From: Streptococcus sp. SN-1
GTDB taxonomy: Bacteria; Bacillota; Bacilli; Lactobacillales; Streptococcaceae
DNA length: 64,000 nucleotides
Direction: 5' to 3'
Assembly: GCF_041154385.1 (NCBI RefSeq)
Contig: NZ_AP028929.1
Span: 1,636,001 to 1,700,000 of the forward strand
Shown here in pieces: positions 1 to 64,000 of the stretch. Position numbers and translations under genes: made by a program. Position 1 is the stretch's first letter. Every line of letters begins with the position of its first letter. A model generated the notes under the pieces. That model saw only the letters and a program-made list of their open reading frames with translations, did no database searches and was not told the DNA's origin.

Positions 1-181
1 GAACTGAAATTGTTCCTGTGTAAATAGCTCTTCCTGAATCCCTCTAGCAAAGCTTGTAAAAACAAGGTCATCGCGAATTTCTGGAGAAGAATCTCCCAAA
101 TGATCAAGCAACCATTGGATTTCTTCCTCATGATAACTTGTTTTTTTCTTCTGCTATTTTTCTAAGTAACTCTTGATACAT
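1..181 (-). pseudogene. DUF2785-like gene, 5' part only, frameshifted
   Basis: The gene runs off the left edge. From the ATG at 181 the frame reads MYQELLRKIAEEKN and then hits TGA at codon 18. One frame over, the rest reads SYHEEEIQWLLDHLGDSS and continues open to the edge, which I recognise as the DUF2785 family (uncharacterised streptococcal/bacillar proteins). The two frames join at a run of seven A on the coding strand (141-147); one extra A would restore a continuous reading frame. It is therefore a disrupted gene, a slippage-prone gene, or a sequencing error. It starts only about 12 bases downstream of the HxlR stop, so the two were probably co-transcribed. The function of the family is unknown. 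Confidence 0.65.
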
Positions 182-192
182 GGTCAATACCT

Positions 193-525
193 CTACATTT
201 CTAGCAACTTGATATAATCTAGACCCCATTTCTCGACAGCATCTAAAACAACTCTGAATTCCTGTCCCATTTCGGTTAAGCTGTACTCAACTCGTGGTGG
301 AACTTCGGCATAGACCTTTCGTTGAACAATCTTATCCTTTTCTAATTGACGGAGATGACGGGTCAAAATAGTTTGAGTAATCCCAGGCAATAATCTCTGC
401 AATTCTTTAAATCGTTTGGTACCCGTACTCAACTGATAAATGATTACCAATGCCCATTTCCCCGTTAAAACCCTCTGCGTTGTCGCAAATGGACAAATAC
501 CATACTCACTCACTTTATTTGTCAT
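193..525 (-). CDS. HxlR-family transcriptional regulator
   Basis: A 110-residue winged-helix regulator of the HxlR type. The N-terminal ICPFATTQRVLTGKWA segment carries the conserved cysteine (C11) and the typical GKW. The helix-turn-helix covers about residues 25-65 (RFKELQRLLPGITQTILTRHLRQLE), followed by a wing with RVEYSLTEMG. Known members (HxlR, HypR, YodB) respond to aldehydes, quinones or disulfide stress through the N-terminal cysteine and control neighbouring genes. Here it is divergent from a SnoaL-like gene, with two inverted repeats in the shared intergenic region, so autoregulation and control of that gene are likely. The inducer cannot be read from the sequence. Confidence 0.9.
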   Translation of the reverse strand: MTNKVSEYGICPFATTQRVLTGKWALVIIYQLSTGTKRFKELQRLLPGITQTILTRHLRQLEKDKIVQRKVYAEVPPRVEYSLTEMGQEFRVVLDAVEKWGLDYIKLLEM

Positions 526-565
526 AAAATATCTTCTTTCTATTTTTTAAAAAAAATTTATCTTT

Positions 566-597
566 TAGTATCAATAATAGTACCACTTTTGATACTA
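566..597. promoter_or_regulatory. inverted repeat, candidate HxlR operator
   Basis: Arms TAGTATCAA (566-574) and TTGATACTA (589-597) form a perfect 9-bp inverted repeat with a 14-bp spacer. It sits between the divergent HxlR gene (start 525) and the SnoaL-like gene (start 676). Position and symmetry fit a dimeric winged-helix repressor; the assignment to HxlR is inference. Confidence 0.55.
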
Positions 598-629
598 GCT
601 ATCGAAAAAGTGTCTACTTGTTTTTTTGT

Positions 630-644
630 TTGTAACTGTTACAA
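630..644. promoter_or_regulatory. perfect palindrome upstream of SnoaL-like gene
   Basis: TTGTAACTGTTACAA is a perfect 7-bp inverted repeat around one central base. It lies about 30 bp before the start codon at 676 and overlaps a possible -10 (TACAAT, 641-646 region). It could be a second operator or a short hairpin in the leader. Confidence 0.45.
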
Positions 645-675
645 TTATATCATAAAAAAGAAATGGAGAATAGAT

Positions 676-1065
676 ATGTCAACAAACTTAGAAATTTTCA
701 ATGCTTATAACCAAGCTTTAATTGCTGGTGACTTTCCTGGTGTCTTTGAAACGATGGCAGACGATATTATCTGGCATCAACCTGGTACTCATAGTATATC
801 TGGTACAGTTGTTGGTAAGGACAAGCTAGGAACTCACCTGGCTACATTTGCTGAGAAAACTAATGGAACCTTTAAGGTGGTAACAAATTGGGTTTCTGAC
901 AATAAGGATTTAATCGCAGCCAATGTTACTTTTCTTGGAACACGTGCTGATGGTACTGAACTCAATATGAACGGGATTGACCTCTTCCGTATTGAAGACG
1001 GAAAAATCAAAGAAGTTTGGCTCTTCTCTTCAGATCAAGCTGAAGAAGATAGCTTTTGGGGATAA
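676..1065 (+). CDS. SnoaL/NTF2-like fold protein
   Basis: A 129-residue protein of the SnoaL/nuclear-transport-factor-2-like superfamily (small cone-shaped alpha+beta fold, often a ketosteroid-isomerase-like pocket). Visible marks are IFNAYNQALIAGDFPGVFET at the start, DDIIWHQPG, and the C-terminal GIDLFRIEDGKIKEVW strand. I chose the ATG at 676 because it has a good ribosome site (GGAG, 665-668) and the family normally starts with this helix; an upstream in-frame start at 589 would lie inside the promoter region. It is divergent from an HxlR regulator, which suggests induction by a reactive small molecule. The substrate is unknown. Confidence 0.8.
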   Translation: MSTNLEIFNAYNQALIAGDFPGVFETMADDIIWHQPGTHSISGTVVGKDKLGTHLATFAEKTNGTFKVVTNWVSDNKDLIAANVTFLGTRADGTELNMNGIDLFRIEDGKIKEVWLFSSDQAEEDSFWG

Positions 1066-1067
1066 TT

Positions 1068-1229
1068 AAAGAGACCAGGACAAAAAATTTTGATTTTAGG
1101 AATTCTTTATTGTAAATTTTTAAAATCGATAGATTAGAAAAAAAGCGAACAAGACAGAATTCTGAGTATCAGATAGCTCGTTTTGTTCGCTTCTTATATT
1201 TAAGGTTAGACTTTTGTCCTAGACTCTTT
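1068..1229. repeat. ~160-bp MITE-like element with terminal inverted repeats
   Basis: The ends AAAGAGACCAGGACAAAA (1068-1085) and TTTTGTCCTAGACTCTTT (1212-1229) are 18-bp inverted repeats with two mismatches. Inside is a second perfect inverted repeat, AAGCGAACAA (1143-1152) with TTGTTCGCTT (1183-1192). It carries no ORF and fills the space between two convergent genes. It looks like a small non-autonomous repeat that may also act as a terminator. I could not match it with certainty to BOX, RUP or SPRITE. Confidence 0.55.
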
Positions 1230-1233
1230 TAAT

Positions 1234-3030
1234 TTACTCTCCCAACTGGGCGCTGTAGGAGATAATCTGGTCAACTGTATCTGATAAGAACTGGATGGTA
1301 TCACGGAGTGGTTTGTCTGTTGAAATATCAGCACCGATAATCATAGCTGACTCAAGTGGTGTCTTGCTACCACCTGATTTGAGGAGATTGAGCCAGTCCT
1401 CAGCTCCAGTTTCTGAATTTTTTAGATGAAGGTAACCAGCAGTCGAGATGACTAGTCCTGCTGAGTAAGTGTAACTATACAAGCCCATGTAGTAGTGAGC
1501 TTGGCGCATCCAAGTCAGTGCCGCATCATCGTCGATTTCAATAGCATCGCCCCAAAAATCTGTCAAAACTTCCTTCATAATGCTATTTAGTTTGCTTGCT
1601 CCAAAGGTTTCTCCTTCTTCAATCAATGTATACACCTTACGCTGGAAGGCTGCTTCCAAGAGGTGGGTAATAAAGTTATGGAAGTAGGTATCTGTCAAGC
1701 GATGGGCAAGAGCGAAACGTTTTTGACGTGGGTCGTCAGATTGGTGCTCCAAGTAGTCACTGAGAAGCAATTCATTGAAGGTTGACGGTGCTTCAACATA
1801 GTAGGTCGACATATGGGCGTTGAAATAGCTTTGGTGATTGTCTGAAAAGATGAATTGACCAGAATGCCCAATTTCATGAATCAAGGTATAAACATCGCTC
1901 AAACGACCTGTCCAGCTCATGAGGACATAAGGGTGCACGCGATATGGATCCGCCGCATAACCACCAGAATCCTTGCCACTGTTAGCAGCAAAGTCCACCC
2001 AGCGCTCTTCTTGATAGCGATCAACTTCCTGACAATATTCTTGTCCCAAAGGTTCTACGGACTTCATGACCAAATCATAGGCATCGTCAATAGTCACTTC
2101 AGGATTGAGGGCGCTGTCCAAGTCCAATTTCCAGTCCGCAAAGGTCATCTTTTCAAGACCATTGACCTTGGCAACATGCTTGAGATATCGCTGAGCGACT
2201 GGCGCAAAGTCCTTCATGATGAGGTCAATCTGGCGATCAAACATAGCACGGTCCACTTCCTGCTCAGCTAGAAGATAATCAAAAACTGATTCGTAGCCCT
2301 TCATATCTGCCAATAGTTTTTCAGACTTGACTTGGGCTAGATAGGCTGCTGCAGCCGTATTTTGGTGCTTACGAAGACCTTCTGAGAAGGAACGGAAAGA
2401 TTTCTCACGAACCTCAGCATCCTCATGGTTTTGGTAGAAGTTTTCATAGGTGACAAAGCTGTTTTTGTAGGTCTTGCCATGGGCTTCAAAGTCAGCCATT
2501 TCAAAATCCCCAGCTCGCATCTTAGTGTAAATGTCCTGTGGACTGTAGAAAACTTCACCCAGATTGGTCAAGGCCTTTTCTACATCAGCCCCTAGGTAGT
2601 GGGCTTTTTTGATTTTTGCCTGACGAATAGCTGCCGTCAAATGAGGCAATTTACCCAAACGGTCCAAGACTTCCTCGTCTGCTGCCACTAGAGCATCGTC
2701 AAAGAAGGTCAAGGCTACACTGGCATCTGTTTCAAATTCCATCCCAGCTTGGGCAATATTAGCAAATTCGTCATTGCTATAATCTGTCGTCTGAGGCATA
2801 AAGCCATAGTTGCCAATATGGCTCATCTGAATGTAGATTTGTTCCAATTCCGCAAAGGCCTTCTCAAAATCCTCAAAAGTATGAAGATTACCTTTGTAAT
2901 CACGGCTAAATTGATTAATGTCTTCTCGAGCCTTCTCGATTGCACGCAAGAAATCTTCACGATCTTGGTATAGGGCTGTTAAATCCCACAGTTCCTTCTC
3001 TGGAAATTCTGAACGGTGTTTTTGTTCCAT
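1234..3030 (-). CDS. pepF: oligoendopeptidase F-type zinc metallopeptidase (M3 family)
   Basis: A 598-residue cytosolic M3 peptidase, the usual PepF length. The zinc site is HEIGHSGQ at about residues 386-393, with the third ligand glutamate in the following EAPSTFNELLLSDYL helix. The upstream WTGRLSDVYTLIHE stretch is typical of the family. It would cleave short peptides of roughly 7-17 residues, as known for lactococcal PepF. Streptococci often have two pepF-like genes, so this may be a paralog of the main one. It lies about 10 bp downstream of rsmE and probably ends the prmA-rsmE-pepF unit. Confidence 0.9.
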   Translation of the reverse strand: MEQKHRSEFPEKELWDLTALYQDREDFLRAIEKAREDINQFSRDYKGNLHTFEDFEKAFAELEQIYIQMSHIGNYGFMPQTTDYSNDEFANIAQAGMEFETDASVALTFFDDALVAADEEVLDRLGKLPHLTAAIRQAKIKKAHYLGADVEKALTNLGEVFYSPQDIYTKMRAGDFEMADFEAHGKTYKNSFVTYENFYQNHEDAEVREKSFRSFSEGLRKHQNTAAAAYLAQVKSEKLLADMKGYESVFDYLLAEQEVDRAMFDRQIDLIMKDFAPVAQRYLKHVAKVNGLEKMTFADWKLDLDSALNPEVTIDDAYDLVMKSVEPLGQEYCQEVDRYQEERWVDFAANSGKDSGGYAADPYRVHPYVLMSWTGRLSDVYTLIHEIGHSGQFIFSDNHQSYFNAHMSTYYVEAPSTFNELLLSDYLEHQSDDPRQKRFALAHRLTDTYFHNFITHLLEAAFQRKVYTLIEEGETFGASKLNSIMKEVLTDFWGDAIEIDDDAALTWMRQAHYYMGLYSYTYSAGLVISTAGYLHLKNSETGAEDWLNLLKSGGSKTPLESAMIIGADISTDKPLRDTIQFLSDTVDQIISYSAQLGE

Positions 3031-3040
3031 TTTCTTCCTC

Positions 3041-3784
3041 TCATTTCTCTAATTCTAATAAAACACTAAGGGCTGATAAGGCGTAAAGCGGTGCTGTTTC
3101 TGCTCGCAAAATGCGAGGGCCAAGTCCTGCTAAGACTGATCCCTTAGCTTCAAAACTCTCAATTTCTGCAGGTGACAAGCCACCTTCTGGACCAAAGATA
3201 AAGAGCAATTTGTCTCCTTTCTCGAGTCCAGTAACTGCTTGTAAAAGCGCAGCGCTTTCTCCTTCTTTGGCCGACTCTTCATATGCCACTACTATAGAGT
3301 CAAACTGGTCCAGTTGAGCTAGAAAGTCTGATTTTTTCTCGAAAAGTGTGACACTTGGTACTAGATTACGCTTGCTTTGTTCTGCTGCTCCAAGGGCAAT
3401 TTTTTCTAGTTTTTCAATCTTTTTACCCAATTTCTTGCCATCCCATTTGGCGACCGACCAATCGGCAGGGAAGGACCAAATCTGGCTGGCGCCCAGTTCG
3501 GTTACTTTTTGAGTGATAAACTCCAGCTTGTCTCCCTTGGGGAAGCCAGATGCGATAGTCACCTGGACTGGCAGTTCCACATTGTCATCTAGTTCTTCTA
3601 CCAATTCAAACTGACGAGCTTCCACATCCAAGACGCGCGCCAAACGTTTAATTCCATCATCAAAGACTAAGGTCACCTCATCATCTTCTTTCAAGCGCAT
3701 AACCTGAAACATATGCTTGCTGGTTTCCTTGTCCTCGATGGTGACAGGAGAGATAGCACTGCCTTTGACAAAATACTGTTGCAT
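3041..3784 (-). CDS. rsmE: 16S rRNA (uracil-1498-N3)-methyltransferase
   Basis: A 247-residue RsmE of the SPOUT (knotted) methyltransferase class. It methylates U1498 of 16S rRNA. The SAM knot is shown by LFIFGPEGGLSPAEIESFEA and the final ILRAETAPLYALSAL, and the N-terminal PUA-like domain by HMFQVMRLKEDDEVTLVFDD. I take the ATG at 3784, preceded by GGAGG; an in-frame TTG four codons upstream would consume that ribosome site. It directly follows prmA (stop at 3786), and its ribosome site lies inside the prmA end, indicating translational coupling. Confidence 0.93.
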   Translation of the reverse strand: MQQYFVKGSAISPVTIEDKETSKHMFQVMRLKEDDEVTLVFDDGIKRLARVLDVEARQFELVEELDDNVELPVQVTIASGFPKGDKLEFITQKVTELGASQIWSFPADWSVAKWDGKKLGKKIEKLEKIALGAAEQSKRNLVPSVTLFEKKSDFLAQLDQFDSIVVAYEESAKEGESAALLQAVTGLEKGDKLLFIFGPEGGLSPAEIESFEAKGSVLAGLGPRILRAETAPLYALSALSVLLELEK

Positions 3785-3785
3785 G

Positions 3786-4736
3786 CTAGCCTCCAATCAC
3801 ACCGGAAATATCCTTGGTTTTCTTAAAGACACAGGCATTCCATTCCCCTTGAACCATGTGAGTTTCGAGGAAAAATCCAGCTGACTCAGCCGACTCGCGC
3901 ACCATATCCCACTTGTCCTTGATAATGCCACTCATGATCAGGTAGCCTTCATCCTTAACCAAACGATAAGCATCATCCGTCAGATGAACGAGGATATCAG
4001 CCAAGATATTAGCTACAATCACATCTGCCTCAATCTCAACTCCCTTAAGCAAGTCTCCTGTTGCTACATGGATGTTTTCCATGCCAGGGTTGAGCTCAAT
4101 ATTTTCCTGAGCAACACGAACCGCCACATCATCTAGGTCATAGGCGAAAATTTCCTTAGCTCCAAGTAGCGAGCTAGCAATGGAGAGGACGCCTGATCCA
4201 GTACCCACATCTAGCACTGTTTCCCCACCACGAAGAACCTGTTCCAAGGCAAAAAGGCTCATCTTGGTCGTTGGATGGGTTCCTGTTCCAAAGGCCATAC
4301 CAGGATCTAGCTTGATAATCTTTTCTCCCGCAGTCGCCTCGTATTCTGTCCAAGAGGGAACGATAGTCAAATCATGAGTGATACGAGCTGGCTCATAGTA
4401 TTTCTTCCAGTTGTCTGCCCAGTCTTCCTCAGCCAAGGCAGTTGTCCCCATCTTGACCTCTCCCAGATCCATAAAATCGGTTAAGTCTGCTAAGCGAGCC
4501 TGCAAATCCGCTTCAACCGCTGCTACATCAACCGTTTCAGGGTAGTAGGCGGTCACAACGATTTCATCTTGTTGCTCGACCTCTGGAAAAATCTCGCCGA
4601 AACGGTCAATATTTCCCACATAGTCCATACTGTCTTCGATTGCGACTCCTTGCGCTCCCAGCTCAATCAAGAGATTGGAAACTAACTCCTCCCCCTCACG
4701 CTTCACTGTAACTTTTAACTCTTGCCATATTTCCAT
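3786..4736 (-). CDS. prmA: ribosomal protein L11 methyltransferase
   Basis: A 316-residue SAM-dependent methyltransferase that trimethylates ribosomal protein L11. The N-terminal L11-binding domain (residues 1-100) is followed by the family signature FGTGTHPTT (149-157) and SAM motif [11 protein letters not shown] (175-185), then VANILADIL. The ATG at 4736 matches the family N-terminus MEIWQELKV; a longer frame back to 4763 has no support. prmA and rsmE are frequently adjacent in Firmicutes, as here. Confidence 0.95.
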
Positions 4737-4839
4737 ATTTAAGATACCAAGCCCGTAAAACACAAAACCAAAATAGGAAATTCTCTGAAGACGCTTGTGT
4801 CTAAGAGAAGTTTATCTTTTTGGTACAGTGTTTAGGGCG

Positions 4840-4866
4840 GGTTCAGTTTAGAAATTTAACTGAACC
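4840..4866 (-). terminator. hairpin downstream of Nudix gene
   Basis: GGTTCAGTT (4840-4848) and AACTGAACC (4858-4866) form a perfect 9-bp stem with a 9-base loop immediately after the Nudix stop at 4874. There is no clear T-run on the minus strand, so it may be a weak terminator or a stabilising 3' hairpin. Confidence 0.45.
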
Positions 4867-4873
4867 ATCCTTT

Positions 4874-5302
4874 CTAATCACTTACTTTTAAATAATCCCT
4901 CAATCTACTCTGCAACTGCGGAACTACTTGACTGGATGTCAAAAATTCCTCAATGTTCATCAGTTTATAGGCTTGCCCTTCATCTCCAAATACGATACTG
5001 TCAAACTGATTCTGTGTCAACTGTCCAACTAGAAATACAGATTGTTTATCTGCAAAAAGCATACTTGGATAAACCTTACTCCAAAGCAGACAATCCTCAA
5101 TCAGATGAATTCCCAGTTCTTCATAAACTTCACGCGCCACGCACTCAAAAGGACTTTCATCACCTTCACGTCCACCGCCTGGAAGTTCCCACATATTGGG
5201 CCAGGGAATGTTTGCCTTATCATCGCGTAAGATAGTCAAGAGCTTATCCCCACAAAACAAAGCAATCTTACAACCTGTGAAATCAGAAATCTCTACTTCC
5301 AT
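4874..5302 (-). CDS. Nudix hydrolase
   Basis: A 142-residue Nudix (MutT-like) pyrophosphohydrolase. The Nudix box G-x5-E-x7-REVYEELGI is complete at residues 43-65, with the catalytic RE and EE. The preceding WELPGGG is the common lead-in. The substrate (oxidised nucleotide, sugar nucleotide or other) cannot be told. The start is one base downstream of the M50 peptidase stop, so the pair is probably co-transcribed. Confidence 0.9.
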   Translation of the reverse strand: MEVEISDFTGCKIALFCGDKLLTILRDDKANIPWPNMWELPGGGREGDESPFECVAREVYEELGIHLIEDCLLWSKVYPSMLFADKQSVFLVGQLTQNQFDSIVFGDEGQAYKLMNIEEFLTSSQVVPQLQSRLRDYLKVSD

Positions 5303-5303
5303 G

Positions 5304-6371
5304 TTAGACTCCTTCGGTTAATTCCTTTTCCAGCTCGGATAACCAGTTTTGATAATAGCTTTTCTCATCCCGTAACATCCGGCTGCTATTCATTTTCTGT
5401 CTAGCAATCTTCATAGCCTTGTGAGTTTGAACTACATCTTTCTTTACCCTAAATTGATACCAAGCTTGAATGACCTGCATATCTGCTGTTTTTAGAGATA
5501 AAAAGGATTTGACCCCTCGAATACTTGCATATTCTTCCGCTTTCTTATTATCTCCTTCCATCAGAGCAATTTGAAGAAGGTATAATTGAGAAATAGTTTT
5601 AGACATTGAATTATTTGTTTTCTCTAGCACAGACTGAAACTGTTGCTTTGCAAGCTCTATATTATCATCCAATATGAATACCAACCCCTGAAGAGTCTGA
5701 ACACTTTCTGCAAAACTCCCTCTCGCCTCCTCATCAACAGGCATGATAAAGTCTTTTAAATCATATTCTTGAGGAGCTAGCAAGGTCTGGGCAGAATGCC
5801 TCAACATCAAGTAGGCGTATTTCGTATTTTCAGGGTGTTGTAGCAATTCCCAAATTTTTGCGCCATCGGTGATGCCGACTGGCAAAATGTTATTTAGGAA
5901 GAAAGACAAATTAAGAAAAATCCAAGTCCCTGCAAAATACCAGCTTCTTGTCAAAAATCCAAACACTATCGCCAATAATATCAAGCTGAGATGAACCATC
6001 AAGCCTCCTGAAAGCATCAGGAGGATTCTTTGATCGCTTTCATCCTCTTTTAAACCAATGTATTGAGCACCAACATTTTTCAGAATGGCTGTTCTACTAA
6101 GACGAAACTTGCCTGACTTTTTGGTCAAAATAAAATGTCCTAATCCAAAAGCCACCAGCCGATAGCCTGTCAAGTAGCCACAAAAAGCATGTCCCAGCTC
6201 ATGAAGAATAAAGATTAAATACATACTTAGAAGAGCGAAGGCATAACCAAAAGCAAAGACTAAAACTGCGGAATACCCCAGCTCTGCAAATGCCATTGTT
6301 CCACAAGCAAAAGCCAGCATAATAAAGACAACAGCTAGCACATAAACCAAATAAATCCCAATTTTCTTCAT
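5304..6371 (-). CDS. membrane M50-type metalloprotease with helical C-terminal repeat domain
   Basis: A 355-residue integral membrane protein. The N-terminal half has at least five hydrophobic segments, with a zinc site HELGH at about residues 54-58 in the second segment. This and the later NNILPVGITDGAKI (equivalent to the N-P-x-P-x-D-G motif of the family) mark it as a site-2-protease-like (M50) peptidase. The C-terminal 150 residues look like TPR-type helices (QSVLEKTNNSMSKTISQLYL). The ATG at 6371 is preceded by GGAGA; an upstream TTG is less likely. The substrate is unknown; membrane-embedded anti-sigma factors or signal-peptide remnants are typical for the family. Confidence 0.8.
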   Translation of the reverse strand: MKKIGIYLVYVLAVVFIMLAFACGTMAFAELGYSAVLVFAFGYAFALLSMYLIFILHELGHAFCGYLTGYRLVAFGLGHFILTKKSGKFRLSRTAILKNVGAQYIGLKEDESDQRILLMLSGGLMVHLSLILLAIVFGFLTRSWYFAGTWIFLNLSFFLNNILPVGITDGAKIWELLQHPENTKYAYLMLRHSAQTLLAPQEYDLKDFIMPVDEEARGSFAESVQTLQGLVFILDDNIELAKQQFQSVLEKTNNSMSKTISQLYLLQIALMEGDNKKAEEYASIRGVKSFLSLKTADMQVIQAWYQFRVKKDVVQTHKAMKIARQKMNSSRMLRDEKSYYQNWLSELEKELTEGV

Positions 6372-6389
6372 AACATCTCCAACCAACTC

Positions 6390-6860
6390 CTAGTATCTTG
6401 GATAAGGATAAAACTCTCCCTCTTCCAAGCCAACTTTTCCTTCTTCAAAGACTTCTTGGTTCCATTCCATGACAAATTCTTCTGCTTCTGGGTCTTCCAA
6501 AAAGTCCATAAGGGCATCTAGCCCAACCTCAGCAGTATCTTTTAGGAATAGTGCAAAATAGTTTAAAAATTCGCGAGAAAAGCCTTTTTTAGGCAAGTAA
6601 GGTATGACAGTCAAATAGTCTTCCTCATTGACGGTTGATTTGGCAGGATTGTAAAAAAGCACTGCTTCTTCAAAGAGAATATCATCCGATGAAACCTCTC
6701 CGTCTTCATCTACCATCTCCACACCTGTAGCGTTTTGCGCTTCCAATAGAAAACTCACTTCAACCGCGTGGTTGCGCTTGTCCCAACTAATCTCAAAGTC
6801 AAAGGGAAAATTCTTCTCCAACTCTTCCTCTAAAACATCTAAAAATCCGTATGTTGCCAT
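6390..6860 (-). CDS. DUF3013 family protein
   Basis: A 156-residue acidic cytosolic protein that I recognise as DUF3013, a family restricted to streptococci and relatives. It has no signal peptide or membrane segment and many Asp/Glu (VDEDGEVSSDDILFEE). The role is unknown. It is the first gene of a minus-strand group with the M50 protease and Nudix gene, and is divergent from rarA. Confidence 0.8.
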   Translation of the reverse strand: MATYGFLDVLEEELEKNFPFDFEISWDKRNHAVEVSFLLEAQNATGVEMVDEDGEVSSDDILFEEAVLFYNPAKSTVNEEDYLTVIPYLPKKGFSREFLNYFALFLKDTAEVGLDALMDFLEDPEAEEFVMEWNQEVFEEGKVGLEEGEFYPYPRY

Positions 6861-6975
6861 TTTGTCCTCTTTCTATGCGACTCTTAAATCGCCCCGATTG
6901 CTCGGAAATATGCTAAAATAGATACTACCATCTTACCACATATACATCAGAAAATCCACGTTAGAAAGGACTGCT

Positions 6976-8247
6976 ATGCCAGACAATCTCGCGCTTCGCA
7001 TGCGCCCTAAAACCATCGACCAGGTCATCGGTCAGGAGCATCTGGTCGGACCTGGAAAAATCATCCGTCGCATGGTGGAAGCCAATCGCCTGTCCTCCAT
7101 GATTCTCTACGGACCTCCAGGAATCGGCAAGACCAGTATTGCCTCTGCCATCGCTGGAACTACTAAGTATGCCTTTCGAACTTTCAATGCGACAGTTGAT
7201 AGTAAAAAGCGACTGCAAGAAATCGCCGAAGAGGCTAAATTCTCTGGTGGTCTCGTCCTATTGCTAGACGAGATTCATAGACTAGATAAAACCAAGCAAG
7301 ACTTCCTCTTACCTCTCTTGGAAAGTGGTCTGGTCATCATGATTGGCGCTACGACTGAAAATCCTTTCTTCTCTGTCACTCCTGCCATTCGTAGCCGTGT
7401 TCAAATTTTTGAGTTGGAACCTCTGTCTAACCAAGACATCAAAGAGGCTCTGCAAATAGCTCTAAGTAACCCTGAGCGTGGTTTTGATTTTCCAGTAGAA
7501 CTAGATGAGGATGCGCTGGATTTTATTGCTACCTCTACAAACGGAGACCTTCGCTCTGCCTTCAACTCACTGGACTTGGCTGTTCTCTCTACCCCTGAGA
7601 ATGACGAGGGCATTCGCCATATCACCCTCGACATCATGGAAAATAGCCTGCAACGGAGCTATATTACCATGGACAAGGATGGAGATGGCCACTATGATGT
7701 TCTCTCAGCCCTGCAAAAGTCTATCCGTGGCTCAGATGTGGATGCCAGTCTCCACTATGCTGCCCGCTTGATTGAGGCTGGTGATTTGCCAAGTCTCGCT
7801 CGTCGCTTGACTGTTATCGCCTATGAAGATATCGGCTTAGCCAATCCTGAAGCTCAGATTCACACCGTGACTGCTCTGGATGCTGCCCAAAAGATTGGGT
7901 TCCCAGAAGCCCGCATTCTCATTGCCAATGTCGTCATTGATTTGGCCCTTTCTCCAAAATCCAACTCAGCCTATGTAGCTATGAATAAGGCTCTTGCCGA
8001 CCTCAAAACATCAGGGCACTTGCCTATTCCGCGACACCTGCGTGATGGGCACTACAGTGGAAGCAAGGAACTGGGGAATGCCCAAGACTATCTCTATCCA
8101 CACAACTATCCTGGAAATTGGGTCAAGCAAGACTATCTACCAGAAAAAATTCGTAATCATCACTATTTCCAAGCAGAAGATACTGGTAAATATGAACGGG
8201 CTTTGGCTCAAAGAAAGGAAGCTATCGACCGTTTGCGAAAAATCTGA
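6976..8247 (+). CDS. rarA: replication-associated recombination protein A (AAA+ ATPase)
   Basis: A 423-residue RarA/MgsA of the clamp-loader AAA+ family, acting at stalled replication forks. Walker A is GPPGIGKT (46-53), Walker B LLLDEIHR (95-102), the sensor region GATTENPFF follows, and the C-terminal tetramerisation domain ends with HLRDGHYSGSKELG. The start has a GAAAGGA ribosome site. An extended -10 TGCTAAAAT lies about 60 bp upstream. rarA beside the 6S RNA gene is also seen in Bacillus. Confidence 0.95.
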   Translation: MPDNLALRMRPKTIDQVIGQEHLVGPGKIIRRMVEANRLSSMILYGPPGIGKTSIASAIAGTTKYAFRTFNATVDSKKRLQEIAEEAKFSGGLVLLLDEIHRLDKTKQDFLLPLLESGLVIMIGATTENPFFSVTPAIRSRVQIFELEPLSNQDIKEALQIALSNPERGFDFPVELDEDALDFIATSTNGDLRSAFNSLDLAVLSTPENDEGIRHITLDIMENSLQRSYITMDKDGDGHYDVLSALQKSIRGSDVDASLHYAARLIEAGDLPSLARRLTVIAYEDIGLANPEAQIHTVTALDAAQKIGFPEARILIANVVIDLALSPKSNSAYVAMNKALADLKTSGHLPIPRHLRDGHYSGSKELGNAQDYLYPHNYPGNWVKQDYLPEKIRNHHYFQAEDTGKYERALAQRKEAIDRLRKI

Positions 8248-8276
8248 AATCCTTTTCAAAAAATTGCACTTTCCTC

Positions 8277-8304
8277 TTGATTTTTTTTGAAAAAGTGGTA
8301 TTAT
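8277..8304 (+). promoter_or_regulatory. promoter of 6S RNA
   Basis: -35 TTGATT (8277-8282) and -10 TATTAT (8299-8304) with a 16-bp spacer. It starts directly after the rarA stop and would begin transcription near 8312, at the 5' end of the 6S RNA. Confidence 0.65.
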
Positions 8305-8313
8305 ATAAACATA

Positions 8314-8507
8314 GAAACGCTGTGGTGTACGACTTCACACTTAAGTGTTGACCGACTATTTTTTGTATTATTAGGGAAACAAAAGTCTTCTAACAGCATG
8401 TAGGCCGTCTCACACGGAAACAGCTTCAGTTAGAGCGAGTTGCCCACCTGCTTAATTGCGCGGGTTCAATACAAACCGTGAAGTTTCGGCACCAATACAG
8501 CTTTTTT
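8314..8507 (+). ncRNA. ssrS: 6S RNA
   Basis: A ~190-nt structured RNA with no ORF. The 5' GCTGTGGTG pairs with the 3' CACCAATACAGC to close a long rod, the interior contains bulged helices and a large central region, and the 3' side ends with a T-run. Size, rod shape and the position next to rarA agree with 6S RNA, which binds the housekeeping sigma-RNA polymerase holoenzyme and is used as template for pRNA. The T-run ends only a few bases before tRNA-Lys. Exact ends are estimates. Confidence 0.85.
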
Positions 8508-8511
8508 CTTT

Positions 8512-8584
8512 GCCTCCTTAGCTCAGCTGGCAGAGCAGCGGACTCTTAATCCGTGGGTCACAGGTTCGATCCCTGTAGGGGGCA
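8512..8584 (+). tRNA. tRNA-Lys (CTT)
   Basis: A 73-nt cloverleaf. Acceptor GCCTCCT pairs with AGGGGGC, the D arm is GCTC...GAGC, anticodon stem GCGGA/TCCGT with loop CTCTTAA gives anticodon CTT, the T arm has GGTTCGATCC, and the discriminator is A. CCA is not encoded. It begins about 5 bases after the 6S RNA T-run and has no room for its own promoter. Confidence 0.95.
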
Positions 8585-8602
8585 TCTAAATACAACAGGA
8601 AA

Positions 8603-8628
8603 AAGCCTTGTAAATCAAGGCTTTTTTT
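8603..8628 (+). terminator. intrinsic terminator of the 6S RNA/tRNA-Lys unit
   Basis: AAGCCTTG (8603-8610) and CAAGGCTT (8616-8623) form the stem, followed by a T-run. The same stem recurs at 9609, 12705 and 14082. Confidence 0.85.
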
Positions 8629-8865
8629 GCTTGTCTATAACTGATTTACCCCATCATTTGTCCCACATTTTAAATCTATCTTTTCTTTTTGAATCAAATT
8701 ACATCTTTACAAATAGTGTAAAGCCAGTTACTTTTGCTTTGATTCCATACAATATTTTCATGTAGAGAAGACAAATTTTATCTTCTCTTTTTATTTTCAA
8801 AATAATAAAAACTGATTTTCTTTTCATAAATCAGACTGAAACTTCCAAATTTTCCATTTTGTTTA

Positions 8866-8894
8866 TTGACATTTCCTCTAAAAAGGTGTATAAA
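8866..8894 (+). promoter_or_regulatory. promoter of DUF308 gene
   Basis: TTGACA (8866-8871), 17-bp spacer, TATAAA (8889-8894): near-consensus sigma-A promoter about 45 bp before the start at 8939. The sequence 8640-8865 between the tRNA terminator and this promoter is AT-rich with no gene seen; it contains a ccccatcatttgtccca stretch similar to one at 12572. Confidence 0.75.
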
Positions 8895-8938
8895 ATTTTT
8901 ATTATCAAACTATACTATACTATATAGGGGGTATTGAA

Positions 8939-9454
8939 ATGAAATTTTCTAATCGTTTACTGCTATTCCTTGCAGGAGTTGTTTTTGTCCTTTTAGGACT
9001 TTTCCTATTTACAAACCCAGTAGCTAATCTTGTTGCTTACAGCTGGTGGATTGCATTTGGTTTACTGGTTTCTTCTATAGCAGCTATTTTAGGCTATTTC
9101 TCTGTACCAAAAGAGCTTCGCTCACCAGCTCATCTTTTCCAAGGGATTGTTAATCTTCTCTTAGCTCTTTACCTCGTTGCCTATGGCTTTGTGACGCTGC
9201 CAGTTGTCATTCCAACTATTTTAGGAATTTGGTTAATTGTAGAAGCCATTATAGTTTTCTTTAAAGGCAATCGTCTGGGATTGATTTTCCCTATTATTGG
9301 CAACCATATCATGTGGATAGCGTTGCTTGCATTTTTACTAGGTCTAGTGATTTTGTTCAATCCAGTAGCTACAAGTGTCTTTGTCGTTTATGTCGTTGCC
9401 TTTGCATTTTTAATTGTTGGTTTCACCTATATCCTTGATGCCTTTCGTAAATAA
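8939..9454 (+). CDS. DUF308/HdeD-family membrane protein
   Basis: A 171-residue protein made almost entirely of six hydrophobic helices arranged as repeated pairs (for example FLAGVVFVLLGLFLFTNPVA and LALLAFLLGLVILFNPVA-like). The FxNP-VA motif appears in both halves. This is the HdeD/DUF308 family; E. coli HdeD is linked to acid stress, but the streptococcal role is unknown. The start follows a GGGGG ribosome site (8927-8931). It is flanked on both sides by tRNA-Lys genes, suggesting that it arrived by recombination at the tRNA. Confidence 0.8.
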   Translation: MKFSNRLLLFLAGVVFVLLGLFLFTNPVANLVAYSWWIAFGLLVSSIAAILGYFSVPKELRSPAHLFQGIVNLLLALYLVAYGFVTLPVVIPTILGIWLIVEAIIVFFKGNRLGLIFPIIGNHIMWIALLAFLLGLVILFNPVATSVFVVYVVAFAFLIVGFTYILDAFRK

Positions 9455-9516
9455 TCTAGCTGCCATTTTGGGCATATTAAAATAGCTGGGAAGTTACATT
9501 CTCAGCTTTTTCTGTT

Positions 9517-9589
9517 GCCTCCTTAGCTCAGTTGGTAGAGCAGTAGACTCTTAAGCTATGGGGCGCAGGTTCGAGCCCTGCAGGGGGCA
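9517..9589 (+). tRNA. second tRNA-Lys (CTT), possibly degenerate
   Basis: Cloverleaf as in the first tRNA-Lys: acceptor GCCTCCT/AGGGGGC, loop CTCTTAA (anticodon CTT), discriminator A. The anticodon stem GTAGA/GCTAT has an A-G mismatch next to the loop and a G-T pair at the outer end, and the variable region is GGGGC. No obvious promoter lies between the DUF308 stop and this gene, so it is probably read with that gene. It is likely a diverged duplicate. Confidence 0.75.
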
Positions 9590-9608
9590 CATCTAAATCA
9601 ACAGAAAT

Positions 9609-9633
9609 AAGCCTTGAAACCAAGGCTTTTTTT
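9609..9633 (+). terminator. terminator after second tRNA-Lys
   Basis: AAGCCTTG (9609-9616), loop aaac, CAAGGCTT (9621-9628), T-run. It is nearly identical to the terminator after the first tRNA-Lys. Confidence 0.8.
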
Positions 9634-9729
9634 AACGTCTAATAGCTTTTTGTAGAAAAGTATTTAAAAATAAAAGAGAAGAGAATCTCTCACTCTCTTC
9701 TCAGTATATCTTATTAAATTTAGTTTTTC

Positions 9730-10818
9730 TTAATCTAGCTGATTTTCCTTTGCAACGACAAATTCCTTAACCAATCGATAGATAACAGCAAATATCGGTG
9801 TAAAGAATATCATCCCAAGTAAGCCAAAGAGATTGCCTCCAATACTAGCAGCCGCAAGCGTGAAAATAGCTGGCAAACCAATAGACTGACCTACAACTCT
9901 AGGATAAATAAGGTTTCCTTCAATCAGCTGTATAACTTGATATAGAAGAAGAGAAAGTAAGGCTTGAGTAGGACTCACTGTGAAGATAAAAATCGCTCCC
10001 ACAACACAAGCAATCATAGGCCCTACATAAGGAATGAACGATAGCACTCCTGCAAAGATACCTGTCATTACTCCATAGGGTATCCCAAACACGCTGTAAC
10101 CAACCGCTATCATAACTCCTATGATAACTGCTTCAATCAGCTGACTCATCAAAAATTGGTCATAAGTCTCTAGTGCTACTTGTCCAATGTAAGTCAACTT
10201 TATCACCACCTTCTCTGGAAGAAAAACTTTTAGAAGTCGACTCGTCATCGCTGCCAAATGTTCCTTACTGGATAAAAATAAAAAGGTGAAGACTATAATC
10301 AAAAAGGCATTCATCAAACTTGAAAAAATATTGCCGATATTACTAGTCAGACCTGATAAAAAACCTATCAAAGCTTGGCTAATAGAACTAGATTGTCCCT
10401 GTATGCCTGATACGATAGTTGACAACATGTCTTTGGTTACAAATTCCGAGCTGCCTAGAAATTTCCCAAGTTGAGTAAGGACTGTTGAAAGGACTGTTCC
10501 CAGCTGACTAATAGTCTGAGCTAGGGTTGGCAGCACCAAAACCAAAAGAGCAATCACGATTAAGATAAGAGCTAGGAAAACAAGTACCATGGCAATCGGA
10601 CGACGCAACTCTGCCTTTACCTTCAATTTAACTAAGTACTGTTCAATTTTTTTCATAGGAACATTAAGCACAAAAGCAATAACAGCACCATAAATCAAGG
10701 TTGATATTACATCAAAGAGAGAGATTGCTCCTGATATAAAGCTCGATGCATTCAGAATTACAAGAGCAACCAGCCCTATAAAAAGTATTAACGGGGTGTA
10801 TTTTTTTACTAAGTTCAT
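9730..10818 (-). CDS. AI-2E family transporter (PerM-like permease)
   Basis: A 362-residue polytopic membrane protein of the AI-2E/PerM family, with about seven or eight hydrophobic segments. The C-terminal family pattern GIPYGVMTGIFAGVLSFIPY, VGPMIACVVGAI and LIEGNLIYPRVVGQSIGL is clear. Characterised homologs export AI-2 or act as Na+/H+ antiporters; the substrate here is not known. Good ribosome site AAGGAG before the ATG. It starts about 9 bp after the gene at 10828-12117 and forms an operon with it. Confidence 0.88.
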   Translation of the reverse strand: MNLVKKYTPLILFIGLVALVILNASSFISGAISLFDVISTLIYGAVIAFVLNVPMKKIEQYLVKLKVKAELRRPIAMVLVFLALILIVIALLVLVLPTLAQTISQLGTVLSTVLTQLGKFLGSSEFVTKDMLSTIVSGIQGQSSSISQALIGFLSGLTSNIGNIFSSLMNAFLIIVFTFLFLSSKEHLAAMTSRLLKVFLPEKVVIKLTYIGQVALETYDQFLMSQLIEAVIIGVMIAVGYSVFGIPYGVMTGIFAGVLSFIPYVGPMIACVVGAIFIFTVSPTQALLSLLLYQVIQLIEGNLIYPRVVGQSIGLPAIFTLAAASIGGNLFGLLGMIFFTPIFAVIYRLVKEFVVAKENQLD

Positions 10819-10827
10819 AAATTCTCC

Positions 10828-12117
10828 TTAATAAACATGTTTAGATACGACTATACTATTTGGTTTTTCAAACTCTCGATTAAGGTAGGCTTGGTAAGTT
10901 CCTGGAGCGATAAATCCTTTGGGTGAGAGGATATCGGTGCCAGCCTGACCGACTATGGTATCAGCCAAGAGCACACAGTTTGTAGATAAGACAAAGTAGG
11001 ATTTAAACTTAGATTTGATAAATTTATAAAGTTCCCCATCTGTCTCATGTCTGATTTTATAAGCGTAGGTGTAGTCTTCCTTACCATCACCTGTCATGAT
11101 TTTATCTGCACTTGGCTCCCATGGAATCGTCAGTTGTTTCAATTCAGCCAACTTTTTCTGAACTGCTTTTTCCATTTCAGGCGTCAAATCTATCCCATAA
11201 CCAAAAAGCGTTTTTTGACTCTCACGTTTACATAGGTCAATGTACTTGTCACGATCACAGAAATATAAGACACCATCTCCTACCATGCCAAATAAGGTCT
11301 CAGAAGACGGATCATAGTTGCCATAAGAAATAACACGGCCTTGATAGCAGATATCCACATGACCAATTGCCGAAAACAGAGAGGTCTCAGCTGTATGAAC
11401 AAAAATTTCTAGCTCTGCTGTCTTACCAGACTTCACTATTCCAAGATGGATATCCTCTCTCTCATCAGCATTTTCCTGCATGAATTTGTTAATTTTTGCT
11501 AAAGTTCTTGCAGGGATGAGAGCGGCTAGGACAATAGGTAAGCTCATTCTTACACGACGTTTGAGATGGTTTTTCCCAATTTCCTCCTCAAACAAGAAAC
11601 CATCACGGATATTGGACACACCATAAAGGAAAAAATAAGCCCCTAATACAAAGAGTTGAAAGACAGAATTTCCTGTAGAGGACAAAAGACTAGTCCCACC
11701 AAGAAAAACTAGTACGAGTCCATCTAGTAAGAGACGAAAACGAGGTCGAATTTTGTTTTTGCGGTAGAGAACATAGGTGACAAGGTTAATACTAGCATGA
11801 AAAATCTGATAAACTCCAATCACAAGAGCCAAAATATAAATCGGCACATCCGTCGCAAGATTGGAGCCAAGCAAATATCCCAGCACTAACAATTTAACCA
11901 GTGCAACTCCCAAGGTGTCCGTTGACTGACTTTTTTTGAAAATACGTAATACTAAATCTAAGACCGTTGCTATCCAAGCTAAAAACAGAACCAGTCGAAT
12001 AACCTTTACTGGCAACCAAGTCCCCGTGACCATCAAGATGAGACCTAGCAGAACAAACAAGAACCCCTGAGCAAGTAATTTCTTACCTGTCAGACCTAAA
12101 GATAGAATTTTCGCCAT
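10828..12117 (-). CDS. membrane protein fused to a permuted papain-like (NlpC-like) domain, proposed
   Basis: A 429-residue two-part protein. Residues 1-190 are six hydrophobic helices in DUF308/HdeD style (AQGFLFVLLGLILMVTGTWL). Residues 200-429 are soluble. This half contains SAIGHVDICYQGRVISYGNYD and, near the C-terminus, STNCVLLADTIVG. The order His first, Cys later is what permuted NlpC/papain-like folds show; this is my inference, not a sure family match. The ATG at 12117 is preceded by GAAAGG; an in-frame TTG six codons upstream is less likely. It is co-transcribed with the AI-2E permease. Function unknown. Confidence 0.6.
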   Translation of the reverse strand: MAKILSLGLTGKKLLAQGFLFVLLGLILMVTGTWLPVKVIRLVLFLAWIATVLDLVLRIFKKSQSTDTLGVALVKLLVLGYLLGSNLATDVPIYILALVIGVYQIFHASINLVTYVLYRKNKIRPRFRLLLDGLVLVFLGGTSLLSSTGNSVFQLFVLGAYFFLYGVSNIRDGFLFEEEIGKNHLKRRVRMSLPIVLAALIPARTLAKINKFMQENADEREDIHLGIVKSGKTAELEIFVHTAETSLFSAIGHVDICYQGRVISYGNYDPSSETLFGMVGDGVLYFCDRDKYIDLCKRESQKTLFGYGIDLTPEMEKAVQKKLAELKQLTIPWEPSADKIMTGDGKEDYTYAYKIRHETDGELYKFIKSKFKSYFVLSTNCVLLADTIVGQAGTDILSPKGFIAPGTYQAYLNREFEKPNSIVVSKHVY

Positions 12118-12540
12118 ATAAAAACCTTTCAACAATAAAAATTAAACACTCCGATTAAACTGACTAGTAAATAGCCAACACTACAAACAGCCTGTGCCAG
12201 CAACATATGGTGACTAGAAATGACTGTAATAATGTCACCATCTTGTCTTATGCACTTCTAAAATTTGTTATATTGATTAGAAACCAGAGCTTATAAAAAC
12301 TAGCTAAACTCGAGAGATAGACACAATTGCGACGAAAAAATGTATAACCAATTCAACTTGTTAAGGTAAGAAAGCATTATTTCCAATCTATTAATTATTC
12401 ATCTATTACCTATTATGACACAATATTCCCTATAGTTCAACTTTTTACTTGTTTTTATATTACACGGACTAAAAAGTTTTCAACAGTTGATTGCATTTGT
12501 TTTAATAAGTTTTAACCTTTCTTGGTTAGATAAAAAAAGA
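12118..12540. other. gene-free AT-rich stretch
   Basis: I see no gene of meaningful length, no RNA gene and no clear repeat. It must contain the promoter of the 10828-12117 gene near its left end. The right part leads into the hairpin at 12541 and the tRNA remnant at 12672, so it may be decayed mobile-element sequence. Confidence 0.5.
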
Positions 12541-12571
12541 ACCATACAGTTTAGAATCTGTATGGTTTTTG
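12541..12571 (+). terminator. intrinsic terminator hairpin
   Basis: ACCATACAG (12541-12549) and CTGTATGGT (12558-12566) are perfect 9-bp arms followed by TTTTT. No intact gene precedes it on the plus strand, so it probably belonged to a gene now lost. Confidence 0.65.
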
Positions 12572-12671
12572 CCCCACTTTTGTCCCATTTTTAAATCATG
12601 ACATTGAAAATACCTAAAATCACTTATATTTCAATATTTTTAATTGCTCTCAATATGAAAGTCCTTTCCAA

Positions 12672-12725
12672 ATCCCTGTAGGGGGCATCTAAATCAACAG
12701 GAAAAAGCCTTGGAATCAAGGCTTT
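12672..12725 (+). repeat. tRNA-Lys 3'-end remnant plus terminator
   Basis: The T-arm half and acceptor end of tRNA-Lys (ATCCCTGTAGGGGGCATCT), plus the downstream terminator stem AAGCCTTG (12705-12712)/CAAGGCTT (12717-12724), repeat the sequence at 8569-8628 almost exactly. The 5' half of the tRNA is absent. This is what a duplicated tRNA-end attachment site looks like. Confidence 0.8.
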
Positions 12726-12771
12726 TTTGTGTAGTCTTAGCACTAAAAAACGATAGAAAAAACACCCCTTC

Positions 12772-12826
12772 TGAACTGCACCCCAAAAGTTAGACAGAAA
12801 AAACCTAACTTTTGTGGCGCAGTTCA
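12772..12826. mobile_element. two fused insertion-sequence ends (mini element)
   Basis: Two 22-bp arms, 12772-12793 (TGAACTGCACCCCAAAAGTT...) and 12805-12826 (...TTTTGTGGCGCAGTTCA), form an inverted repeat with two mismatches and an 11-bp spacer. The sequence resembles the termini of IS3-family elements common in streptococci. No transposase lies between them, so this is an internal-deletion relic or a MITE. Confidence 0.65.
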
Positions 12827-12917
12827 TTCGCGTCACATGAAGTTATTTAAGCATCTCTTTTTTTATTACCATTTTCTGTTATAATAAATTGTACTTCTAA
12901 AATAGAAAGGTCTTAAG

Positions 12918-14063
12918 ATGACAACTCTTGTTAAACATAAACGTGTAAATTATTCAGAACTTTTTTATGATCTAGTTTTTGTTTTTGCGATTTCAAAAGT
13001 AACTGCTTTAATTCACCATCTTCATAACGGTATTTTGACTTGGAATTCTTTGCTTGATTTTTTCATGTCTGTCTTGCTTCTCATCAATGCCTGGATGATT
13101 CAAACCGTTTATACAAATCGCTATGGAAAGAACTCTTTATTTAACATGCTAATCATGTTTATCAATATGGGACTTTTACTCTTTATATCCAATTTGATTA
13201 AAGATGATTGGCAACAATATTTTCATTATGTCTGTTGGGCTATTGGTACATTAACCCTTACCTTATTTTTTCAATATTTGGTTGAGTTTTTTAAAAAATC
13301 AACCGATAATGTTCATAGGGAAAGTATCAAAGGTTTTCTATGGATAACAGGTCTACGAAGTTTAGAAATCTATCTAGCAGCTCTTCTTCCTATTTACATT
13401 GGAGTCTATATCCTTTATGCTAGTATTCTGCTAACATTTATTACGCCAATTACCTCGATTAGTAAAGATGATCATTTCCAGATAGTTCTCCCCCATTTAA
13501 TCGAGCGCATCTCCCTTCTTGTCATTATTACGTTTGGAGAGATGATTATGGGGCTAGTTAACTTCTTTACAATCGAGAATTTCTCGATTTATTCGGTTCT
13601 TTATTTCATTATTATGCTTTCTCTGTTCTTGTTTTATTTTGTTCAATTCGACCATGCTATTGATGAAGAATCTAATCAAAAGGGACTATTTCTAATTTAC
13701 AGTCACTATCCTATTTTCATTGGACTTCTTATGATGACCGTTTCGATGAGTTTTCTTCTGAATCCTGAAACTAATCTTCTCTTTGCAACCAGCTTCTTTT
13801 ATATCGGAATTGGCCTCTTCCAAGCTGCTGTCCTAGCAAATGGGCCCTATAACAAACACTATCTTCGCTATTCGAAAAGTTACTACTGTGTCCAAGCTAC
13901 ACTCTATCTGGCTGCCTTGATTCTCTCTTTAATCTTTGCTTCTAATCCTATAATAGTAGTAAGTATTACAACCATTTTAGCTCTAGCTATAGCTATTCAT
14001 TCTATTTATTTTTATATGACACAGACTAAAAAACATTCCACACCTTACTGGGAGTTGTTTTAA
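12918..14063 (+). CDS. ltrA: low temperature requirement protein A (LtrA) family membrane protein
   Basis: A 381-residue protein with about ten to twelve transmembrane segments. The N-terminal VNYSELFYDLVFVFAISKVT and central LIERISLLVIITFGEMIMG are the two LtrA family signatures (YSELFYDLVFV and the ERxxLxxIIxxGE motif). First described in Listeria as needed for growth in the cold; the biochemical role is not established. Its promoter has an extended -10 TGTTATAAT (TATAAT at 12880-12885), and the ribosome site is GAAAGG. Confidence 0.88.
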   Translation: MTTLVKHKRVNYSELFYDLVFVFAISKVTALIHHLHNGILTWNSLLDFFMSVLLLINAWMIQTVYTNRYGKNSLFNMLIMFINMGLLLFISNLIKDDWQQYFHYVCWAIGTLTLTLFFQYLVEFFKKSTDNVHRESIKGFLWITGLRSLEIYLAALLPIYIGVYILYASILLTFITPITSISKDDHFQIVLPHLIERISLLVIITFGEMIMGLVNFFTIENFSIYSVLYFIIMLSLFLFYFVQFDHAIDEESNQKGLFLIYSHYPIFIGLLMMTVSMSFLLNPETNLLFATSFFYIGIGLFQAAVLANGPYNKHYLRYSKSYYCVQATLYLAALILSLIFASNPIIVVSITTILALAIAIHSIYFYMTQTKKHSTPYWELF

Positions 14064-14081
14064 TGAGTTTATAACATAAAA

Positions 14082-14106
14082 AAGCCTTGGAACCAAGGCT
14101 TTTTTG
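14082..14106 (+). terminator. terminator of ltrA-like gene
   Basis: AAGCCTTGG (14082-14090)/CCAAGGCTT (14093-14101) followed by T-run; the fourth copy of the AAGCCTTG-type stem within 5.5 kb. It also lies just after the convergent GNAT gene. Confidence 0.85.
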
Positions 14107-14110
14107 CTTT

Positions 14111-14566
14111 CTATCTAAACTTTTTCATGATGTATTTTCGTACAGGTGCTTCAACCACTTGAACGATTTCAAATCCTTCTTTTTGATAAAGGTGCTGGGC
14201 TGCTTGATTTGCTTCGAGGACATTTAAAGAAATACTACCTATGTCTCCATTTTCAAAGATCAAACTAACAAATTTCCTTAAAGCCTGGCTACCTAAGCCT
14301 TGCCCCTGTTTCTGGGGGTTGATAAAAAATCTCCCGATATGAAGATTGCTGTTTTCTTGCCTGATTTTCTGGATAAGCCCCACAAACTCTCGTCCATCAA
14401 AGATAGAAAAGATTCCTTCCAAATCTTGCAAGACTTGAATGGTTAAGGGAAAAGGAATCATTGTTCCCATCCATTGTTCTTGAAAGGATTTGCCAAGGGA
14501 GTTGGACCATTGGCATACGAGCTGAGCGTTTTCTGTACTTACCTTTTCTTCAAAACGAATTGTCAT
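14111..14566 (-). CDS. GNAT-family N-acetyltransferase
   Basis: A 151-residue GNAT acetyltransferase. The acetyl-CoA-binding motif is QKQGQGLGSQALRKFV (Q/R-x-x-G-x-G/A), preceded by the beta strand LHIGRFFINP and followed by ISLNVLEANQAAQHLYQKEGF, the usual end of the fold. It probably acetylates an amine or amino-acid-like small molecule; the substrate is unknown. It is transcribed away from the prepilin peptidase gene. Confidence 0.88.
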   Translation of the reverse strand: MTIRFEEKVSTENAQLVCQWSNSLGKSFQEQWMGTMIPFPLTIQVLQDLEGIFSIFDGREFVGLIQKIRQENSNLHIGRFFINPQKQGQGLGSQALRKFVSLIFENGDIGSISLNVLEANQAAQHLYQKEGFEIVQVVEAPVRKYIMKKFR

Positions 14567-14620
14567 CTTTTCCTCACCATCTTATCTATGTTTCTTTATT
14601 ATACTACTTCTCCTATTTTT

Positions 14621-14628
14621 TACGAATA
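14621..14628 (+). promoter_or_regulatory. ComX (SigX) cin-box of prepilin peptidase gene
   Basis: TACGAATA preceded by a T-rich stretch is the exact late-competence cin-box consensus recognised by the alternative sigma factor ComX. It ends 7 bp before the ATG at 14636, so transcription would start at or just before the start codon. Confidence 0.9.
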
Positions 14629-14635
14629 AATAAGT

Positions 14636-15295
14636 ATGATTGATATTTATTTTTTTCTTGTCGGGAGCATTCTCGCTTCCTTTCTTGGTTTGGTCATTGA
14701 CCGTTTTCCAGAGCAATCCATTATCCAACCTGCTAGTCACTGCGATTCCTGTCAGACTCGCTTGTGCACCTTAGATTTGATTCCGATTCTGTCACAGGTC
14801 TTCAATCGCTTTCACTGTCGCTACTGCAAGTCTCCTTATCCCTTCTGGTATGCCCTTTTTGAACTAGGTTTAGGCCTCCTCTTTCTGGCTTGGTCTTGGG
14901 GATTACTTTCCTTGGGACAAGTCATCCTAATCACCACTGGTTTGACCTTAGGCATCTACGATTTGCGCCATCAGGAATACCCCTTACTGGTCTGGATTGT
15001 CTTTCATCTACTCCTAATGGTCTGGTCTAGCTGGAATCTGGTCATGGTCTTCTTCCTTGTTCTCGGAATTTTGGCTCATTTTATCGATATCCGCATGGGT
15101 GCAGGAGATTTCCTCTTTCTGGCTTCTTGTGCCCTCGTCTTTAGCGCAACCGAATTACTCATCTTGATTCAGTTTGCTTCTGCTACGGGGATTCTTTCCT
15201 TTCTCCTGCAAAAGAAAAAGGAAAGACTTCCTTTCGTGCCTTTCCTCTTGCTCGCTGCTTGTGTGATTATTTTTGGTAAGCTACTGCTTGTTTGA
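14636..15295 (+). CDS. cclA: type IV prepilin peptidase for the competence pilus
   Basis: A 219-residue A24 prepilin peptidase that cleaves, and usually N-methylates, ComG-type pseudopilins for DNA uptake. The cytoplasmic zinc site is CDSC (36-39) and CRYC (61-64). The two catalytic aspartates are D109 ([11 protein letters not shown]) and D158 (RMGAGDF). Seven or so hydrophobic segments follow. Its only promoter signal is the cin-box, so it is made during competence. No Shine-Dalgarno sequence is visible. The last 29 bp overlap the end of convergent trpA. Confidence 0.95.
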
Positions 15296-16043
15296 TAAAG
15301 TCCTGAATCGGCTCTCCTTGGTGGAGAGCTTTTACAATTTTCGAACCAACGATAACACCATCTGACACAGCATTGAAGCGTTCTACATCGGCTTGACTAG
15401 ATACCCCAAAACCTGTCAAGACTGGAATGTCAGCCACTTGATGCAATTGTGCCAAATGCTTGTCTAAATCTGCTCGGTAATTGCCTGATTTCCCTGTCAC
15501 TCCATTGATGGCAACGGCATAGACAAAGCCCTCCGCCCCTTCAATCAACTCCTTCTGGCGCTCAATCCCTGTCGTCAAACTAACTAGGGAAATCAAAGCG
15601 ATGTCTGTATCTGCCAAAAATGGCTCTACAAAATTGGCATGCTCATGAGGCAGGTCTGGGATAATCAAGCCTTTAACTGCTGTATCTGCCAAATCTTTGA
15701 CAAAGTTCTCCACACCGTACTGAAAGAGAGGGTTGAAGTAGGTCATGATAACAAGTGGCACCTCTGTTTGAACAGTTTTCAAGGTTTCAACCAAAGCTTG
15801 TGTCGAAGTCCCATGAGCTAGACTGCGCAAACCAGCTTCTTCGATAACAGGTCCATCTGCGACAGGGTCTGAAAAGGGAATACCCACTTCAATGGCAGAA
15901 ACACCCAAATCTTCTAAAAAGTGGATTGTTTCAGCGAGTCCATCCAAACCTTTCTCGTGGTCTCCAGCCATGATGTAGGGAACGAAAATTCCTTTTCCAG
16001 CTGCTTTTATAGCATTTAATTTTTCTGTTAATGTCTTAGGCAT
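15267..16043 (-). CDS. trpA: tryptophan synthase alpha subunit
   Basis: A 258-residue TIM barrel that splits indole-3-glycerol phosphate into indole and glyceraldehyde-3-phosphate, passing indole to TrpB. Visible are [20 protein letters not shown] (catalytic Glu and Asp region), LIIPDLPHE, and [10 protein letters not shown] with GVIVGSKIV for phosphate binding. I start it at MPKTLTEKL (16043), overlapping the trpB stop by 8 bp; a longer frame to 16130 lies inside trpB. It is the last gene of the trp operon. Confidence 0.96.
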
Positions 16044-17259
16044 GAGCTTCTCCCTTCTTTGCTGTATCTGCTTCCAAGCGGTCTTTAACTTGAACCACAT
16101 CCTTGTCCCCACGACCTGATAGACAGACAATCATGGACTTGTCTGGTCCAAGTTCTTTGGCCAATTTCACCGCAAAGGCGATAGCATGGCTAGATTCCAA
16201 GGCTGGGATAATCCCTTCCACACGAGACAAGAGTTGGAAACCTTCCAAGGCTTCCTCGTCTGTGACAGGAACATAGCTGGCACGTTTGATATCGTGGTAG
16301 TGAGAATGTTCTGGACCGATACCAGGATAGTCCAAACCTGCTGAGATAGAGAAGGCTTCAAGAATTTGACCATGGGCATCTTGGAGCACATCCATGAGAG
16401 AACCGTGGAGGACGCCTGGACGACCCTTGGTCAAGGTAGCTGCGTGGTGCTCTGTATCCACACCAAGTCCAGCCGCTTCAGCCCCATACATGGCTACAGA
16501 CTCATCTTCTACAAATGGATGGAAGAGCCCGATGGCATTAGAACCACCACCAACACAGGCTACTAGGGCATCTGGTAAATCTTGACCTGTCAAATCACGA
16601 TACTGTTGTTTAGCCTCTCGACCGATGACACTTTGGAAGTCACGAACGATTTCTGGGAATGGATGAGGCCCCAAGGCAGAACCAAGGATATAGTGGGTAT
16701 CATCGATATTAGCTACCCATGAACGAAGGGCTGCATTGACCGCATCCTTGAGCACGCGCGAACCGTCTGTCACTGCCTCAACCTTAGCTCCCAAAAGCTC
16801 CATACGGAACACATTGAGGGCTTGACGTTTAACATCCTCTTCACCCATATAGATGGTACATTCCATGTTAAAGAGGGCTGCAGCTGTTGCAGTTGCTACA
16901 CCGTGCTGGCCAGCACCCGTCTCAGCGATAATTTTCTTTTTACCCATGCGTTTTGCAAGCAGAACTTGTCCCAAGGCATTGTTAATCTTGTGGGCCCCTG
17001 TATGGTTAAGATCTTCCCGTTTGAGGTAAATCTTGGCTCCGCCGATATGCTGGGTCAAGTTTTTTGCGTAGTAAAGAGGAGTTTCACGTCCCACATACTG
17101 GCGCAAAAGTTGATTTAATTCCTCTTGGAAACTTGGGTCTGCCTGACTTTCACGGTAGGCCTTCTCCAACTCCAAAACTGCTGTCATCAATGTTTCTGGG
17201 ACAAAACGTCCGCCGAATTTTCCGTAAAATCCATCTTTATTTGGTTCTTGATATGCCAT
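16036..17259 (-). CDS. trpB: tryptophan synthase beta subunit (operon copy)
   Basis: A 407-residue PLP enzyme that joins indole and serine. The PLP lysine is K91 in [10 protein letters not shown], followed by [11 protein letters not shown] and the phosphate-binding GGGSNAIG. It is the canonical TrpB1 type and lies next to trpA, its partner in the alpha2-beta2 complex. Its start overlaps the trpF end by 23 bp. A second trpB is present at 21820-22998. Confidence 0.96.
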
Positions 17260-17836
17260 TCTTTACCCTCTCTATAAATCTTCTAATCTTTTCATGATCT
17301 TTTTGTCCATCTGTCTCCACTCCGCTCGATACATCTACTGCATAGGGAGTAAAGTATTGAATTGCTTGTACTACATTGTCTTCATTAAGCCCACCTGCGA
17401 TAAAGAAAGGCTGAGTTAGTCCAATCGTATCCAGTTGAGCCCAGTCAAAGGTCTGGCCACTCCCAGCCACAGGGGCATCAAAGAGTAGATAGTCTGCCTG
17501 AGAATTGGGCACATGACCCTCTCCATCCACCTGCACAGCCTGAATACTGTCACAAGGCAAATTCTCAAACAAATCATCTGCCACCTGACCGTGAACTTGA
17601 ACCAAGTCCAAACCAACTTTGTCAATGACTTCTAACAGTTCTGCCCGACTTGGTGAAACAAATACACCAACCTTTTTGACACCTGCAGGAATAAGCTTTG
17701 CCAGCTCAGCAGCCTGATCCAAGGTCACCTGTCTTTTACTAGGTGCGAAGACAAAACCGATGTAGTCGGCTCCTGCTGACACAGCTGTCTCCACCGCTTC
17801 TTTGGTCGATAATCCGCAAATTTTAACCTTTGTCAA
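17237..17836 (-). CDS. trpF: phosphoribosylanthranilate isomerase
   Basis: A 199-residue TIM barrel performing the Amadori rearrangement of phosphoribosylanthranilate. Marks are [12 protein letters not shown] (Cys general base), [14 protein letters not shown], and [11 protein letters not shown] with VDVSSGVET near the end. The start codon is TTG at 17836, inside the trpC 3' end in another frame, with a GGAG ribosome site upstream; no ATG fits the conserved N-terminus. Confidence 0.95.
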
Positions 17837-18590
17837 TCTGCAACTCCTTGATTCTCTGGGCTACATCTTCTGCCTGCATAAGAGCTGTCCCTACCAAAAT
17901 TCCGTTAAAGTATGGTGCTACTCGTTCCGCATCCTGCCCTGTGAAAATAGCAGATTCAGAAATGTAATAGCGTCCTTCCTTAAAGTGCTGGGACAAGTCT
18001 ACACTGGTCTGCAAGTCGACTTCAAAGGTAGTCAAATTGCGGTTATTAACCCCGATAATTTGAGCTCCAAGGCGGTGTGCTACCTCTAGTTCAGCTAGAT
18101 TGTGAGTCTCCACTAAAACTTCTAGACCAAGCTCTGTAGCGTAGTCATAGAGTTCCTTGAGGCGTTCTTCTGACAAGGCAGCCACGATGAGCAAGATAAC
18201 TGTCGCACCGGCATTGCGAGCGCGGATGATTTGCTTTTCATCGATGATAAAATCCTTGTTCAGCGTCGGAATCTCTACCTGACTTGAAATCTCTCGCAGA
18301 TAATCCAAATGCCCTTTAAAGAAAACTTCATCTGTCAGAACCGAAATCATCACTGCGCCATTTGCTTCATAAGTCTGGGCCTGTTGCACAATATCCACAT
18401 CAAGATTGATATCTCCCAGACTAGGACTAGCCTTCTTGACCTCAGCGATTACCTGCAAACGGTCTTGATGATTCTGCAAAAATTCAGCCAAGCGATAGGT
18501 CTGGCGCAGGGGCTGGATTTCCTCCAGCTCCATCTGCTCGACCTCACGCGCCTTCTGCTCCAAAATTCGTGCTAAAAATTCCTGACTCAT
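17823..18590 (-). CDS. trpC: indole-3-glycerol phosphate synthase
   Basis: A 255-residue TIM barrel closing the indole ring. [15 protein letters not shown] contains the catalytic lysine and E-K-S-P region, [12 protein letters not shown] the second lysine, and [14 protein letters not shown] and [11 protein letters not shown] the later conserved strands. The start overlaps the trpD stop as ATGA, which implies coupled translation. Confidence 0.96.
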
Positions 18591-19591
18591 TTTTGGTACT
18601 CCTGTAACAGTCTGAGTTTTTCAAGGGCCTTGCCACTAGCAATCACTTGACGGGCCAAGGCAACTCCCTCCTTGATATTATCTACCTTACCATTAGCATA
18701 GAAACCAAGACCAGCATTTAAAACTGTAGTCTCCAAGAATGGACTTGGTTCATTTTTAAGAACGCTGAGCAAAATTTCTGCATTTTCCTGAGCATTGCCA
18801 CCACGGATATCTTCGATAGCGTGGCGCTCCATCCCTAAATCCTCTGGAGTAAAGCTTGACAAGCTGATTTCACCATTCTCAAGAAGTGCAATCTTGGTTG
18901 TTCCGTTCAAACCAGCTTCATCCAATCCTTCTGGCCCAGCAACAACGATGGCACGTTTGCGGCCCATATTTTTCAAAACCTGAGCTGTACTTTCTAGAAG
19001 TTCTGGACGACTAATTCCAAGAAGCTGTGTTTCCAAAGCCATTGGATGAATCAGTGGACCAGTCAAGTTCATGATTGTTGGAATTCCTAGTTCCAAACGA
19101 GCTGGCATGATGTATTTCATAGCTGGGTGCATATTTTTAGCGAAGAGAAAGACGATGCCAGTTTTATCAAAGACCTTACCTAGTTCAGCTGGTTTGAGGT
19201 CTAGGTTGATGCCTAAGGCTTCGAGGACATCTGCAGAACCAGATTTAGAAGAAATCGAGCGATTACCATGTTTTGCCATATGAACACCGCCACCAGCCAA
19301 GACAAAGGCTGCAGTTGTAGAGATGTTAAAGCTGAAAGACTTGTCCCCACCTGTACCACAGTTGTCCATAGCATCATGAATTTCAGTTGGAATATGTTGG
19401 GCATGTCCTCTCATGACTTGGGCAATGGCTGTGCGTTCTTCAGGTGTTTCCCCCTTCATCTTAAGAGCCAAGAGGAGTGAAGCAATTTGCGCCTCCGTTA
19501 CACGCCCAGTTACGATACGCTCAATGACATCCGTCATTTCCACACCTGATAAATTTTCAAATTTTGCTAGTTTTTCAATAATCTCTTTCAT
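18587..19591 (-). CDS. trpD: anthranilate phosphoribosyltransferase
   Basis: A 334-residue enzyme transferring phosphoribose from PRPP to anthranilate. The PRPP-binding [18 protein letters not shown] (about residues 79-96) and [21 protein letters not shown] motifs are intact. trpD is not fused to trpG here, unlike in some enterobacteria. It overlaps trpC by 4 bp and follows trpG by 10 bp. Confidence 0.96.
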
Positions 19592-19601
19592 CCTAGTTTC
19601 C

Positions 19602-20168
19602 TCACTTTACAACCTTCTCGATAAAATTCCGAATAGAAGACAAGCCATCTGGCGTTCCGATACTCTCTGGATGGTACTGGAAACCATAAATTGGTAGATT
19701 TTTGTGTTGAATTCCCATAATGGCCTGGTCATCAGTTGAACGAGCTGTCACTTCGAAGTCTTCTGGCATTTCCTCAATCAAAATACTGTGGTAACGCATG
19801 ACCGCACGGCCATCCTCAATACCTTGATACAAAACAGATGGCGCTTCAAAGTTGATATTGCTCTGTTTCCCATGCATGACTTTTGGAGCCAAGCCTAACT
19901 TACCACCAAAGACTTCTGCAATGGCTTGATGACCCAAACAAATTCCAAGAATCGGTTTCTTGCCAGCAAAATCACGAATCATATCTTCCATCTTTCCAGC
20001 ATCAACTGGCCAACCTGGACCGGGAGAAAAGACCAAACCATCTGCTTTTTCAGCTTCTTCATACAGCTTGGGATCATCATTTCTCAAGACCTGAACTTCT
20101 GCAAAGTTCCCAATGTATTGGGCCAAGTTATAGGTAAAAGAATCATAGTTGTCAATCAATAAAATCAT
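19602..20168 (-). CDS. trpG: anthranilate synthase component II (glutamine amidotransferase)
   Basis: A 188-residue class I glutamine amidotransferase supplying ammonia to TrpE. The catalytic triad is visible: Cys in [12 protein letters not shown], and His and Glu in [12 protein letters not shown]. The N-terminal [18 protein letters not shown] is the classic TrpG/PabA start. It could also serve para-aminobenzoate synthesis, but the operon position favours Trp. It overlaps trpE by 4 bp. Confidence 0.95.
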
Positions 20169-21526
20169 GGTTTTAGTTCTCCAATTCTAGTCATAGATTT
20201 AGCCTTGTTAATGGTTTCTTTGTATTCGTTTTGGGCGATGGAGTCGTAGACAATCCCTGCCCCAGCCTGCACATAGGCTGTTTGATTTTTGAGAATCATC
20301 GTTCGGATGGCAATGGCAAAATCCATATCACCCGTTGCCGACAAGTAGCCGATTGCTCCTGCGTATACGCTACGTTTTTCTTTTTCCAGTTCATAGATGC
20401 GTCTCATCGCTCGAATCTTTGGTGCTCCTGAAACTGTTCCAGCAGGAAGTGTTGCTTTCAAGGCATCCATGGCAGTGAGTTCTGGAAGCAAACGCCCCTT
20501 AACCACGCTGGTCAAATGCATAACATAACGGAAGAGCTCCACTTCCATATACTTGGTAACTTGAACACTGGCCGTTTCAGAGATGCGACCAATATCATTA
20601 CGACCCAAGTCTACTAACATTCGATGCTCTGCTGTTTCCTTCTCATCCGAAAGCAGGTCTGTCGCCAAAGCCTTGTCTTCTTCATCCGTAGCTCCTCTTG
20701 GTCGTGTACCCGCAATCGGATTGGTTGTCACGATGCCATTTTTGACAGAAACCAAACTTTCTGGACTAGCTCCGATGATTTGATAATCCCCAAAATCATA
20801 GAAATAGAGGTAATTAGATGGGTTGGTCACACGGAGATTTCTGTAGAAGTCAAATGGATTGCCAGTAACTTCTGCTGAGAAACGCTGGCTGAGTACACAT
20901 TGGAACATATCTCCGTTACGAATCAAGTCACGAGCTGTTTCCACCATTTCTTCAAACTTCTGAGGAGCGATATGGGGTTTGAAGTCAAGTGGTGATAAAT
21001 CCAAATCTTCAAATTCATTTGGAGCAGGAATGCGTAATTCCTCAAGCACTTGGTTCAAGGCTTTTTCCAAGTCTTCTTGACTTCGCTCACTATAGAGAGC
21101 ATCCTCGATGACATGGATTTTTTCCTTCTTGTGGTCAAAGACCATGTAGCTCTCATAAACAAAGAAATGCATGTCTGGCGTCCCAATTGTGTCCTCAGGG
21201 ATTTGACCAATTTCTTCATAAAGCGAAATCATATCGTAGCCAACAAAACCAATGGCTCCCCCACCAAAAGGTAGATCTGAATGGTGTTGTCTCTTATGAG
21301 TCACTTCATAAAGAAAATCCAAGGGATCACGATCAATCACTTGACCATTTTGATAAAGGACCCCATTTTCAAACTTAATCTCAAAAACAGGATTATAGGC
21401 TAGGATAGAAAAACGAGCTGTTTCCTTGTCTCTCGGAATACTCTCTAAGATAACCTTGTGTTGCCCCTTTAGGCGCATGTAAGCCAAGATTGGTGATAAG
21501 ACATCTCCATGAATGATTCGTTCCAT
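20165..21526 (-). CDS. trpE: anthranilate synthase component I
   Basis: A 453-residue chorismate-binding enzyme, first committed step of the Trp pathway. The C-terminal domain shows NPFDFYRNLRVTNPSNYLYF, IGASPESLVSV, PIAGTRPRGAT, LVDLGRNDIGRI and GTVSGAPKIRAMRRI. I begin it at MERIIHGDVL (21526), about 45 bp after the T-box terminator; the longer frame upstream lies in the leader. An N-terminal Trp feedback site is expected for the family but I could not confirm the usual LLES motif; ILESIPRD occupies this place. Confidence 0.96.
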   Translation of the reverse strand: MERIIHGDVLSPILAYMRLKGQHKVILESIPRDKETARFSILAYNPVFEIKFENGVLYQNGQVIDRDPLDFLYEVTHKRQHHSDLPFGGGAIGFVGYDMISLYEEIGQIPEDTIGTPDMHFFVYESYMVFDHKKEKIHVIEDALYSERSQEDLEKALNQVLEELRIPAPNEFEDLDLSPLDFKPHIAPQKFEEMVETARDLIRNGDMFQCVLSQRFSAEVTGNPFDFYRNLRVTNPSNYLYFYDFGDYQIIGASPESLVSVKNGIVTTNPIAGTRPRGATDEEDKALATDLLSDEKETAEHRMLVDLGRNDIGRISETASVQVTKYMEVELFRYVMHLTSVVKGRLLPELTAMDALKATLPAGTVSGAPKIRAMRRIYELEKEKRSVYAGAIGYLSATGDMDFAIAIRTMILKNQTAYVQAGAGIVYDSIAQNEYKETINKAKSMTRIGELKP

Positions 21527-21570
21527 TGTAATTTCCCTTTCAGTTCTAATTCTAGTTGGTGGCGACTGTA

Positions 21571-21818
21571 TAAAAAATCCCCACGCAAAACAACTTGCGT
21601 GAGGACGAAATTCGCGGTGCCACCTCAATTATAGGATTTCTCCTATCTCTCATTCCTGTCTCAGATACCTCCTGTAACAGGCTGTGCGATAAAGGGCACT
21701 CCCTTGAGAATTATGTTTTCTTCTCTTATTTCAGATGGACCCAACCTTACAGCTTTCTCTGCTTGTTTCCAGCAACCACAAGCTCTCTGTGAGAGAAAGG
21801 ACTGTAATTTTTCCATCT
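21571..21818 (-). promoter_or_regulatory. T-box riboswitch (Trp) before trpE
   Basis: The leader has stem I with base AGATGGA/TCCATCT. On the 3' side of its internal loop is TGG (complement of 21741-21743), the Trp specifier codon. The T-box AGGTGGCACCGCG follows (about 21613-21627), then a terminator CACGCAAGTTGTTTTGCGTG with T-run at 21571-21600. Uncharged tRNA-Trp would stabilise the antiterminator and switch on trpEGDCFBA. Stem I begins only about 25 bases after the trpB2 stop, so there is little room for an independent promoter. Confidence 0.92.
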
Positions 21819-21819
21819 A

Positions 21820-22998
21820 TTATTTTTTAGCTTCTAGGTAGTCTGCAATAGCAGCTACGTCCTTGTCTCCACGACCAGAGACATTGATGATGATAATATC
21901 ATCTTTACTTAGTTTTGGTGCACGTTTAACCGCTTCTGCGATGGCGTGCGAACTTTCAATCGCTGGGATAATTCCTTCTGTCTTGCTGAGAAGGAGGAGA
22001 GCCTGAACAGCTTCTTCATCCGTCGCAGCAACATATTCCACGCGACCTGAATCTTTGAAGTAGGCGTGTTCTGGGCCAACCCCTGGATAGTCCAATCCAG
22101 CTGAGATAGAGTAAACTGGAGCTAGCTCTCCATCTTCCTTAAAGACTGCATAAGTCTTCATGCCGTCGACAATTCCGATACTACCTTTTGTCATAGTAGC
22201 TGCGTGCTTGTCTGTATCAAGTCCGTGACCAGCAGCTTCAACCCCAACCAATTTAACTTCTTCATCAGCCACATACTGAGAAAAAGCACCGATGGCATTG
22301 GAACCACCACCTACACAGGCAATGACATAGTCTGGTAAACGGCCTTCTTTTTCTAAGATTTGACGGCGAGATTCTTCACTGATGACCTTTTGGAACTCGT
22401 GGACAATGGTTGGATATGGGTGAGGTCCCACAGCAGATCCCAGAACATAAAAGGCTTCCAAATCATTCATCCATGCTCCAAAGGCTGCATCAACAGCATC
22501 TTTGAGGGTACGAGTCCCTGTTTCAACTGCATGAACAGTTGCTCCCATCATCTCCATACGGAAAACATTGAGACGTTGACGTTCCACATCTTCTGCCCCC
22601 ATGTAGACATCACAGGCCATACCAAACTTGGCTGCAGCCGCTGCTGTCGCAACACCGTGCTGACCTGCCCCTGTTTCCGCAATCACTCGTTTTTTGCCCA
22701 TGCGTTTAGCCAAAAGAATTTGTCCTAAAACGTTGTTGAGCTTGTGAGAACCAAGGTGGTTAAGGTCTTCGCGCTTGAGATAAATCTTAGCGCCACCTAA
22801 GTGATCTGTCAAGCTTTCCGCAAAATAGAGCGGTGTTTCGCGACCTGAATAGTCCTTCAAGTAATGACGAAATTCTGCCAAAAATTCTGGATCATCCTTG
22901 TACTTGTCAAATGTCACTTCCAACTCGTCCAACAAAGCCTGAATCGGCTCTGGTACAAAACTTCCACCAAATTGTCCAAAATAACCTTTAGTTGTCAT
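21820..22998 (-). CDS. trpB2: second tryptophan synthase beta-chain paralog
   Basis: A 392-residue TrpB paralog upstream of the trp operon. It keeps the PLP lysine (K86), [13 protein letters not shown] and [10 protein letters not shown], so it should be an active PLP enzyme. The PLP motif is [10 protein letters not shown] instead of [10 protein letters not shown], and many surface positions differ from the operon copy. It has no trpA partner of its own. The start at MTTKGYF (22998) follows a GAGG ribosome site; a longer frame to 23097 runs into the T-box. It could use free indole, pair with TrpA, or make another beta-substituted amino acid. Confidence 0.88.
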
Positions 22999-23034
22999 AA
23001 AATTTTCCTCTTTCAGTATTGATTTCAAGATATG

Positions 23035-23287
23035 AAAAAAGCCCACACACAGAATATACTTCCATGTGAGGGCGTTGGTAACGCGGTGCCACCTCAATTA
23101 TAAAGGGACTATTCCCCTTTACATCTCTGCCTTGTCTAACAACAAGTTGCACTGTAAGGTGTGCGCACCGAATTTTCATTGTTTCAAATTCATTTTTAAA
23201 ATCAGCCCACTTTCACTACTTCCAACCACCTGTTCACAATCACCACAGGCTCCCTGAAGATCAAAAATAGTTACTTTTCTGATTTGT
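23035..23287 (-). promoter_or_regulatory. T-box riboswitch before trpB2
   Basis: A second T-box leader. The conserved AGGTGGCACCGCG lies at about 23083-23096, followed by a terminator whose arms CCTCACA/TGTGTGGG are at about 23041-23072 with a T-run to 23035. Stem I contains CCTGTGGTGATTGTGAACAGG-like terminal structure. TGG triplets occur on its 3' side (TGGTTGGAAG), compatible with a Trp specifier, but I could not fold it unambiguously. Confidence 0.88.
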
Positions 23288-23294
23288 TGAACTT

Positions 23295-23323
23295 ATTTTA
23301 ATACTTTGTTTTTTCTTTGTCAA
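23295..23323 (-). promoter_or_regulatory. promoter of trpB2 / trp transcription unit
   Basis: On the minus strand TTGACA (23318-23323), 17-bp spacer, TAAAAT (23295-23300). It is the strongest promoter upstream of the whole trp region. From here to 23510 no gene is seen; 23355-23410 holds two imperfect copies of an (A)TCGAAcGTGAaAATGTC-like sequence. Confidence 0.75.
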
Positions 23324-23510
23324 GACTTTTTTACAATTTTTTTGAAAGATGTGTGATTCGAATGTGATAATGTCTTTAGTAAATCGAACGTGAAAATGTC
23401 CCACTTATTAGAAATTGGATCCAACTCAATAGAAACTGAATGGAGGCTAAACAGAACTTACTTTAGAACACTCCATCTTTTCCATTAGGATTTTCAAGAA
23501 TTAAACAATA

Positions 23511-24512
23511 CTAGAAACTCTGTCTCCTAACAAGTTTAGTAGAAACTTCAACAGATGTGACACTTTCCCCCTTTATAATTGCTAATACCCCTTCAATCAT
23601 TTTTTTAGCCAACATGATATAATCAGGAGAAATTGTAGATAAAGCTGGAGTATAATATTGAGAAATTGGAATATTGTCAAATCCGATTATTGAAATATCA
23701 TCAGGAATAGTAATTTCCTTCTCATAGCAAGAACGAATCAATCCCTGTACTTTTTCATCACCGGATACAAAAATCAAATCAGGATAATTTTGATTAGATA
23801 GATGTCTTGTAGCATATAAATAAACCGAATCTATTGTAGTTAGACCATATACTACTTTCAAATCCATTTCATAGTTATTATCATTTAAAAAAGCACGAAC
23901 CCCTCTCTCTCGATCAATATTAACAAGGGATTCTCCTCCCATAAGTAACCACATACTATTAATGTTTTCTTTTGATACTAATTTCATCATGTCATAAGTG
24001 GCCTGAAAATTGTTGTTAGAAACATACACAACATTAGGTGTTCTAGATTCTCCAAAAACTATGAATGGCATTTTATTCTTTTGCAAGTAATTAATCCGAA
24101 TATCTTCTTTACTTTCATAAAATACTATTACACCATCTATCAAGCTTCCTGTACTCGAGATTATTGAATTACTAATTGTATCTTCTTCACTAAAATATTC
24201 AACAATAGCGTTAACACCATACTCTTTACAAGTTTGTAAAACTTTATCTAATAAAGTTTGAAACCAAATTAAAGGAAAAGAGTCGATTTTTTTTACAGAA
24301 ATCAATATATTTATAGCTTCTTTTTTAGTTAAATTTTTTGCATACGCATTTGGAATATACGACAATTCCTCTATAACTTTTTGAATCGCTTGATAAGTTT
24401 CTTCTTTAACATTTACTCCACCATTAATAACTCGTGAAACTGTTTTTGGAGAAAAACCTGATAAACGTGCAATATCATAAATAGTTACCTTTTTCCCATT
24501 TATATTTTTCAT
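23511..24512 (-). CDS. LacI-family transcriptional repressor
   Basis: A 333-residue LacI-type regulator. Residues 8-35 (VTIYDIARLSGFSPKTVSRV) are the helix-turn-helix with hinge helix, followed by a periplasmic-binding-protein-like sensor domain (SIIGFDNIPISQYYTPALSTI near the end). It lies beside, and in the same orientation as, a transporter-galE/galT locus. Two copies of a LacI-type 14-bp operator occur only at the two promoters of that locus, so it is the likely local repressor. The effector is probably a sugar or sugar phosphate; not known. Low GC, like the locus. Confidence 0.9.
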   Translation of the reverse strand: MKNINGKKVTIYDIARLSGFSPKTVSRVINGGVNVKEETYQAIQKVIEELSYIPNAYAKNLTKKEAINILISVKKIDSFPLIWFQTLLDKVLQTCKEYGVNAIVEYFSEEDTISNSIISSTGSLIDGVIVFYESKEDIRINYLQKNKMPFIVFGESRTPNVVYVSNNNFQATYDMMKLVSKENINSMWLLMGGESLVNIDRERGVRAFLNDNNYEMDLKVVYGLTTIDSVYLYATRHLSNQNYPDLIFVSGDEKVQGLIRSCYEKEITIPDDISIIGFDNIPISQYYTPALSTISPDYIMLAKKMIEGVLAIIKGESVTSVEVSTKLVRRQSF

Positions 24513-24543
24513 TTCAGTCCTCCATTACGAACATTCTAATATT

Positions 24544-24572
24544 ACTATACAATATTTAATTTTTTTTAACAA
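24544..24572 (-). promoter_or_regulatory. promoter of lacI-type gene
   Basis: Minus strand TTGTTA (24567-24572), 17-bp spacer, TATAGT (24544-24549), about 32 bp before the start codon. No TGACAyCG operator is visible here, so the repressor does not appear to control itself through that site. Confidence 0.6.
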
Positions 24573-24619
24573 GAGAATTTTGTAAATTATTTAAGATCCA
24601 CAAATACACAATATTAATT

Positions 24620-24988
24620 TTACAAATATTCTTCCCCTTCAAAAAAGTTTAAATTGCAATTCACACCTTTATTTTTAAGAATGTTTCCAACTTCACGACA
24701 AATAAATTCATATGAGAAAAAACTACCATAAAATTGTAGATTAACTTTTTCAGTAAAAATTGTTGGATTTATAAAAATATATAATAGCCTGTCAATGTAA
24801 CATTCTAACATAGACTTAATTTTTACTTTAAAAATAACATTTGTTATCAACTCATCAGGAGGTAAATGAAAGGGAAACACCATTTCACAAATATCATAAA
24901 AAGAAATAAATTTGTATACTTGTATCAAACAATTATTATCAAAATATTCTATTTTACCTAAATCAAAATAGATTTTAAAATCTTTCAT
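24620..24988 (-). CDS. hypothetical protein
   Basis: A 122-residue protein that I do not recognise. It has no signal peptide or membrane helix, is rich in Phe, Ile, Asn and Tyr, and contains scattered cysteines (C20, C34 and several later). AGAGG upstream of the ATG is an adequate ribosome site. It follows mgtC but is separated from it by a strong terminator-like hairpin at 25042-25075. Co-location suggests a role with the transporter locus, without further evidence. Confidence 0.6.
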   Translation of the reverse strand: MKDFKIYFDLGKIEYFDNNCLIQVYKFISFYDICEMVFPFHLPPDELITNVIFKVKIKSMLECYIDRLLYIFINPTIFTEKVNLQFYGSFFSYEFICREVGNILKNKGVNCNLNFFEGEEYL

Positions 24989-25041
24989 AAAAACCTCTGA
25001 GCAAAAATCTACTCAAAAATTAGATGATTAAAACATCTAAA

Positions 25042-25075
25042 AAACAAAAGGACAAAAACATCTGTCCCTTTGTTT
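25042..25075 (-). terminator. terminator after mgtC
   Basis: AAACAAAAGGACA (25042-25054) and TGTCCCTTTGTTT (25063-25075) form a 13-bp stem with one mismatch. On the minus strand it is followed by a T-rich run. It would end the operon that starts near 30405. Confidence 0.8.
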
Positions 25076-25083
25076 ACTAAATT

Positions 25084-25794
25084 TCAGCTAATTTCTTCGA
25101 CATAAATAACACCTACAATATTAGCAATTTCTTCCATCAAACGAAGATGTTCAAATCTTCCTGATAGTTCTAGAGTAATAAATGATGCTATTTTTTTTTC
25201 TGGAACATCAAAATATTCAATTCTTTCTGAATTAACATCTCCAAATGCAGTTCTAGAATCAGTCATTCTAATGCCATTCTCAGCACAGTATACTAGTACC
25301 CGATTATATGCCTCTGTAGATCTAACAACGATATACAATTCGATTATCTTTGAACGACTTTGAAGATATTTTTTTAAAGGTTGGAACATAGTTATAACAC
25401 TCCAAACAGAAATTGCTCCTAGTACGGCTCCTTCATAAAAACCAACACCTATAGCTAGACCGATTCCAGCTGAAGCCCATATTCCGGCTGCAGTTGTTAA
25501 ACCAGTTATTTTCTTTTTATCTGTAATAAGTATTGTTCCAGCCCCAAGAAAACCAACACCTGATATAACTTGCGCACCTAAGCGTGTAGGATCTCCTGTA
25601 CCAAATTTATAAGATACATACTCATTAGTCATCATAATTAAACATGCAGCCAGACAAACAATACTATGTGTACGAATACCTGCTGGTTGAGATTTACTTC
25701 CTCTCTCTAAACCAATTACTCCACCAATAACTAATGAAAGTACAATTCTTAATACAATTTCGATATATGATAGTCCTAAGCTTGTTGCCTGCAT
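25084..25794 (-). CDS. MgtC/SapB-family membrane protein
   Basis: A 236-residue protein with four to five N-terminal transmembrane helices and a C-terminal soluble domain. GGVIGLERGSKSQPAGIRTHSI and GVGFLGAGTILI are the MgtC/SapB signatures. MgtC proteins of pathogens help growth at low magnesium and modulate phosphate uptake and ATP level; the B. subtilis-type relatives are less defined. Its start is 3 bp from the permease stop, so it belongs to the ABC importer operon. Confidence 0.88.
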   Translation of the reverse strand: MQATSLGLSYIEIVLRIVLSLVIGGVIGLERGSKSQPAGIRTHSIVCLAACLIMMTNEYVSYKFGTGDPTRLGAQVISGVGFLGAGTILITDKKKITGLTTAAGIWASAGIGLAIGVGFYEGAVLGAISVWSVITMFQPLKKYLQSRSKIIELYIVVRSTEAYNRVLVYCAENGIRMTDSRTAFGDVNSERIEYFDVPEKKIASFITLELSGRFEHLRLMEEIANIVGVIYVEEIS

Positions 25795-25796
25795 TA

Positions 25797-27488
25797 TTAT
25801 TTCCTTTTTCTACTAGCTGGTCTCTGAGTAAAGTATAATACAGAACCAGAAATTATCATTAATACAATAGTATAAACGAACACAAGTGCTTGAGCATTTG
25901 AAGTTGCTGTTTCATCACCTGCTGAACGAATAGTTATACCCAGCGGTTGAGCTAATGGATGGTAAAGAAATACAGATAAGTCGAAGTCAGTTAATAAAGA
26001 GTTAAAGTTTAAAGCAATAACAGAGAGAACAACCGGTAAAATAAATGGAATGATAACCTTCATCATAGTATAAAAAGGTGAAGCACCCATACTTCTTGCT
26101 GCATCTTCCATCTCATCATCAACACTAAATAAAATAGCACGTACCATTCTATAAGAAAATGGGATTTTTACAACTATATATGCAATAAGTAGAATTACCA
26201 AACTACCTACCAAAATCTGATTCAAGACAAGAAATTGTGGCTGATTAAAAGTAAATAATAAACTTACTGCTAAAAGTGTACTTGGTAGTAACCAAGGAAG
26301 TAGAGCACCATATTCAAATAAGAAATCAAAGCGAGCTTTATGTTTTCTGACAACTCGAGCAAATATAACTGCGAGAATTGTTGCTGTTGTCGCAGCGATA
26401 ATAGAATAAATAAAGCTGACCAAGAATGGAGAGAATGCCGCACTATTACTAAAGAATAAGCGATAATTTTCTAAAGTAAAGTTTGATAATGTTAAGTTAC
26501 CTGTTTGAATTGCAACTGGATCTGTAAATGAGTATAATACTATAAAAATTAGTGGAAGCATGAAAACTGTGAACAATCCATATGCTACAATGTGAGCAAT
26601 GATATTCCAAGGCTTAGATGCAATTTTTTGTTTTTTAAGAGGCGCTTTAGTCTTAGAGATAGAAATATAATTTCCACCTTTTTCTATCTTATTCATGATA
26701 GTAAGCAAAATTGTAGTTGCAATACCTAAAATAATTGCAAGTAAGGCAGCTAAATCACGAGAATTCCCCATCCCTGCAAATGTAATAATCATTGGATTTA
26801 TAGTTTGAAATCCTTTACCACCAACAATCATGGGTGCTGCTACTGCAGACAAACCACTAAGAAAAACCATAATAGTAAGTGCAAATAGAGTTGGAATTAA
26901 GGTTGGTAACACTACTTTTCGGAAAACAGTAAATGGTTTTGCTCCCATATTTCGTGCAGCCTCAATAGTGTGATAGTCAACGCTTCGAATTGTATTTGTT
27001 AAAAACAATGTATGATTAGCAGTTCCTGAAAATGTCATAATGAATAAGACTGCACCATACCCAATAAACCAGTTAGGGTCTAAAGAAGGGATAACATTTT
27101 GTAAAAATTTTGTTATCAATCCATAAGGACCATAGACAAATTTATATCCAGTCGCTAAAACCACTCCTCCATAAATTAAAGAGGTCATATAGCCTAATTT
27201 TAAAATTTTAGCACCTTTAATATCAAAGTACTCTGTAAATAGAACACAAAGAATACCTACGACATTAACTGTAATAATGAGTGAAAATGCTAACTTAAAA
27301 CTGTTCATAATACTCTGAAGTGCCCTCTCAGATTTTAGAACACGATGTACAGCTTCAAGGGAAAATTCTCCTCCTTTTACAAATACATTCACTACTAGAT
27401 CAAAGTTTGGATAAATAATAAATGTTACTAGGAACCAGATTAACCCTAAACGAATAAGCCAATCTTTTAAATTTAATTTATGACGCAT
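25797..27488 (-). CDS. ABC transporter permease, two fused halves (FbpB/ThiP type)
   Basis: A 563-residue permease with about twelve transmembrane helices in two homologous halves. Each half has an EAA loop that docks the ATPase: [21 protein letters not shown] (residues ~175-195) and [21 protein letters not shown] (~450-470). Such fused permeases serve ferric iron, thiamine, 2-aminoethylphosphonate or hexose-phosphate importers. The membrane partner of the ATPase and lipoprotein encoded upstream. GC content is about 30 percent, clearly lower than the flanking core genes. Confidence 0.92.
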
Positions 27489-27499
27489 ACTGCACCTCC

Positions 27500-28510
27500 T
27501 TAAAATTGCAGAACGTCTGATGGTGTGATAAATAAGTCCACACTTTCTCCGACAGATCTAATAGCAGCCTGACTATCAATACTTGTTACATTAAGAATCT
27601 GACTTTCAGAAACTTTTATTGTATAGTGAATTGTAACTCCAGAAAACTCAACATCAATAATTGTTCCTTTTAGAATGAAATCTTGTTCAGTTTCACGATT
27701 GAATCGAACTTTCTCTAATCGAATGTATCCTTTTTTATCTTCTAAGAAAACGCTTGCATTTTTAAGTAATACTTCGTGGACTGTTTCATCGGTCAAAACA
27801 TTAATATCGCCAATAAAATCACATACAAATTCAGTTTGAGAATTATGATAAATCTCTACAGGTGTACCGACCTGTTCGATGTATCCATTGTTAAAGACTG
27901 CAATTCTATCAGATAAAGTTAAGGCTTCCTCTTGATCATGAGTAACATATAAAGTAGTAATACCTAACTCTTTTTGAAGTCTTTTCAACTCTTTTCTCAA
28001 ATCTACACGTAATTTTGCGTCAAGGTTTGACAATGGTTCATCTAGACAAAGAATTTTAGGTTCAAGAACCAGAGCACGAGCCAATGCTACCCTTTGTTGT
28101 TGACCCCCAGATAATTCTGATACATTACGCTGTAACTGTTGATCAGAGATCTTAATTTTTGCTGCTACTGCTGATACTTTAGCTTTAATAACATCTGGAG
28201 CTACCTTCTTAACTTTTAAACCAAATGCAATATTATCAAAAACAGTCATAGTTGGAAATAGCGCATAAGATTGAAATACAATACCAATTCCACGCTTTTC
28301 AGGTTCCAAATGAGTGACATCTGTTCCATTAACTTCAATACTTCCTGATGATGGATCTAGAAAACCTACCAATGCTCTCAAAGTAGTTGATTTACCACAT
28401 CCTGAAGGCCCAAGAAATGTAAAAAATTCACCTTCATGTATATCTAAATTCAGATTATCAATTGCAACAAAATCACCATATTTAATTTGAATATTATCAA
28501 ATTTAATCAT
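27500..28510 (-). CDS. ABC transporter ATP-binding protein (FbpC/PotA type)
   Basis: A 336-residue importer ATPase. Walker [10 protein letters not shown] (about 34-42), Q-loop QSYALFP, signature LSGGQQQR, Walker [14 protein letters not shown] and switch His in YVTHDQEE are intact. The C-terminal 100 residues form a TOBE-type regulatory domain. It is 11 bp upstream of the permease gene in the operon. Confidence 0.93.
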
Positions 28511-28543
28511 CTCACTAACTCCCTCTATTACTAAACCAAAAGC

Positions 28544-28583
28544 CTCTCTTTATTTCTTCCATAAATTTAGAAATAATAGAGAG
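28544..28583 (-). terminator. intra-operon hairpin after the binding-protein gene
   Basis: CTCTCTTTATTTCT (28544-28557) and AGAAATAATAGAGAG (28569-28583) pair with one bulge, 30-70 bases after the lipoprotein stop. No long T-run follows. It probably protects or partly terminates the transcript so that binding protein is made in excess over ATPase and permease. Confidence 0.6.
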
Positions 28584-28612
28584 ACTTGGACATAAAAATT
28601 AACTCTTATTTC

Positions 28613-29680
28613 TTATTGTACGTATTCTAATTCAGCTTTTTCTACCCATTCATCCAAATGCTTTCCAACAGCTTCCCAGTCAATATTTTGTGGTTTCACT
28701 TGATCAATAAATTTCTTAGTATCTTCTGGTAGATCTTTGAGGGCATCTTTATTTGCAGGAATAGATCCAAAGTTCTTACTATATTCTACTTGAATTTCTG
28801 ATTGACCAAACCAATCAATAAATTCTTTAGCTAACGCTTGTTTTTTACTAGTGCTTAAAACCATAGTTTGTTCAGTTACAAATGGTACACCAATCTCAGG
28901 AGTCATAACTTTGAAAACAACATTTTGTTCTTTTTGTCCAACTAATGCACCAGAACCCCACATCATTCCATATTGTATTGGATCTTCTTTGTCTAACATC
29001 TTAACAATTGAACTTTCTCCCTTTTGAAGAGTGTATGCATTTTTCAAATATTCTTTTGCTACTTCCCAACCTTTTTCGGAAACACCTAATTCACCTTTAT
29101 CATCAAGGTATCGAACTAAGATACTTGCTAGAATTGCCCGTCCTGTACCACCTTGAAGACCAGAAATTGAATACTTACCTTTATACTTACTACCTAATTC
29201 AGTCCAATCTTTAGGCATTTCTTTTACATCAGGCGCCCCAATTAAAACTAATGGTTGAACAATCACAGGATTATAATAATTATCTTTATCGGATAAAGAT
29301 TGATCAATTTTATCTAACCATTTAGGCTTGTACTGTACTAGTAATTTTTGATCTCTAATTTTATTTGAATCAACAGCACCAATTCCAAATACCATATCTG
29401 CAACTGCATTATTCTTCTCAGCAATAACACGGTCTGCTAATTGAGCGCCAGGGATATCAACCATTTTGATATTAAAACCAGCTTCTTTTGCTTTAGCAGT
29501 TAACCAATCACCACGACCATTTGAGACTGAGTTCGAATAGATTACTAGTTCTTGACTTTTATCAGCTTTTTCTTCAGATGAAGAAGCAGTCGTAGAATTT
29601 GAACCTCCAGAGCAAGCAGCAAGTGTAGTAAGAGCAACTCCCGTTGCAAGTACAGTAGACCAAACTTTCATTTTTTTCAT
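28613..29680 (-). CDS. ABC transporter substrate-binding lipoprotein
   Basis: A 355-residue lipoprotein. The signal peptide MKKMKVWSTVLATGVALTTL ends in the lipobox LAAC (Cys at residue 23), followed by a Ser/Thr linker. The mature part ELVIYSNSVSNGRGDWLTAKAKEAG resembles the ferric/2-aminoethylphosphonate/hexose-phosphate class of binding proteins. I do not see the tandem tyrosines in the usual iron-binding position, so an iron substrate is not supported by the sequence. The gal genes and 2H esterase nearby suggest an organophosphate. Confidence 0.88.
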   Translation of the reverse strand: MKKMKVWSTVLATGVALTTLAACSGGSNSTTASSSEEKADKSQELVIYSNSVSNGRGDWLTAKAKEAGFNIKMVDIPGAQLADRVIAEKNNAVADMVFGIGAVDSNKIRDQKLLVQYKPKWLDKIDQSLSDKDNYYNPVIVQPLVLIGAPDVKEMPKDWTELGSKYKGKYSISGLQGGTGRAILASILVRYLDDKGELGVSEKGWEVAKEYLKNAYTLQKGESSIVKMLDKEDPIQYGMMWGSGALVGQKEQNVVFKVMTPEIGVPFVTEQTMVLSTSKKQALAKEFIDWFGQSEIQVEYSKNFGSIPANKDALKDLPEDTKKFIDQVKPQNIDWEAVGKHLDEWVEKAELEYVQ

Positions 29681-29704
29681 GATAAGTTCTCCTTTTTAAT
29701 TATT

Positions 29705-30364
29705 TTATTTAAATTTTTCGTGATATGGAACAAATTGTCTCATATCTTCAAATACAGTATAGTCAATACGGTTTACAGTAATAGTTGGAATCTTCTCTAA
29801 TAAAATTTCAGTTAATTCTGCTCTGACTTTAGTAAACTCTTCTTCCTCCTCTTCGGTTAGAGGAATCCGAAGATACCCAATTGAAATATGGAATTGATAT
29901 CTATCATGATTAGGGAAACGAACACCTGCTTTTTCTGAGACATAAGTACGAATTTCTTCTAATCTCTTTGCAGAAGCTTCATCTGCAGGTTCAACTAGTA
30001 TGTTTTGTTTTCCCATTTCAGTTACACGCATATGAATTTCTTCATCCAACAATGGAAAAATTTCAAGTTGTTTAGCAAAGTAATCATGTATTTCCTGTAA
30101 AGGTGTATCTAGAGGAAGATTACTGCTCCAAAACTCCGTTTCACGATTTTCATGGCACAACAATTCAATTACAGTCATGTGAATAGAATTCCTTGGAGTT
30201 AAAGTAAACTTATCGATAAATGGTAATTCTCTATAACGTGATTGAATAATATCAACAACTTCCATCAAATCTTGTTTAGTATAAAGATTTGCTACAACTG
30301 TATTCCCAGGGAAATGATTAAATTCCCCATTCTCTTTGAACTTAATTTTTGTTAAGTTTTTCAT
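29705..30364 (-). CDS. 2H phosphoesterase superfamily protein (DUF1868-like)
   Basis: A 219-residue protein with two H-x-T/S motifs: SIHMTVIELL (about residues 61-70) and YQFHISIGYL (about 155-164). The pair H-x-T/S is the catalytic signature of 2H phosphoesterases, which open cyclic phosphodiesters (LigT, ThpR, CPDase, DUF1868). No signal peptide, so it acts in the cytoplasm. It is the first gene of the ABC importer operon, 24 bp before the lipoprotein gene. I infer a role in processing the imported compound. Confidence 0.78.
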   Translation of the reverse strand: MKNLTKIKFKENGEFNHFPGNTVVANLYTKQDLMEVVDIIQSRYRELPFIDKFTLTPRNSIHMTVIELLCHENRETEFWSSNLPLDTPLQEIHDYFAKQLEIFPLLDEEIHMRVTEMGKQNILVEPADEASAKRLEEIRTYVSEKAGVRFPNHDRYQFHISIGYLRIPLTEEEEEEFTKVRAELTEILLEKIPTITVNRIDYTVFEDMRQFVPYHEKFK

Positions 30365-30387
30365 ATAAAGACCTTCTTTTTTATATT

Positions 30388-30441
30388 TGACATCGGTGTC
30401 ATCTTGTTTACATTATACAATGAAACCGTTTCCTTTGTCAA
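30388..30441 (-). promoter_or_regulatory. operon A promoter with LacI-type operator and cre-like site
   Basis: Minus strand -35 TTGACA (30436-30441), 18-bp spacer, -10 TATAAT (30412-30417). Ten bases downstream lies the operator TGACACCGATGTCA (30388-30401), a near-perfect 14-bp palindrome with central CG as in LacI-family sites. GGAAACGGTTTCAT in the spacer and TGAAAGCGCTTGACA over the -35 resemble catabolite (cre) sites with mismatches. Confidence 0.85.
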
Positions 30442-30547
30442 GCGCTTTCAAACATTTTTTTAAAAAAATTTATCTTTCATTAAATATGCATTTCATTAAA
30501 AGGTTAAGTAATTTTTCCAAAATACAGCACTCATATAGACAGTATCA

Positions 30548-31558
30548 TCAATTATAGCCATTGGGATTTTTTGATTGCCAATTCCATGTATCTCTACACA
30601 TGTCTTCAATCGATTTTGTTGTCCTCCAATTTAATTCCTTATATGCTTTGTCTGCATTTGCATAACAAGTCGCAACGTCTCCTGATCGTCTTGGTACAAT
30701 TTTATACGGAATTGGAACCTTATTAACACTTTCAAATGTATTTACAAGTTGTAATACACTTGTGCCTTCTCCTGAACCAAGGTTATAAATATAAACATCT
30801 GTTTTTTCAGATACTTTTTCTAAAGCTTTTATATGTCCTATTGCTAAATCTACTACATGGATATAATCGCGAACACCAGTACCATCTACCGTATCATAAT
30901 CATCTCCAAAAACACTTAGCTCTGGTCGCTTACCTACCGCTACTTGTGCAATAAAAGGCATTAAGTTGTTAGGAATGCCTGATGGATCTTCTCCAATCAA
31001 CCCCGACTCATGAGCACCAATCGGATTGAAATAACGAAGCAACGCAATACTCCACTCTGAATCTGCTACATGAACATCTTTTAAAATTTGTTCAAGCATC
31101 ACTTTTGTGTACCCATACGGATTCGTTGCACTTGTCGGCATCGTCTCAATAAGGGGAGACTGATTGTGAACGCCGTATACAGTCGCACTCGATGAAAATA
31201 CAATCTTTTTAACATTAAACTCTGACATCACTTCAACAAGAGCTAATGTGCTCATAATATTATTTTCGTAATACATTACAGGCTTTTGCACGGATTCGCC
31301 GACAGCTTTGTATCCTGCAAAATGAATTGCAGCCTCAATAGATTCTTGTTCAAAAACTTTTCTCAATCCTTGTTTATCACAAACATCTAATTCGTAAAAC
31401 GCAGGACGTTGCCCTGTAATTGCTTCAATACGATCTAATACTAAAATGCTTGAGTTTGAAAGGTTGTCGACAATAACGACTTCCTTACCTAAATTTAGTA
31501 ATTCTACTACGGTATGGCTACCAATATAACCAGCTCCGCCTGTTACCAATATTGCCAT
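30548..31558 (-). CDS. galE: UDP-glucose 4-epimerase
   Basis: A 336-residue short-chain-dehydrogenase-fold epimerase interconverting UDP-glucose and UDP-galactose. NAD motif TGGAGYIGSH (6-15), catalytic SSSATVYG and YGYTK (Y-x3-K), and the sugar-binding LRYFNPIGAHESGLIGEDP are all present. Its GC content is higher than that of the galT upstream, suggesting a separate origin. It is the last gene of the LPXTG-PP2C-PhoU-galT-galE operon. Confidence 0.95.
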   Translation of the reverse strand: MAILVTGGAGYIGSHTVVELLNLGKEVVIVDNLSNSSILVLDRIEAITGQRPAFYELDVCDKQGLRKVFEQESIEAAIHFAGYKAVGESVQKPVMYYENNIMSTLALVEVMSEFNVKKIVFSSSATVYGVHNQSPLIETMPTSATNPYGYTKVMLEQILKDVHVADSEWSIALLRYFNPIGAHESGLIGEDPSGIPNNLMPFIAQVAVGKRPELSVFGDDYDTVDGTGVRDYIHVVDLAIGHIKALEKVSEKTDVYIYNLGSGEGTSVLQLVNTFESVNKVPIPYKIVPRRSGDVATCYANADKAYKELNWRTTKSIEDMCRDTWNWQSKNPNGYN

Positions 31559-31570
31559 TTTTACTTCCTC

Positions 31571-33046
31571 CTAATTAATTCCAACCGATTTAACAAATCT
31601 CATAAATGCTTCTTGTCCGGTTTGAGTATTCTTATAAACACCTGCATCTTCGAGAACTCTCGCAAATACTTGCCCTACTTCATGTTGAACTACGCTATGA
31701 ACCTCTTCCTCTTTAAGTCCAGGATATTTTTCTTTCAATTGAACGGCCCATTCTAAATGATAATCAGCAATTGCGTTATCTTTTCCTAAAAGATATTTCT
31801 CAACTTCTTCTAACTCTGTTTTCAAACGAGGTGGTAAAATCGCAAGTCCCATCACTTCGATTAACCCAATATTTTCCTTTTTAATATGTTGTACATCTTG
31901 ATGAGGATGGAAAACACCATCTGGGTATTGTTCAGTAGTATGATTATCTCTTAGAACAATATCTAATTCATATCTTCCGTCCACTTTACGAGCAATAGGA
32001 GTCACCGTATGGTGTGGGACATCTGCAGTCATTGCAATGATGTCTACTTCTAAATCTGAATATTCTCTCCACTTATTTAGAATTTTAGTAGCTAAATCTA
32101 ACAAGCGATTTTTATTTTCACTTTGTAACCTAATTACTGACATTGGCCATTTTACAATACCAGCATTAACATCCTCAAAGTCTTTAAAACGAAATTCACT
32201 CTCAAATTTTGCTTTTTCCATTGGGAAAATATATTTCCCTCCCTGGTAGTGGTTATGACTAAGAATGGAGCCTCCTGAGATAGGAAGATCAGAATTTGAA
32301 CCAGCAAAATATCCTGGCAAAATATCAACAATCTCCAATAATTGTTCAAATGTTTTAGAGGTAATAGCCATTGGTACATGTTGACTATTCAAAAATATCG
32401 CATGCTCATTAAAATATGAGTAGGGAGAATACTGGAATCCCCATACTTCGTCACCAAGTTTCAACCGAATAATTCTATGATTCGAACGTGCTGGATAATT
32501 TATTCGACCTTGATATCCTTCATTTTCCATACATAGTAAACATTTAGGATAATTAGTTGCTTTTACTAATTTTTCAGCAGCAATTGTTTTTGGATCTTTT
32601 TCGGGTTTTGACAAATTTATCGTAATCTCTAGCTCTCCGTATTTAGTTGATGCTCTAAACTCAATATTCTTAGCAATAGCAGAAGTTTTAATATAATCAC
32701 TATCTTTACTTAACTTATAAAACTCTTCAACTGCTTCTTGAGGTGATATATCATATGAACTCCAAAAAATATCATTTAATCGACTAGGTAAAGGAACTAT
32801 GAAATTCATTAACTCTGCTCCTAAACATTCCTTTTCCTCGATTAAATCTTTAATTTTACCGTTTTTTAAGGCGATTTCCACTAAGTAATCTTTTATTTGT
32901 TTCAGGTCATTTTCATCGGAAATGCGATCAGTTCCCTCCTCACCTATTAACGCTAGTACTCTATTTTTCACATATATTTTGTCAATTTCATTATACATTC
33001 CGTATTCAATTACTCTATCAACAAAATTATCAATAATTGTTTTCAT
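31571..33046 (-). CDS. galT: galactose-1-phosphate uridylyltransferase, Firmicutes type (first copy)
   Basis: A 491-residue GalT of the long Firmicutes class. It exchanges UMP between UDP-glucose and galactose-1-phosphate. Visible are [49 protein letters not shown] and [10 protein letters not shown], the same blocks as in the second copy at 48491-49972. GC about 30 percent here against about 48 percent there, so this is not a recent duplication. No galK lies in this operon. Confidence 0.93.
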
Positions 33047-33058
33047 ATATTTTTCTTT

Positions 33059-33700
33059 CTAATTTATGTTCCCATATTTTCTATACATTATCCATTTATA
33101 AATTGATTGCGTAGTATGAGCAATTTTATCAAGGTGATGAATAATATCCAAAGCACCAATTACTTCAGAAACGTTCCCATCATCTTCAAATATGTAATTC
33201 ATGATTTTCTTTTCAATATTTATACTAAGCTCTTCTATCTCATTCTGTTTTTGTATAACAACCATATCTAAACATCCAGATTGTTCCTCTCTATAACAAG
33301 ATATAGCCCTATTCATATGCAGTCCGATAACTTCATGAAGTATTTTTATTTCTGAAATAATTTTCTTCAAAATTTCATTGTTTTGAATAATCTGTAGATT
33401 TTTTAAAATTTCAACAATTCTATCCCCAATACGTTCAATGTCAGTTGATATTTTTATTACACTAATAATTCTTCTTAAGTCATATGAAACGGGATGTTGT
33501 AAACAAATTAACTCATATCCTTTTTTATCAACATTTAGAACTGACTCATTTATGATTAAATCTTCTTTAATCAATTCTATTCGTTCTTCATTTGATAAAT
33601 ATTCAAATAACTTCTCATATTTATCAAGCACAGATACCCAAATGGTCTCTAAATTATTTGATAATTCTATAATTTCATTTTCTAAATATAACCTTAACAT
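33059..33700 (-). CDS. PhoU-like protein
   Basis: A 213-residue all-helical protein with two repeats resembling PhoU (RIISVIKISTDIERIGDRIVEI in the first, GALDIIHHLDKIAHTTQSI in the second). The E/DxxxD pattern is the metal-cluster motif of the family. PhoU connects phosphate importers to two-component signalling. No phosphate (Pst) genes lie nearby, so it may adjust phosphate balance when a phosphorylated compound is taken up. Function inferred from family and context only. Confidence 0.8.
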   Translation of the reverse strand: MLRLYLENEIIELSNNLETIWVSVLDKYEKLFEYLSNEERIELIKEDLIINESVLNVDKKGYELICLQHPVSYDLRRIISVIKISTDIERIGDRIVEILKNLQIIQNNEILKKIISEIKILHEVIGLHMNRAISCYREEQSGCLDMVVIQKQNEIEELSINIEKKIMNYIFEDDGNVSEVIGALDIIHHLDKIAHTTQSIYKWIMYRKYGNIN

Positions 33701-33757
33701 TTAGGTACCTCTTCTTAACAAAGTTCAATAGTAACAATTAATATTTTAAACAATATA

Positions 33758-34504
33758 TCAAACATCAATAACTAGAATACTTGCATCATCTTTCTTTCCA
33801 TAGATTGGATCAATAGCAGAAGAATTAAATCTCATCTTAATTAACTCTTCAAAAGTTTTATTTTGATTATTTTGATAGAATTCATAAAAGCCATCGCTCA
33901 TTAAAACAATTTGTTCACTAGTAACATCTATTTGATTAATAATAGCATGGTCTAAAAATCTCTCATCCAACGAACCTATCCAGTACCCACTCGGTTGATT
34001 AGATAATTTTCTGATTTTTTGTAAAATAATTTTTTTATTTAAAACACTATTTGTACCAATTGAGTCTTTTATCTCATTTTTCCCTTTTTCAAATAAGTTA
34101 TCTACTCTATGATCAGTTATTTCCATTTCGTTTACTAACATGACGCAGTCACCTAGCATCATATACTCCAACTTTTTTTCTGAAAGTTTAGCAAATATAA
34201 AAGCAAATGTTGGTAAGCGATAATACTCTGTTAATTCATATGAGTTTAAACCGATTTCATCTTTAACCTCGAGTAAAGCAGTTTCAAATATTTGTTTAAG
34301 AGTTTTTGATTCTTTACAATTAACCGACAAACTTTCTGATAAAATATGTACAACTTCTGAGACTGAATAACCTATCTCCTCTTTAGAATTATATAAATCT
34401 GTAGCTCCATCAATAATCCAAAAATACTGATTTTGTGAACCTACAGCATCCTCATTTTCTACGGAACTTCCTTGTATCGAACAAATTTTATTTATCTTTG
34501 CCAT
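33758..34504 (-). CDS. PP2C-family protein phosphatase-like protein
   Basis: A 248-residue PP2C-like protein. Motifs in order: NEDAVG (17-22), IIDGATD (30-36), MLGDCVMLV, IVLMSDGFYE and KKDDASILVI, which together give the metal-binding aspartates. The usual DG-x-GG is DGATD, seen in several bacterial PP2C proteins. It has no membrane anchor. Its start overlaps the surface-protein stop by 17 bp. The target is unknown; it might act on the PhoU-like protein's pathway. Confidence 0.8.
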   Translation of the reverse strand: MAKINKICSIQGSSVENEDAVGSQNQYFWIIDGATDLYNSKEEIGYSVSEVVHILSESLSVNCKESKTLKQIFETALLEVKDEIGLNSYELTEYYRLPTFAFIFAKLSEKKLEYMMLGDCVMLVNEMEITDHRVDNLFEKGKNEIKDSIGTNSVLNKKIILQKIRKLSNQPSGYWIGSLDERFLDHAIINQIDVTSEQIVLMSDGFYEFYQNNQNKTFEELIKMRFNSSAIDPIYGKKDDASILVIDV

Positions 34505-36596
34505 AATACTTCAACCCTTTTAGTGTCAAAAGTAAACCAATTCCTGTCACTGTTAAGAATAGTTCCATAATCTTGTTCGAACCAGTCTTTGGTAATTTTT
34601 GTTTTACATCTACTATTTCTTTAGATTTATTAATATGATTTTCAGTTTCTCTTCCATCTCCAACTATTTTATGGTTCACTTCTTCTGTCTTATTATCTTG
34701 TTTATTGTCGATCTTGTCATTCATTTGTCTATTATCTTTACTTGAGTTAAACTCTCCGTTCTTCTGGTTACTATCAATTACATTATTTGAATTAGATTGT
34801 TTTTCATGCACATATGAACTTGTTTTAAATTTTTCCTCTTTGTTTTTTTCTTTTTCGTTTTTATCACTTAAATTATTTGTTACAATTTTGTAAAGCCCAT
34901 TCTCCGTTACAATATTGAAATTACCATCGCTATCACGTATAACAGGTTCTTTCCCATTTGCATTAGATTTGATGAATGATATATACTTACCGGATAAATT
35001 ATAAAATTGGTTATTTAAAACGGTTATTTTACCCTTTGAATCCTCAATAACAATTCCTTCTTTACCACCGAATATACTATTCTCTGACACTACTAAATTA
35101 TCACTAACTCGTAATAATTCAATATTTGGTTGTTCTGTTTCCTTAGAATTATTATTAATTACATTTTTTGTTACAGTAATATCTGATACTTTTCCTAAAT
35201 ATTCTGCACTATCTTTTGCTACTCTAATAGCCTTTGTTTTAGGATCAGAAATATAAAATGTATTTTCAGTAATAACGACTTTCTTATTTAAATCAAGTTC
35301 ATCTTTTACATTTTTATAACTAAAAGCATTTATTAAGGCTGCACCATTTTCTCTATAATGTACACTTTCTCCTTTTACTTTCTTATCAAATCTATTTCCT
35401 TTAATTAAAATATCAGTAAATCCTGTAAAACGTACACCAGAATACATCATGTTATCAAAATGATTATTTAAAATTTTAATATTAGAGGGGTTCTGTGTCG
35501 ACAATGTTTGATAGTGTGTACCAATTGCTGTTACTAATTCTCCAGATTTATCACTTTTACCAAAATATGAATTTTGAATAGTAATATTTTCAGATTTTTT
35601 CCCATCATCATTCAAGGCATAAGGAAAACCTTTTCTAGTTAATGGTTCAATCTGAATGCTCTCCTTACTTATGATTTGCCCATCCTTCATCGTTTTGGGT
35701 AAGGCTTGCCCAAGAAAACGAGAATTATCAACTAATACATTTTTCGAACCTGCAATTTGAATAGCATGCCCTTGATAACTATCCTTGAATGTTACATTTT
35801 TTATAGTTACGTTATTTGAATTCCCAATAGCAAATGCACCTGAAGAATTTATAAGTGGTAGATTTTTTGCTTTAGTTCCTTCTTCATTCAAAGCACCGTT
35901 CATATCAATCGTACCACCAGAATAACTAATATCTTCTGTTGGGCCCCATTCTACTTGCGCACCATCATCCGTAAATAAACCTGTCATAAAAACAATAGAA
36001 GGGTGATTCTTAATATTTATACCATTTAGAATGGTAGCTTTCTCATTCAATTCTAAGTGTGTATGACTTTTTAAAAAAACAATTTCTTTTACTAAATAAG
36101 TTCCTTCAGGAAAATATACATTTCCTCCACCTAGCCCTTGAGCTGCAGCATCTATTGCATCTTGAATTGCTTGTCGATCATCATGAACCCCGTCACCTAT
36201 TGCTCCATAATCTTTAACATTCAAAGCTACGTGTTCGTTCAGATTAGTACTTAAAATAGTATTCACTTCCATCCCAGAGATGTTACCCATCATAGTATCA
36301 TTTGTTATATCAGGTTTATTTTGATTAATACTCACTCCTCCATTATTATCAGTACTTAAACTTGAATTGTTATCAAGACTGAGAGTATCAGAATGGGGTT
36401 CCGCAGATAATGATGTAGATGTGCTACTCAACAAAGAGTTCATTTGCATATTATCTTTAGACGAAGAAGTTTCACCAACTACTTCATTAGCTAAAACACT
36501 TTGTGTTCCAATAAATAAAACCGCTAAGAGAACTGAGCAAACTCCCACCTTAGACTTACGAATAGAGAAAACCTCATTTTGTTGAAAAGATTTCAT
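34488..36596 (-). CDS. LPXTG cell-wall-anchored right-handed beta-helix (pectate-lyase-fold) protein
   Basis: A 702-residue surface protein. Signal peptide with an FSIRKSKVGVCSVLLA motif (YSIRK type), a Ser/Asn-rich linker, then the pectate-lyase_3 lead-in VKDYGAIGDGVHDDRQAIQ (about 125-145) and a long series of beta-helix rungs (NVTIKNVTF, NILVKGNRF-like repeats) to about residue 570. A charged Lys/Asn/Glu-rich spacer and LPKTG (668-672), hydrophobic segment and Lys-rich tail follow, for sortase anchoring. Likely a polysaccharide lyase/hydrolase or binder; the substrate is unknown. ATG at 36596 follows GGAGG; an upstream TTG is rejected. Confidence 0.92.
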   Translation of the reverse strand: MKSFQQNEVFSIRKSKVGVCSVLLAVLFIGTQSVLANEVVGETSSSKDNMQMNSLLSSTSTSLSAEPHSDTLSLDNNSSLSTDNNGGVSINQNKPDITNDTMMGNISGMEVNTILSTNLNEHVALNVKDYGAIGDGVHDDRQAIQDAIDAAAQGLGGGNVYFPEGTYLVKEIVFLKSHTHLELNEKATILNGINIKNHPSIVFMTGLFTDDGAQVEWGPTEDISYSGGTIDMNGALNEEGTKAKNLPLINSSGAFAIGNSNNVTIKNVTFKDSYQGHAIQIAGSKNVLVDNSRFLGQALPKTMKDGQIISKESIQIEPLTRKGFPYALNDDGKKSENITIQNSYFGKSDKSGELVTAIGTHYQTLSTQNPSNIKILNNHFDNMMYSGVRFTGFTDILIKGNRFDKKVKGESVHYRENGAALINAFSYKNVKDELDLNKKVVITENTFYISDPKTKAIRVAKDSAEYLGKVSDITVTKNVINNNSKETEQPNIELLRVSDNLVVSENSIFGGKEGIVIEDSKGKITVLNNQFYNLSGKYISFIKSNANGKEPVIRDSDGNFNIVTENGLYKIVTNNLSDKNEKEKNKEEKFKTSSYVHEKQSNSNNVIDSNQKNGEFNSSKDNRQMNDKIDNKQDNKTEEVNHKIVGDGRETENHINKSKEIVDVKQKLPKTGSNKIMELFLTVTGIGLLLTLKGLKYYGKDK

Positions 36597-36660
36597 ATTA
36601 GCCTCCAATTAAAAATATTATGTCCTAATTTAATATTCATATAAATTCCATACCAGAAAA

Positions 36661-36711
36661 TGACACCGCTGTCATTTTCTTTATAATATATTTTTAAATC
36701 AAAATTGTCAA
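36661..36711 (-). promoter_or_regulatory. operon B promoter with LacI-type operator
   Basis: Minus strand -35 TTGACA (36706-36711), 17-bp spacer, -10 TATTAT (36683-36688). Eight bases downstream is TGACAGCGGTGTCA (36661-36674), the same operator as in front of operon A with different centre bases. A TGAAAGCG-containing, cre-like sequence lies about 15-30 bp upstream of the -35 (36738-36751). Confidence 0.85.
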
Positions 36712-37517
36712 GGAATAACACAATAAAATATCAAAATTGTGAAAGCGTGACCATTTATATATCTAACCATACTTCTAATAATTCTTTAGCCTTCCATTCA
36801 AAAGTGATTACTATCTTTCTTAGCTTGAACATAAAAATATCCTATTCACTGTATTTAAAGCATGTTGATATCTCGTAAAATACTAATTTATAAATACAAA
36901 AACAAATATCTTGTCATGCAAGCATTCACCAGGTATATTTACATGAATATCGTTCATATAGCGGATTGAAATCAAAACAATACAATATATTTCTTAAATA
37001 GATTTTCTATAAAAGCTAAATTCAAGCTCTATAAAAATAGACGCAGTTCTTCTAAAATACTGGAATAGGACATATAGATCATTGTAGACACGTATTTTAT
37101 AGATTATTTCAAAAGAATGACTAGAACATGAAAAATAGTCTCAAAACTTTGAACAATATTCTGAAAACAAAAAAGAAAGACGCGAGTTTCCACAACCTCA
37201 TTCGTGGAAACTCGCGTCTTTCAAAAAATAGGGTGAATTGAAAACTAGAACAAGACACTACATTTTCTAAATGATGCCTAATAAAAATTCTAAATGCTAC
37301 ACCAAATTGCTCACATCTCATTTCAAACCATACAGTATATTGAAACTATAAGAGTACACCTTTGCTTCTAAAATATTGCTAGAAATTAATTTGACTATCC
37401 TGATTGATTTGTCCTGTTTTTATTTCATTTTACTATAGGACTTTCAATTGAAAACAACAGTTTTACACTCAATTAGACTTTTTAGAAACAGAATCACTAT
37501 TACTTGACTGTAGTTTG
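36712..37517. other. gene-free stretch with one strong hairpin
   Basis: About 800 bp without a credible gene. Short frames such as 36755-36832 (minus, reading MFKLRKIVITFEWKAKELLE...) may be relics of a lost gene. The only clear structure is the 19-bp perfect stem at 37175-37222. AT-rich; it separates the accessory locus from the teichoic-acid genes. Confidence 0.6.
37175..37222 (-). terminator. very strong 19-bp hairpin terminator
   Basis: Left arm 37175-37193 (GAAAGACGCGAGTTTCCAC) and right arm 37204-37222 are perfectly complementary with a 10-base loop. On the minus strand it is followed by TTTTTTGTTTT. It would terminate the transcript from 37518-39479, leaving a 3' UTR of about 300 nt. 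GC-rich stem in an AT-rich region. Confidence 0.8.
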
Positions 37518-38744
37518 TCATTTTTTTGATGAAGTTAGCACTTTTTCAGAAACTGTTTTGAAAGTCTCAATGATATAGTCCACTTCTTCATCGCTTAGTT
37601 TAGTATGAAGAGGGAGCGTAATTTCATTTTCAAAGAAGGCATAGGCCTTAGGATAGTTCGCCATATCAAAGCCAAGATTCTTATAGGCTGTCAAGAGCGG
37701 AAGTGGTTTGTAGTGTACATTACTTGCAATTCCTGCTTTGGCCAATTCTTGGATGATGAGATTGCGTTCTTCTAAGCTTGCTCCTTCTACATGGGTGATG
37801 TAGAGGTGACGTGAAGATTCGACAGTTTCAGTCTTGTGTGCCAATGGATGGATACGAGAACCTGCAAAACCACTATCATAGCGGTCCACGATGTCCTTAC
37901 GACGGCCAAGCAAACCAGAGTAACGGTCCAATTGTACCAAACCAAGGGAAGCCATGATATCAGTCATATTGCACTTGTAGGCTGGTGTGACGATATCGTA
38001 TTCCCATGAACCTAACTGCATCTTAGCCAGGGCATCCTTTGTTTGACCATGAAGGGAAAGGATTTGGAATTCCTTGTACATTTCTTCGTCATCAATCGCT
38101 GGATTGGCTTTCCAAGTGGCACTTCCACCCTCCGCAGTTGTAAAGTTCTTAACGGCGTGGAATGAGAAGGAAGTAAAGTCCGCGATTGATCCAGCTGGTT
38201 GTCCTTTATAAGTAGACCCCAAAGCGTGGGCACTATCAGAAACAATCACAATACGGTTAAAGGCCTTTTGCCACTTGCTTGAAGCAGTAAAGAGATCACG
38301 TTTTTTCTCCACAACTTGGAACAAACGATCATAGTCGCAAACAATCCCTGCGAGCTCTACTGGGATGATCACCTTGGTCTTTTCAGTGATAGCTTGCTCA
38401 AGCAAGTCATAGTCCATCTCAAACGTATCTGCTTGAATATCCACCATGACAGGGGTTGCCCCTACGTGAGTGATAACACTACATGAAGCTGTATAGGTCA
38501 TGGCTGGAACGATGACTTCATCACCAGGTCCAACTTCCAAGACGCGCAAAATCAACTCAAGCGCGGCAGTCGCAGAGTTAAGACAGACAGTCTTGGGCGT
38601 CTGTGTGTATTGAGACAAGCGACGCTCCAGTTCTTTGGTCTTAGGACCTGTTGTAATCCAACCAGAACGCAGGGTATCCGCTACTTCAGCAATTTCTGCT
38701 TCCGTAATATCGGGTGGTGAAAATGGAATATTGTAATTTGGCAT
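37518..38744 (-). CDS. DegT/DnrJ-family sugar aminotransferase (proposed AATGal synthesis)
   Basis: A 408-residue PLP aminotransferase of nucleotide sugars. The PLP lysine is K199 in SFHAVKNFTTAEGG, with the N-terminal RSGWITTGPKTKELE and CLNSATAALEL blocks. Pneumococcal homologs next to the sugar transferase that follows are assigned to synthesis of the 2-acetamido-4-amino-2,4,6-trideoxygalactose (AATGal) unit of teichoic acid; I base that on genomic context known to me. The ATG at 38744 has an AAGGAG ribosome site. Confidence 0.88.
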   Translation of the reverse strand: MPNYNIPFSPPDITEAEIAEVADTLRSGWITTGPKTKELERRLSQYTQTPKTVCLNSATAALELILRVLEVGPGDEVIVPAMTYTASCSVITHVGATPVMVDIQADTFEMDYDLLEQAITEKTKVIIPVELAGIVCDYDRLFQVVEKKRDLFTASSKWQKAFNRIVIVSDSAHALGSTYKGQPAGSIADFTSFSFHAVKNFTTAEGGSATWKANPAIDDEEMYKEFQILSLHGQTKDALAKMQLGSWEYDIVTPAYKCNMTDIMASLGLVQLDRYSGLLGRRKDIVDRYDSGFAGSRIHPLAHKTETVESSRHLYITHVEGASLEERNLIIQELAKAGIASNVHYKPLPLLTAYKNLGFDMANYPKAYAFFENEITLPLHTKLSDEEVDYIIETFKTVSEKVLTSSKK

Positions 38745-38786
38745 TGATTTGCTCCTTTTATCTGTACTCATTCTCTCATGACTACT

Positions 38787-39479
38787 TTATTTTAGCACTT
38801 CAAACACGGTTTGAAACATGATTTTGATGTCTCCAAGGAAACTAAACTCTCGGAGATAGGCAAGGTTATAGCGCATCTTTTCAGGGAGGACATGTTCAAC
38901 ATAGGCTTGGTCAACTGACAGTCCTTTCTCCGTCATTTGACTGATGATCGTATCCTCATCCTTATAGTTGATGCTGGCTGGAGAGGTAATCCCTGCTGGT
39001 AAAAGCAAGGTCGCCATCATTTCAGGGCTATACTGCTCTGTGTAACGTGGAACTTCAGGACGCGTCCCTACAAAGGACATCTCGCCTTTAAGAACATTGA
39101 TCAGTTGAGGCAGTTCATCCAAACGGACACGGCGGATAAAATTGCCAACCTTGGTAATGCGGCTATCGTTAGCAGAAGTCACCAGACTCCCTTTTTTATC
39201 CGCATCCGTCACCATGGTACGAAACTTCCAAATCTTGAAAGGACGGTTGTACTGGGTCACGCGCTCTTGCTTGTAAATCACTGGCCCCTTGCTATCCAAC
39301 TTGATCCATATGCTCAAGATGAGAAAGATAGGAGAGGTCAGAATCAGCAAAACTACGGCTAGAACCCAGTCCAAACAACGCTTGAAAATCAACGAACCCT
39401 TCCTTTTAGAGACAAGCTGGTAGTAAGACTCAACCTCGCTTGATTTCATTTCCACGGGCAAGTCTTCCCATTTCAGCAT
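38787..39479 (-). CDS. undecaprenyl-phosphate sugar-1-phosphate transferase (proposed teichoic acid initiation)
   Basis: A 230-residue polyprenyl-phosphate sugar transferase. It has one N-terminal membrane segment (CLDWVLAVVLLILTSPIFLI) and the catalytic domain KLDSKGPVIYKQERV, FKIWKFRTM, RVRLDELPQLINVLKGEMSFVGTRPE. In pneumococcus this gene, next to the aminotransferase, is proposed to place AATGal-1-phosphate on undecaprenyl phosphate as the first teichoic acid step. It is 42 bp upstream of that aminotransferase in one operon. Confidence 0.88.
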   Translation of the reverse strand: MLKWEDLPVEMKSSEVESYYQLVSKRKGSLIFKRCLDWVLAVVLLILTSPIFLILSIWIKLDSKGPVIYKQERVTQYNRPFKIWKFRTMVTDADKKGSLVTSANDSRITKVGNFIRRVRLDELPQLINVLKGEMSFVGTRPEVPRYTEQYSPEMMATLLLPAGITSPASINYKDEDTIISQMTEKGLSVDQAYVEHVLPEKMRYNLAYLREFSFLGDIKIMFQTVFEVLK

Positions 39480-39585
39480 GCTGTTTCTCCTTTGTTTTTA
39501 TTATACTATTTATCAACATTTTTCATTATACCACAAAATGGAAAAGGCGGTGAAAGAAATCTGTAATTTGAAGGATTTCCTTCTT

Positions 39586-39610
39586 ATGCTCAATGAAAAT
39601 CAAAGAGTAT
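39586..39610. repeat. truncated BOX element end
   Basis: TGCTCAATGAAAATCAAAGAG matches the outer end of boxA as in the full BOX at 45683-45787; the rest of the element is missing. It abuts the stop codon of the ABC exporter gene. Confidence 0.7.
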
Positions 39611-41352
39611 TAGGACATGGCCCCTGCTTGCAAACTATACATCTTGTGATAGGTTCCTCCCAATCCCAAAAGTTCCTCATGGGTTCCGCTCTCGATAATG
39701 CGCCCCTTGTCCAAAACATAGATGCAGTTGGCGTCTTGGATAGTAGAAAGGCGGTGGGCGATGGCAATGGTTGTCCGCCCCTGTCTCATCTTAGCCAGTG
39801 AATCTTGAACCAGACTTTCTGTTTCAGAGTCAATATTGGCTGTCGCTTCATCTAAAATCAAGATTTTAGGCTGACTGGCGACTGTTCTGGCAAAGGCAAG
39901 AAGCTGGCGCTGTCCAGTAGAAAAGCTCGAACCACGCTCGGAAACGGGTGCATCATAGCCTAAAGGAAGTTCTTGAATAAAAGAATCTGCATCCACGAAG
40001 GCTGCCGCAGCCTGGACCTGCTCATCACTGATCTCTTGGTACATGGCGATATTGGACTTAATAGTCCCATGATAGAGGAAGGGATCCTGCAAGACTAGAC
40101 CGATATTTTTTCTCAACTCTTCCTGACTGTAGTTCCTGATATCCACATCATCCAAGAGAACTCGCCCTGACTGGAATTCATAAAAGCGCATGAGAACATT
40201 GATAATCGAAGATTTCCCAGAACCTGTATGCCCCACAAAAGCAATGGTCTCACCCTTGTTAACCGAAAAGGAAATATCATCCAGAATCGGATGTTTGCCA
40301 TCATATGAGAAACACACATGTTCAAAACGTATATTGCCTTCTTGGATTTTGGCTTGCCCATCTTTCTGAAGAGGTTCATAGGTCCTCTCGTCTATCAGGG
40401 CAAAGACACGACCTGCAGAAACCATAGAAGTTTGAAGGGTTGAAAAGTTTTGCGTCACCTCAATCAAGGGGTCAAAGAGACGATTGATATACTGGATAAA
40501 GGCATACATGGTCCCGGCCGTTATTCCCAGATAAAGTCCACGATAGCCAAAATAAGCCATCAAGACCGCATAACCTAAGAGTTTCAGCAAACTCATGGCA
40601 GGTCTCAAAAAGAGGGCATCCAAGGCTACAGAACGGTTGGCGTAGACCAAGTGTTCTCGGTTGATCTCATCAAATTCCGCCTGCAGGCGTTTCTCTTGAT
40701 TAAAGGCTTGGATTATTCTGATTCCTTCGATATTTTCAGCCAGCTTGCTATTGATATCTGACAAGAGACTTCTGGTTCTCTCAATGATTTTCACTGATTT
40801 TTTCCGATAGAGATTGACCAAAAGGAAAATCAAGGGGAGAAAGAGCAAGACTAATACTGTCAAACGAAAATCCAATACCAACATGGTATAAAGAGTTGTC
40901 AGAAAGATGAAAACTGCTGAGATAAAGCTAGATAAAATCCCCGAAAACATATCACTGATAGTCTCGGTGTCATTTGTCAAACGAGAGACGATAGAGCCTG
41001 CTGGCGTCTTGTCAAAATAAGACATGCCCAGCTTCTCCATATTGGCAAAGGCATCGCGACGAATATCCCTTACAATACTGTAGGATACCCTCGCAAAGAG
41101 AAGATTGCCGACATACTGGACCAGAGTTTGTAGGATATAAAGGCCATAGTAGGCCAGTAAAACGGTCACAGCAAGTTGGTTGAGATTGCTGAGATACTGG
41201 TCAATAAAGTGGGAAGCCACAAGGGGAATGACACTTTTGATGACCGTCGTCGCTAGGAGAAAACTGAGGGCCAAAAAGGTCAGGAGTCCATAAGGCTTGA
41301 GATAAGACATCAAGCGCTTCAATACAGTCCATTGTTCTTTCTTATTCTGCAT
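39610..41352 (-). CDS. ABC exporter half-transporter, subunit 2
   Basis: A 580-residue half-transporter with six membrane helices (residues ~20-300) and an ATPase domain. Walker A GHTGSGKSS, signature region SFSTGQRQLL (altered from LSGGQ), Walker B ILILDEATANID and the H-switch IAHRLST are present. With the overlapping upstream gene it should form a heterodimer of the multidrug/lipid exporter type. The degenerate signature in this subunit is typical of asymmetric heterodimers. Substrate unknown. Confidence 0.9.
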   Translation of the reverse strand: MQNKKEQWTVLKRLMSYLKPYGLLTFLALSFLLATTVIKSVIPLVASHFIDQYLSNLNQLAVTVLLAYYGLYILQTLVQYVGNLLFARVSYSIVRDIRRDAFANMEKLGMSYFDKTPAGSIVSRLTNDTETISDMFSGILSSFISAVFIFLTTLYTMLVLDFRLTVLVLLFLPLIFLLVNLYRKKSVKIIERTRSLLSDINSKLAENIEGIRIIQAFNQEKRLQAEFDEINREHLVYANRSVALDALFLRPAMSLLKLLGYAVLMAYFGYRGLYLGITAGTMYAFIQYINRLFDPLIEVTQNFSTLQTSMVSAGRVFALIDERTYEPLQKDGQAKIQEGNIRFEHVCFSYDGKHPILDDISFSVNKGETIAFVGHTGSGKSSIINVLMRFYEFQSGRVLLDDVDIRNYSQEELRKNIGLVLQDPFLYHGTIKSNIAMYQEISDEQVQAAAAFVDADSFIQELPLGYDAPVSERGSSFSTGQRQLLAFARTVASQPKILILDEATANIDSETESLVQDSLAKMRQGRTTIAIAHRLSTIQDANCIYVLDKGRIIESGTHEELLGLGGTYHKMYSLQAGAMS

Positions 41353-43087
41353 CTTCTTCTCCCTTCATTTCCAACTGCTGAGACTGGTAGGTTTGGGCAT
41401 ACCAGCCATCTAGAGTTAGCAGTTCTTCGTGCGTTCCCCGTTCGATAATTTGACCATTTTGCAGAACCAAAATCAAATCTGCATGGACAACTGCACTAAG
41501 GCGATGAGCTGTGATAATGGTTGTCTTGTCCTTTCGCGTCTCCTTGAGGTTGTCAATAATCGCATACTCCGTCTTGGCATCCACGGCCGACAAAGAATCA
41601 TCCAAAATCAAGATATCAGGGTCTAAAATCATAGCCCGACTCATGGCCAGACGCTGCTTTTGACCACCAGAAAGACTGACTCCCTTTTCACCAATCAGTG
41701 TATCAAATCCTTGAGGCATGGCTACAATGTCTTGGTAAACTTGGGCTAGCTTAGTCGCTTCCTCGACCGCTGAAAGGGGCAAGTTAGGTTTGCCAAAGCG
41801 GATATTGTCTAAAATCGAAGTCGCAAAGAGGAACTGGTCCTGAGGGACATAGCCCATAAGACTGCGAAGATCTGTCAGACGATAGTCACGAATATCGTGG
41901 CCATTCAGATAAATGGCTCCTTTATCCACATCGTATTCACGCAAGAGGAGTTTGATCAAGGACGTTTTTCCAGAGCCTGTCTGACCAACCAAGCCCAGGG
42001 TTTGCCCTTTTTCTAAACTAAAGTGAATATCCGTCAGTGTTTCCTCATTTTCAAATGCAAAGCTATCAATGGCATACTGCAAGCGCCCATTTTCAATACT
42101 GTCTAGAGGAAACTCAGGGTCTTGTACAGGTGATTCCTGAGACAAAAGTTCCTCAATCCGCTGATAGGAAACCTTCCCTCGCTGAGTGATATTAAAGAGG
42201 AAACCAATAGCCATAAGAGGCCAAACCAGCATATCCAAGTAGCTGATAAAGGTGACCAGATTCCCAACCGTGATTTGCCCTTTCTGAACCATCAAGGAGC
42301 CGACCAAGAGGGTTAAAACATAGGAAGAACCAACAAACAAGAGAACCATGGGGTCAAAGAGACTATCGTATTTCATGGTTTGGAGGTTCTTTTGGAAGGT
42401 CAATTCATTGACTTCCTGAAAGGACTTCAACTCATCTGCCTGATAACCGAAAGACTTGGTCACTTTAATACCTGATACAGACTCCTGTACCTTATTATTA
42501 AGTTCGGAAAAGGCAGCCTGTGATTCGCCAAAAGCCTTGTGGGTCTTTCTCCCTAGACGACTGGTCGCATAAGCCATGAAAGGTAAGGGTAAAATGGCAA
42601 CTAGGGTCATTTGCCACGAAATGCTAAAGAGCATGGTCAGCAAGGTCACCAAAGCCGTGATAGAAGCATCCACCGCAGACATAACACCGCCTCCTGCCAG
42701 ACGAGTCAAGGCATTGATATCGTTGGTTGCGTGTGCCATCAAGTCCCCCGTCCGATAGGTTTGATAAAAAGCTGGAGACATTCTTGTGAAATGCTCAAAC
42801 AAGCGAGACCGCATAATCTGTCCCAAACGGTAGGAAGTCCCTAGAATATACATACGCCAAACATAGCGTAGATAGTACATCCCAAAGGCAGCAAGAAGCA
42901 AGTAAAATAGGTCAAGAAGGAGGTCCTGCTGGGTTAATTGCCCCGATGTGATGGCATCAATGACCCGCCCCATGACCATAGGTGGAATAAGATTGAGGAC
43001 GGAAACCAAGACCAAGGCCACAATCCCGACTAGATAACGGCGTTTTTCTAACTTGAAAAACCACCAAAGTTTTTGAATAATGGACAT
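41342..43087 (-). CDS. ABC exporter half-transporter, subunit 1
   Basis: A 581-residue half-transporter: six membrane helices then an ATPase domain with Walker A GQTGSGKTS, intact signature LSGGQKQR, Walker B ILILDDSLSAVD and ITAHRLSA. The Walker B aspartate replaces the catalytic glutamate (ILDDS instead of ILDEA), the usual degenerate site of a heterodimeric exporter. It overlaps the second subunit by 11 bp. The ATG at 43087 follows AAAGGGA. Related pairs export drugs, peptides or lipids. Confidence 0.9.
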   Translation of the reverse strand: MSIIQKLWWFFKLEKRRYLVGIVALVLVSVLNLIPPMVMGRVIDAITSGQLTQQDLLLDLFYLLLAAFGMYYLRYVWRMYILGTSYRLGQIMRSRLFEHFTRMSPAFYQTYRTGDLMAHATNDINALTRLAGGGVMSAVDASITALVTLLTMLFSISWQMTLVAILPLPFMAYATSRLGRKTHKAFGESQAAFSELNNKVQESVSGIKVTKSFGYQADELKSFQEVNELTFQKNLQTMKYDSLFDPMVLLFVGSSYVLTLLVGSLMVQKGQITVGNLVTFISYLDMLVWPLMAIGFLFNITQRGKVSYQRIEELLSQESPVQDPEFPLDSIENGRLQYAIDSFAFENEETLTDIHFSLEKGQTLGLVGQTGSGKTSLIKLLLREYDVDKGAIYLNGHDIRDYRLTDLRSLMGYVPQDQFLFATSILDNIRFGKPNLPLSAVEEATKLAQVYQDIVAMPQGFDTLIGEKGVSLSGGQKQRLAMSRAMILDPDILILDDSLSAVDAKTEYAIIDNLKETRKDKTTIITAHRLSAVVHADLILVLQNGQIIERGTHEELLTLDGWYAQTYQSQQLEMKGEEDAE

Positions 43088-43108
43088 AAAATCCCTTTCT
43101 GATTGCAA

Positions 43109-43139
43109 ATAGAAACCTGAGGCCAAGACCCCAGGTTTT
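43109..43139 (-). terminator. hairpin between DUF421 gene and ABC exporter
   Basis: AAACCTGAGG and CCCCAGGTTT pair around a short loop just after the DUF421 stop. It has a T-run on the plus strand and a partial one on the minus strand, so it likely limits read-through between the two units. Confidence 0.6.
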
Positions 43140-43141
43140 TC

Positions 43142-43777
43142 TTATTCATAGGTTACAACTGTGACGGCACCCTTGTCATACTCAGCGATAAAGATATTGG
43201 CCACATTGTCATGTCCTTGTTTGCTTAGATTATCAAGCAGCCACTCTTCGCTACGGCCAATCGATTCCAAAACATCGACTTGGATCACACCGTCAGTCAC
43301 AACTGGATACTTAGGATTTTCATCCCCCATTTGGACCACGATGAGTTGGCCATTTTGCTCCTGCACAGCGCATTTGACCTGTTTCATCTGGAAAATCCCT
43401 TGGCTACGAAGTTTGAGAGCAACTTCTGCTGCAGACAAACCAACTGAACGACAGGCTTCTGGGTCAATCTGCCCATTTTTGATAAGGAGAGTTGGTTTTC
43501 CATCAATCAAGCGTTTGACAAAACGAACATTGTTATTGAGCCACTTTAGGGTCAAGACCAAAATCGTCCACATCATCAAAATCACTGCATACTGGAGAAT
43601 ACTGATAGAACTATTGTAAATCACCCCACCGATGATACCACCGAGAACATAGTTCTGAATTTGGTCTGTCGCAGAGTTAGGTGCTAGGTTCCCCTTTCCT
43701 GTCACATTGATAACAAAAACAAGCGAGAAGAGCCCCAAGGCCAGTTTGATTAAAATTTCCATATAATTGAGTGTCAT
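43142..43777 (-). CDS. DUF421 (YetF/YkjA-like) membrane protein
   Basis: A 211-residue protein with three N-terminal transmembrane helices and a cytosolic domain (GKPTLLIKNGQIDPEACRSVGLSAAEV). This matches DUF421, a family found in spore and vegetative membranes of Firmicutes. The role is not established. It overlaps the DUF3290 stop as ATGA; the pair DUF3290-DUF421 is a conserved unit in streptococci and lactobacilli and probably forms a complex. Confidence 0.85.
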   Translation of the reverse strand: MTLNYMEILIKLALGLFSLVFVINVTGKGNLAPNSATDQIQNYVLGGIIGGVIYNSSISILQYAVILMMWTILVLTLKWLNNNVRFVKRLIDGKPTLLIKNGQIDPEACRSVGLSAAEVALKLRSQGIFQMKQVKCAVQEQNGQLIVVQMGDENPKYPVVTDGVIQVDVLESIGRSEEWLLDNLSKQGHDNVANIFIAEYDKGAVTVVTYE

Positions 43778-44229
43778 TTGTTTACCTCCACCAATTCAAT
43801 AGCATCTGTTTGATGCAATTCTAATTTCTCTAAAAGATACTTGTCTGGTTGGCTCCCGTTCATGGCACGATAGACATTTGAACCTACCTTGACAAGCGCT
43901 CCATCAGTGGCTGCAGAAGTATTGACATAGACTTCTGATTTATCCACTCCCAAGTCTTTGGAAACAACCTCTATGAAATGAAGGGAGGTTTGAAATTGAT
44001 TGTTAGAGGCTTGATTGGTCTGGTATTTTGAAATTGTCACTAAAAGCATGGCCACTAAGGTCAAGGCCAAAATCATGACCAATTCCCGAAACTTAGTCCC
44101 CTTTTTATCTCGATAGGCCTTAAAGGCAAAAAATCCTGTGATAGCTAGGAGAACAATTCCAAAGCCAATCATGATTCCATTTTGCTGACTGATTTGGCTA
44201 AGTACATAGTCATATGAGTAAAATTTCAT
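43774..44229 (-). CDS. DUF3290 family membrane protein
   Basis: A 151-residue protein with two hydrophobic segments (IMIGFGIVLLAITGFFAF and ELVMILALTLVAMLLVTI), then an extracellular or cytosolic domain. Recognised as DUF3290, always found with DUF421. It starts with a good GGGAG ribosome site. Function unknown. Confidence 0.82.
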   Translation of the reverse strand: MKFYSYDYVLSQISQQNGIMIGFGIVLLAITGFFAFKAYRDKKGTKFRELVMILALTLVAMLLVTISKYQTNQASNNQFQTSLHFIEVVSKDLGVDKSEVYVNTSAATDGALVKVGSNVYRAMNGSQPDKYLLEKLELHQTDAIELVEVNK

Positions 44230-44362
44230 TTATTTTCACTCCCTTTCATAAAATCATTCTTCATTATAAACGAAAGAGAGTGATTTTTCAAGCCATACGT
44301 TGGGGAAATAGACCTTTTTTTGGTATAATAAAATCTATAATCTGAATGAAAAAGGTAACTTT

Positions 44363-45190
44363 ATGAAACTTATCTCATGGAATATTGATTCCCTCAACGC
44401 AGCCCTAACGAGTGACTCAGCTCGTGCCAAATTGTCCCAAGAAGTCCTACAAACCTTGGTCGCTGAAAATGCTGATATCATCGCTATTCAAGAAACCAAA
44501 CTTTCTGCTAAGGGGCCTACAAAGAAACATCTAGAAATTTTAGAAGAACTATTTCCAGGCTACGAAAACACGTGGCGCTCTTCCCAAGAGCCTGCCCGTA
44601 AAGGCTATGCTGGAACTATGTTCCTCTATAAGAAAGAACTTACGCCTACTGTCACTTTCCCAGAAATCGGTGCTCCTTCTACCATGGACTTGGAAGGCCG
44701 TATCATCACTCTAGAATTTGATGAATTTTTCGTAACACAAGTTTACACACCAAACGCTGGTGATGGCCTCAAACGCTTGGAAGAACGTCAAGTCTGGGAT
44801 GTCAAATATGCAGAGTACTTGGCTAAACTAGACAAAGAAAAACCAGTTCTTGCAACCGGTGACTACAACGTAGCCCACAATGAAATCGACCTTGCAAATC
44901 CTGCTAGCAACCGCCGCTCACCTGGATTTACCGACGAGGAACGTGCTGGATTTACCAACCTTTTGGCATCAGGATTTACAGACACCTTCCGTCATATTCA
45001 CGGCGATGTCCCTGAACGCTACACTTGGTGGGCACAACGCAGCAAGACTTCTAAAATCAACAATACAGGCTGGAGAATCGACTACTGGCTCACAAGTAAT
45101 CGCATCGCTGACAAGGTGACCAAGTCTGACATGATTGATTCTGGTGCTCGCCAAGACCATACACCGATTGTCATGGAGATTGAACTCTAA
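44363..45190 (+). CDS. exoA: exodeoxyribonuclease III / AP endonuclease
   Basis: A 275-residue EEP-family nuclease for base excision repair. Conserved SWNIDSLNA, IIAIQETKLS (catalytic Glu), RKGYAGTMFLYK, TGDYNVAHNEIDLANP (Asp and Asn), and RQDHTPIVMEI (Asp-His) are all present. The promoter has -10 TATAAT about 25 bp before an AAAGG ribosome site. It is followed after 13 bp by a VOC protein gene. Confidence 0.95.
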   Translation: MKLISWNIDSLNAALTSDSARAKLSQEVLQTLVAENADIIAIQETKLSAKGPTKKHLEILEELFPGYENTWRSSQEPARKGYAGTMFLYKKELTPTVTFPEIGAPSTMDLEGRIITLEFDEFFVTQVYTPNAGDGLKRLEERQVWDVKYAEYLAKLDKEKPVLATGDYNVAHNEIDLANPASNRRSPGFTDEERAGFTNLLASGFTDTFRHIHGDVPERYTWWAQRSKTSKINNTGWRIDYWLTSNRIADKVTKSDMIDSGARQDHTPIVMEIEL

Positions 45191-45203
45191 GAGGAGAAAA
45201 CGA

Positions 45204-45590
45204 ATGGACTATCAAGCTGTCATTCCTGAATTTGTAGTATCTGACATCGAAAAATCACGCCACTTCTACTGCGACCTGCTAGGATTCTCTGTCGAATACG
45301 AGCGTCCAGAGGAGAAATTTCTCTTCCTCTCGCTTGAAGACTGCCAACTTATGCTAGAAGAAGGCAGCGCAGAAGAATTAGCTCAGCTGACCTATCCTTT
45401 CGGGCGCGGTGTCAATATTTCCTTTGGCATTGCAGATGTTCCTCAGCTCCACCAAAAACTGCTGGAAGCTGACTATCCTATCCATCGTCCCCTGACAAAA
45501 AGAGAATTTCGAGTAGGAGATAGCTTTATATATCCACATGAATTTGCAGTTTTGGACCCCGATGGCTATTTTTTAAGATTTAGCGAATAG
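45204..45590 (+). CDS. glyoxalase/bleomycin-resistance (VOC) family protein
   Basis: A 128-residue VOC-fold protein: AVIPEFVVSDIEKSRHFYCDLLGFSV is the first beta-alpha-beta unit and FAVLDPDGYFLRF the last. Such proteins bind metal or sequester compounds such as bleomycin. The ATG at 45204 has GAGGAG upstream; a longer frame overlaps exoA and is rejected. It is co-transcribed with exoA, which hints at DNA-damage protection. Confidence 0.88.
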   Translation: MDYQAVIPEFVVSDIEKSRHFYCDLLGFSVEYERPEEKFLFLSLEDCQLMLEEGSAEELAQLTYPFGRGVNISFGIADVPQLHQKLLEADYPIHRPLTKREFRVGDSFIYPHEFAVLDPDGYFLRFSE

Positions 45591-45682
45591 AGAATAGAAA
45601 AAATCCTTCAAATCAGAAAAGGCATATTAGCAGGTCTTGAAGAAACTTGATAATATGTCTTTTATAATGAAAAAATCTTCTA

Positions 45683-45787
45683 ATACTCTTCGAAAATCAA
45701 ATTCAAACCACGTCAGCGTCGCCTTACCGTACTCAAGTACAGCCTGCGGCTAGCTTCCTAGTTTGCTCTTTGATTTTCATTGAGTAT
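45683..45787 (-). repeat. BOX element (boxA-boxC)
   Basis: A 105-bp element with ends ATACTCTTCGAAAATCAAA and TTTGATTTTCATTGAGTAT and the internal GTACTCAAGTACAGCCTGCG core. It matches the pneumococcal BOX repeat with no boxB copy. Such elements form stable RNA structures and mark S. pneumoniae and close relatives. Confidence 0.92.
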
Positions 45788-45866
45788 AAATGTTAGCCAA
45801 TAAGTTAATCTTTGTCCGCTTTTCTTATATTTGTTCGTTTTTAAAACAAAAACACTAACAAAATAT

Positions 45867-45895
45867 TTGATTTCTAAAGTTATTTAGTGTAAAAT
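45867..45895 (+). promoter_or_regulatory. promoter of xpt-pbuX
   Basis: TTGATT (45867-45872), 17-bp spacer, TAAAAT (45890-45895), placing the start about 40 bp before the riboswitch aptamer. Confidence 0.7.
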
Positions 45896-45937
45896 AAGAA
45901 CATTGGCTCAAGCCTATTTAAAATTGAATATCATTTT

Positions 45938-46075
45938 ACTTGTTTATGTCGTGAATTGGCACGACGTTTCTACAAGGTGCCGGAACACCTAACAATAAGT
46001 AAGTCAGAAGTGAGGTATGGTCGTTTTTGCCATGCCTATTTTGGGGACTTACTTAGAGATTAAGTAGGTCCTTTT
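45938..46075 (+). promoter_or_regulatory. guanine (purine) riboswitch with terminator
   Basis: The aptamer (45938-46003) has P1 ACTTGTT/AATAAGT, the P2 and P3 arms with GTGAATTGGCAC and GGTGCCGGAACACC loops, and the conserved core GTTTCTAC. The specificity base before ATAAGT is C, the guanine type. AAGTAAGTC in the 3' side of P1 is complementary to GACTTACTT of the terminator (46044-46075, T-run), so ligand binding lets the terminator form. This is an OFF switch in front of xpt-pbuX. Confidence 0.93.
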
Positions 46076-46144
46076 TCTATCAGTTTTACTGGATATAAAT
46101 CTGAAACAAGCAAATAGATTATCTTTTAGACTTTAGGAGGTCTT

Positions 46145-46726
46145 ATGAAATTATTAGAAGAGCGCATCCTCAAGGATGGGCACATCTTGGGTGACAACAT
46201 CCTCAAAGTGGATTCCTTTTTAACCCACCAAGTTGACTTTAGCTTGATGCGAGAGATCGGTAAGGTTTTTGCGGAAAAATTCGCTGCTGCTGGCATTACT
46301 AAGGTCGTGACCATTGAAGCGTCGGGGATTGCTCCTGCTGTTTTTACAGCTGAGGCCTTAAACGTTCCCATGATTTTCGCTAAAAAAGCTAAAAACATCA
46401 CTATGAACGAAGGAATCTTAACTGCCGAAGTTTACTCCTTTACCAAGCAGGTAACCAGCACCGTTTCTATCGCTGGAAAATTCCTCTCACCAGAGGACAA
46501 GGTTTTGATTATCGACGACTTCCTTGCTAATGGCCAAGCTGCTAAAGGCTTGATTCAAATCATTGAACAAGCTGGTGCCACAGTCGAAGCTATCGGTATT
46601 GTGATTGAAAAATCCTTCCAAGATGGCCGTGATTTGCTTGAAAAAGCAGGCTACCCTGTACTATCACTTACTCGTTTGGATCGTTTTGAAAATGGTCAGG
46701 TCGTATTTAAGGAGGCAGATCTCTAA
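46145..46726 (+). CDS. xpt: xanthine phosphoribosyltransferase
   Basis: A 193-residue type I phosphoribosyltransferase that salvages xanthine to XMP. The PRPP motif [16 protein letters not shown] (about residues 119-134) is intact and the N-terminal [24 protein letters not shown] is typical of Xpt. The ribosome site is AGGAGG. Its stop overlaps the pbuX start (TAATG). Confidence 0.96.
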
Positions 46727-47988
46727 TGCAAACTCAAGAAAAACATTCACAAGCAGCCGTTCTTGGCTTGCAGCACTTACTAGCCATGTACTCAGGATCT
46801 ATCCTGGTTCCCATCATGATTGCGACAGCCCTTGGTTATTCAGCTGAGCAGTTGACCTACTTGATTTCCACAGATATCTTCATGTGTGGTGTGGCAACCT
46901 TCCTCCAACTCCAACTCAACAAATACTTTGGTATTGGACTACCAGTCGTTCTTGGAGTTGCCTTCCAATCAGTCGCTCCCTTGATTATGATTGGGCAAAG
47001 CCATGGTAGTGGTGCTATGTTTGGAGCCCTCATCGCATCAGGGATTTACGTAGTTCTTGTTTCAGGCATCTTCTCAAAAGTGGCCAATCTCTTCCCATCT
47101 ATCGTAACAGGATCTGTTATTACCACTATTGGTTTAACCTTGATTCCTGTCGCTATTGGAAATATGGGAAATAACGTTCCAGAACCAACTGGTCAAAGTC
47201 TTCTGCTTGCAGCTATCACTGTTCTGATTATCCTCTTGATTAACATCTTTACCAAAGGATTTATCAAGTCTATCTCCATTTTGATTGGTCTGGTTGTTGG
47301 AACTGCCATTGCTGCTAGCATGGGCTTGGTTGACTTCTCTCCTGTTGCAGCAGCACCACTTGTCCATGTCCCAACTCCACTCTACTTTGGGATGCCAACC
47401 TTTGAAATCTCATCTATTGTCATGATGTGTATCATCGCAACGGTTTCTATGGTTGAGTCGACTGGTGTTTACCTAGCCTTGTCTGATATCACGAAGGACC
47501 CAATCGACAGCACGCGCCTTCGCAACGGTTACCGCGCAGAAGGCTTGGCCGTACTTCTCGGAGGAATCTTTAATACCTTCCCTTACACAGGATTTTCACA
47601 AAACGTTGGTTTGGTTAAATTGTCAGGTATCAAGACTCGCCTACCAATCTACTATGCAGCTGGTTTCCTGGTTCTCCTTGGACTCCTTCCTAAGTTTGGC
47701 GCCCTTGCCCAAATCATTCCGAGCCCTGTCCTTGGTGGTGCTATGCTGGTGATGTTTGGTTTTGTATCTATTCAAGGGATGCAAATCCTCGCCCGTGTTG
47801 ACTTTGCTAACAATGAACATAACTTCCTTATCGCAGCAGTATCAATCGCAGCAGGTGTCGGACTCAATAACAGTAATCTCTTCATCAGCATGCCGACAGC
47901 CTTCCAAATGTTCTTCTCAAACGGAATCGTTGTAGCTAGCCTACTCGCCATTGTCCTCAATGCGGTACTAAATCATAAAAAGAAATAA
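46726..47988 (+). CDS. pbuX: xanthine/purine permease
   Basis: A 420-residue nucleobase-cation symporter (NCS2) with about 12-14 membrane helices. The family motif QNVGLVKLSGIKTR (about 286-299) and the substrate-site GVAFQSVAPLI are present. It imports xanthine for Xpt, under the same guanine riboswitch. Confidence 0.95.
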   Translation: MQTQEKHSQAAVLGLQHLLAMYSGSILVPIMIATALGYSAEQLTYLISTDIFMCGVATFLQLQLNKYFGIGLPVVLGVAFQSVAPLIMIGQSHGSGAMFGALIASGIYVVLVSGIFSKVANLFPSIVTGSVITTIGLTLIPVAIGNMGNNVPEPTGQSLLLAAITVLIILLINIFTKGFIKSISILIGLVVGTAIAASMGLVDFSPVAAAPLVHVPTPLYFGMPTFEISSIVMMCIIATVSMVESTGVYLALSDITKDPIDSTRLRNGYRAEGLAVLLGGIFNTFPYTGFSQNVGLVKLSGIKTRLPIYYAAGFLVLLGLLPKFGALAQIIPSPVLGGAMLVMFGFVSIQGMQILARVDFANNEHNFLIAAVSIAAGVGLNNSNLFISMPTAFQMFFSNGIVVASLLAIVLNAVLNHKKK

Positions 47989-47990
47989 GA

Positions 47991-48017
47991 AAAAGAGGTG
48001 CGAGCCTCTTTTTATGT
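47991..48017 (+). terminator. terminator of xpt-pbuX
   Basis: AAAAGAGG (47991-47998)/CCTCTTTT (48005-48012) with T-run, just after the pbuX stop and abutting the convergent thioesterase stop. Confidence 0.85.
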
Positions 48018-48421
48018 TATATCCTTACCTGTCTGTCTTCTGACCGTTGGCCTGTGACAAACATGGTGAAGGTTGCTTTGCAGACATTTCTGCCTTCTTG
48101 ATTGGTGATATCGACATCCACTACACAGGTTGTGCGACCTTGATGGACACATTCTCCTTTGATGGTCAGCACATCGTCGAGTTTTCCTGCTTTGAGGTAG
48201 TTGATAGAGGATTGGAGAGTCACTCCGTCTAGTCCTAGCGAAATGACCACCAAACCACTGATCTGATCACAAAGTGTAAAGAGATAGCCACCATGGGCAT
48301 TGCCATAGTAGTTGAGCGACGAGTCCACTACTTTGGTCGTCACAACAACGTGACCATCTCTCATTTGTTCAATTTCGTAATTTTCAAAGGCAGATATAGC
48401 GTCAAAATGAAAATCTTTCAT
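48017..48421 (-). CDS. PaaI-type hotdog-fold thioesterase
   Basis: A 134-residue hotdog thioesterase. The characteristic NAHGGYLFTLCDQISGLVVI (Asn-x-x-Gly-Gly and the active-site Asp) and the strand QGRTTCVVDVDITNQEGRNVCKA identify it. It probably cleaves an acyl-CoA; the substrate is unknown. The ATG at 48421 follows AGGAGG. Confidence 0.88.
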   Translation of the reverse strand: MKDFHFDAISAFENYEIEQMRDGHVVVTTKVVDSSLNYYGNAHGGYLFTLCDQISGLVVISLGLDGVTLQSSINYLKAGKLDDVLTIKGECVHQGRTTCVVDVDITNQEGRNVCKATFTMFVTGQRSEDRQVRI

Positions 48422-48490
48422 CGTTTCCTCCTGATATTTCAAACGACACTATGATACTACTTTTTATAGGACTGTGCAAGGAGAAAGCTC

Positions 48491-49972
48491 CTAGTCTGGC
48501 AAAATTCCGACCTGCTCTACAAAGCGCATAAAGGCTGTCTGACCTTGTTCCGTCTGCTTATAGACTCCTGCATCCTCAAGTACACGCGCAAAGATAGTAC
48601 CCACAGAGTCCTTGACGATTTCAAGGGCTTTTTCTTTATCTGTTATGTCTGGATATTGACCTCTAAGTTGGTCTGCCCATTCCTGATGATAAGAGGCAAC
48701 TGTATCAGCTTCTCCTACAAGATAGCTAGCAACTTGCTCCACTTCTTCTTTCAAACGTGGTGGCAAGATTGCCAAGCCCATGACCTCAATCAAGCCGATA
48801 TTTTCCTTCTTGATATGTTGGACATCCTTATGGGGATGATAGATACCATCAGGATGCTCTGCAGAAGTCTGATTGTCCCGCAAGACCAAGTCCAACTCAA
48901 ACTGGCCATTTCGTTTACGAGCAATTGGTGTGATGGTGTGATGCGGTGTCCCGTCTGTCTCTGCCAAAATCTGCACACTAGAATCTGAATACTGACGCCA
49001 TTCCTGCAAAATCTTGTCAGCTAAATTGATCAAATCTTCTTTGGAATCCGAAGTCAAACGCAAGACTGACATGGGCCACTTGACAATCCCAGTCTTGACC
49101 TGCTCAAAACCAGCAAATTGAAAGGTCTTTTGCAAAGGAGCCAATTCCATAGGAAATATGTGACGGCCTCCCTGATAGTGATCATGAGTCAGAATAGAGC
49201 CACCCACAATCGGCAGGTCGGCATTAGAGCCTGCAAAATATCCTGGAAACTGCTCTACGATAGCCAGCAGACGTTCAAAACTCTGACGACTAATGGCCAT
49301 GGGACGATGCTGGCCATCTAAGAAAATACAATGCTCATTAAAGTAAGCATAGGGCGAATACTGGAAGCCCCACTCCTGACCAGCCATTTCAAAACGGATA
49401 ATACGGTGGTTGCTGCGAGCTGGGTGGTTAACTCGACCATGGTAACCCTCATTCTCTAGACAAAGCTGACACTGGGGATAATTGCTAGCTTGCACCAACT
49501 TGGCTGCCGCAATCTCTTTGGGATCCTTTTCAGGCTTAGAGAGGTTGATGGTAATTTCAAGTTCACCGTAATCAGATGGAACACGATAAGCGATATTCTT
49601 AGCAATGGCCTTGAGTTTGATGTAGTCATTTTTCTGACTGAGTTGGTAGAAGTCCGCTATCGCCTGCTCAGGAGATTGGGCGTAGGTTGCCCAAAAGTCA
49701 CGATTGACCTGACTCGGACAAGGAGTTACCAAGTCTATCAATTCAGCACCGAGGATTTCACGCGCAGTCTGACTATCCTCAATCGTCTCTAATCGAACGG
49801 CTTCCTCAACCAGCTGGTCCTTGAGGTCAATCACTTTATCCAGATCCGTCTCAACTTCCAAAACACCGTCTCCCACTCGTGCCAAGACACGATTGGTCAG
49901 GTAGATTCGATCCATTTCCTCAAATGAACTTTCAGAAATGACATGTGTTACAAATTTATCTACTAAGGTCAC
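48491..49972 (-). CDS. galT: galactose-1-phosphate uridylyltransferase (second copy, Leloir operon)
   Basis: A 493-residue GalT of the Firmicutes class, with the blocks [37 protein letters not shown] and [10 protein letters not shown]. It starts with GTG at 49972 behind AAAGGAGG. It follows galK by 18 bp and completes the galKT operon under GalR control. Compared with the copy at 31571, the protein is similar but the DNA is far more GC-rich. Confidence 0.95.
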
Positions 49973-49990
49973 TATAGAGCCTCCTTTTGA

Positions 49991-51169
49991 CTAGTCAAGG
50001 ACGCGAGTGCCACCTGCAACTTCAGCGATATAGAAGCTTGGAGCGTAGCCAACTACTTCCTCGTAGTGTTTGCCTACAGCTTCCTTAAAGGCATCAACAG
50101 CATCTTTTTGCACCAAAGCAATGGCACATCCGCCAAAACCTGCCCCTGTCATACGAGTACCGAGAACTCCTTCTTGTGCCCAAGCTGTGTGAACAAGGGT
50201 ATCCAATTCCAAACCAGTTACTTCATAGTCATGCTCTAGGGAAACGTGTGACGCATTCATCAAACGACCAAATGTTTCCAAATCACCTGCCTGAAGGGCT
50301 GCTTGCGCTTTAAGGGTACGTTGATTTTCAAGCACAGCATGACGAGCACGTTTCAAACGATTTTCATCTTTAATCAGGTAGCTATATTGATCAAAGGCCC
50401 ACTCGTCTAATTCACCCAGGGTCTTAATATCCAAGGCAACTTGCAATTCTTCCACTGCTTTTTCACACTCAGCACGGCGTTCATTGTACTTAGAGTCTGC
50501 TAGTTCACGACGTTTATTGGTGTTCATGATAACAACAACATTGTCTTTTAAATCAAGTGGCACCAAGTCATACTCTAAGGTGTTGGTATCTAGGTAAATA
50601 GCACGTTGGTCAGCTCCCATACCGATAGCAAACTGGTCCATGATACCAGAGTTGACTCCGATAAAGTTATTTTCTGTTTGTTTACCAATTTTAACCAAAT
50701 CCAAACGATCTAATTTTAAATCAAAGAGATGCTCTGCCACTACCCCTGTCAAAAGTTCCAAGGATGCTGAAGAAGACAAGCCAGCACCATTTGGGATATT
50801 CCCATAAACATAAAAATCAAAACCTTTGTCAATCACGTGTCCAGCTTCTTGCAAGAAATGAAGAACTCCTTTTGGATAGTTGGTCCAGTTATGCTCTTTT
50901 TCAAACTTGAGGTCAGCTAGAGGTACTTCGATAATGCCCTTGTCCTCAAAGTTAGCTGAGTAGAAACGCAAGACTTGGTCATCACGCTTGCGAGCTGCAC
51001 CGTAAGTTCCCAAGGAAATAGCAGCAGGAAAAACGTGCCCACCGTTGTAGTCCGTGTGTTCACCAATCAAATTGATACGACCTGGTGAAAAGAAGGTTTG
51101 GTCTGCTTCTTGATCAAAAACAGCAAGAAAGTCTTTACGAAGTGCTTCAGCAGTAAGATGTTGTGTCAT
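49991..51169 (-). CDS. galK: galactokinase
   Basis: A 392-residue GHMP kinase that phosphorylates galactose. [17 protein letters not shown] is the galactokinase signature, [15 protein letters not shown] the ATP site, and [14 protein letters not shown] the third GHMP motif. It has a strong promoter (TTGACC at 51249-51254, TACAAT at 51226-51231, 17-bp spacer). It is divergent from galR. Confidence 0.96.
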
Positions 51170-51208
51170 ATGATTTCTCCTTTGACTGTCCGTTAAGTCA
51201 CCTTAACG

Positions 51209-51280
51209 TGTAATCGTTTTCTTCTATTGTATCCAAGGGATTTCCCAAGGTCAATCCTTTTTACTAAACTTTTACTAAAC
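51209..51280 (-). promoter_or_regulatory. galK promoter with cre site and GalR-type repeats
   Basis: TGTAATCGTTTTCT (51209-51222) matches the catabolite-repression cre consensus at 13 of 14 positions and sits just downstream of the start point. TTTACTAAAC occurs twice (51260-51269 and 51271-51280), upstream of the -35 and toward the galR promoter, and TTTTAC...GTAAAA gives an inverted repeat (to about 51290). These are candidate GalR operators in the shared region. Confidence 0.75.
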
Positions 51281-51306
51281 TATCGGTAAAAAGCAGAAAA
51301 ATATGA

Positions 51307-52338
<1,032 letters not shown>

Positions 52339-52403
52339 GATATTAGAATCTAGGCAAAAACTAAATTTCAAGATAAAATGAAGTAAATATCCTCACAATA
52401 AAA

Positions 52404-52445
52404 CGCATAGTATCATATTTTCAATGCCTGATACTATGCGCTTTT
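52404..52445 (+). terminator. terminator of galR
   Basis: CGCATAGTATCA (52404-52415) and TGATACTATGCG (52429-52440) form a perfect 12-bp stem, followed by CTTTTT. It may serve both galR and the convergent czcD. Confidence 0.9.
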
Positions 52446-52476
52446 TACTTTTAAAGACTTTCCCCCAACCTCTTTT

Positions 52477-53367
52477 CTAATGTTGATGCCCATGAGGTTG
52501 CTCTAAGGCTGTTACCTTTCGCTTATGTTGCGCATGATTGCTTTGACTGGTGTCCACTTCGATGGTAATATTCTGAATTCCTCTTTCTTCTAAGAGCTGA
52601 CGTACTTGATTCTTTGTTTCCGTCATCTGCCCCCAATCCTCTAAACAAAGATGGATAATGGCATTATTTTCCAGACCATCCATGGACCAAATGCTAAGTT
52701 GATTGACACTTTTGACATTAGTCAGAGCATCCAAATTCTTCTCCAAATCACCAGTCTCTACTCCTTCTGGCACAGCGTCCAAGAAAATCTTGAGCGCGCT
52801 CCAAAAGCGAGGAATGGCTTTTGTTAGAATGAAGATGGAAATGACAAGAGATAAGAGCGGATCAAGGATATACCAATCTGTAAATCGGAGGATAATCGCC
52901 ACTAGAATGACAGCCAACCAACCAAGTGTATCTTCAAAAAAGTGCAGGCTGAGAATTGACTCGTTCTTTGTCTTTCCCTTACGAACTACTAGACTAGCTA
53001 GCACATTGATACTGACTGCAATAATTCCTAGCCAGAGGATACCTTCATCATTGACGGGCTGTGGATTAAAAAGTTTAGTTACATTTTCCAAAATCACTAG
53101 GATGGATCCTGTGATAAGAATCACAGCAGTCACCAGGGCCCCTAAAAGACTAAATCGCTTGTAACCCAAGGTGTACTGCCTATCTTCTTCTCGATTTGAG
53201 ATCGTTTCCAAAGAGGCCGATATGCCAATGGCTATAGCATCTCCCAAGTCATGAACAGAATCAGCAAGAACAGCACTCGAACCAAAGATACCTCCTGTGA
53301 TAAACTCAACAATAGCATAGCTTAAATTTAAGAAAAAAGCTATCCAAACAGTATATTTTGCCTTCAT
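52477..53367 (-). CDS. czcD: cation diffusion facilitator, zinc efflux
   Basis: A 296-residue CDF antiporter with six membrane helices. The transport site is shown by SSAVLADSVHDLGDAIAIG (HxxxD in TM2) and FFEDTLGWLAVILVAI (DxxxD-like in TM5). A cytosolic C-terminal domain and a His-rich tail (HAQHKRKV...PHGHQH) follow. Paired with the divergent TetR-type sczA, this is the pneumococcal zinc-export system. I prefer the second ATG (53367), since the first is too close to the ribosome site. Confidence 0.92.
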   Translation of the reverse strand: MKAKYTVWIAFFLNLSYAIVEFITGGIFGSSAVLADSVHDLGDAIAIGISASLETISNREEDRQYTLGYKRFSLLGALVTAVILITGSILVILENVTKLFNPQPVNDEGILWLGIIAVSINVLASLVVRKGKTKNESILSLHFFEDTLGWLAVILVAIILRFTDWYILDPLLSLVISIFILTKAIPRFWSALKIFLDAVPEGVETGDLEKNLDALTNVKSVNQLSIWSMDGLENNAIIHLCLEDWGQMTETKNQVRQLLEERGIQNITIEVDTSQSNHAQHKRKVTALEQPHGHQH

Positions 53368-53499
53368 CTTTCTCATTCCTTTGTTATAATAGATTTATGA
53401 ACACCTTCTTCATTATCATTATCCACTAAAACTTAAAGAAAGGATAGAAGCAAAATATCAGCTTTATTCAGTTCTGAACAATTTGCCTCAAGTGTCCAT

Positions 53500-54036
53500 A
53501 TGACTAACATTGACCGCCGTATCAGCAAAACAAAAAAAGCTATCTATCAAGCTTTTCTACAACTATTGAACGATAAGGGCTACGAGTCCACTACAGTTCA
53601 GGATATCATTGATCTCGCAGATGTGGGACGCTCCACCTTTTACTGTCACTATGAGAGTAAGGAACTACTTCTGGACGAGCTTTGCCGCTACCTCTTCCAT
53701 CACCTCTTTGAAAGAGAGGAGTCCATTTCAACTAAGGTTTATCTCGCCCATCTCTTTCTTCATTTTCAGAAAAACCAAGACCATATCACCAGTCTGCTAT
53801 TTTCCAAAAATGACTACTTCCTCCGTCAACTCCAGAGAGAGCTAGAACACCATGTCTATTCCGTGCTAGCTGATGATTTAAAAGAAGCTCACCCCAGTCT
53901 GCCTACTTCTTACATCCAACACTTGGTCGTGTCCAACTTTATCGAGACATTAACCTGGTGGCTCAAAAAAGGACAAGATTTTACAGACCAGGAAGTTGTC
54001 CAGTTTTATCTAGACCTTCTCATTCCTAAAAATTGA
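53500..54036 (+). CDS. sczA: TetR-family zinc-responsive regulator
   Basis: A 178-residue TetR regulator. The HTH is VQDIIDLADVGRSTFYCHYESKELL (about residues 32-56). In pneumococcus SczA binds zinc and activates the divergent czcD; length and gene arrangement match. TGAACA motifs in the intergenic region (53398-53403 and 53475-53480) are candidate binding half-sites. The ATG at 53500 lacks a clear ribosome site. Confidence 0.88.
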   Translation: MTNIDRRISKTKKAIYQAFLQLLNDKGYESTTVQDIIDLADVGRSTFYCHYESKELLLDELCRYLFHHLFEREESISTKVYLAHLFLHFQKNQDHITSLLFSKNDYFLRQLQRELEHHVYSVLADDLKEAHPSLPTSYIQHLVVSNFIETLTWWLKKGQDFTDQEVVQFYLDLLIPKN

Positions 54037-54098
54037 ATAGCAAGTAAAGCTCGGTTGCCTTATTTCTAGGCTACTGAGTTTTTTATCTTTTCAACAAC

Positions 54099-54126
54099 AA
54101 AAGAGGACCCGCCGATCCTCTTTTTC
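54099..54126 (+). terminator. terminator of sczA
   Basis: AAAAGAGGA (54099-54107)/TCCTCTTTT (54116-54124) followed by T-run. Confidence 0.85.
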
Positions 54127-54202
54127 ATAATATAAAATCCTGTATTGTCAACTCTATCTGTTTTATCCCAAGACTTAAAACAGTACTTTCAAACATCTTT
54201 TC

Positions 54203-54418
54203 CTAGTTAGGTAAATCCGTATTCTGCTTAGCAGCCTTGCTCCATTGATACCAACCAACTAGACTGTTAATGAGATAAATCAAGTATTTCCCTTGGATTT
54301 GCAGGCTTTCTCCCCACCAGAGATAGATTGAAAAGACATTAGTAGCAACCCAGAATATCCACTGTTCACGGTAAACAGCTGTCATGAGGATTTGCCCTAC
54401 ACCATTGAATGGGAACAG
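54203..54418 (-). pseudogene. pnuC: pnuC 3' fragment (nicotinamide riboside transporter)
   Basis: The last 70 or so codons of PnuC remain: GVGQILMTAVYREQWIFWVATN and SIYLWWGESLQIQGKYLIYLINS. The frame is closed upstream by TAA at 54419-54421, and the N-terminal five or six membrane helices are missing. Pneumococcal chromosomes carry pnuC right after sczA, so the rest was removed or displaced by the sequence to the right. Non-functional. The exact end of homology lies about 54400. Confidence 0.82.
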
Positions 54419-54502
54419 CTTAAGTTGGGAGACGAAGTTCGAATAGTGATGGGACAGTCTCCTAATTCAGAAAATTATACTGATGATCCTAATTGGCGCT
54501 AA
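54407..54502 (+). pseudogene. hsdS: hsdS fragment (type I restriction specificity subunit)
   Basis: The plus strand reads EWEQLKLGDEVRIVMGQSPN and continues SENYTDDPNWR before a TAA. This is the start of a target-recognition domain of a type I restriction HsdS subunit (WEQxKLGD...GxSP). Only about 31 codons exist, directly at the edge of the pnuC fragment. It is therefore a recombination scar, not a gene. From 54503 to 54649 there is no gene that I can support. Confidence 0.75.
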
Positions 54503-54649
54503 AAATGCGAAGACCTATGAAGACCTATTTTGTATTAGTCAAACAAAAAATCCAAAAGAAATGGTATATGATTATGACCATGAAATAAAGTAAAATAAAA
54601 CCGAGTGATCTGAGGAAGCACCCGATGATCATGAAACGTTATTAAACAC

Positions 54650-54725
54650 AAAAGTCACCCATGTGAGTTCTTGCCAGAAGCTGAAGTTAATCCTTCAACC
54701 TGGAAAACCCGCAGAGGTGACTTTT
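54650..54725 (-). terminator. large branched hairpin after the ECF cassette
   Basis: Outer arms AAAAGTCACC (54650-54659) and GGTGACTTTT (54716-54725). Inside is a nested stem CCAG-TTGAAG/CTTCAG-CTGG (minus-strand order, about 54673-54703). On the minus strand it begins right at the stop of the ECF ATPase gene and ends in a T-rich run. Likely the cassette's terminator; the extra inner stem is unusual. Confidence 0.65.
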
Positions 54726-54726
54726 T

Positions 54727-55527
54727 CTATACATCTCGATTTTTCTGGCAATAATCATTAACCGATAAATATGTCTGTGAATCACCCAGCGACTCCGCTA
54801 TGTCCATAATCCGCGGTGGTAGTAATCCCACTCGCTGGACAAGTTCGTGATTGCTGAACAATTCCCGTGGACTGCCGGCGAAGCTAAACTTCCCGTGTTC
54901 CATAACATACACCGACTCAAACTCGGCGGCGACCCAATCCATGTCATGAGTGATGGTCACAACTTGGTGGCCCGAATCAGCCAACTGATGGAAAATTGCG
55001 GTCAACTTGCGCCGGCTTTCCCAATCAAGCGACATCATCGGCTCATCAAATAAATAAATCGCCGGATCCACTGCCAAAACTGTGGCAACGCTCAACAGCT
55101 TGCGTTCCGACAATGACAGGTCATATGGACTTTCAGCTGTTTTATCATCCAAGCCAACTCTTTTTAGAGCCGCTAAAGCCCGCCTCGTAATCGTGTCGTG
55201 GTCATCCATGACCTGCGCGACACTCCACTCCACCTCTCGTTGAACGGTCGGGTTGAAAAGCTGATCGTCAGGATTCTGAAAAGTAATCCCAACCTTCAGT
55301 AACTTTTCGACTGGTTTAAGATCATTAAAATTTTCTCCATCGATCTTAATCACACCGGTTTGTGGTGTCAGCAAGCCCGTCAACACTTTGAAGAGCGTTG
55401 ATTTGCCGGCACCATTTTGGCCGACAATCGCCACCATCGGATCGGCGAAGTGTTTGTCTTCAACATCCAAGCTAAAGGACCGTTCCGGATAAGTGAACGT
55501 CAGGTGGCTAAGTTCAATTGTGGACAT
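54727..55527 (-). CDS. ecfA2: ECF transporter ATPase with altered signature motif
   Basis: A 266-residue ECF-type ATPase. Walker A GQNGAGKST (about 35-43), Q-loop GITFQNPDDQLF, Walker B AIYLFDEPMMSLDW and switch His ITHDMDW are intact. The ABC signature reads LSLSERKLL where LSGGQ is expected. It energises the module with the second ATPase, upstream and overlapping by 14 bp. GC content is near 50 percent, far above the neighbours. Last gene of the cassette. Confidence 0.88.
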   Translation of the reverse strand: MSTIELSHLTFTYPERSFSLDVEDKHFADPMVAIVGQNGAGKSTLFKVLTGLLTPQTGVIKIDGENFNDLKPVEKLLKVGITFQNPDDQLFNPTVQREVEWSVAQVMDDHDTITRRALAALKRVGLDDKTAESPYDLSLSERKLLSVATVLAVDPAIYLFDEPMMSLDWESRRKLTAIFHQLADSGHQVVTITHDMDWVAAEFESVYVMEHGKFSFAGSPRELFSNHELVQRVGLLPPRIMDIAESLGDSQTYLSVNDYCQKNRDV

Positions 55528-56359
55528 AACGAACCTCCTTCAGATCAGCGTAATTCACCGGATACCGGCCATCAGCCAAGTGCCAATCCATTTTTTGAGC
55601 AAGTTGCTGGATTGTAGGGGCTGGAATCTGCCAGTCAGCTGCCAAGTGATTAAACACCTCACCCGGCCTGCCCTGGGCTACCATTTGACCCTCGTGCAGC
55701 ACCCACACAACGTCGGCGACTTCGCACAAATCGTCAATTTCACTGGTGACAATGAAGACAGTCGTCTCTTTGACTTGGGCCAGCCATTGGAAAAATTGCC
55801 GGCGGCCAAGGGGATCCATCTCACTGGTCGGATCATCCATAATCAAAACAGCCGGATTAGCCACAATCGCCGTGGCAATTGCCAACCGCTGGATCTGACC
55901 ACCGGAAAGGCTCTCGGGACGCAAATTCAGCTGTTCAATCAGCCCCATTTGCGTGGCAACTTCTTCAACCCGTTTTTGAATCAGTCCTTCAGCCATTCCC
56001 TGATTAATCAAGTCAAAGGCGATTTCATCGGCAACCGTGTCTGCCAAACCGCTTAGTTGGCCAGCTGGATTTTGCAGTACAACTCCATTCATGGCATTAT
56101 AAACGGGCCAATTGTCGGACACTCGCTGGCCAAACATGTGCCAATCGCCCTCAATCTCAGCAGACACAATTTTGGGAATGACCCCTGCCAGCACACGGCA
56201 CAAAGTCGATTTGCCGGAGTGGCTATTCCCGATAATCCCAACCACCTGGCCGGTATGAACCTCCGCGTTAATCTGACGCAGTTGTGGTTGCTCAGTACCC
56301 GGATAACGGGTGGTCAAATTTTCAATTACAATCCGTTTATCTTCGTCCATATCTTCCAC
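55514..56359 (-). CDS. ecfA1: ECF transporter ATPase
   Basis: A ~280-residue ECF ATPase. Walker A GNSHSGKST, Q-loop VLQNPAGQLSG, intact signature LSGGQIQR, Walker B VLIMDDPTSEMD. The Walker B Asp-Asp replaces the usual Asp-Glu (DEPT), so one catalytic site may be weak. The start is either GTG at 56359 or ATG at 56350. It overlaps ecfT by 34 bp. GC-rich as the rest of the cassette (line 55681-55740 is 53 percent GC). Confidence 0.88.
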   Translation of the reverse strand: MEDMDEDKRIVIENLTTRYPGTEQPQLRQINAEVHTGQVVGIIGNSHSGKSTLCRVLAGVIPKIVSAEIEGDWHMFGQRVSDNWPVYNAMNGVVLQNPAGQLSGLADTVADEIAFDLINQGMAEGLIQKRVEEVATQMGLIEQLNLRPESLSGGQIQRLAIATAIVANPAVLIMDDPTSEMDPLGRRQFFQWLAQVKETTVFIVTSEIDDLCEVADVVWVLHEGQMVAQGRPGEVFNHLAADWQIPAPTIQQLAQKMDWHLADGRYPVNYADLKEVRYVHN

Positions 56360-57120
56360 CCAATCAATAAAATTGCCAATCCAGTCAGACCAATGTGCAG
56401 CGTCCGCGACAGGCGATACACGCGCTGGGAGGTTCTGACAGTCCGGTTGAGATTATCAAAACCTCTCAGTTGGAGAGAAATCGACCGCGTCATCGATTGA
56501 TCCAAGGTCTTAATCACCAATGGAATTAGAACCGGCAGGACTGACTTTAATTTCTGAATCAACGTTTTTTGCGGATTGGTTCCGCGAACTTTTTGTGCCT
56601 GCTGGATTTTCCGCATATTGCGCATCATTTCCGGCAAAATATAACACACCGACATCAGAACGTAGACGGTTTTATAAGACAATCCGGACAGTTCCAAATA
56701 GGCCGCGTTTTCTGAAATACTCGTGGTCACCATAAAAAAGCCACTGGTCAAAATAATTACCAATACTCGACAACCCAGAGTGGTGGCGTAAATCAGGCCT
56801 TCTTTGTAGAACGACACCCCAAGCACAGAAAACAGCACAGTTTGATTCCGACTGTAAAATAACCCTTGGATGATCAGCATGGTGCAAATCAGAAACAGGC
56901 TGAATCCCAGCGCCTTAAAGGTGGTAGAACTCAATTTGGAAAATAACAATAGCAGTGTTGCGACAAGAATTAATCCGGCCTGAAGCAATAAATTCATACT
57001 GGCAAAGCTCAACAACGTCATGTCCAAGATGAACAAGAGCTTAGTAATCGGATCGATCACCTGGTACCACTTGAGCTTGACCCGTGGCGCTCCAGAAATC
57101 AATGTTTTATCAGTCATCAT
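56326..57120 (-). CDS. ecfT: ECF transporter transmembrane component (EcfT)
   Basis: A 264-residue EcfT with five to six hydrophobic segments in the first 150 residues. The C-terminal coupling helices with A-R-x-like motifs are MRKIQQAQKVRGTNPQK and SMTRSISLQLRGFDN, which contact the two ATPases. It starts by ATGA overlap with the S-component gene. Confidence 0.87.
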   Translation of the reverse strand: MMTDKTLISGAPRVKLKWYQVIDPITKLLFILDMTLLSFASMNLLLQAGLILVATLLLLFSKLSSTTFKALGFSLFLICTMLIIQGLFYSRNQTVLFSVLGVSFYKEGLIYATTLGCRVLVIILTSGFFMVTTSISENAAYLELSGLSYKTVYVLMSVCYILPEMMRNMRKIQQAQKVRGTNPQKTLIQKLKSVLPVLIPLVIKTLDQSMTRSISLQLRGFDNLNRTVRTSQRVYRLSRTLHIGLTGLAILLIGWKIWTKINGL

Positions 57121-57719
57121 TTATCATCGCTAAAGAAGTGCACCATCCGCTTCGGCAGCTGACGATAGATGAAGAATGACAGGTAGGCCACGCAGACTTT
57201 ATCCAAAATATCCAAGACAAACTCATCGGTAAATGAGGCCAGCCACACTGGTGCATGATTGGCGACCATTACCGCAAACAATGAGTCACCCCAAGCGATA
57301 CCGGTCTGACCACCCCAAAAGATGACGTTGAGTGGCGTTGAAATGACAGCTGAAACGATGGCAATAATAATAGCAGAAACAAATACTCGTCGCGCTGACG
57401 AGAACCACCCATTGGCGTGCAAAACTCCGACAGCAATCCCAATTCCGATGCTGGTAATCGCATACACGGTTGAAATTGGCGATAAGGTCAGCCCATAGAT
57501 CACGTTGTTGATGAAACCACTAATGGCACCGGCAACCGGCCCAGCCAACATGCTGGTAAGAAAGGTTCCCAAAGACCCCAGCCAAACGGGCAACTTTAAC
57601 CCCTCCGCCAAGGCTTTGGCAACATAGTTAATCCCCACGGCAGCGGGAATCAAAGTCATGGTAGCAGCACTTAACTTAAATTTCCACATACTGGTACGAT
57701 GAATCGGTTCTGTTTTCAT
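57117..57719 (-). CDS. ECF transporter S component, substrate unknown
   Basis: A 200-residue membrane protein with about six helices, fitting the S-component fold. ISGFINNVIYGLTLSPISTVYAITSIGIGIAVGVL is the most conserved-looking part. Dedicated S, T and two A genes in one operon make a group I ECF transporter. I could not assign a vitamin (not clearly ThiT, BioY, RibU, FolT, NiaX or QueT). RBS AGGAGA precedes the ATG. First gene of the cassette. Confidence 0.8.
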   Translation of the reverse strand: MKTEPIHRTSMWKFKLSAATMTLIPAAVGINYVAKALAEGLKLPVWLGSLGTFLTSMLAGPVAGAISGFINNVIYGLTLSPISTVYAITSIGIGIAVGVLHANGWFSSARRVFVSAIIIAIVSAVISTPLNVIFWGGQTGIAWGDSLFAVMVANHAPVWLASFTDEFVLDILDKVCVAYLSFFIYRQLPKRMVHFFSDDK

Positions 57720-57860
57720 AATCTTCTCCTTTTGTTTTTAAAGAGCCGTGTCTGGATAGACTTTCGGACGCAACGCTCTATTATATATCTACTGAACTGT
57801 CTATACACAAGATTTCCAGCCTTAGTCGACATGAGCTGGAAATCTTTATTTGTTAAGTAG

Positions 57861-57898
57861 TTCACAACACATTATACACCTATTTTGTGAATAGTCAA
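57861..57898 (-). promoter_or_regulatory. ECF cassette promoter with flanking operator
   Basis: Minus strand -35 TTGACT (57893-57898), 16-bp spacer, -10 TATAAT (57871-57876). The -10 is bracketed by a perfect inverted repeat TTCACAA (57861-57867)/TTGTGAA (57885-57891). Between here and the start at 57719 lies a hairpin with 11-bp arms AGATTTCCAGC (57810-57820) and GCTGGAAATCT (57835-57845), and AGAGC...GCTCT nearer the start; these leader structures may be regulatory. No known riboswitch class recognised. Confidence 0.72.
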
Positions 57899-57980
57899 GT
57901 GTATTTACAGTAAAATTTTAGAAAATCCTAAAAATTTCTCTTATTTTCCATTTTTAATGACATTTAATAACTCTAACTTA

Positions 57981-58008
57981 AAAAAGCCCAGACAACATTG
58001 TCTGAGCG
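57981..58008 (-). terminator. terminator of the betaine/choline transporter operon
   Basis: On the minus strand GCTCAGACAA/TTGTCTGGGC followed by TTTTTT, about 50 bp after the proWX stop. Confidence 0.88.
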
Positions 58009-58054
58009 TTCTTCTATATAGTCGTTTAAGTAAGTTGAACTTACGATTCTCAAG

Positions 58055-60296
<2,242 letters not shown>

Positions 60297-60310
60297 TCTT
60301 TGTCCTCAAT

Positions 60311-60514
60311 TTAAAACTTTCCTCGGTTGGTCAAATCTTCAACCTTTGGCATAATTTCCTTATTATCCCAATGCTCCACAATTTTCCCATTTTCTAGACG
60401 GAAAATATCGTACTGGGCATAAGCAAGGCCATCAATCTGAACCTGGCCATAGCTAACCACATAATTTCCTTGTCCCAAAAGCTGGAAAACAAAGTCAAAA
60501 GTGGCCTTTACTTA
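60311..60514 (-). pseudogene. SnoaL-like gene, 3' fragment
   Basis: About 66 codons remain open: FDFVFQLLGQGNYVVSYGQV, AYAQYDIFRLENGKIVEHWD and a final KVEDLTNRGKF followed by TAA at 60311-60313. This is the C-terminal half of a SnoaL/NTF2-like protein. A TAA closes the frame upstream and no start or N-terminal half is found. A decayed gene between marR and proV. Confidence 0.78.
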
Positions 60515-60538
60515 TAAACAGTTAATTTTTGCTCTATT

Positions 60539-60982
60539 CTAATCCTCATTTTCTTCCTCTTTCAGATTAGCCAAAATTCTTTCTTGAAAGGCTTCAAACT
60601 GCCGAATTTCTTCCTCTGAAAATCCTTTGTAAAAGATCGTATCCAATTTCTGACTGACACATTGCCCCACTTCTTTTTGTGACTGCCCCAAATCTGTTAA
60701 AACTAGATACTTCTTACGCTTGTCTTTCTCACATGGAATAACAGTTACAAGCTTTTGTTCCTCTAGCTTTTTTATCATAGTCGTCAGCGTATTATTAGCA
60801 AGCCCCGTCGCAAGCGCGATATCTGTCGCAGTTGCGCAGCCAGTTTCACTATTCCATAAAACCGCTAAAATCTTACCCTGTTCACCCCTATAAAGAGCTT
60901 CAGGATCTTGGCTCAGTAACTTTTGAAAAATCCGCCCATTCAACAAACGAATATGATGGGCTAGCAAATGACTATCTTTCAT
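60539..60982 (-). CDS. MarR-family transcriptional regulator
   Basis: A 147-residue winged-helix regulator. The HTH ATDIALATGLANNTLTTMIKKLE (about residues 57-79) and wing TVIPCEKDKRKKYLVLTDLG are typical MarR. It is flanked upstream by two palindromes, so it is probably autoregulated. The SnoaL-like relic downstream may have been its target. Ligand unknown. Confidence 0.9.
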   Translation of the reverse strand: MKDSHLLAHHIRLLNGRIFQKLLSQDPEALYRGEQGKILAVLWNSETGCATATDIALATGLANNTLTTMIKKLEEQKLVTVIPCEKDKRKKYLVLTDLGQSQKEVGQCVSQKLDTIFYKGFSEEEIRQFEAFQERILANLKEEENED

Positions 60983-60996
60983 AACACCTCCAATTT

Positions 60997-61070
60997 ATTT
61001 CGATATCGAAATGAATAAAATAATTGTAACACTCATTGTTCTAACTGTCAACTATTTCGATTTAGAAATA
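60997..61070 (-). promoter_or_regulatory. marR promoter with two MarR-type operators
   Basis: Minus strand TTGACA (61046-61051), 17-bp spacer, TACAAT (61023-61028). ATTTCGATATCGAAAT (60997-61012) is a perfect 16-bp palindrome downstream of the start point. TATTTCGATTTAGAAATA (61053-61070) is a similar imperfect one upstream of the -35. Confidence 0.85.
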
Positions 61071-61129
61071 ATTTTTCCAAGTAAAAAAATCTCCTACCCA
61101 AGGCAGAAGAATTTTTTAATCTTATAAAC

Positions 61130-62323
61130 TTAATCCGTCATGTCCGATACCAAAGTTCGATGCTCCAACGGAATACTGCACATAACTAGCAAGAAAATAA
61201 AACCTGACTGAATCCAGAAGAGGGCCAGATCAAAGATTCCGTGCACAGCAACCACTGTAAGGAAAGATAGATAAAGACCGATAATCGGACGTTTCCCCGA
61301 CTCCTGACTCATATCCATCATCAAGCGAACAGGAGCAACAGAAGATAAAACTAATAAAATAGTTCCCACAATTCCGTAACTCAGAATCGTATCAATGTAA
61401 AGGCTGTGAGCATGTTCATGATAAGGAGCATGTATCCGAGGATACGAGTGCATGTAGGTCAATGGCCCCTCACCCCAAAAAGGATTTTGCTTAAACAAGG
61501 CCATTCCAGCATCCCAGATAGAAATGCGTTCTTCCATAGAAGAGTCTAAAGTCCCCATCCGAACTCCCAAATCACTAGAAAAGAGGAAGCTCAAGCCAAT
61601 CGCAAAGACCCCAATACTAAGCCAAAAAGCCTTCCAGTTTTTAATGGTCGTAAAGAGATAGATAATTGCTCCAGCGATAATAGCAGGAAATGCAGTTCGA
61701 TTTTGCGTAAAGTTCAAACCAAAGAGATTAACAAAGCCTGCAATCACACAGAATACTTTCAACCAATTCAACTTGGTCGTTGTAAACAGATAGAAGGCAA
61801 TCATGATACAGAAACAACAAATAATTCCATAATAATTAGGATTAAAGAAAGTCACTTCTGCCCGATTCTGATGCCACACCTGCATATTGGGTGAAAGAAA
61901 AGCATAGTTAAATTTCTTCACAATTTGGAAATGTTCTAAACTCGCAAAAGCAGCTGACAAGACGCTACCAAACAAGACGAGCTGCAAAATCAATCGAAAG
62001 AATTTATGTGATAAAATCGACTGATAGTGCAAAAAGAAAACAGTAAATAGAAAAATTCCTACTGAAGCCACAACTCCCATCCAATTTTGTGCAAAAACGG
62101 ATATAACAGTACTATAGCCAAGAAAAAGAAGCAGCATCGGATGCTCCCCCATTTTCTGAAGAATACTTTTCATGTCTCCTGTAAAAATCAAACTGATAAT
62201 ATATAAACAGAATACAACTACAAAAAGATAAAAGGGTAAAAAGATACTCAGGATAATTCCCAATAAAGTCAGCTCTTTACTAGACAACCCTTTCAGCTTT
62301 TCAATAAAGCCTATTGATTTCAA
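61130..62323 (-). CDS. O-antigen ligase/polymerase-like (Wzy_C) membrane protein
   Basis: A 397-residue protein with about eleven hydrophobic helices. The large loop EERISIWDAGMALFKQNPFWGEGPLTY followed by HEHAHSLYIDTILSYGIVG is the Wzy_C/WaaL signature (R...H-x-x-x-H/N). It probably ligates or polymerises a lipid-linked glycan. The known pneumococcal LTA ligase lies elsewhere as far as I know, so the acceptor is open. Single-gene unit. Confidence 0.82.
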   Translation of the reverse strand: MKSIGFIEKLKGLSSKELTLLGIILSIFLPFYLFVVVFCLYIISLIFTGDMKSILQKMGEHPMLLLFLGYSTVISVFAQNWMGVVASVGIFLFTVFFLHYQSILSHKFFRLILQLVLFGSVLSAAFASLEHFQIVKKFNYAFLSPNMQVWHQNRAEVTFFNPNYYGIICCFCIMIAFYLFTTTKLNWLKVFCVIAGFVNLFGLNFTQNRTAFPAIIAGAIIYLFTTIKNWKAFWLSIGVFAIGLSFLFSSDLGVRMGTLDSSMEERISIWDAGMALFKQNPFWGEGPLTYMHSYPRIHAPYHEHAHSLYIDTILSYGIVGTILLVLSSVAPVRLMMDMSQESGKRPIIGLYLSFLTVVAVHGIFDLALFWIQSGFIFLLVMCSIPLEHRTLVSDMTD

Positions 62324-62592
62324 AATGAATCCTTTCTCTCCAAATCAGCTGATTCAGATAATAGTAAGCTATCCTATATTATACCACTTTTTGAGCAATT
62401 TGAAAACAAAGGAAACGCTTCCTAGTTAAAAAAGGAGCAAAAATACTGAGATTTCACACCTCAAGCTTAATGACTACATTTACTCTAAGAAAATCATACC
62501 GTAAATACTAGGCATATGTTAAAATAGTAGTAATTAAGCAACTAGCCAAACTAGATTCAAATCAGATACTATTCCTAAAGAAAGGAAACACT

Positions 62593-63528
62593 ATGAAATC
62601 CTACCAAGCTGTCTACCAGATTCTAGCTAAAGAAACCGACTATATCAGCGGAGAAAAAATCGCAGAAGAACTATCTCTAAGCCGAACGTCAATTTGGAAA
62701 GCCATCAAGCGTCTAGAACAAGAAGGCATTGAAATTGATAGTATCAAAAACAAAGGATATAAACTAGTGAATGGAGACCTTATTCTTCCAGAGATTCTAG
62801 AAGAAAACCTTCCAATTAAAGTCAGTTTTAAACCCGAAACAAAATCAACACAGTTGGATGCAAAAGAAGCAATTGATTTAGGGGATAAAACAAACACTCT
62901 CTACCTATCTTCCTATCAAACAGCAGGACGAGGTCGCTTTCAACGTTCTTTCTACTCACCACAAGGTGGTATTTATATGACACTCCATCTTAAACCAAAT
63001 CTCCCTTACGACAAATTACCATCCTACACACTACTTGTAGCAGGAGCTATCTACAAAGCCATTAAGAACCTAACTTTAATAGATGCCGATATAAAATGGG
63101 TCAATGATATCTACCTAAACAATCATAAAATTGGAGGAATCCTTACTGAAGCAATGACCTCTGTAGAAACTGGCTTAGTCACAGATATCATTATTGGAGT
63201 AGGGATCAACTTTACAATTAAAGACTTCCCTCAGGAATTAAAAGAAAAAGCTGCTAGTTTATTTAAAACACCAGCACCTATTACCAGAAATGAATTAATC
63301 ATAGAAATCTGGCGGACTTTCTTCGAAACACCAGCAGAAGAACTATTATACCTATACAAAAAACAGTCATTCGTTCTAGGAAAAGAAGTTACTTTCACAC
63401 TAGATCAAAAAGACTACAAGGGACTTGCTAAAGACATCTCTGAAACTGGAAAACTTCTAGTTCAATGTGATAACGGAAAAGAAATCTGGCTCAATAGCGG
63501 AGAAATTTCACTCAAGAGTTGGAAGTAA
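62593..63528 (+). CDS. birA: biotin protein ligase / biotin operon repressor
   Basis: A 311-residue bifunctional BirA. Residues 5-60 are a winged helix (ISGEKIAEELSLSRTSIWKAI). The ligase centre has YQTAGRGRFQRSFYSPQGGI (biotinyl-AMP loop), KWVNDIYLNNHKIGGILTE and GVGINF, and a C-terminal SH3-like domain ends it. It biotinylates acetyl-CoA carboxylase. The presence of the HTH suggests it also represses biotin uptake genes. GAAAGGA ribosome site. Confidence 0.95.
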   Translation: MKSYQAVYQILAKETDYISGEKIAEELSLSRTSIWKAIKRLEQEGIEIDSIKNKGYKLVNGDLILPEILEENLPIKVSFKPETKSTQLDAKEAIDLGDKTNTLYLSSYQTAGRGRFQRSFYSPQGGIYMTLHLKPNLPYDKLPSYTLLVAGAIYKAIKNLTLIDADIKWVNDIYLNNHKIGGILTEAMTSVETGLVTDIIIGVGINFTIKDFPQELKEKAASLFKTPAPITRNELIIEIWRTFFETPAEELLYLYKKQSFVLGKEVTFTLDQKDYKGLAKDISETGKLLVQCDNGKEIWLNSGEISLKSWK

Positions 63529-63614
63529 TAATAAACTAGCACAACCATAAAATCAACAATATATACAAATTTTAGTATTTCTTCAGCCCACTACAGTTGA
63601 CAAAGAGCGCAAAA

Positions 63615-63663
63615 AAACTTCAGATAAGTAATCCAATTAAGTTTTACAAATCTGAAGTTTTTA
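63615..63663 (+). terminator. terminator of birA
   Basis: AAACTTCAGAT (63615-63625) and ATCTGAAGTTT (63650-63660) make an 11-bp perfect stem with a 24-base loop and T-run. Also able to act on the tRNA transcripts from the other strand. Confidence 0.8.
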
Positions 63664-63713
63664 TTCTACTATTCTTAAAAATACAAAAAAAGAGCTATAA
63701 ACTCTCAATAAAA

Positions 63714-63801
63714 CGGAGAATAAGGGATTCGAACCCTTGCGCCAGTTACCCGACCTAACGATTTAGCAAACCGTCCTCTTCAGCCTCTTGAGTAATTCTC
63801 C
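63714..63801 (-). tRNA. tRNA-Ser (GCT)
   Basis: An 88-nt class II tRNA with long variable arm. Acceptor GGAGAAT/ATTCTCC, anticodon loop TTGCTAA (anticodon GCT), T arm GGTTCGAATCC, discriminator G, typical of Ser. Confidence 0.95.
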
Positions 63802-63807
63802 TATTAA

Positions 63808-63881
<74 letters not shown>

Positions 63882-63920
63882 AAGTTAAAAACTTGGTAAT
63901 GTAATTTGAACAAAGTTCAA

Positions 63921-63991
63921 AGCGGGTGACGAGAATCGAACTCGCGACAACAGCTTGGAAGGCTGTAGTTTTACCACTAAACTACACCCGC
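63921..63991 (-). tRNA. tRNA-Gly (TCC)
   Basis: A 71-nt tRNA: acceptor GCGGGTG/CACCCGC-type pairing, anticodon loop CTTCCAA (anticodon TCC), T loop AGTTCGATTCT, discriminator T. First in the minus-strand tRNA cluster within the window. Confidence 0.95.
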
Positions 63992-64000
63992 ATACATACT

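Follow-up and report, generated by a model that had tools for sequence, protein, structure and literature searches.

What holds together a ~ 13-kb block of genes whose best-known products have been a surface adhesin and a presumed iron importer? The block lies in the DNA of a pneumococcus-like Streptococcus sp. SN-1, with all island genes on the minus strand of the window (the whole stretch analysed, 64,000 nucleotides), and is the pneumococcal pfbA island, TIGR4 SP_1821-1833. Its GC content is 31.5%, while its flanks have 41.7% and 42.7%, and no repeats of at least 40 bases were found within 23300-37600. It now looks like a one-switch uptake kit. The first-pass annotation had listed the genes of two operons, with galK absent from operon B, and all of these genes were as described:

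36596-30548, minus strand: operon B, encoding a YSIRK/LPXTG beta-helix protein, PP2C_2 (PF13672), PhoU (PF01895), galT and galE
30364-25084, minus strand: operon A, encoding 2H (PF08975), lipoprotein, ATPase, 563-aa permease and MgtC (PF02308)
23511..24512, minus strand: LacI-family regulator of the SP_1821 type, which would repress both operons (Pfam LacI and Peripla_BP_3)
24620..24988, minus strand: small protein, SP_1822 type, 122 aa (no Pfam/NCBIfam match)
25084..25794, minus strand: MgtC/SapB membrane protein, encoded at the end of operon A (PF02308)
25797..27488, minus strand: fused permease of the ABC importer (two BPD_transp_1 stretches; NCBIfam PhnV/PhnU2 best, under cut-offs)
27500..28510, minus strand: ATPase of the ABC importer (NCBIfam PhnT2 best, under cut-off)
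28613..29680, minus strand: lipoprotein, substrate-binding protein SPD_1609 (AfuA/P5PA/PhnS/FbpA fold, without FbpA iron ligands)
29705..30364, minus strand: predicted 2H phosphodiesterase, first gene of operon A (PF08975; motifs HMTV and HISI)
30388..30401, no strand: predicted LacI operator of operon A, TGACATCGGTGTCA on the plus strand (genome count, conservation, spacing)
30412..30441, minus strand: predicted promoter of operon A (TTGACA, 18, TATAAT)
30548..31558, minus strand: galE-2 (Pfam)
31571..33046, minus strand: galT (galT-1 in D39), with a paralogous galT at 48491-49972 in the galKT pair
33059..33700, minus strand: PhoU-like protein, SPD_1614 (PF01895)
33758..34504, minus strand: PP2C-like protein (PF13672, E 2.3e-09)
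34488..36596, minus strand: pfbA, first gene of operon B, encoding an LPXTG surface protein built on a beta-helix core (PDB 4mr0 and 3zpp; groove conservation)
36661..36674, no strand: predicted LacI operator of operon B, TGACACCGCTGTCA on the plus strand (genome count, conservation, spacing)
36683..36711, minus strand: predicted promoter of operon B (TTGACA, 17, TATTAT)

The palindrome TGACANCGNTGTCA stands 10 bp past the TATAAT of operon A and 8 bp past the TATTAT of operon B. A nearly identical palindrome 8-10 bp after both -10 elements had been reported earlier; we confirmed it as an exact sequence occurring twice in the 2,111,706-base genome, both times in the island, where ~ 0.1 sites would be expected if the window base composition is applied genome-wide. 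None of 100 shuffles of the window contained it. With one mismatch allowed, eight genomic sites were observed compared with five for a backward control, so only the exact sites are telling; the six other one-mismatch sites fall inside open reading frames (L134, L137, L138, L139) or outside them (L135, L136).

Related loci were taken as the best 80 of 194 relatives. Among the 18 of these with a 2H gene, 17 have an exact site upstream of it; the exception (L034) has no exact site before 2H and no LacI was seen there, and across all 18 the operator was retained wherever the SP_1821-type LacI was. The site also lies upstream of pfbA in all 16 2H loci that carry this gene (15 exact, S. merionis with one mismatch). 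For some loci, the longest reading frame began upstream of the site, and the next start was used in the mapping. The palindrome precedes the same genes in relatives, relocated genes included, and Granulicatella elegans has three separate units with one operator copy apiece. Across 147 Streptococcus genomes, the exact motif was found in 13/13 with PF08975 vs 26/134 without, and the backward control motif in 7/147. Exact sites were looked at in five of these 26 motif-bearing genomes without 2H, and four lay in or at the edge of open reading frames; one site in a 2H-less genome (L132) adjoins a LacI fragment and is read as a putative relic. The LacI regulon feature, a palindrome with a central CG at each promoter that is conserved together with the regulator, is present. 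Genome-unique operators and conservation across relatives support the earlier prediction that both operons form one LacI regulon.

A cre-like candidate CcpA site (30421-30434, one mismatch) overlaps the operon A promoter. The signal is weak: the cre consensus gave six matches vs 2.17 expected, and 5 of 100 shuffles had as many. In a transposon study, SP_1821 is linked to purine metabolism (PMC9174251).

The first gene of operon A had been called a 2H phosphoesterase, and both HxTx/HxSx motifs are intact (HMTV and HISI), with H62, T64, and H159 invariant in 34 sequences. The 2H fold was confirmed by a predicted-fold comparison, and both fold and motifs are shared with the Appr>p CPDase (1fsi), LigT, and Atu0111 (2fsq). 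Motifs and predicted fold support a putative member of the phosphodiesterase class; no substrate for the PF08975 branch was found in a search of the open literature.

The importer family spans Bacillota, spirochaetes, and one fusobacterium. In 71 of the best 80 of 194 related loci, a phosphodiester-cleaving enzyme from one of five Pfam families was observed near the importer: GDPD in 35, 2H in 18, a PhnP-like fold in 10, an endonuclease/phosphatase fold (EEP) in six, and a phosphodiester glycosidase in two. In the other nine, none of these enzymes was seen, in some cases for technical reasons. Pfam/NCBIfam identity was established on representatives (L038, L053, L062, L067, L069, L074, L084) and extended to the others via BLAST linkage. 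GDPD-linked loci (Streptococcus suis, Abiotrophia, Clostridium, Erysipelothrix, and others) resemble the island in having a related importer, often with MgtC, beside a phosphodiesterase. They differ in that GDPD replaces 2H, a LacI-HTH/SBP fusion regulator commonly stands in for the classic LacI, and galT is absent. A sensor domain copied from the importer binding protein was considered for these regulators and rejected, with no phmmer match at E 10 between four fusion regulators and four binding proteins.

In a tree of the importers from 63/80 loci (leaving out 11 mitis-type near-copies and L061, L063, L064, L082, L083, and L090), the loci with 2H group as a single clade among those with GDPD. 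Within the best 80 of 194, galT was found in 17/18 2H loci vs 0/62 others, an association that rests on few evolutionary events and that strengthens the core of the first-pass proposal, in which an imported phosphodiester opened by the 2H enzyme would feed GalT. One 2H locus lacks galT (L087), and an otherwise complete locus is naturally without galE, galT, and phoU (L128), so these three genes are an add-on and not the core. The island galT scores 742.3 bits against the galT_2 model TIGR01239 (cut-off 650.15). The galT tree covered 7/17 locus galTs and the window's, with fragmentary matches (L123, L124, L126, L127) excluded.

We consider it reasonably probable that the whole island is repressed by LacI and works as a unit to scavenge a small organic phosphodiester, for which a sugar-1-phosphodiester or a sugar-1,2-cyclic phosphate is the likeliest candidate. 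Outside the cell, PfbA would bind or trim the parent glycan, and the lipoprotein, ATPase, and fused permease would bring in the phosphodiester, as cleft residues and partners in many genera suggest. The 2H enzyme, assigned to its class from sequence and predicted fold, would open this compound to a phosphomonoester. In the galTE form, the genomic link to galT suggests that the product may be galactose-1-phosphate, which GalT and GalE could pass to UDP-galactose, UDP-glucose, and glucose-1-phosphate. LacI would occupy TGACANCGNTGTCA just after both -10 elements and be released as a phosphorylated galactose compound accumulates, while MgtC, PhoU, and PP2C would be ancillary. The imported compound is probably galactose-containing. 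A more specific and tentative version, which we regard as rather doubtful in its entirety, is a novel catabolic route in pneumococci and certain relatives: these would import surface-released galactose-1,2-cyclic phosphate or galactosyl-1-phosphodiester, the PF08975 2H enzyme would yield galactose-1-phosphate, and this would enter the Leloir pathway without galactokinase, with PfbA as the surface enzyme or binder. No published claim of the pfbA locus as a phosphodiester system was found in the openly accessible literature.

Glycerophosphodiesters, such as glycosylated glycerophosphate from teichoic acids or deacylated glycolipids, are a possible though less likely cargo, with 2H substituting for GDPD and galTE using the freed galactose. 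No partner is more frequent than GDPD (35 of the best 80 of 194), the 2H clade is placed among GDPD loci, and three EEP loci (L072, L074, L086) have GH65-type genes beside the importer. However, GalT needs galactose-1-phosphate, which by established chemistry the cleavage of a glycerol ester would not yield, and galT was seen only alongside 2H in those 80 loci. A Pfam/NCBIfam scan also found no galK or recognised galactosidase within the island; a galK-galT pair lies at 48491-51169 of the window, ~ 12 kb away.

The published view that operon A imports ferric iron (SPD_1609, 'operon 804') appears improbable to us. With the single lipoprotein sequence as query, the PDB gave no match at E 0.001, and a profile search matched both iron binders and phosphate-compound binders. 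The fold also matches FbpA proteins, but iron, G6P, P5P, and stm0429 (aminoethylphosphonate-type) binders scored alike in fold comparison, so the fold does not decide the ligand. The cFbpA iron ligands H14, Y15, Y146, Y202, and Y203 correspond to V52, S53, T179, W241, and G242, and no Tyr or His was found at these five columns in 81 aligned rows. In the same alignment, G178 is G in 78/81 and T179 is T in 80/81; the pair aligns with the Gly-Thr of the G6P binder 8x1a and, through 8x1a, would correspond to AfuA G149-T150. The fold type is that of AfuA from the AfuABC hexose-phosphate importer (Actinobacillus pleuropneumoniae; PDB 4r72-4r75), but the sugar-contacting His205/Asp206/Glu229 are not kept (WGSG and SPEIGVP vs HD and EG in 8x1a), so the lipoprotein was not filed as AfuA and the organic part of its ligand cannot be read off. 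The island also differs from AfuABC in its partner phosphodiesterase, LacI control, and galT/galE.

Published mutant data favour iron. In iron-depleted medium, the SPD_1609 mutant had lower iron and poorer growth, rescued by hemin and not by FeCl3 or ferrichrome, and conserved Glu, Tyr, and Asp were named as iron ligands; iron content in normal medium, however, was unchanged (PMC6682666). A pia/piu/1609 triple mutant held less iron than pia/piu, and SPD_1609 output was raised in a pia/piu/pit mutant (PMC4738293). Yet lacB rose there too (3.76 and 84.16 in two ratio columns vs 1.83 and 8.46 for SPD_1609), and in an aliB mutant operon A proteins were either turned on or increased 24.6 to 107.5-fold; induction is thus not specific to iron. 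The first-pass annotation had named iron-only binding as what would count against it; on this point the mutant data stand on the side of iron, and a binding measurement for SPD_1609 was not found in the accessible publications. Ligand residues and phosphodiesterase neighbours across genera disfavour the iron role and support the earlier prediction of an organophosphate-type importer. Earlier work on the lipoprotein has addressed iron uptake and its use as a vaccine component. If the importer carries an organic phosphodiester, the iron assignment needs revision, PfbA likely has a metabolic role, and the family in Bacillota, spirochaetes, and a fusobacterium gains a substrate class.

It is also hardly likely that the island is an adhesion and virulence cassette around PfbA with co-regulated yet unrelated metabolic genes. 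The surface protein is pneumococcal PfbA (SP_1833) with the same beta-helix core (E 0 to 4mr0_A, 1.3e-267 to 3zpp_A). One study describes binding to fibronectin and plasmin(ogen) and saw no lyase activity with the polysaccharides it assayed (PMC3718772), and the earlier suggestion that PfbA releases a phosphorylated galactoside is not supported. Another places the block in 100% of pneumococcal strains and says it is absent from mutualistic relatives (PMC6722419), but we found it in S. oralis and S. infantis strains. Moreover, S. merionis pfbA diverges from a single gene run 2H-importer-mgtC-phoU-galT-galE-lacI, and a gut Eubacterium (L050) has a PfbA homologue with the conserved groove next to this importer, which suggests that PfbA may be an enzyme or glycan binder; known elsewhere as an adhesin, it is read here as part of a nutrient system and not an adhesin only. 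The 'Pfba' of PMC6018154 was rejected as pfbA, being the fba promoter.

A phosphonate cargo such as 2-aminoethylphosphonate is very improbable: models of the PhnSTUV / PhnS2T2U2 importers are the nearest NCBIfam relatives (PhnS-, PhnT2-, and PhnU2/V-type) and the Paenibacillus partner enzyme is closest to PhnP, yet every match is below its curated cut-off (PhnS2/T2/U2: 55.2 vs 392.75, 352.1 vs 457.7, and 99.7 vs 593.25 bits), and no C-P cleaving or phosphonate-degrading genes were seen among the neighbours of the scanned representative loci.

Galactose by itself does not induce the galactose genes of the island; galE-2 went down, not up, on galactose (PMC4595796). According to a further report, galT-1 was 49-fold up on galactose once the other galT was removed (PMC4380338). 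In that galT-2 mutant lacD also rose 87-fold, so the galT-1 increase need not be specific. The proposed handling of a phosphate load by PhoU, PP2C, and MgtC found no support, as deletion of the phoU-like gene had no growth phenotype (PMC4913102). Of the best 80 of 194 relatives, 44 loci have an MgtC relative (13 within L019-L031, 31 elsewhere).

Importers related to the one in this island were found mostly beside enzymes that cleave phosphodiesters. A profile of 19 binding proteins identified 194 relatives, and the best 80 named loci among them were kept; a partner enzyme was counted if it lay at most three ORFs from the importer, with enzyme families tested on representatives. Among these best 80 of 194, we observed a GDPD in 35 loci, a 2H phosphodiesterase in 18, a metallo-beta-lactamase-fold enzyme in 10 (nearest PhnP, under the PhnP cut-off), an endonuclease/exonuclease/phosphatase (EEP)-fold enzyme in 6, and a phosphodiester glycosidase domain protein in 2, so that 71 of 80 had a member of one of the five families. 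Because these five Pfam families share one chemistry, phosphodiester cleavage, the importer's cargo is probably an organic phosphodiester. No such enzyme was found within three ORFs in the other nine loci (L048, L061, L064, L078, L082, L083, L090, L093, and L098), which include short contigs (L061, L064, L082) and high-GC Microbacterium loci with poor ORF calling (L083, L090); in L083, a calcineurin-type phosphoesterase lies two plus-strand ORFs further on. In Paenibacillus prosopidis, the gene directly before the importer (L077:6653-9907) encodes 1084 aa with a pectinesterase domain and also a short match to GDPD; this protein is perhaps an outside counterpart of the uptake route. GH65-family genes adjoin the importer and an EEP-fold phosphodiesterase in L072 and L074 (Pfam) and L086 (BLAST linkage), a hint that the cargo there carries sugar too.

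The island itself, in a mitis-group Streptococcus that resembles pneumococcus (genome of one contig, 2,111,706 bases; window at 1,636,001-1,700,000), is the following block:

23511-36711, minus strand: SP_1821-1833 of TIGR4, approximately SPD_1606-1617 of D39 (gene lists in the available parts of PMC4380338 and PMC6722419)

The nearest compared locus is that of S. shenyangsis D19 (97.3% over 20,991 bases). The surface protein is PfbA (PDB 4mr0, 3zpp). The lipoprotein, SPD_1609, belongs to 'operon 804' and has been published as an iron-uptake protein (PMC4738293, PMC6682666). Every gene and both promoters listed in the first-pass annotation were confirmed as described. Its interpretation, a phospho-galactose scavenging system, was upheld in part: the core gained strength from the importer's phosphodiesterase partners across genera and from the tie between galT and 2H.

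The published evidence for an iron role is as follows. In iron-depleted medium, both the iron content and the growth of an SPD_1609 mutant were below those of wild type and complement, and its growth was rescued by hemin and not by FeCl3 or ferrichrome; no difference in iron was seen in normal medium (PMC6682666). A pia/piu/1609 triple mutant also held less iron than the pia/piu double (PMC4738293). The authors cite conserved Glu, Tyr, and Asp residues (PMC6682666); a binding measurement for SPD_1609 was not found in the available parts of either paper. In a pia/piu/pit mutant, SPD_1609 rose (1.83 and 8.46 in two ratio columns), but so did sugar genes, among them lacB (3.76 and 84.16) (PMC4738293), and in an aliB mutant the proteins of operon A increased by 24.6 to 107.5-fold or were switched on (PMC6687184). 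We think that this induction is better explained by relief of catabolite repression or by a loss of repression by LacI, which leaves the FeCl3 result unexplained; cre-like sites were weakly above chance.

The AlphaFold model of the SPD_1609-type lipoprotein (pLDDT 91.3) has a predicted fold equally near FbpA, AfuA, P5PA, and PhnS-like proteins. The iron ligands of C. jejuni cFbpA, which we take to be H14, Y15, Y146, Y202, and Y203, correspond in a profile alignment to V52, S53, T179, W241, and G242. Across 81 homologues, no Tyr or His occupied these five columns, W241 was invariant, and T179 was Thr in 80. G178-T179 aligns to a Gly-Thr of the G6P binder 8x1a and would by inference correspond to the Gly-Thr that AfuA and P5PA have at their phosphate site (PMC4546632, PMC8427247). 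The sugar contacts of AfuA are not kept. Judged by these residues, a phosphate end on the ligand is plausible and an FbpA-type iron site is absent. AfuABC was called an iron importer until its structure showed G6P (PMC4546632).

The window contains two copies of the palindrome TGACANCGNTGTCA, and none appeared in 100 shuffles; the whole genome also contains two, both at the island promoters, with ~0.1 expected from base composition. Among the best 80 of 194 relatives, the exact operator precedes 2H in 17 of 18 2H loci (the exception, L034, lacks LacI in the stretch examined), and an operator precedes pfbA in all 16 2H loci having that gene, exactly in 15. G. elegans has PP2C-galT, 2H-importer, and pfbA as three separate units with one operator copy each. 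Across 147 Streptococcus genomes, the exact motif was present in 13/13 with PF08975 versus 26/134 without, and a backward-motif control in 7. One LacI regulon therefore almost certainly covers both operons, with LacI binding predicted from these sites. A second mgtC after lacI in S. infantis (L030:16262-16997) has its own exact operator, so MgtC seems to belong to that regulon twice. At L132 (genome G102, ~3581-4034), a 125-aa LacI fragment is followed by an exact operator with no 2H operon, apparently the remnant of an island that was lost.

In the importer tree (63 rows), the seven 2H rows form one clade (100/99) nested in a 16-row Lactobacillales group whose remaining rows have GDPD or none. 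At approximately the 2H node, galT and pfbA appear, and a classic LacI replaces the ~700-aa LacI/SBP fusion regulator of Lactobacillales neighbours. Among the best 80 of 194 loci, galT is in 17 of 18 2H loci versus 0 of 62 others, pfbA in 17 (one non-2H, L050), and relatives of galE, phoU, and PP2C in 15 each. In the galT tree, the label 'locus galT' needs two changes, and galKT galT branches apart from the locus galT of mitis/G. elegans. Since the rows are related, the 2H-galT link represents few evolutionary events, not 17. The ~700-aa regulators occur in many GDPD-type loci (L038:14771-16813, L045:7407-9584, L047:2283-4472, L071:3352-5808); in the one examined with Pfam, from L071, a solute-binding-protein domain is fused to a LacI helix-turn-helix. 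The other regulators match this protein along most of their own length, and phmmer found no similarity between four of these regulators and four importer binding proteins.

Published expression data bear on the galactose route. On galactose, galT-1 is not induced and galE-2 falls (PMC4595796). When GalT-2 is removed, galT-1 rises 49-fold on galactose (PMC4380338), which fits a LacI inducer accumulating behind the GalT step, galactose-1-phosphate or a derivative of it. The same strain shows an 87-fold rise in lacD (PMC4380338), so the effect of GalT-2 loss may be wider than galT-1. Galactose-1-phosphate as the product of 2H is a tentative assignment, and galactose-1,2-cyclic phosphate or a galactosyl phosphodiester is a possible cargo, at lower confidence. 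A transposon study linked SP_1821 to purine metabolism and to sensitivity to antibiotics (PMC9174251), a link that the phosphodiester reading does not explain.

The island has 31.5% GC versus 41.7% and 42.7% in its flanks, and the same module (match ~23422 to 36779) has different flanking genes in S. oralis and S. infantis; it moves as a unit. Part of it, SP_1828-30, is named 'RD11' in PMC6722419. The related locus L128 (genome G039) keeps pfbA and lacI together with the 2H operon and the two operators, with PP2C reduced to a 98-aa piece; galE, galT, and phoU were not found there, and the galactose genes are therefore an add-on. Other features of the window were as follows:

~16069-17235: another trpB, 58% identical to that at 21820-23097
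20165-23290, minus strand: second trpB (21820-23097), which has a T-box of its own (23065-23290) and lies just before a T-box-led trpE
37175-37222: strong terminator-like site (20-pair stem with a T-run), lying between the island and a sugar-transaminase gene
37330-37437: ~108-base stretch beside the island, reminiscent in length of the pneumococcal RUP repeat, recurring at L128 ~6629-6736, the junction of the missing galE-galT-phoU
45920-46015: purine riboswitch aptamer
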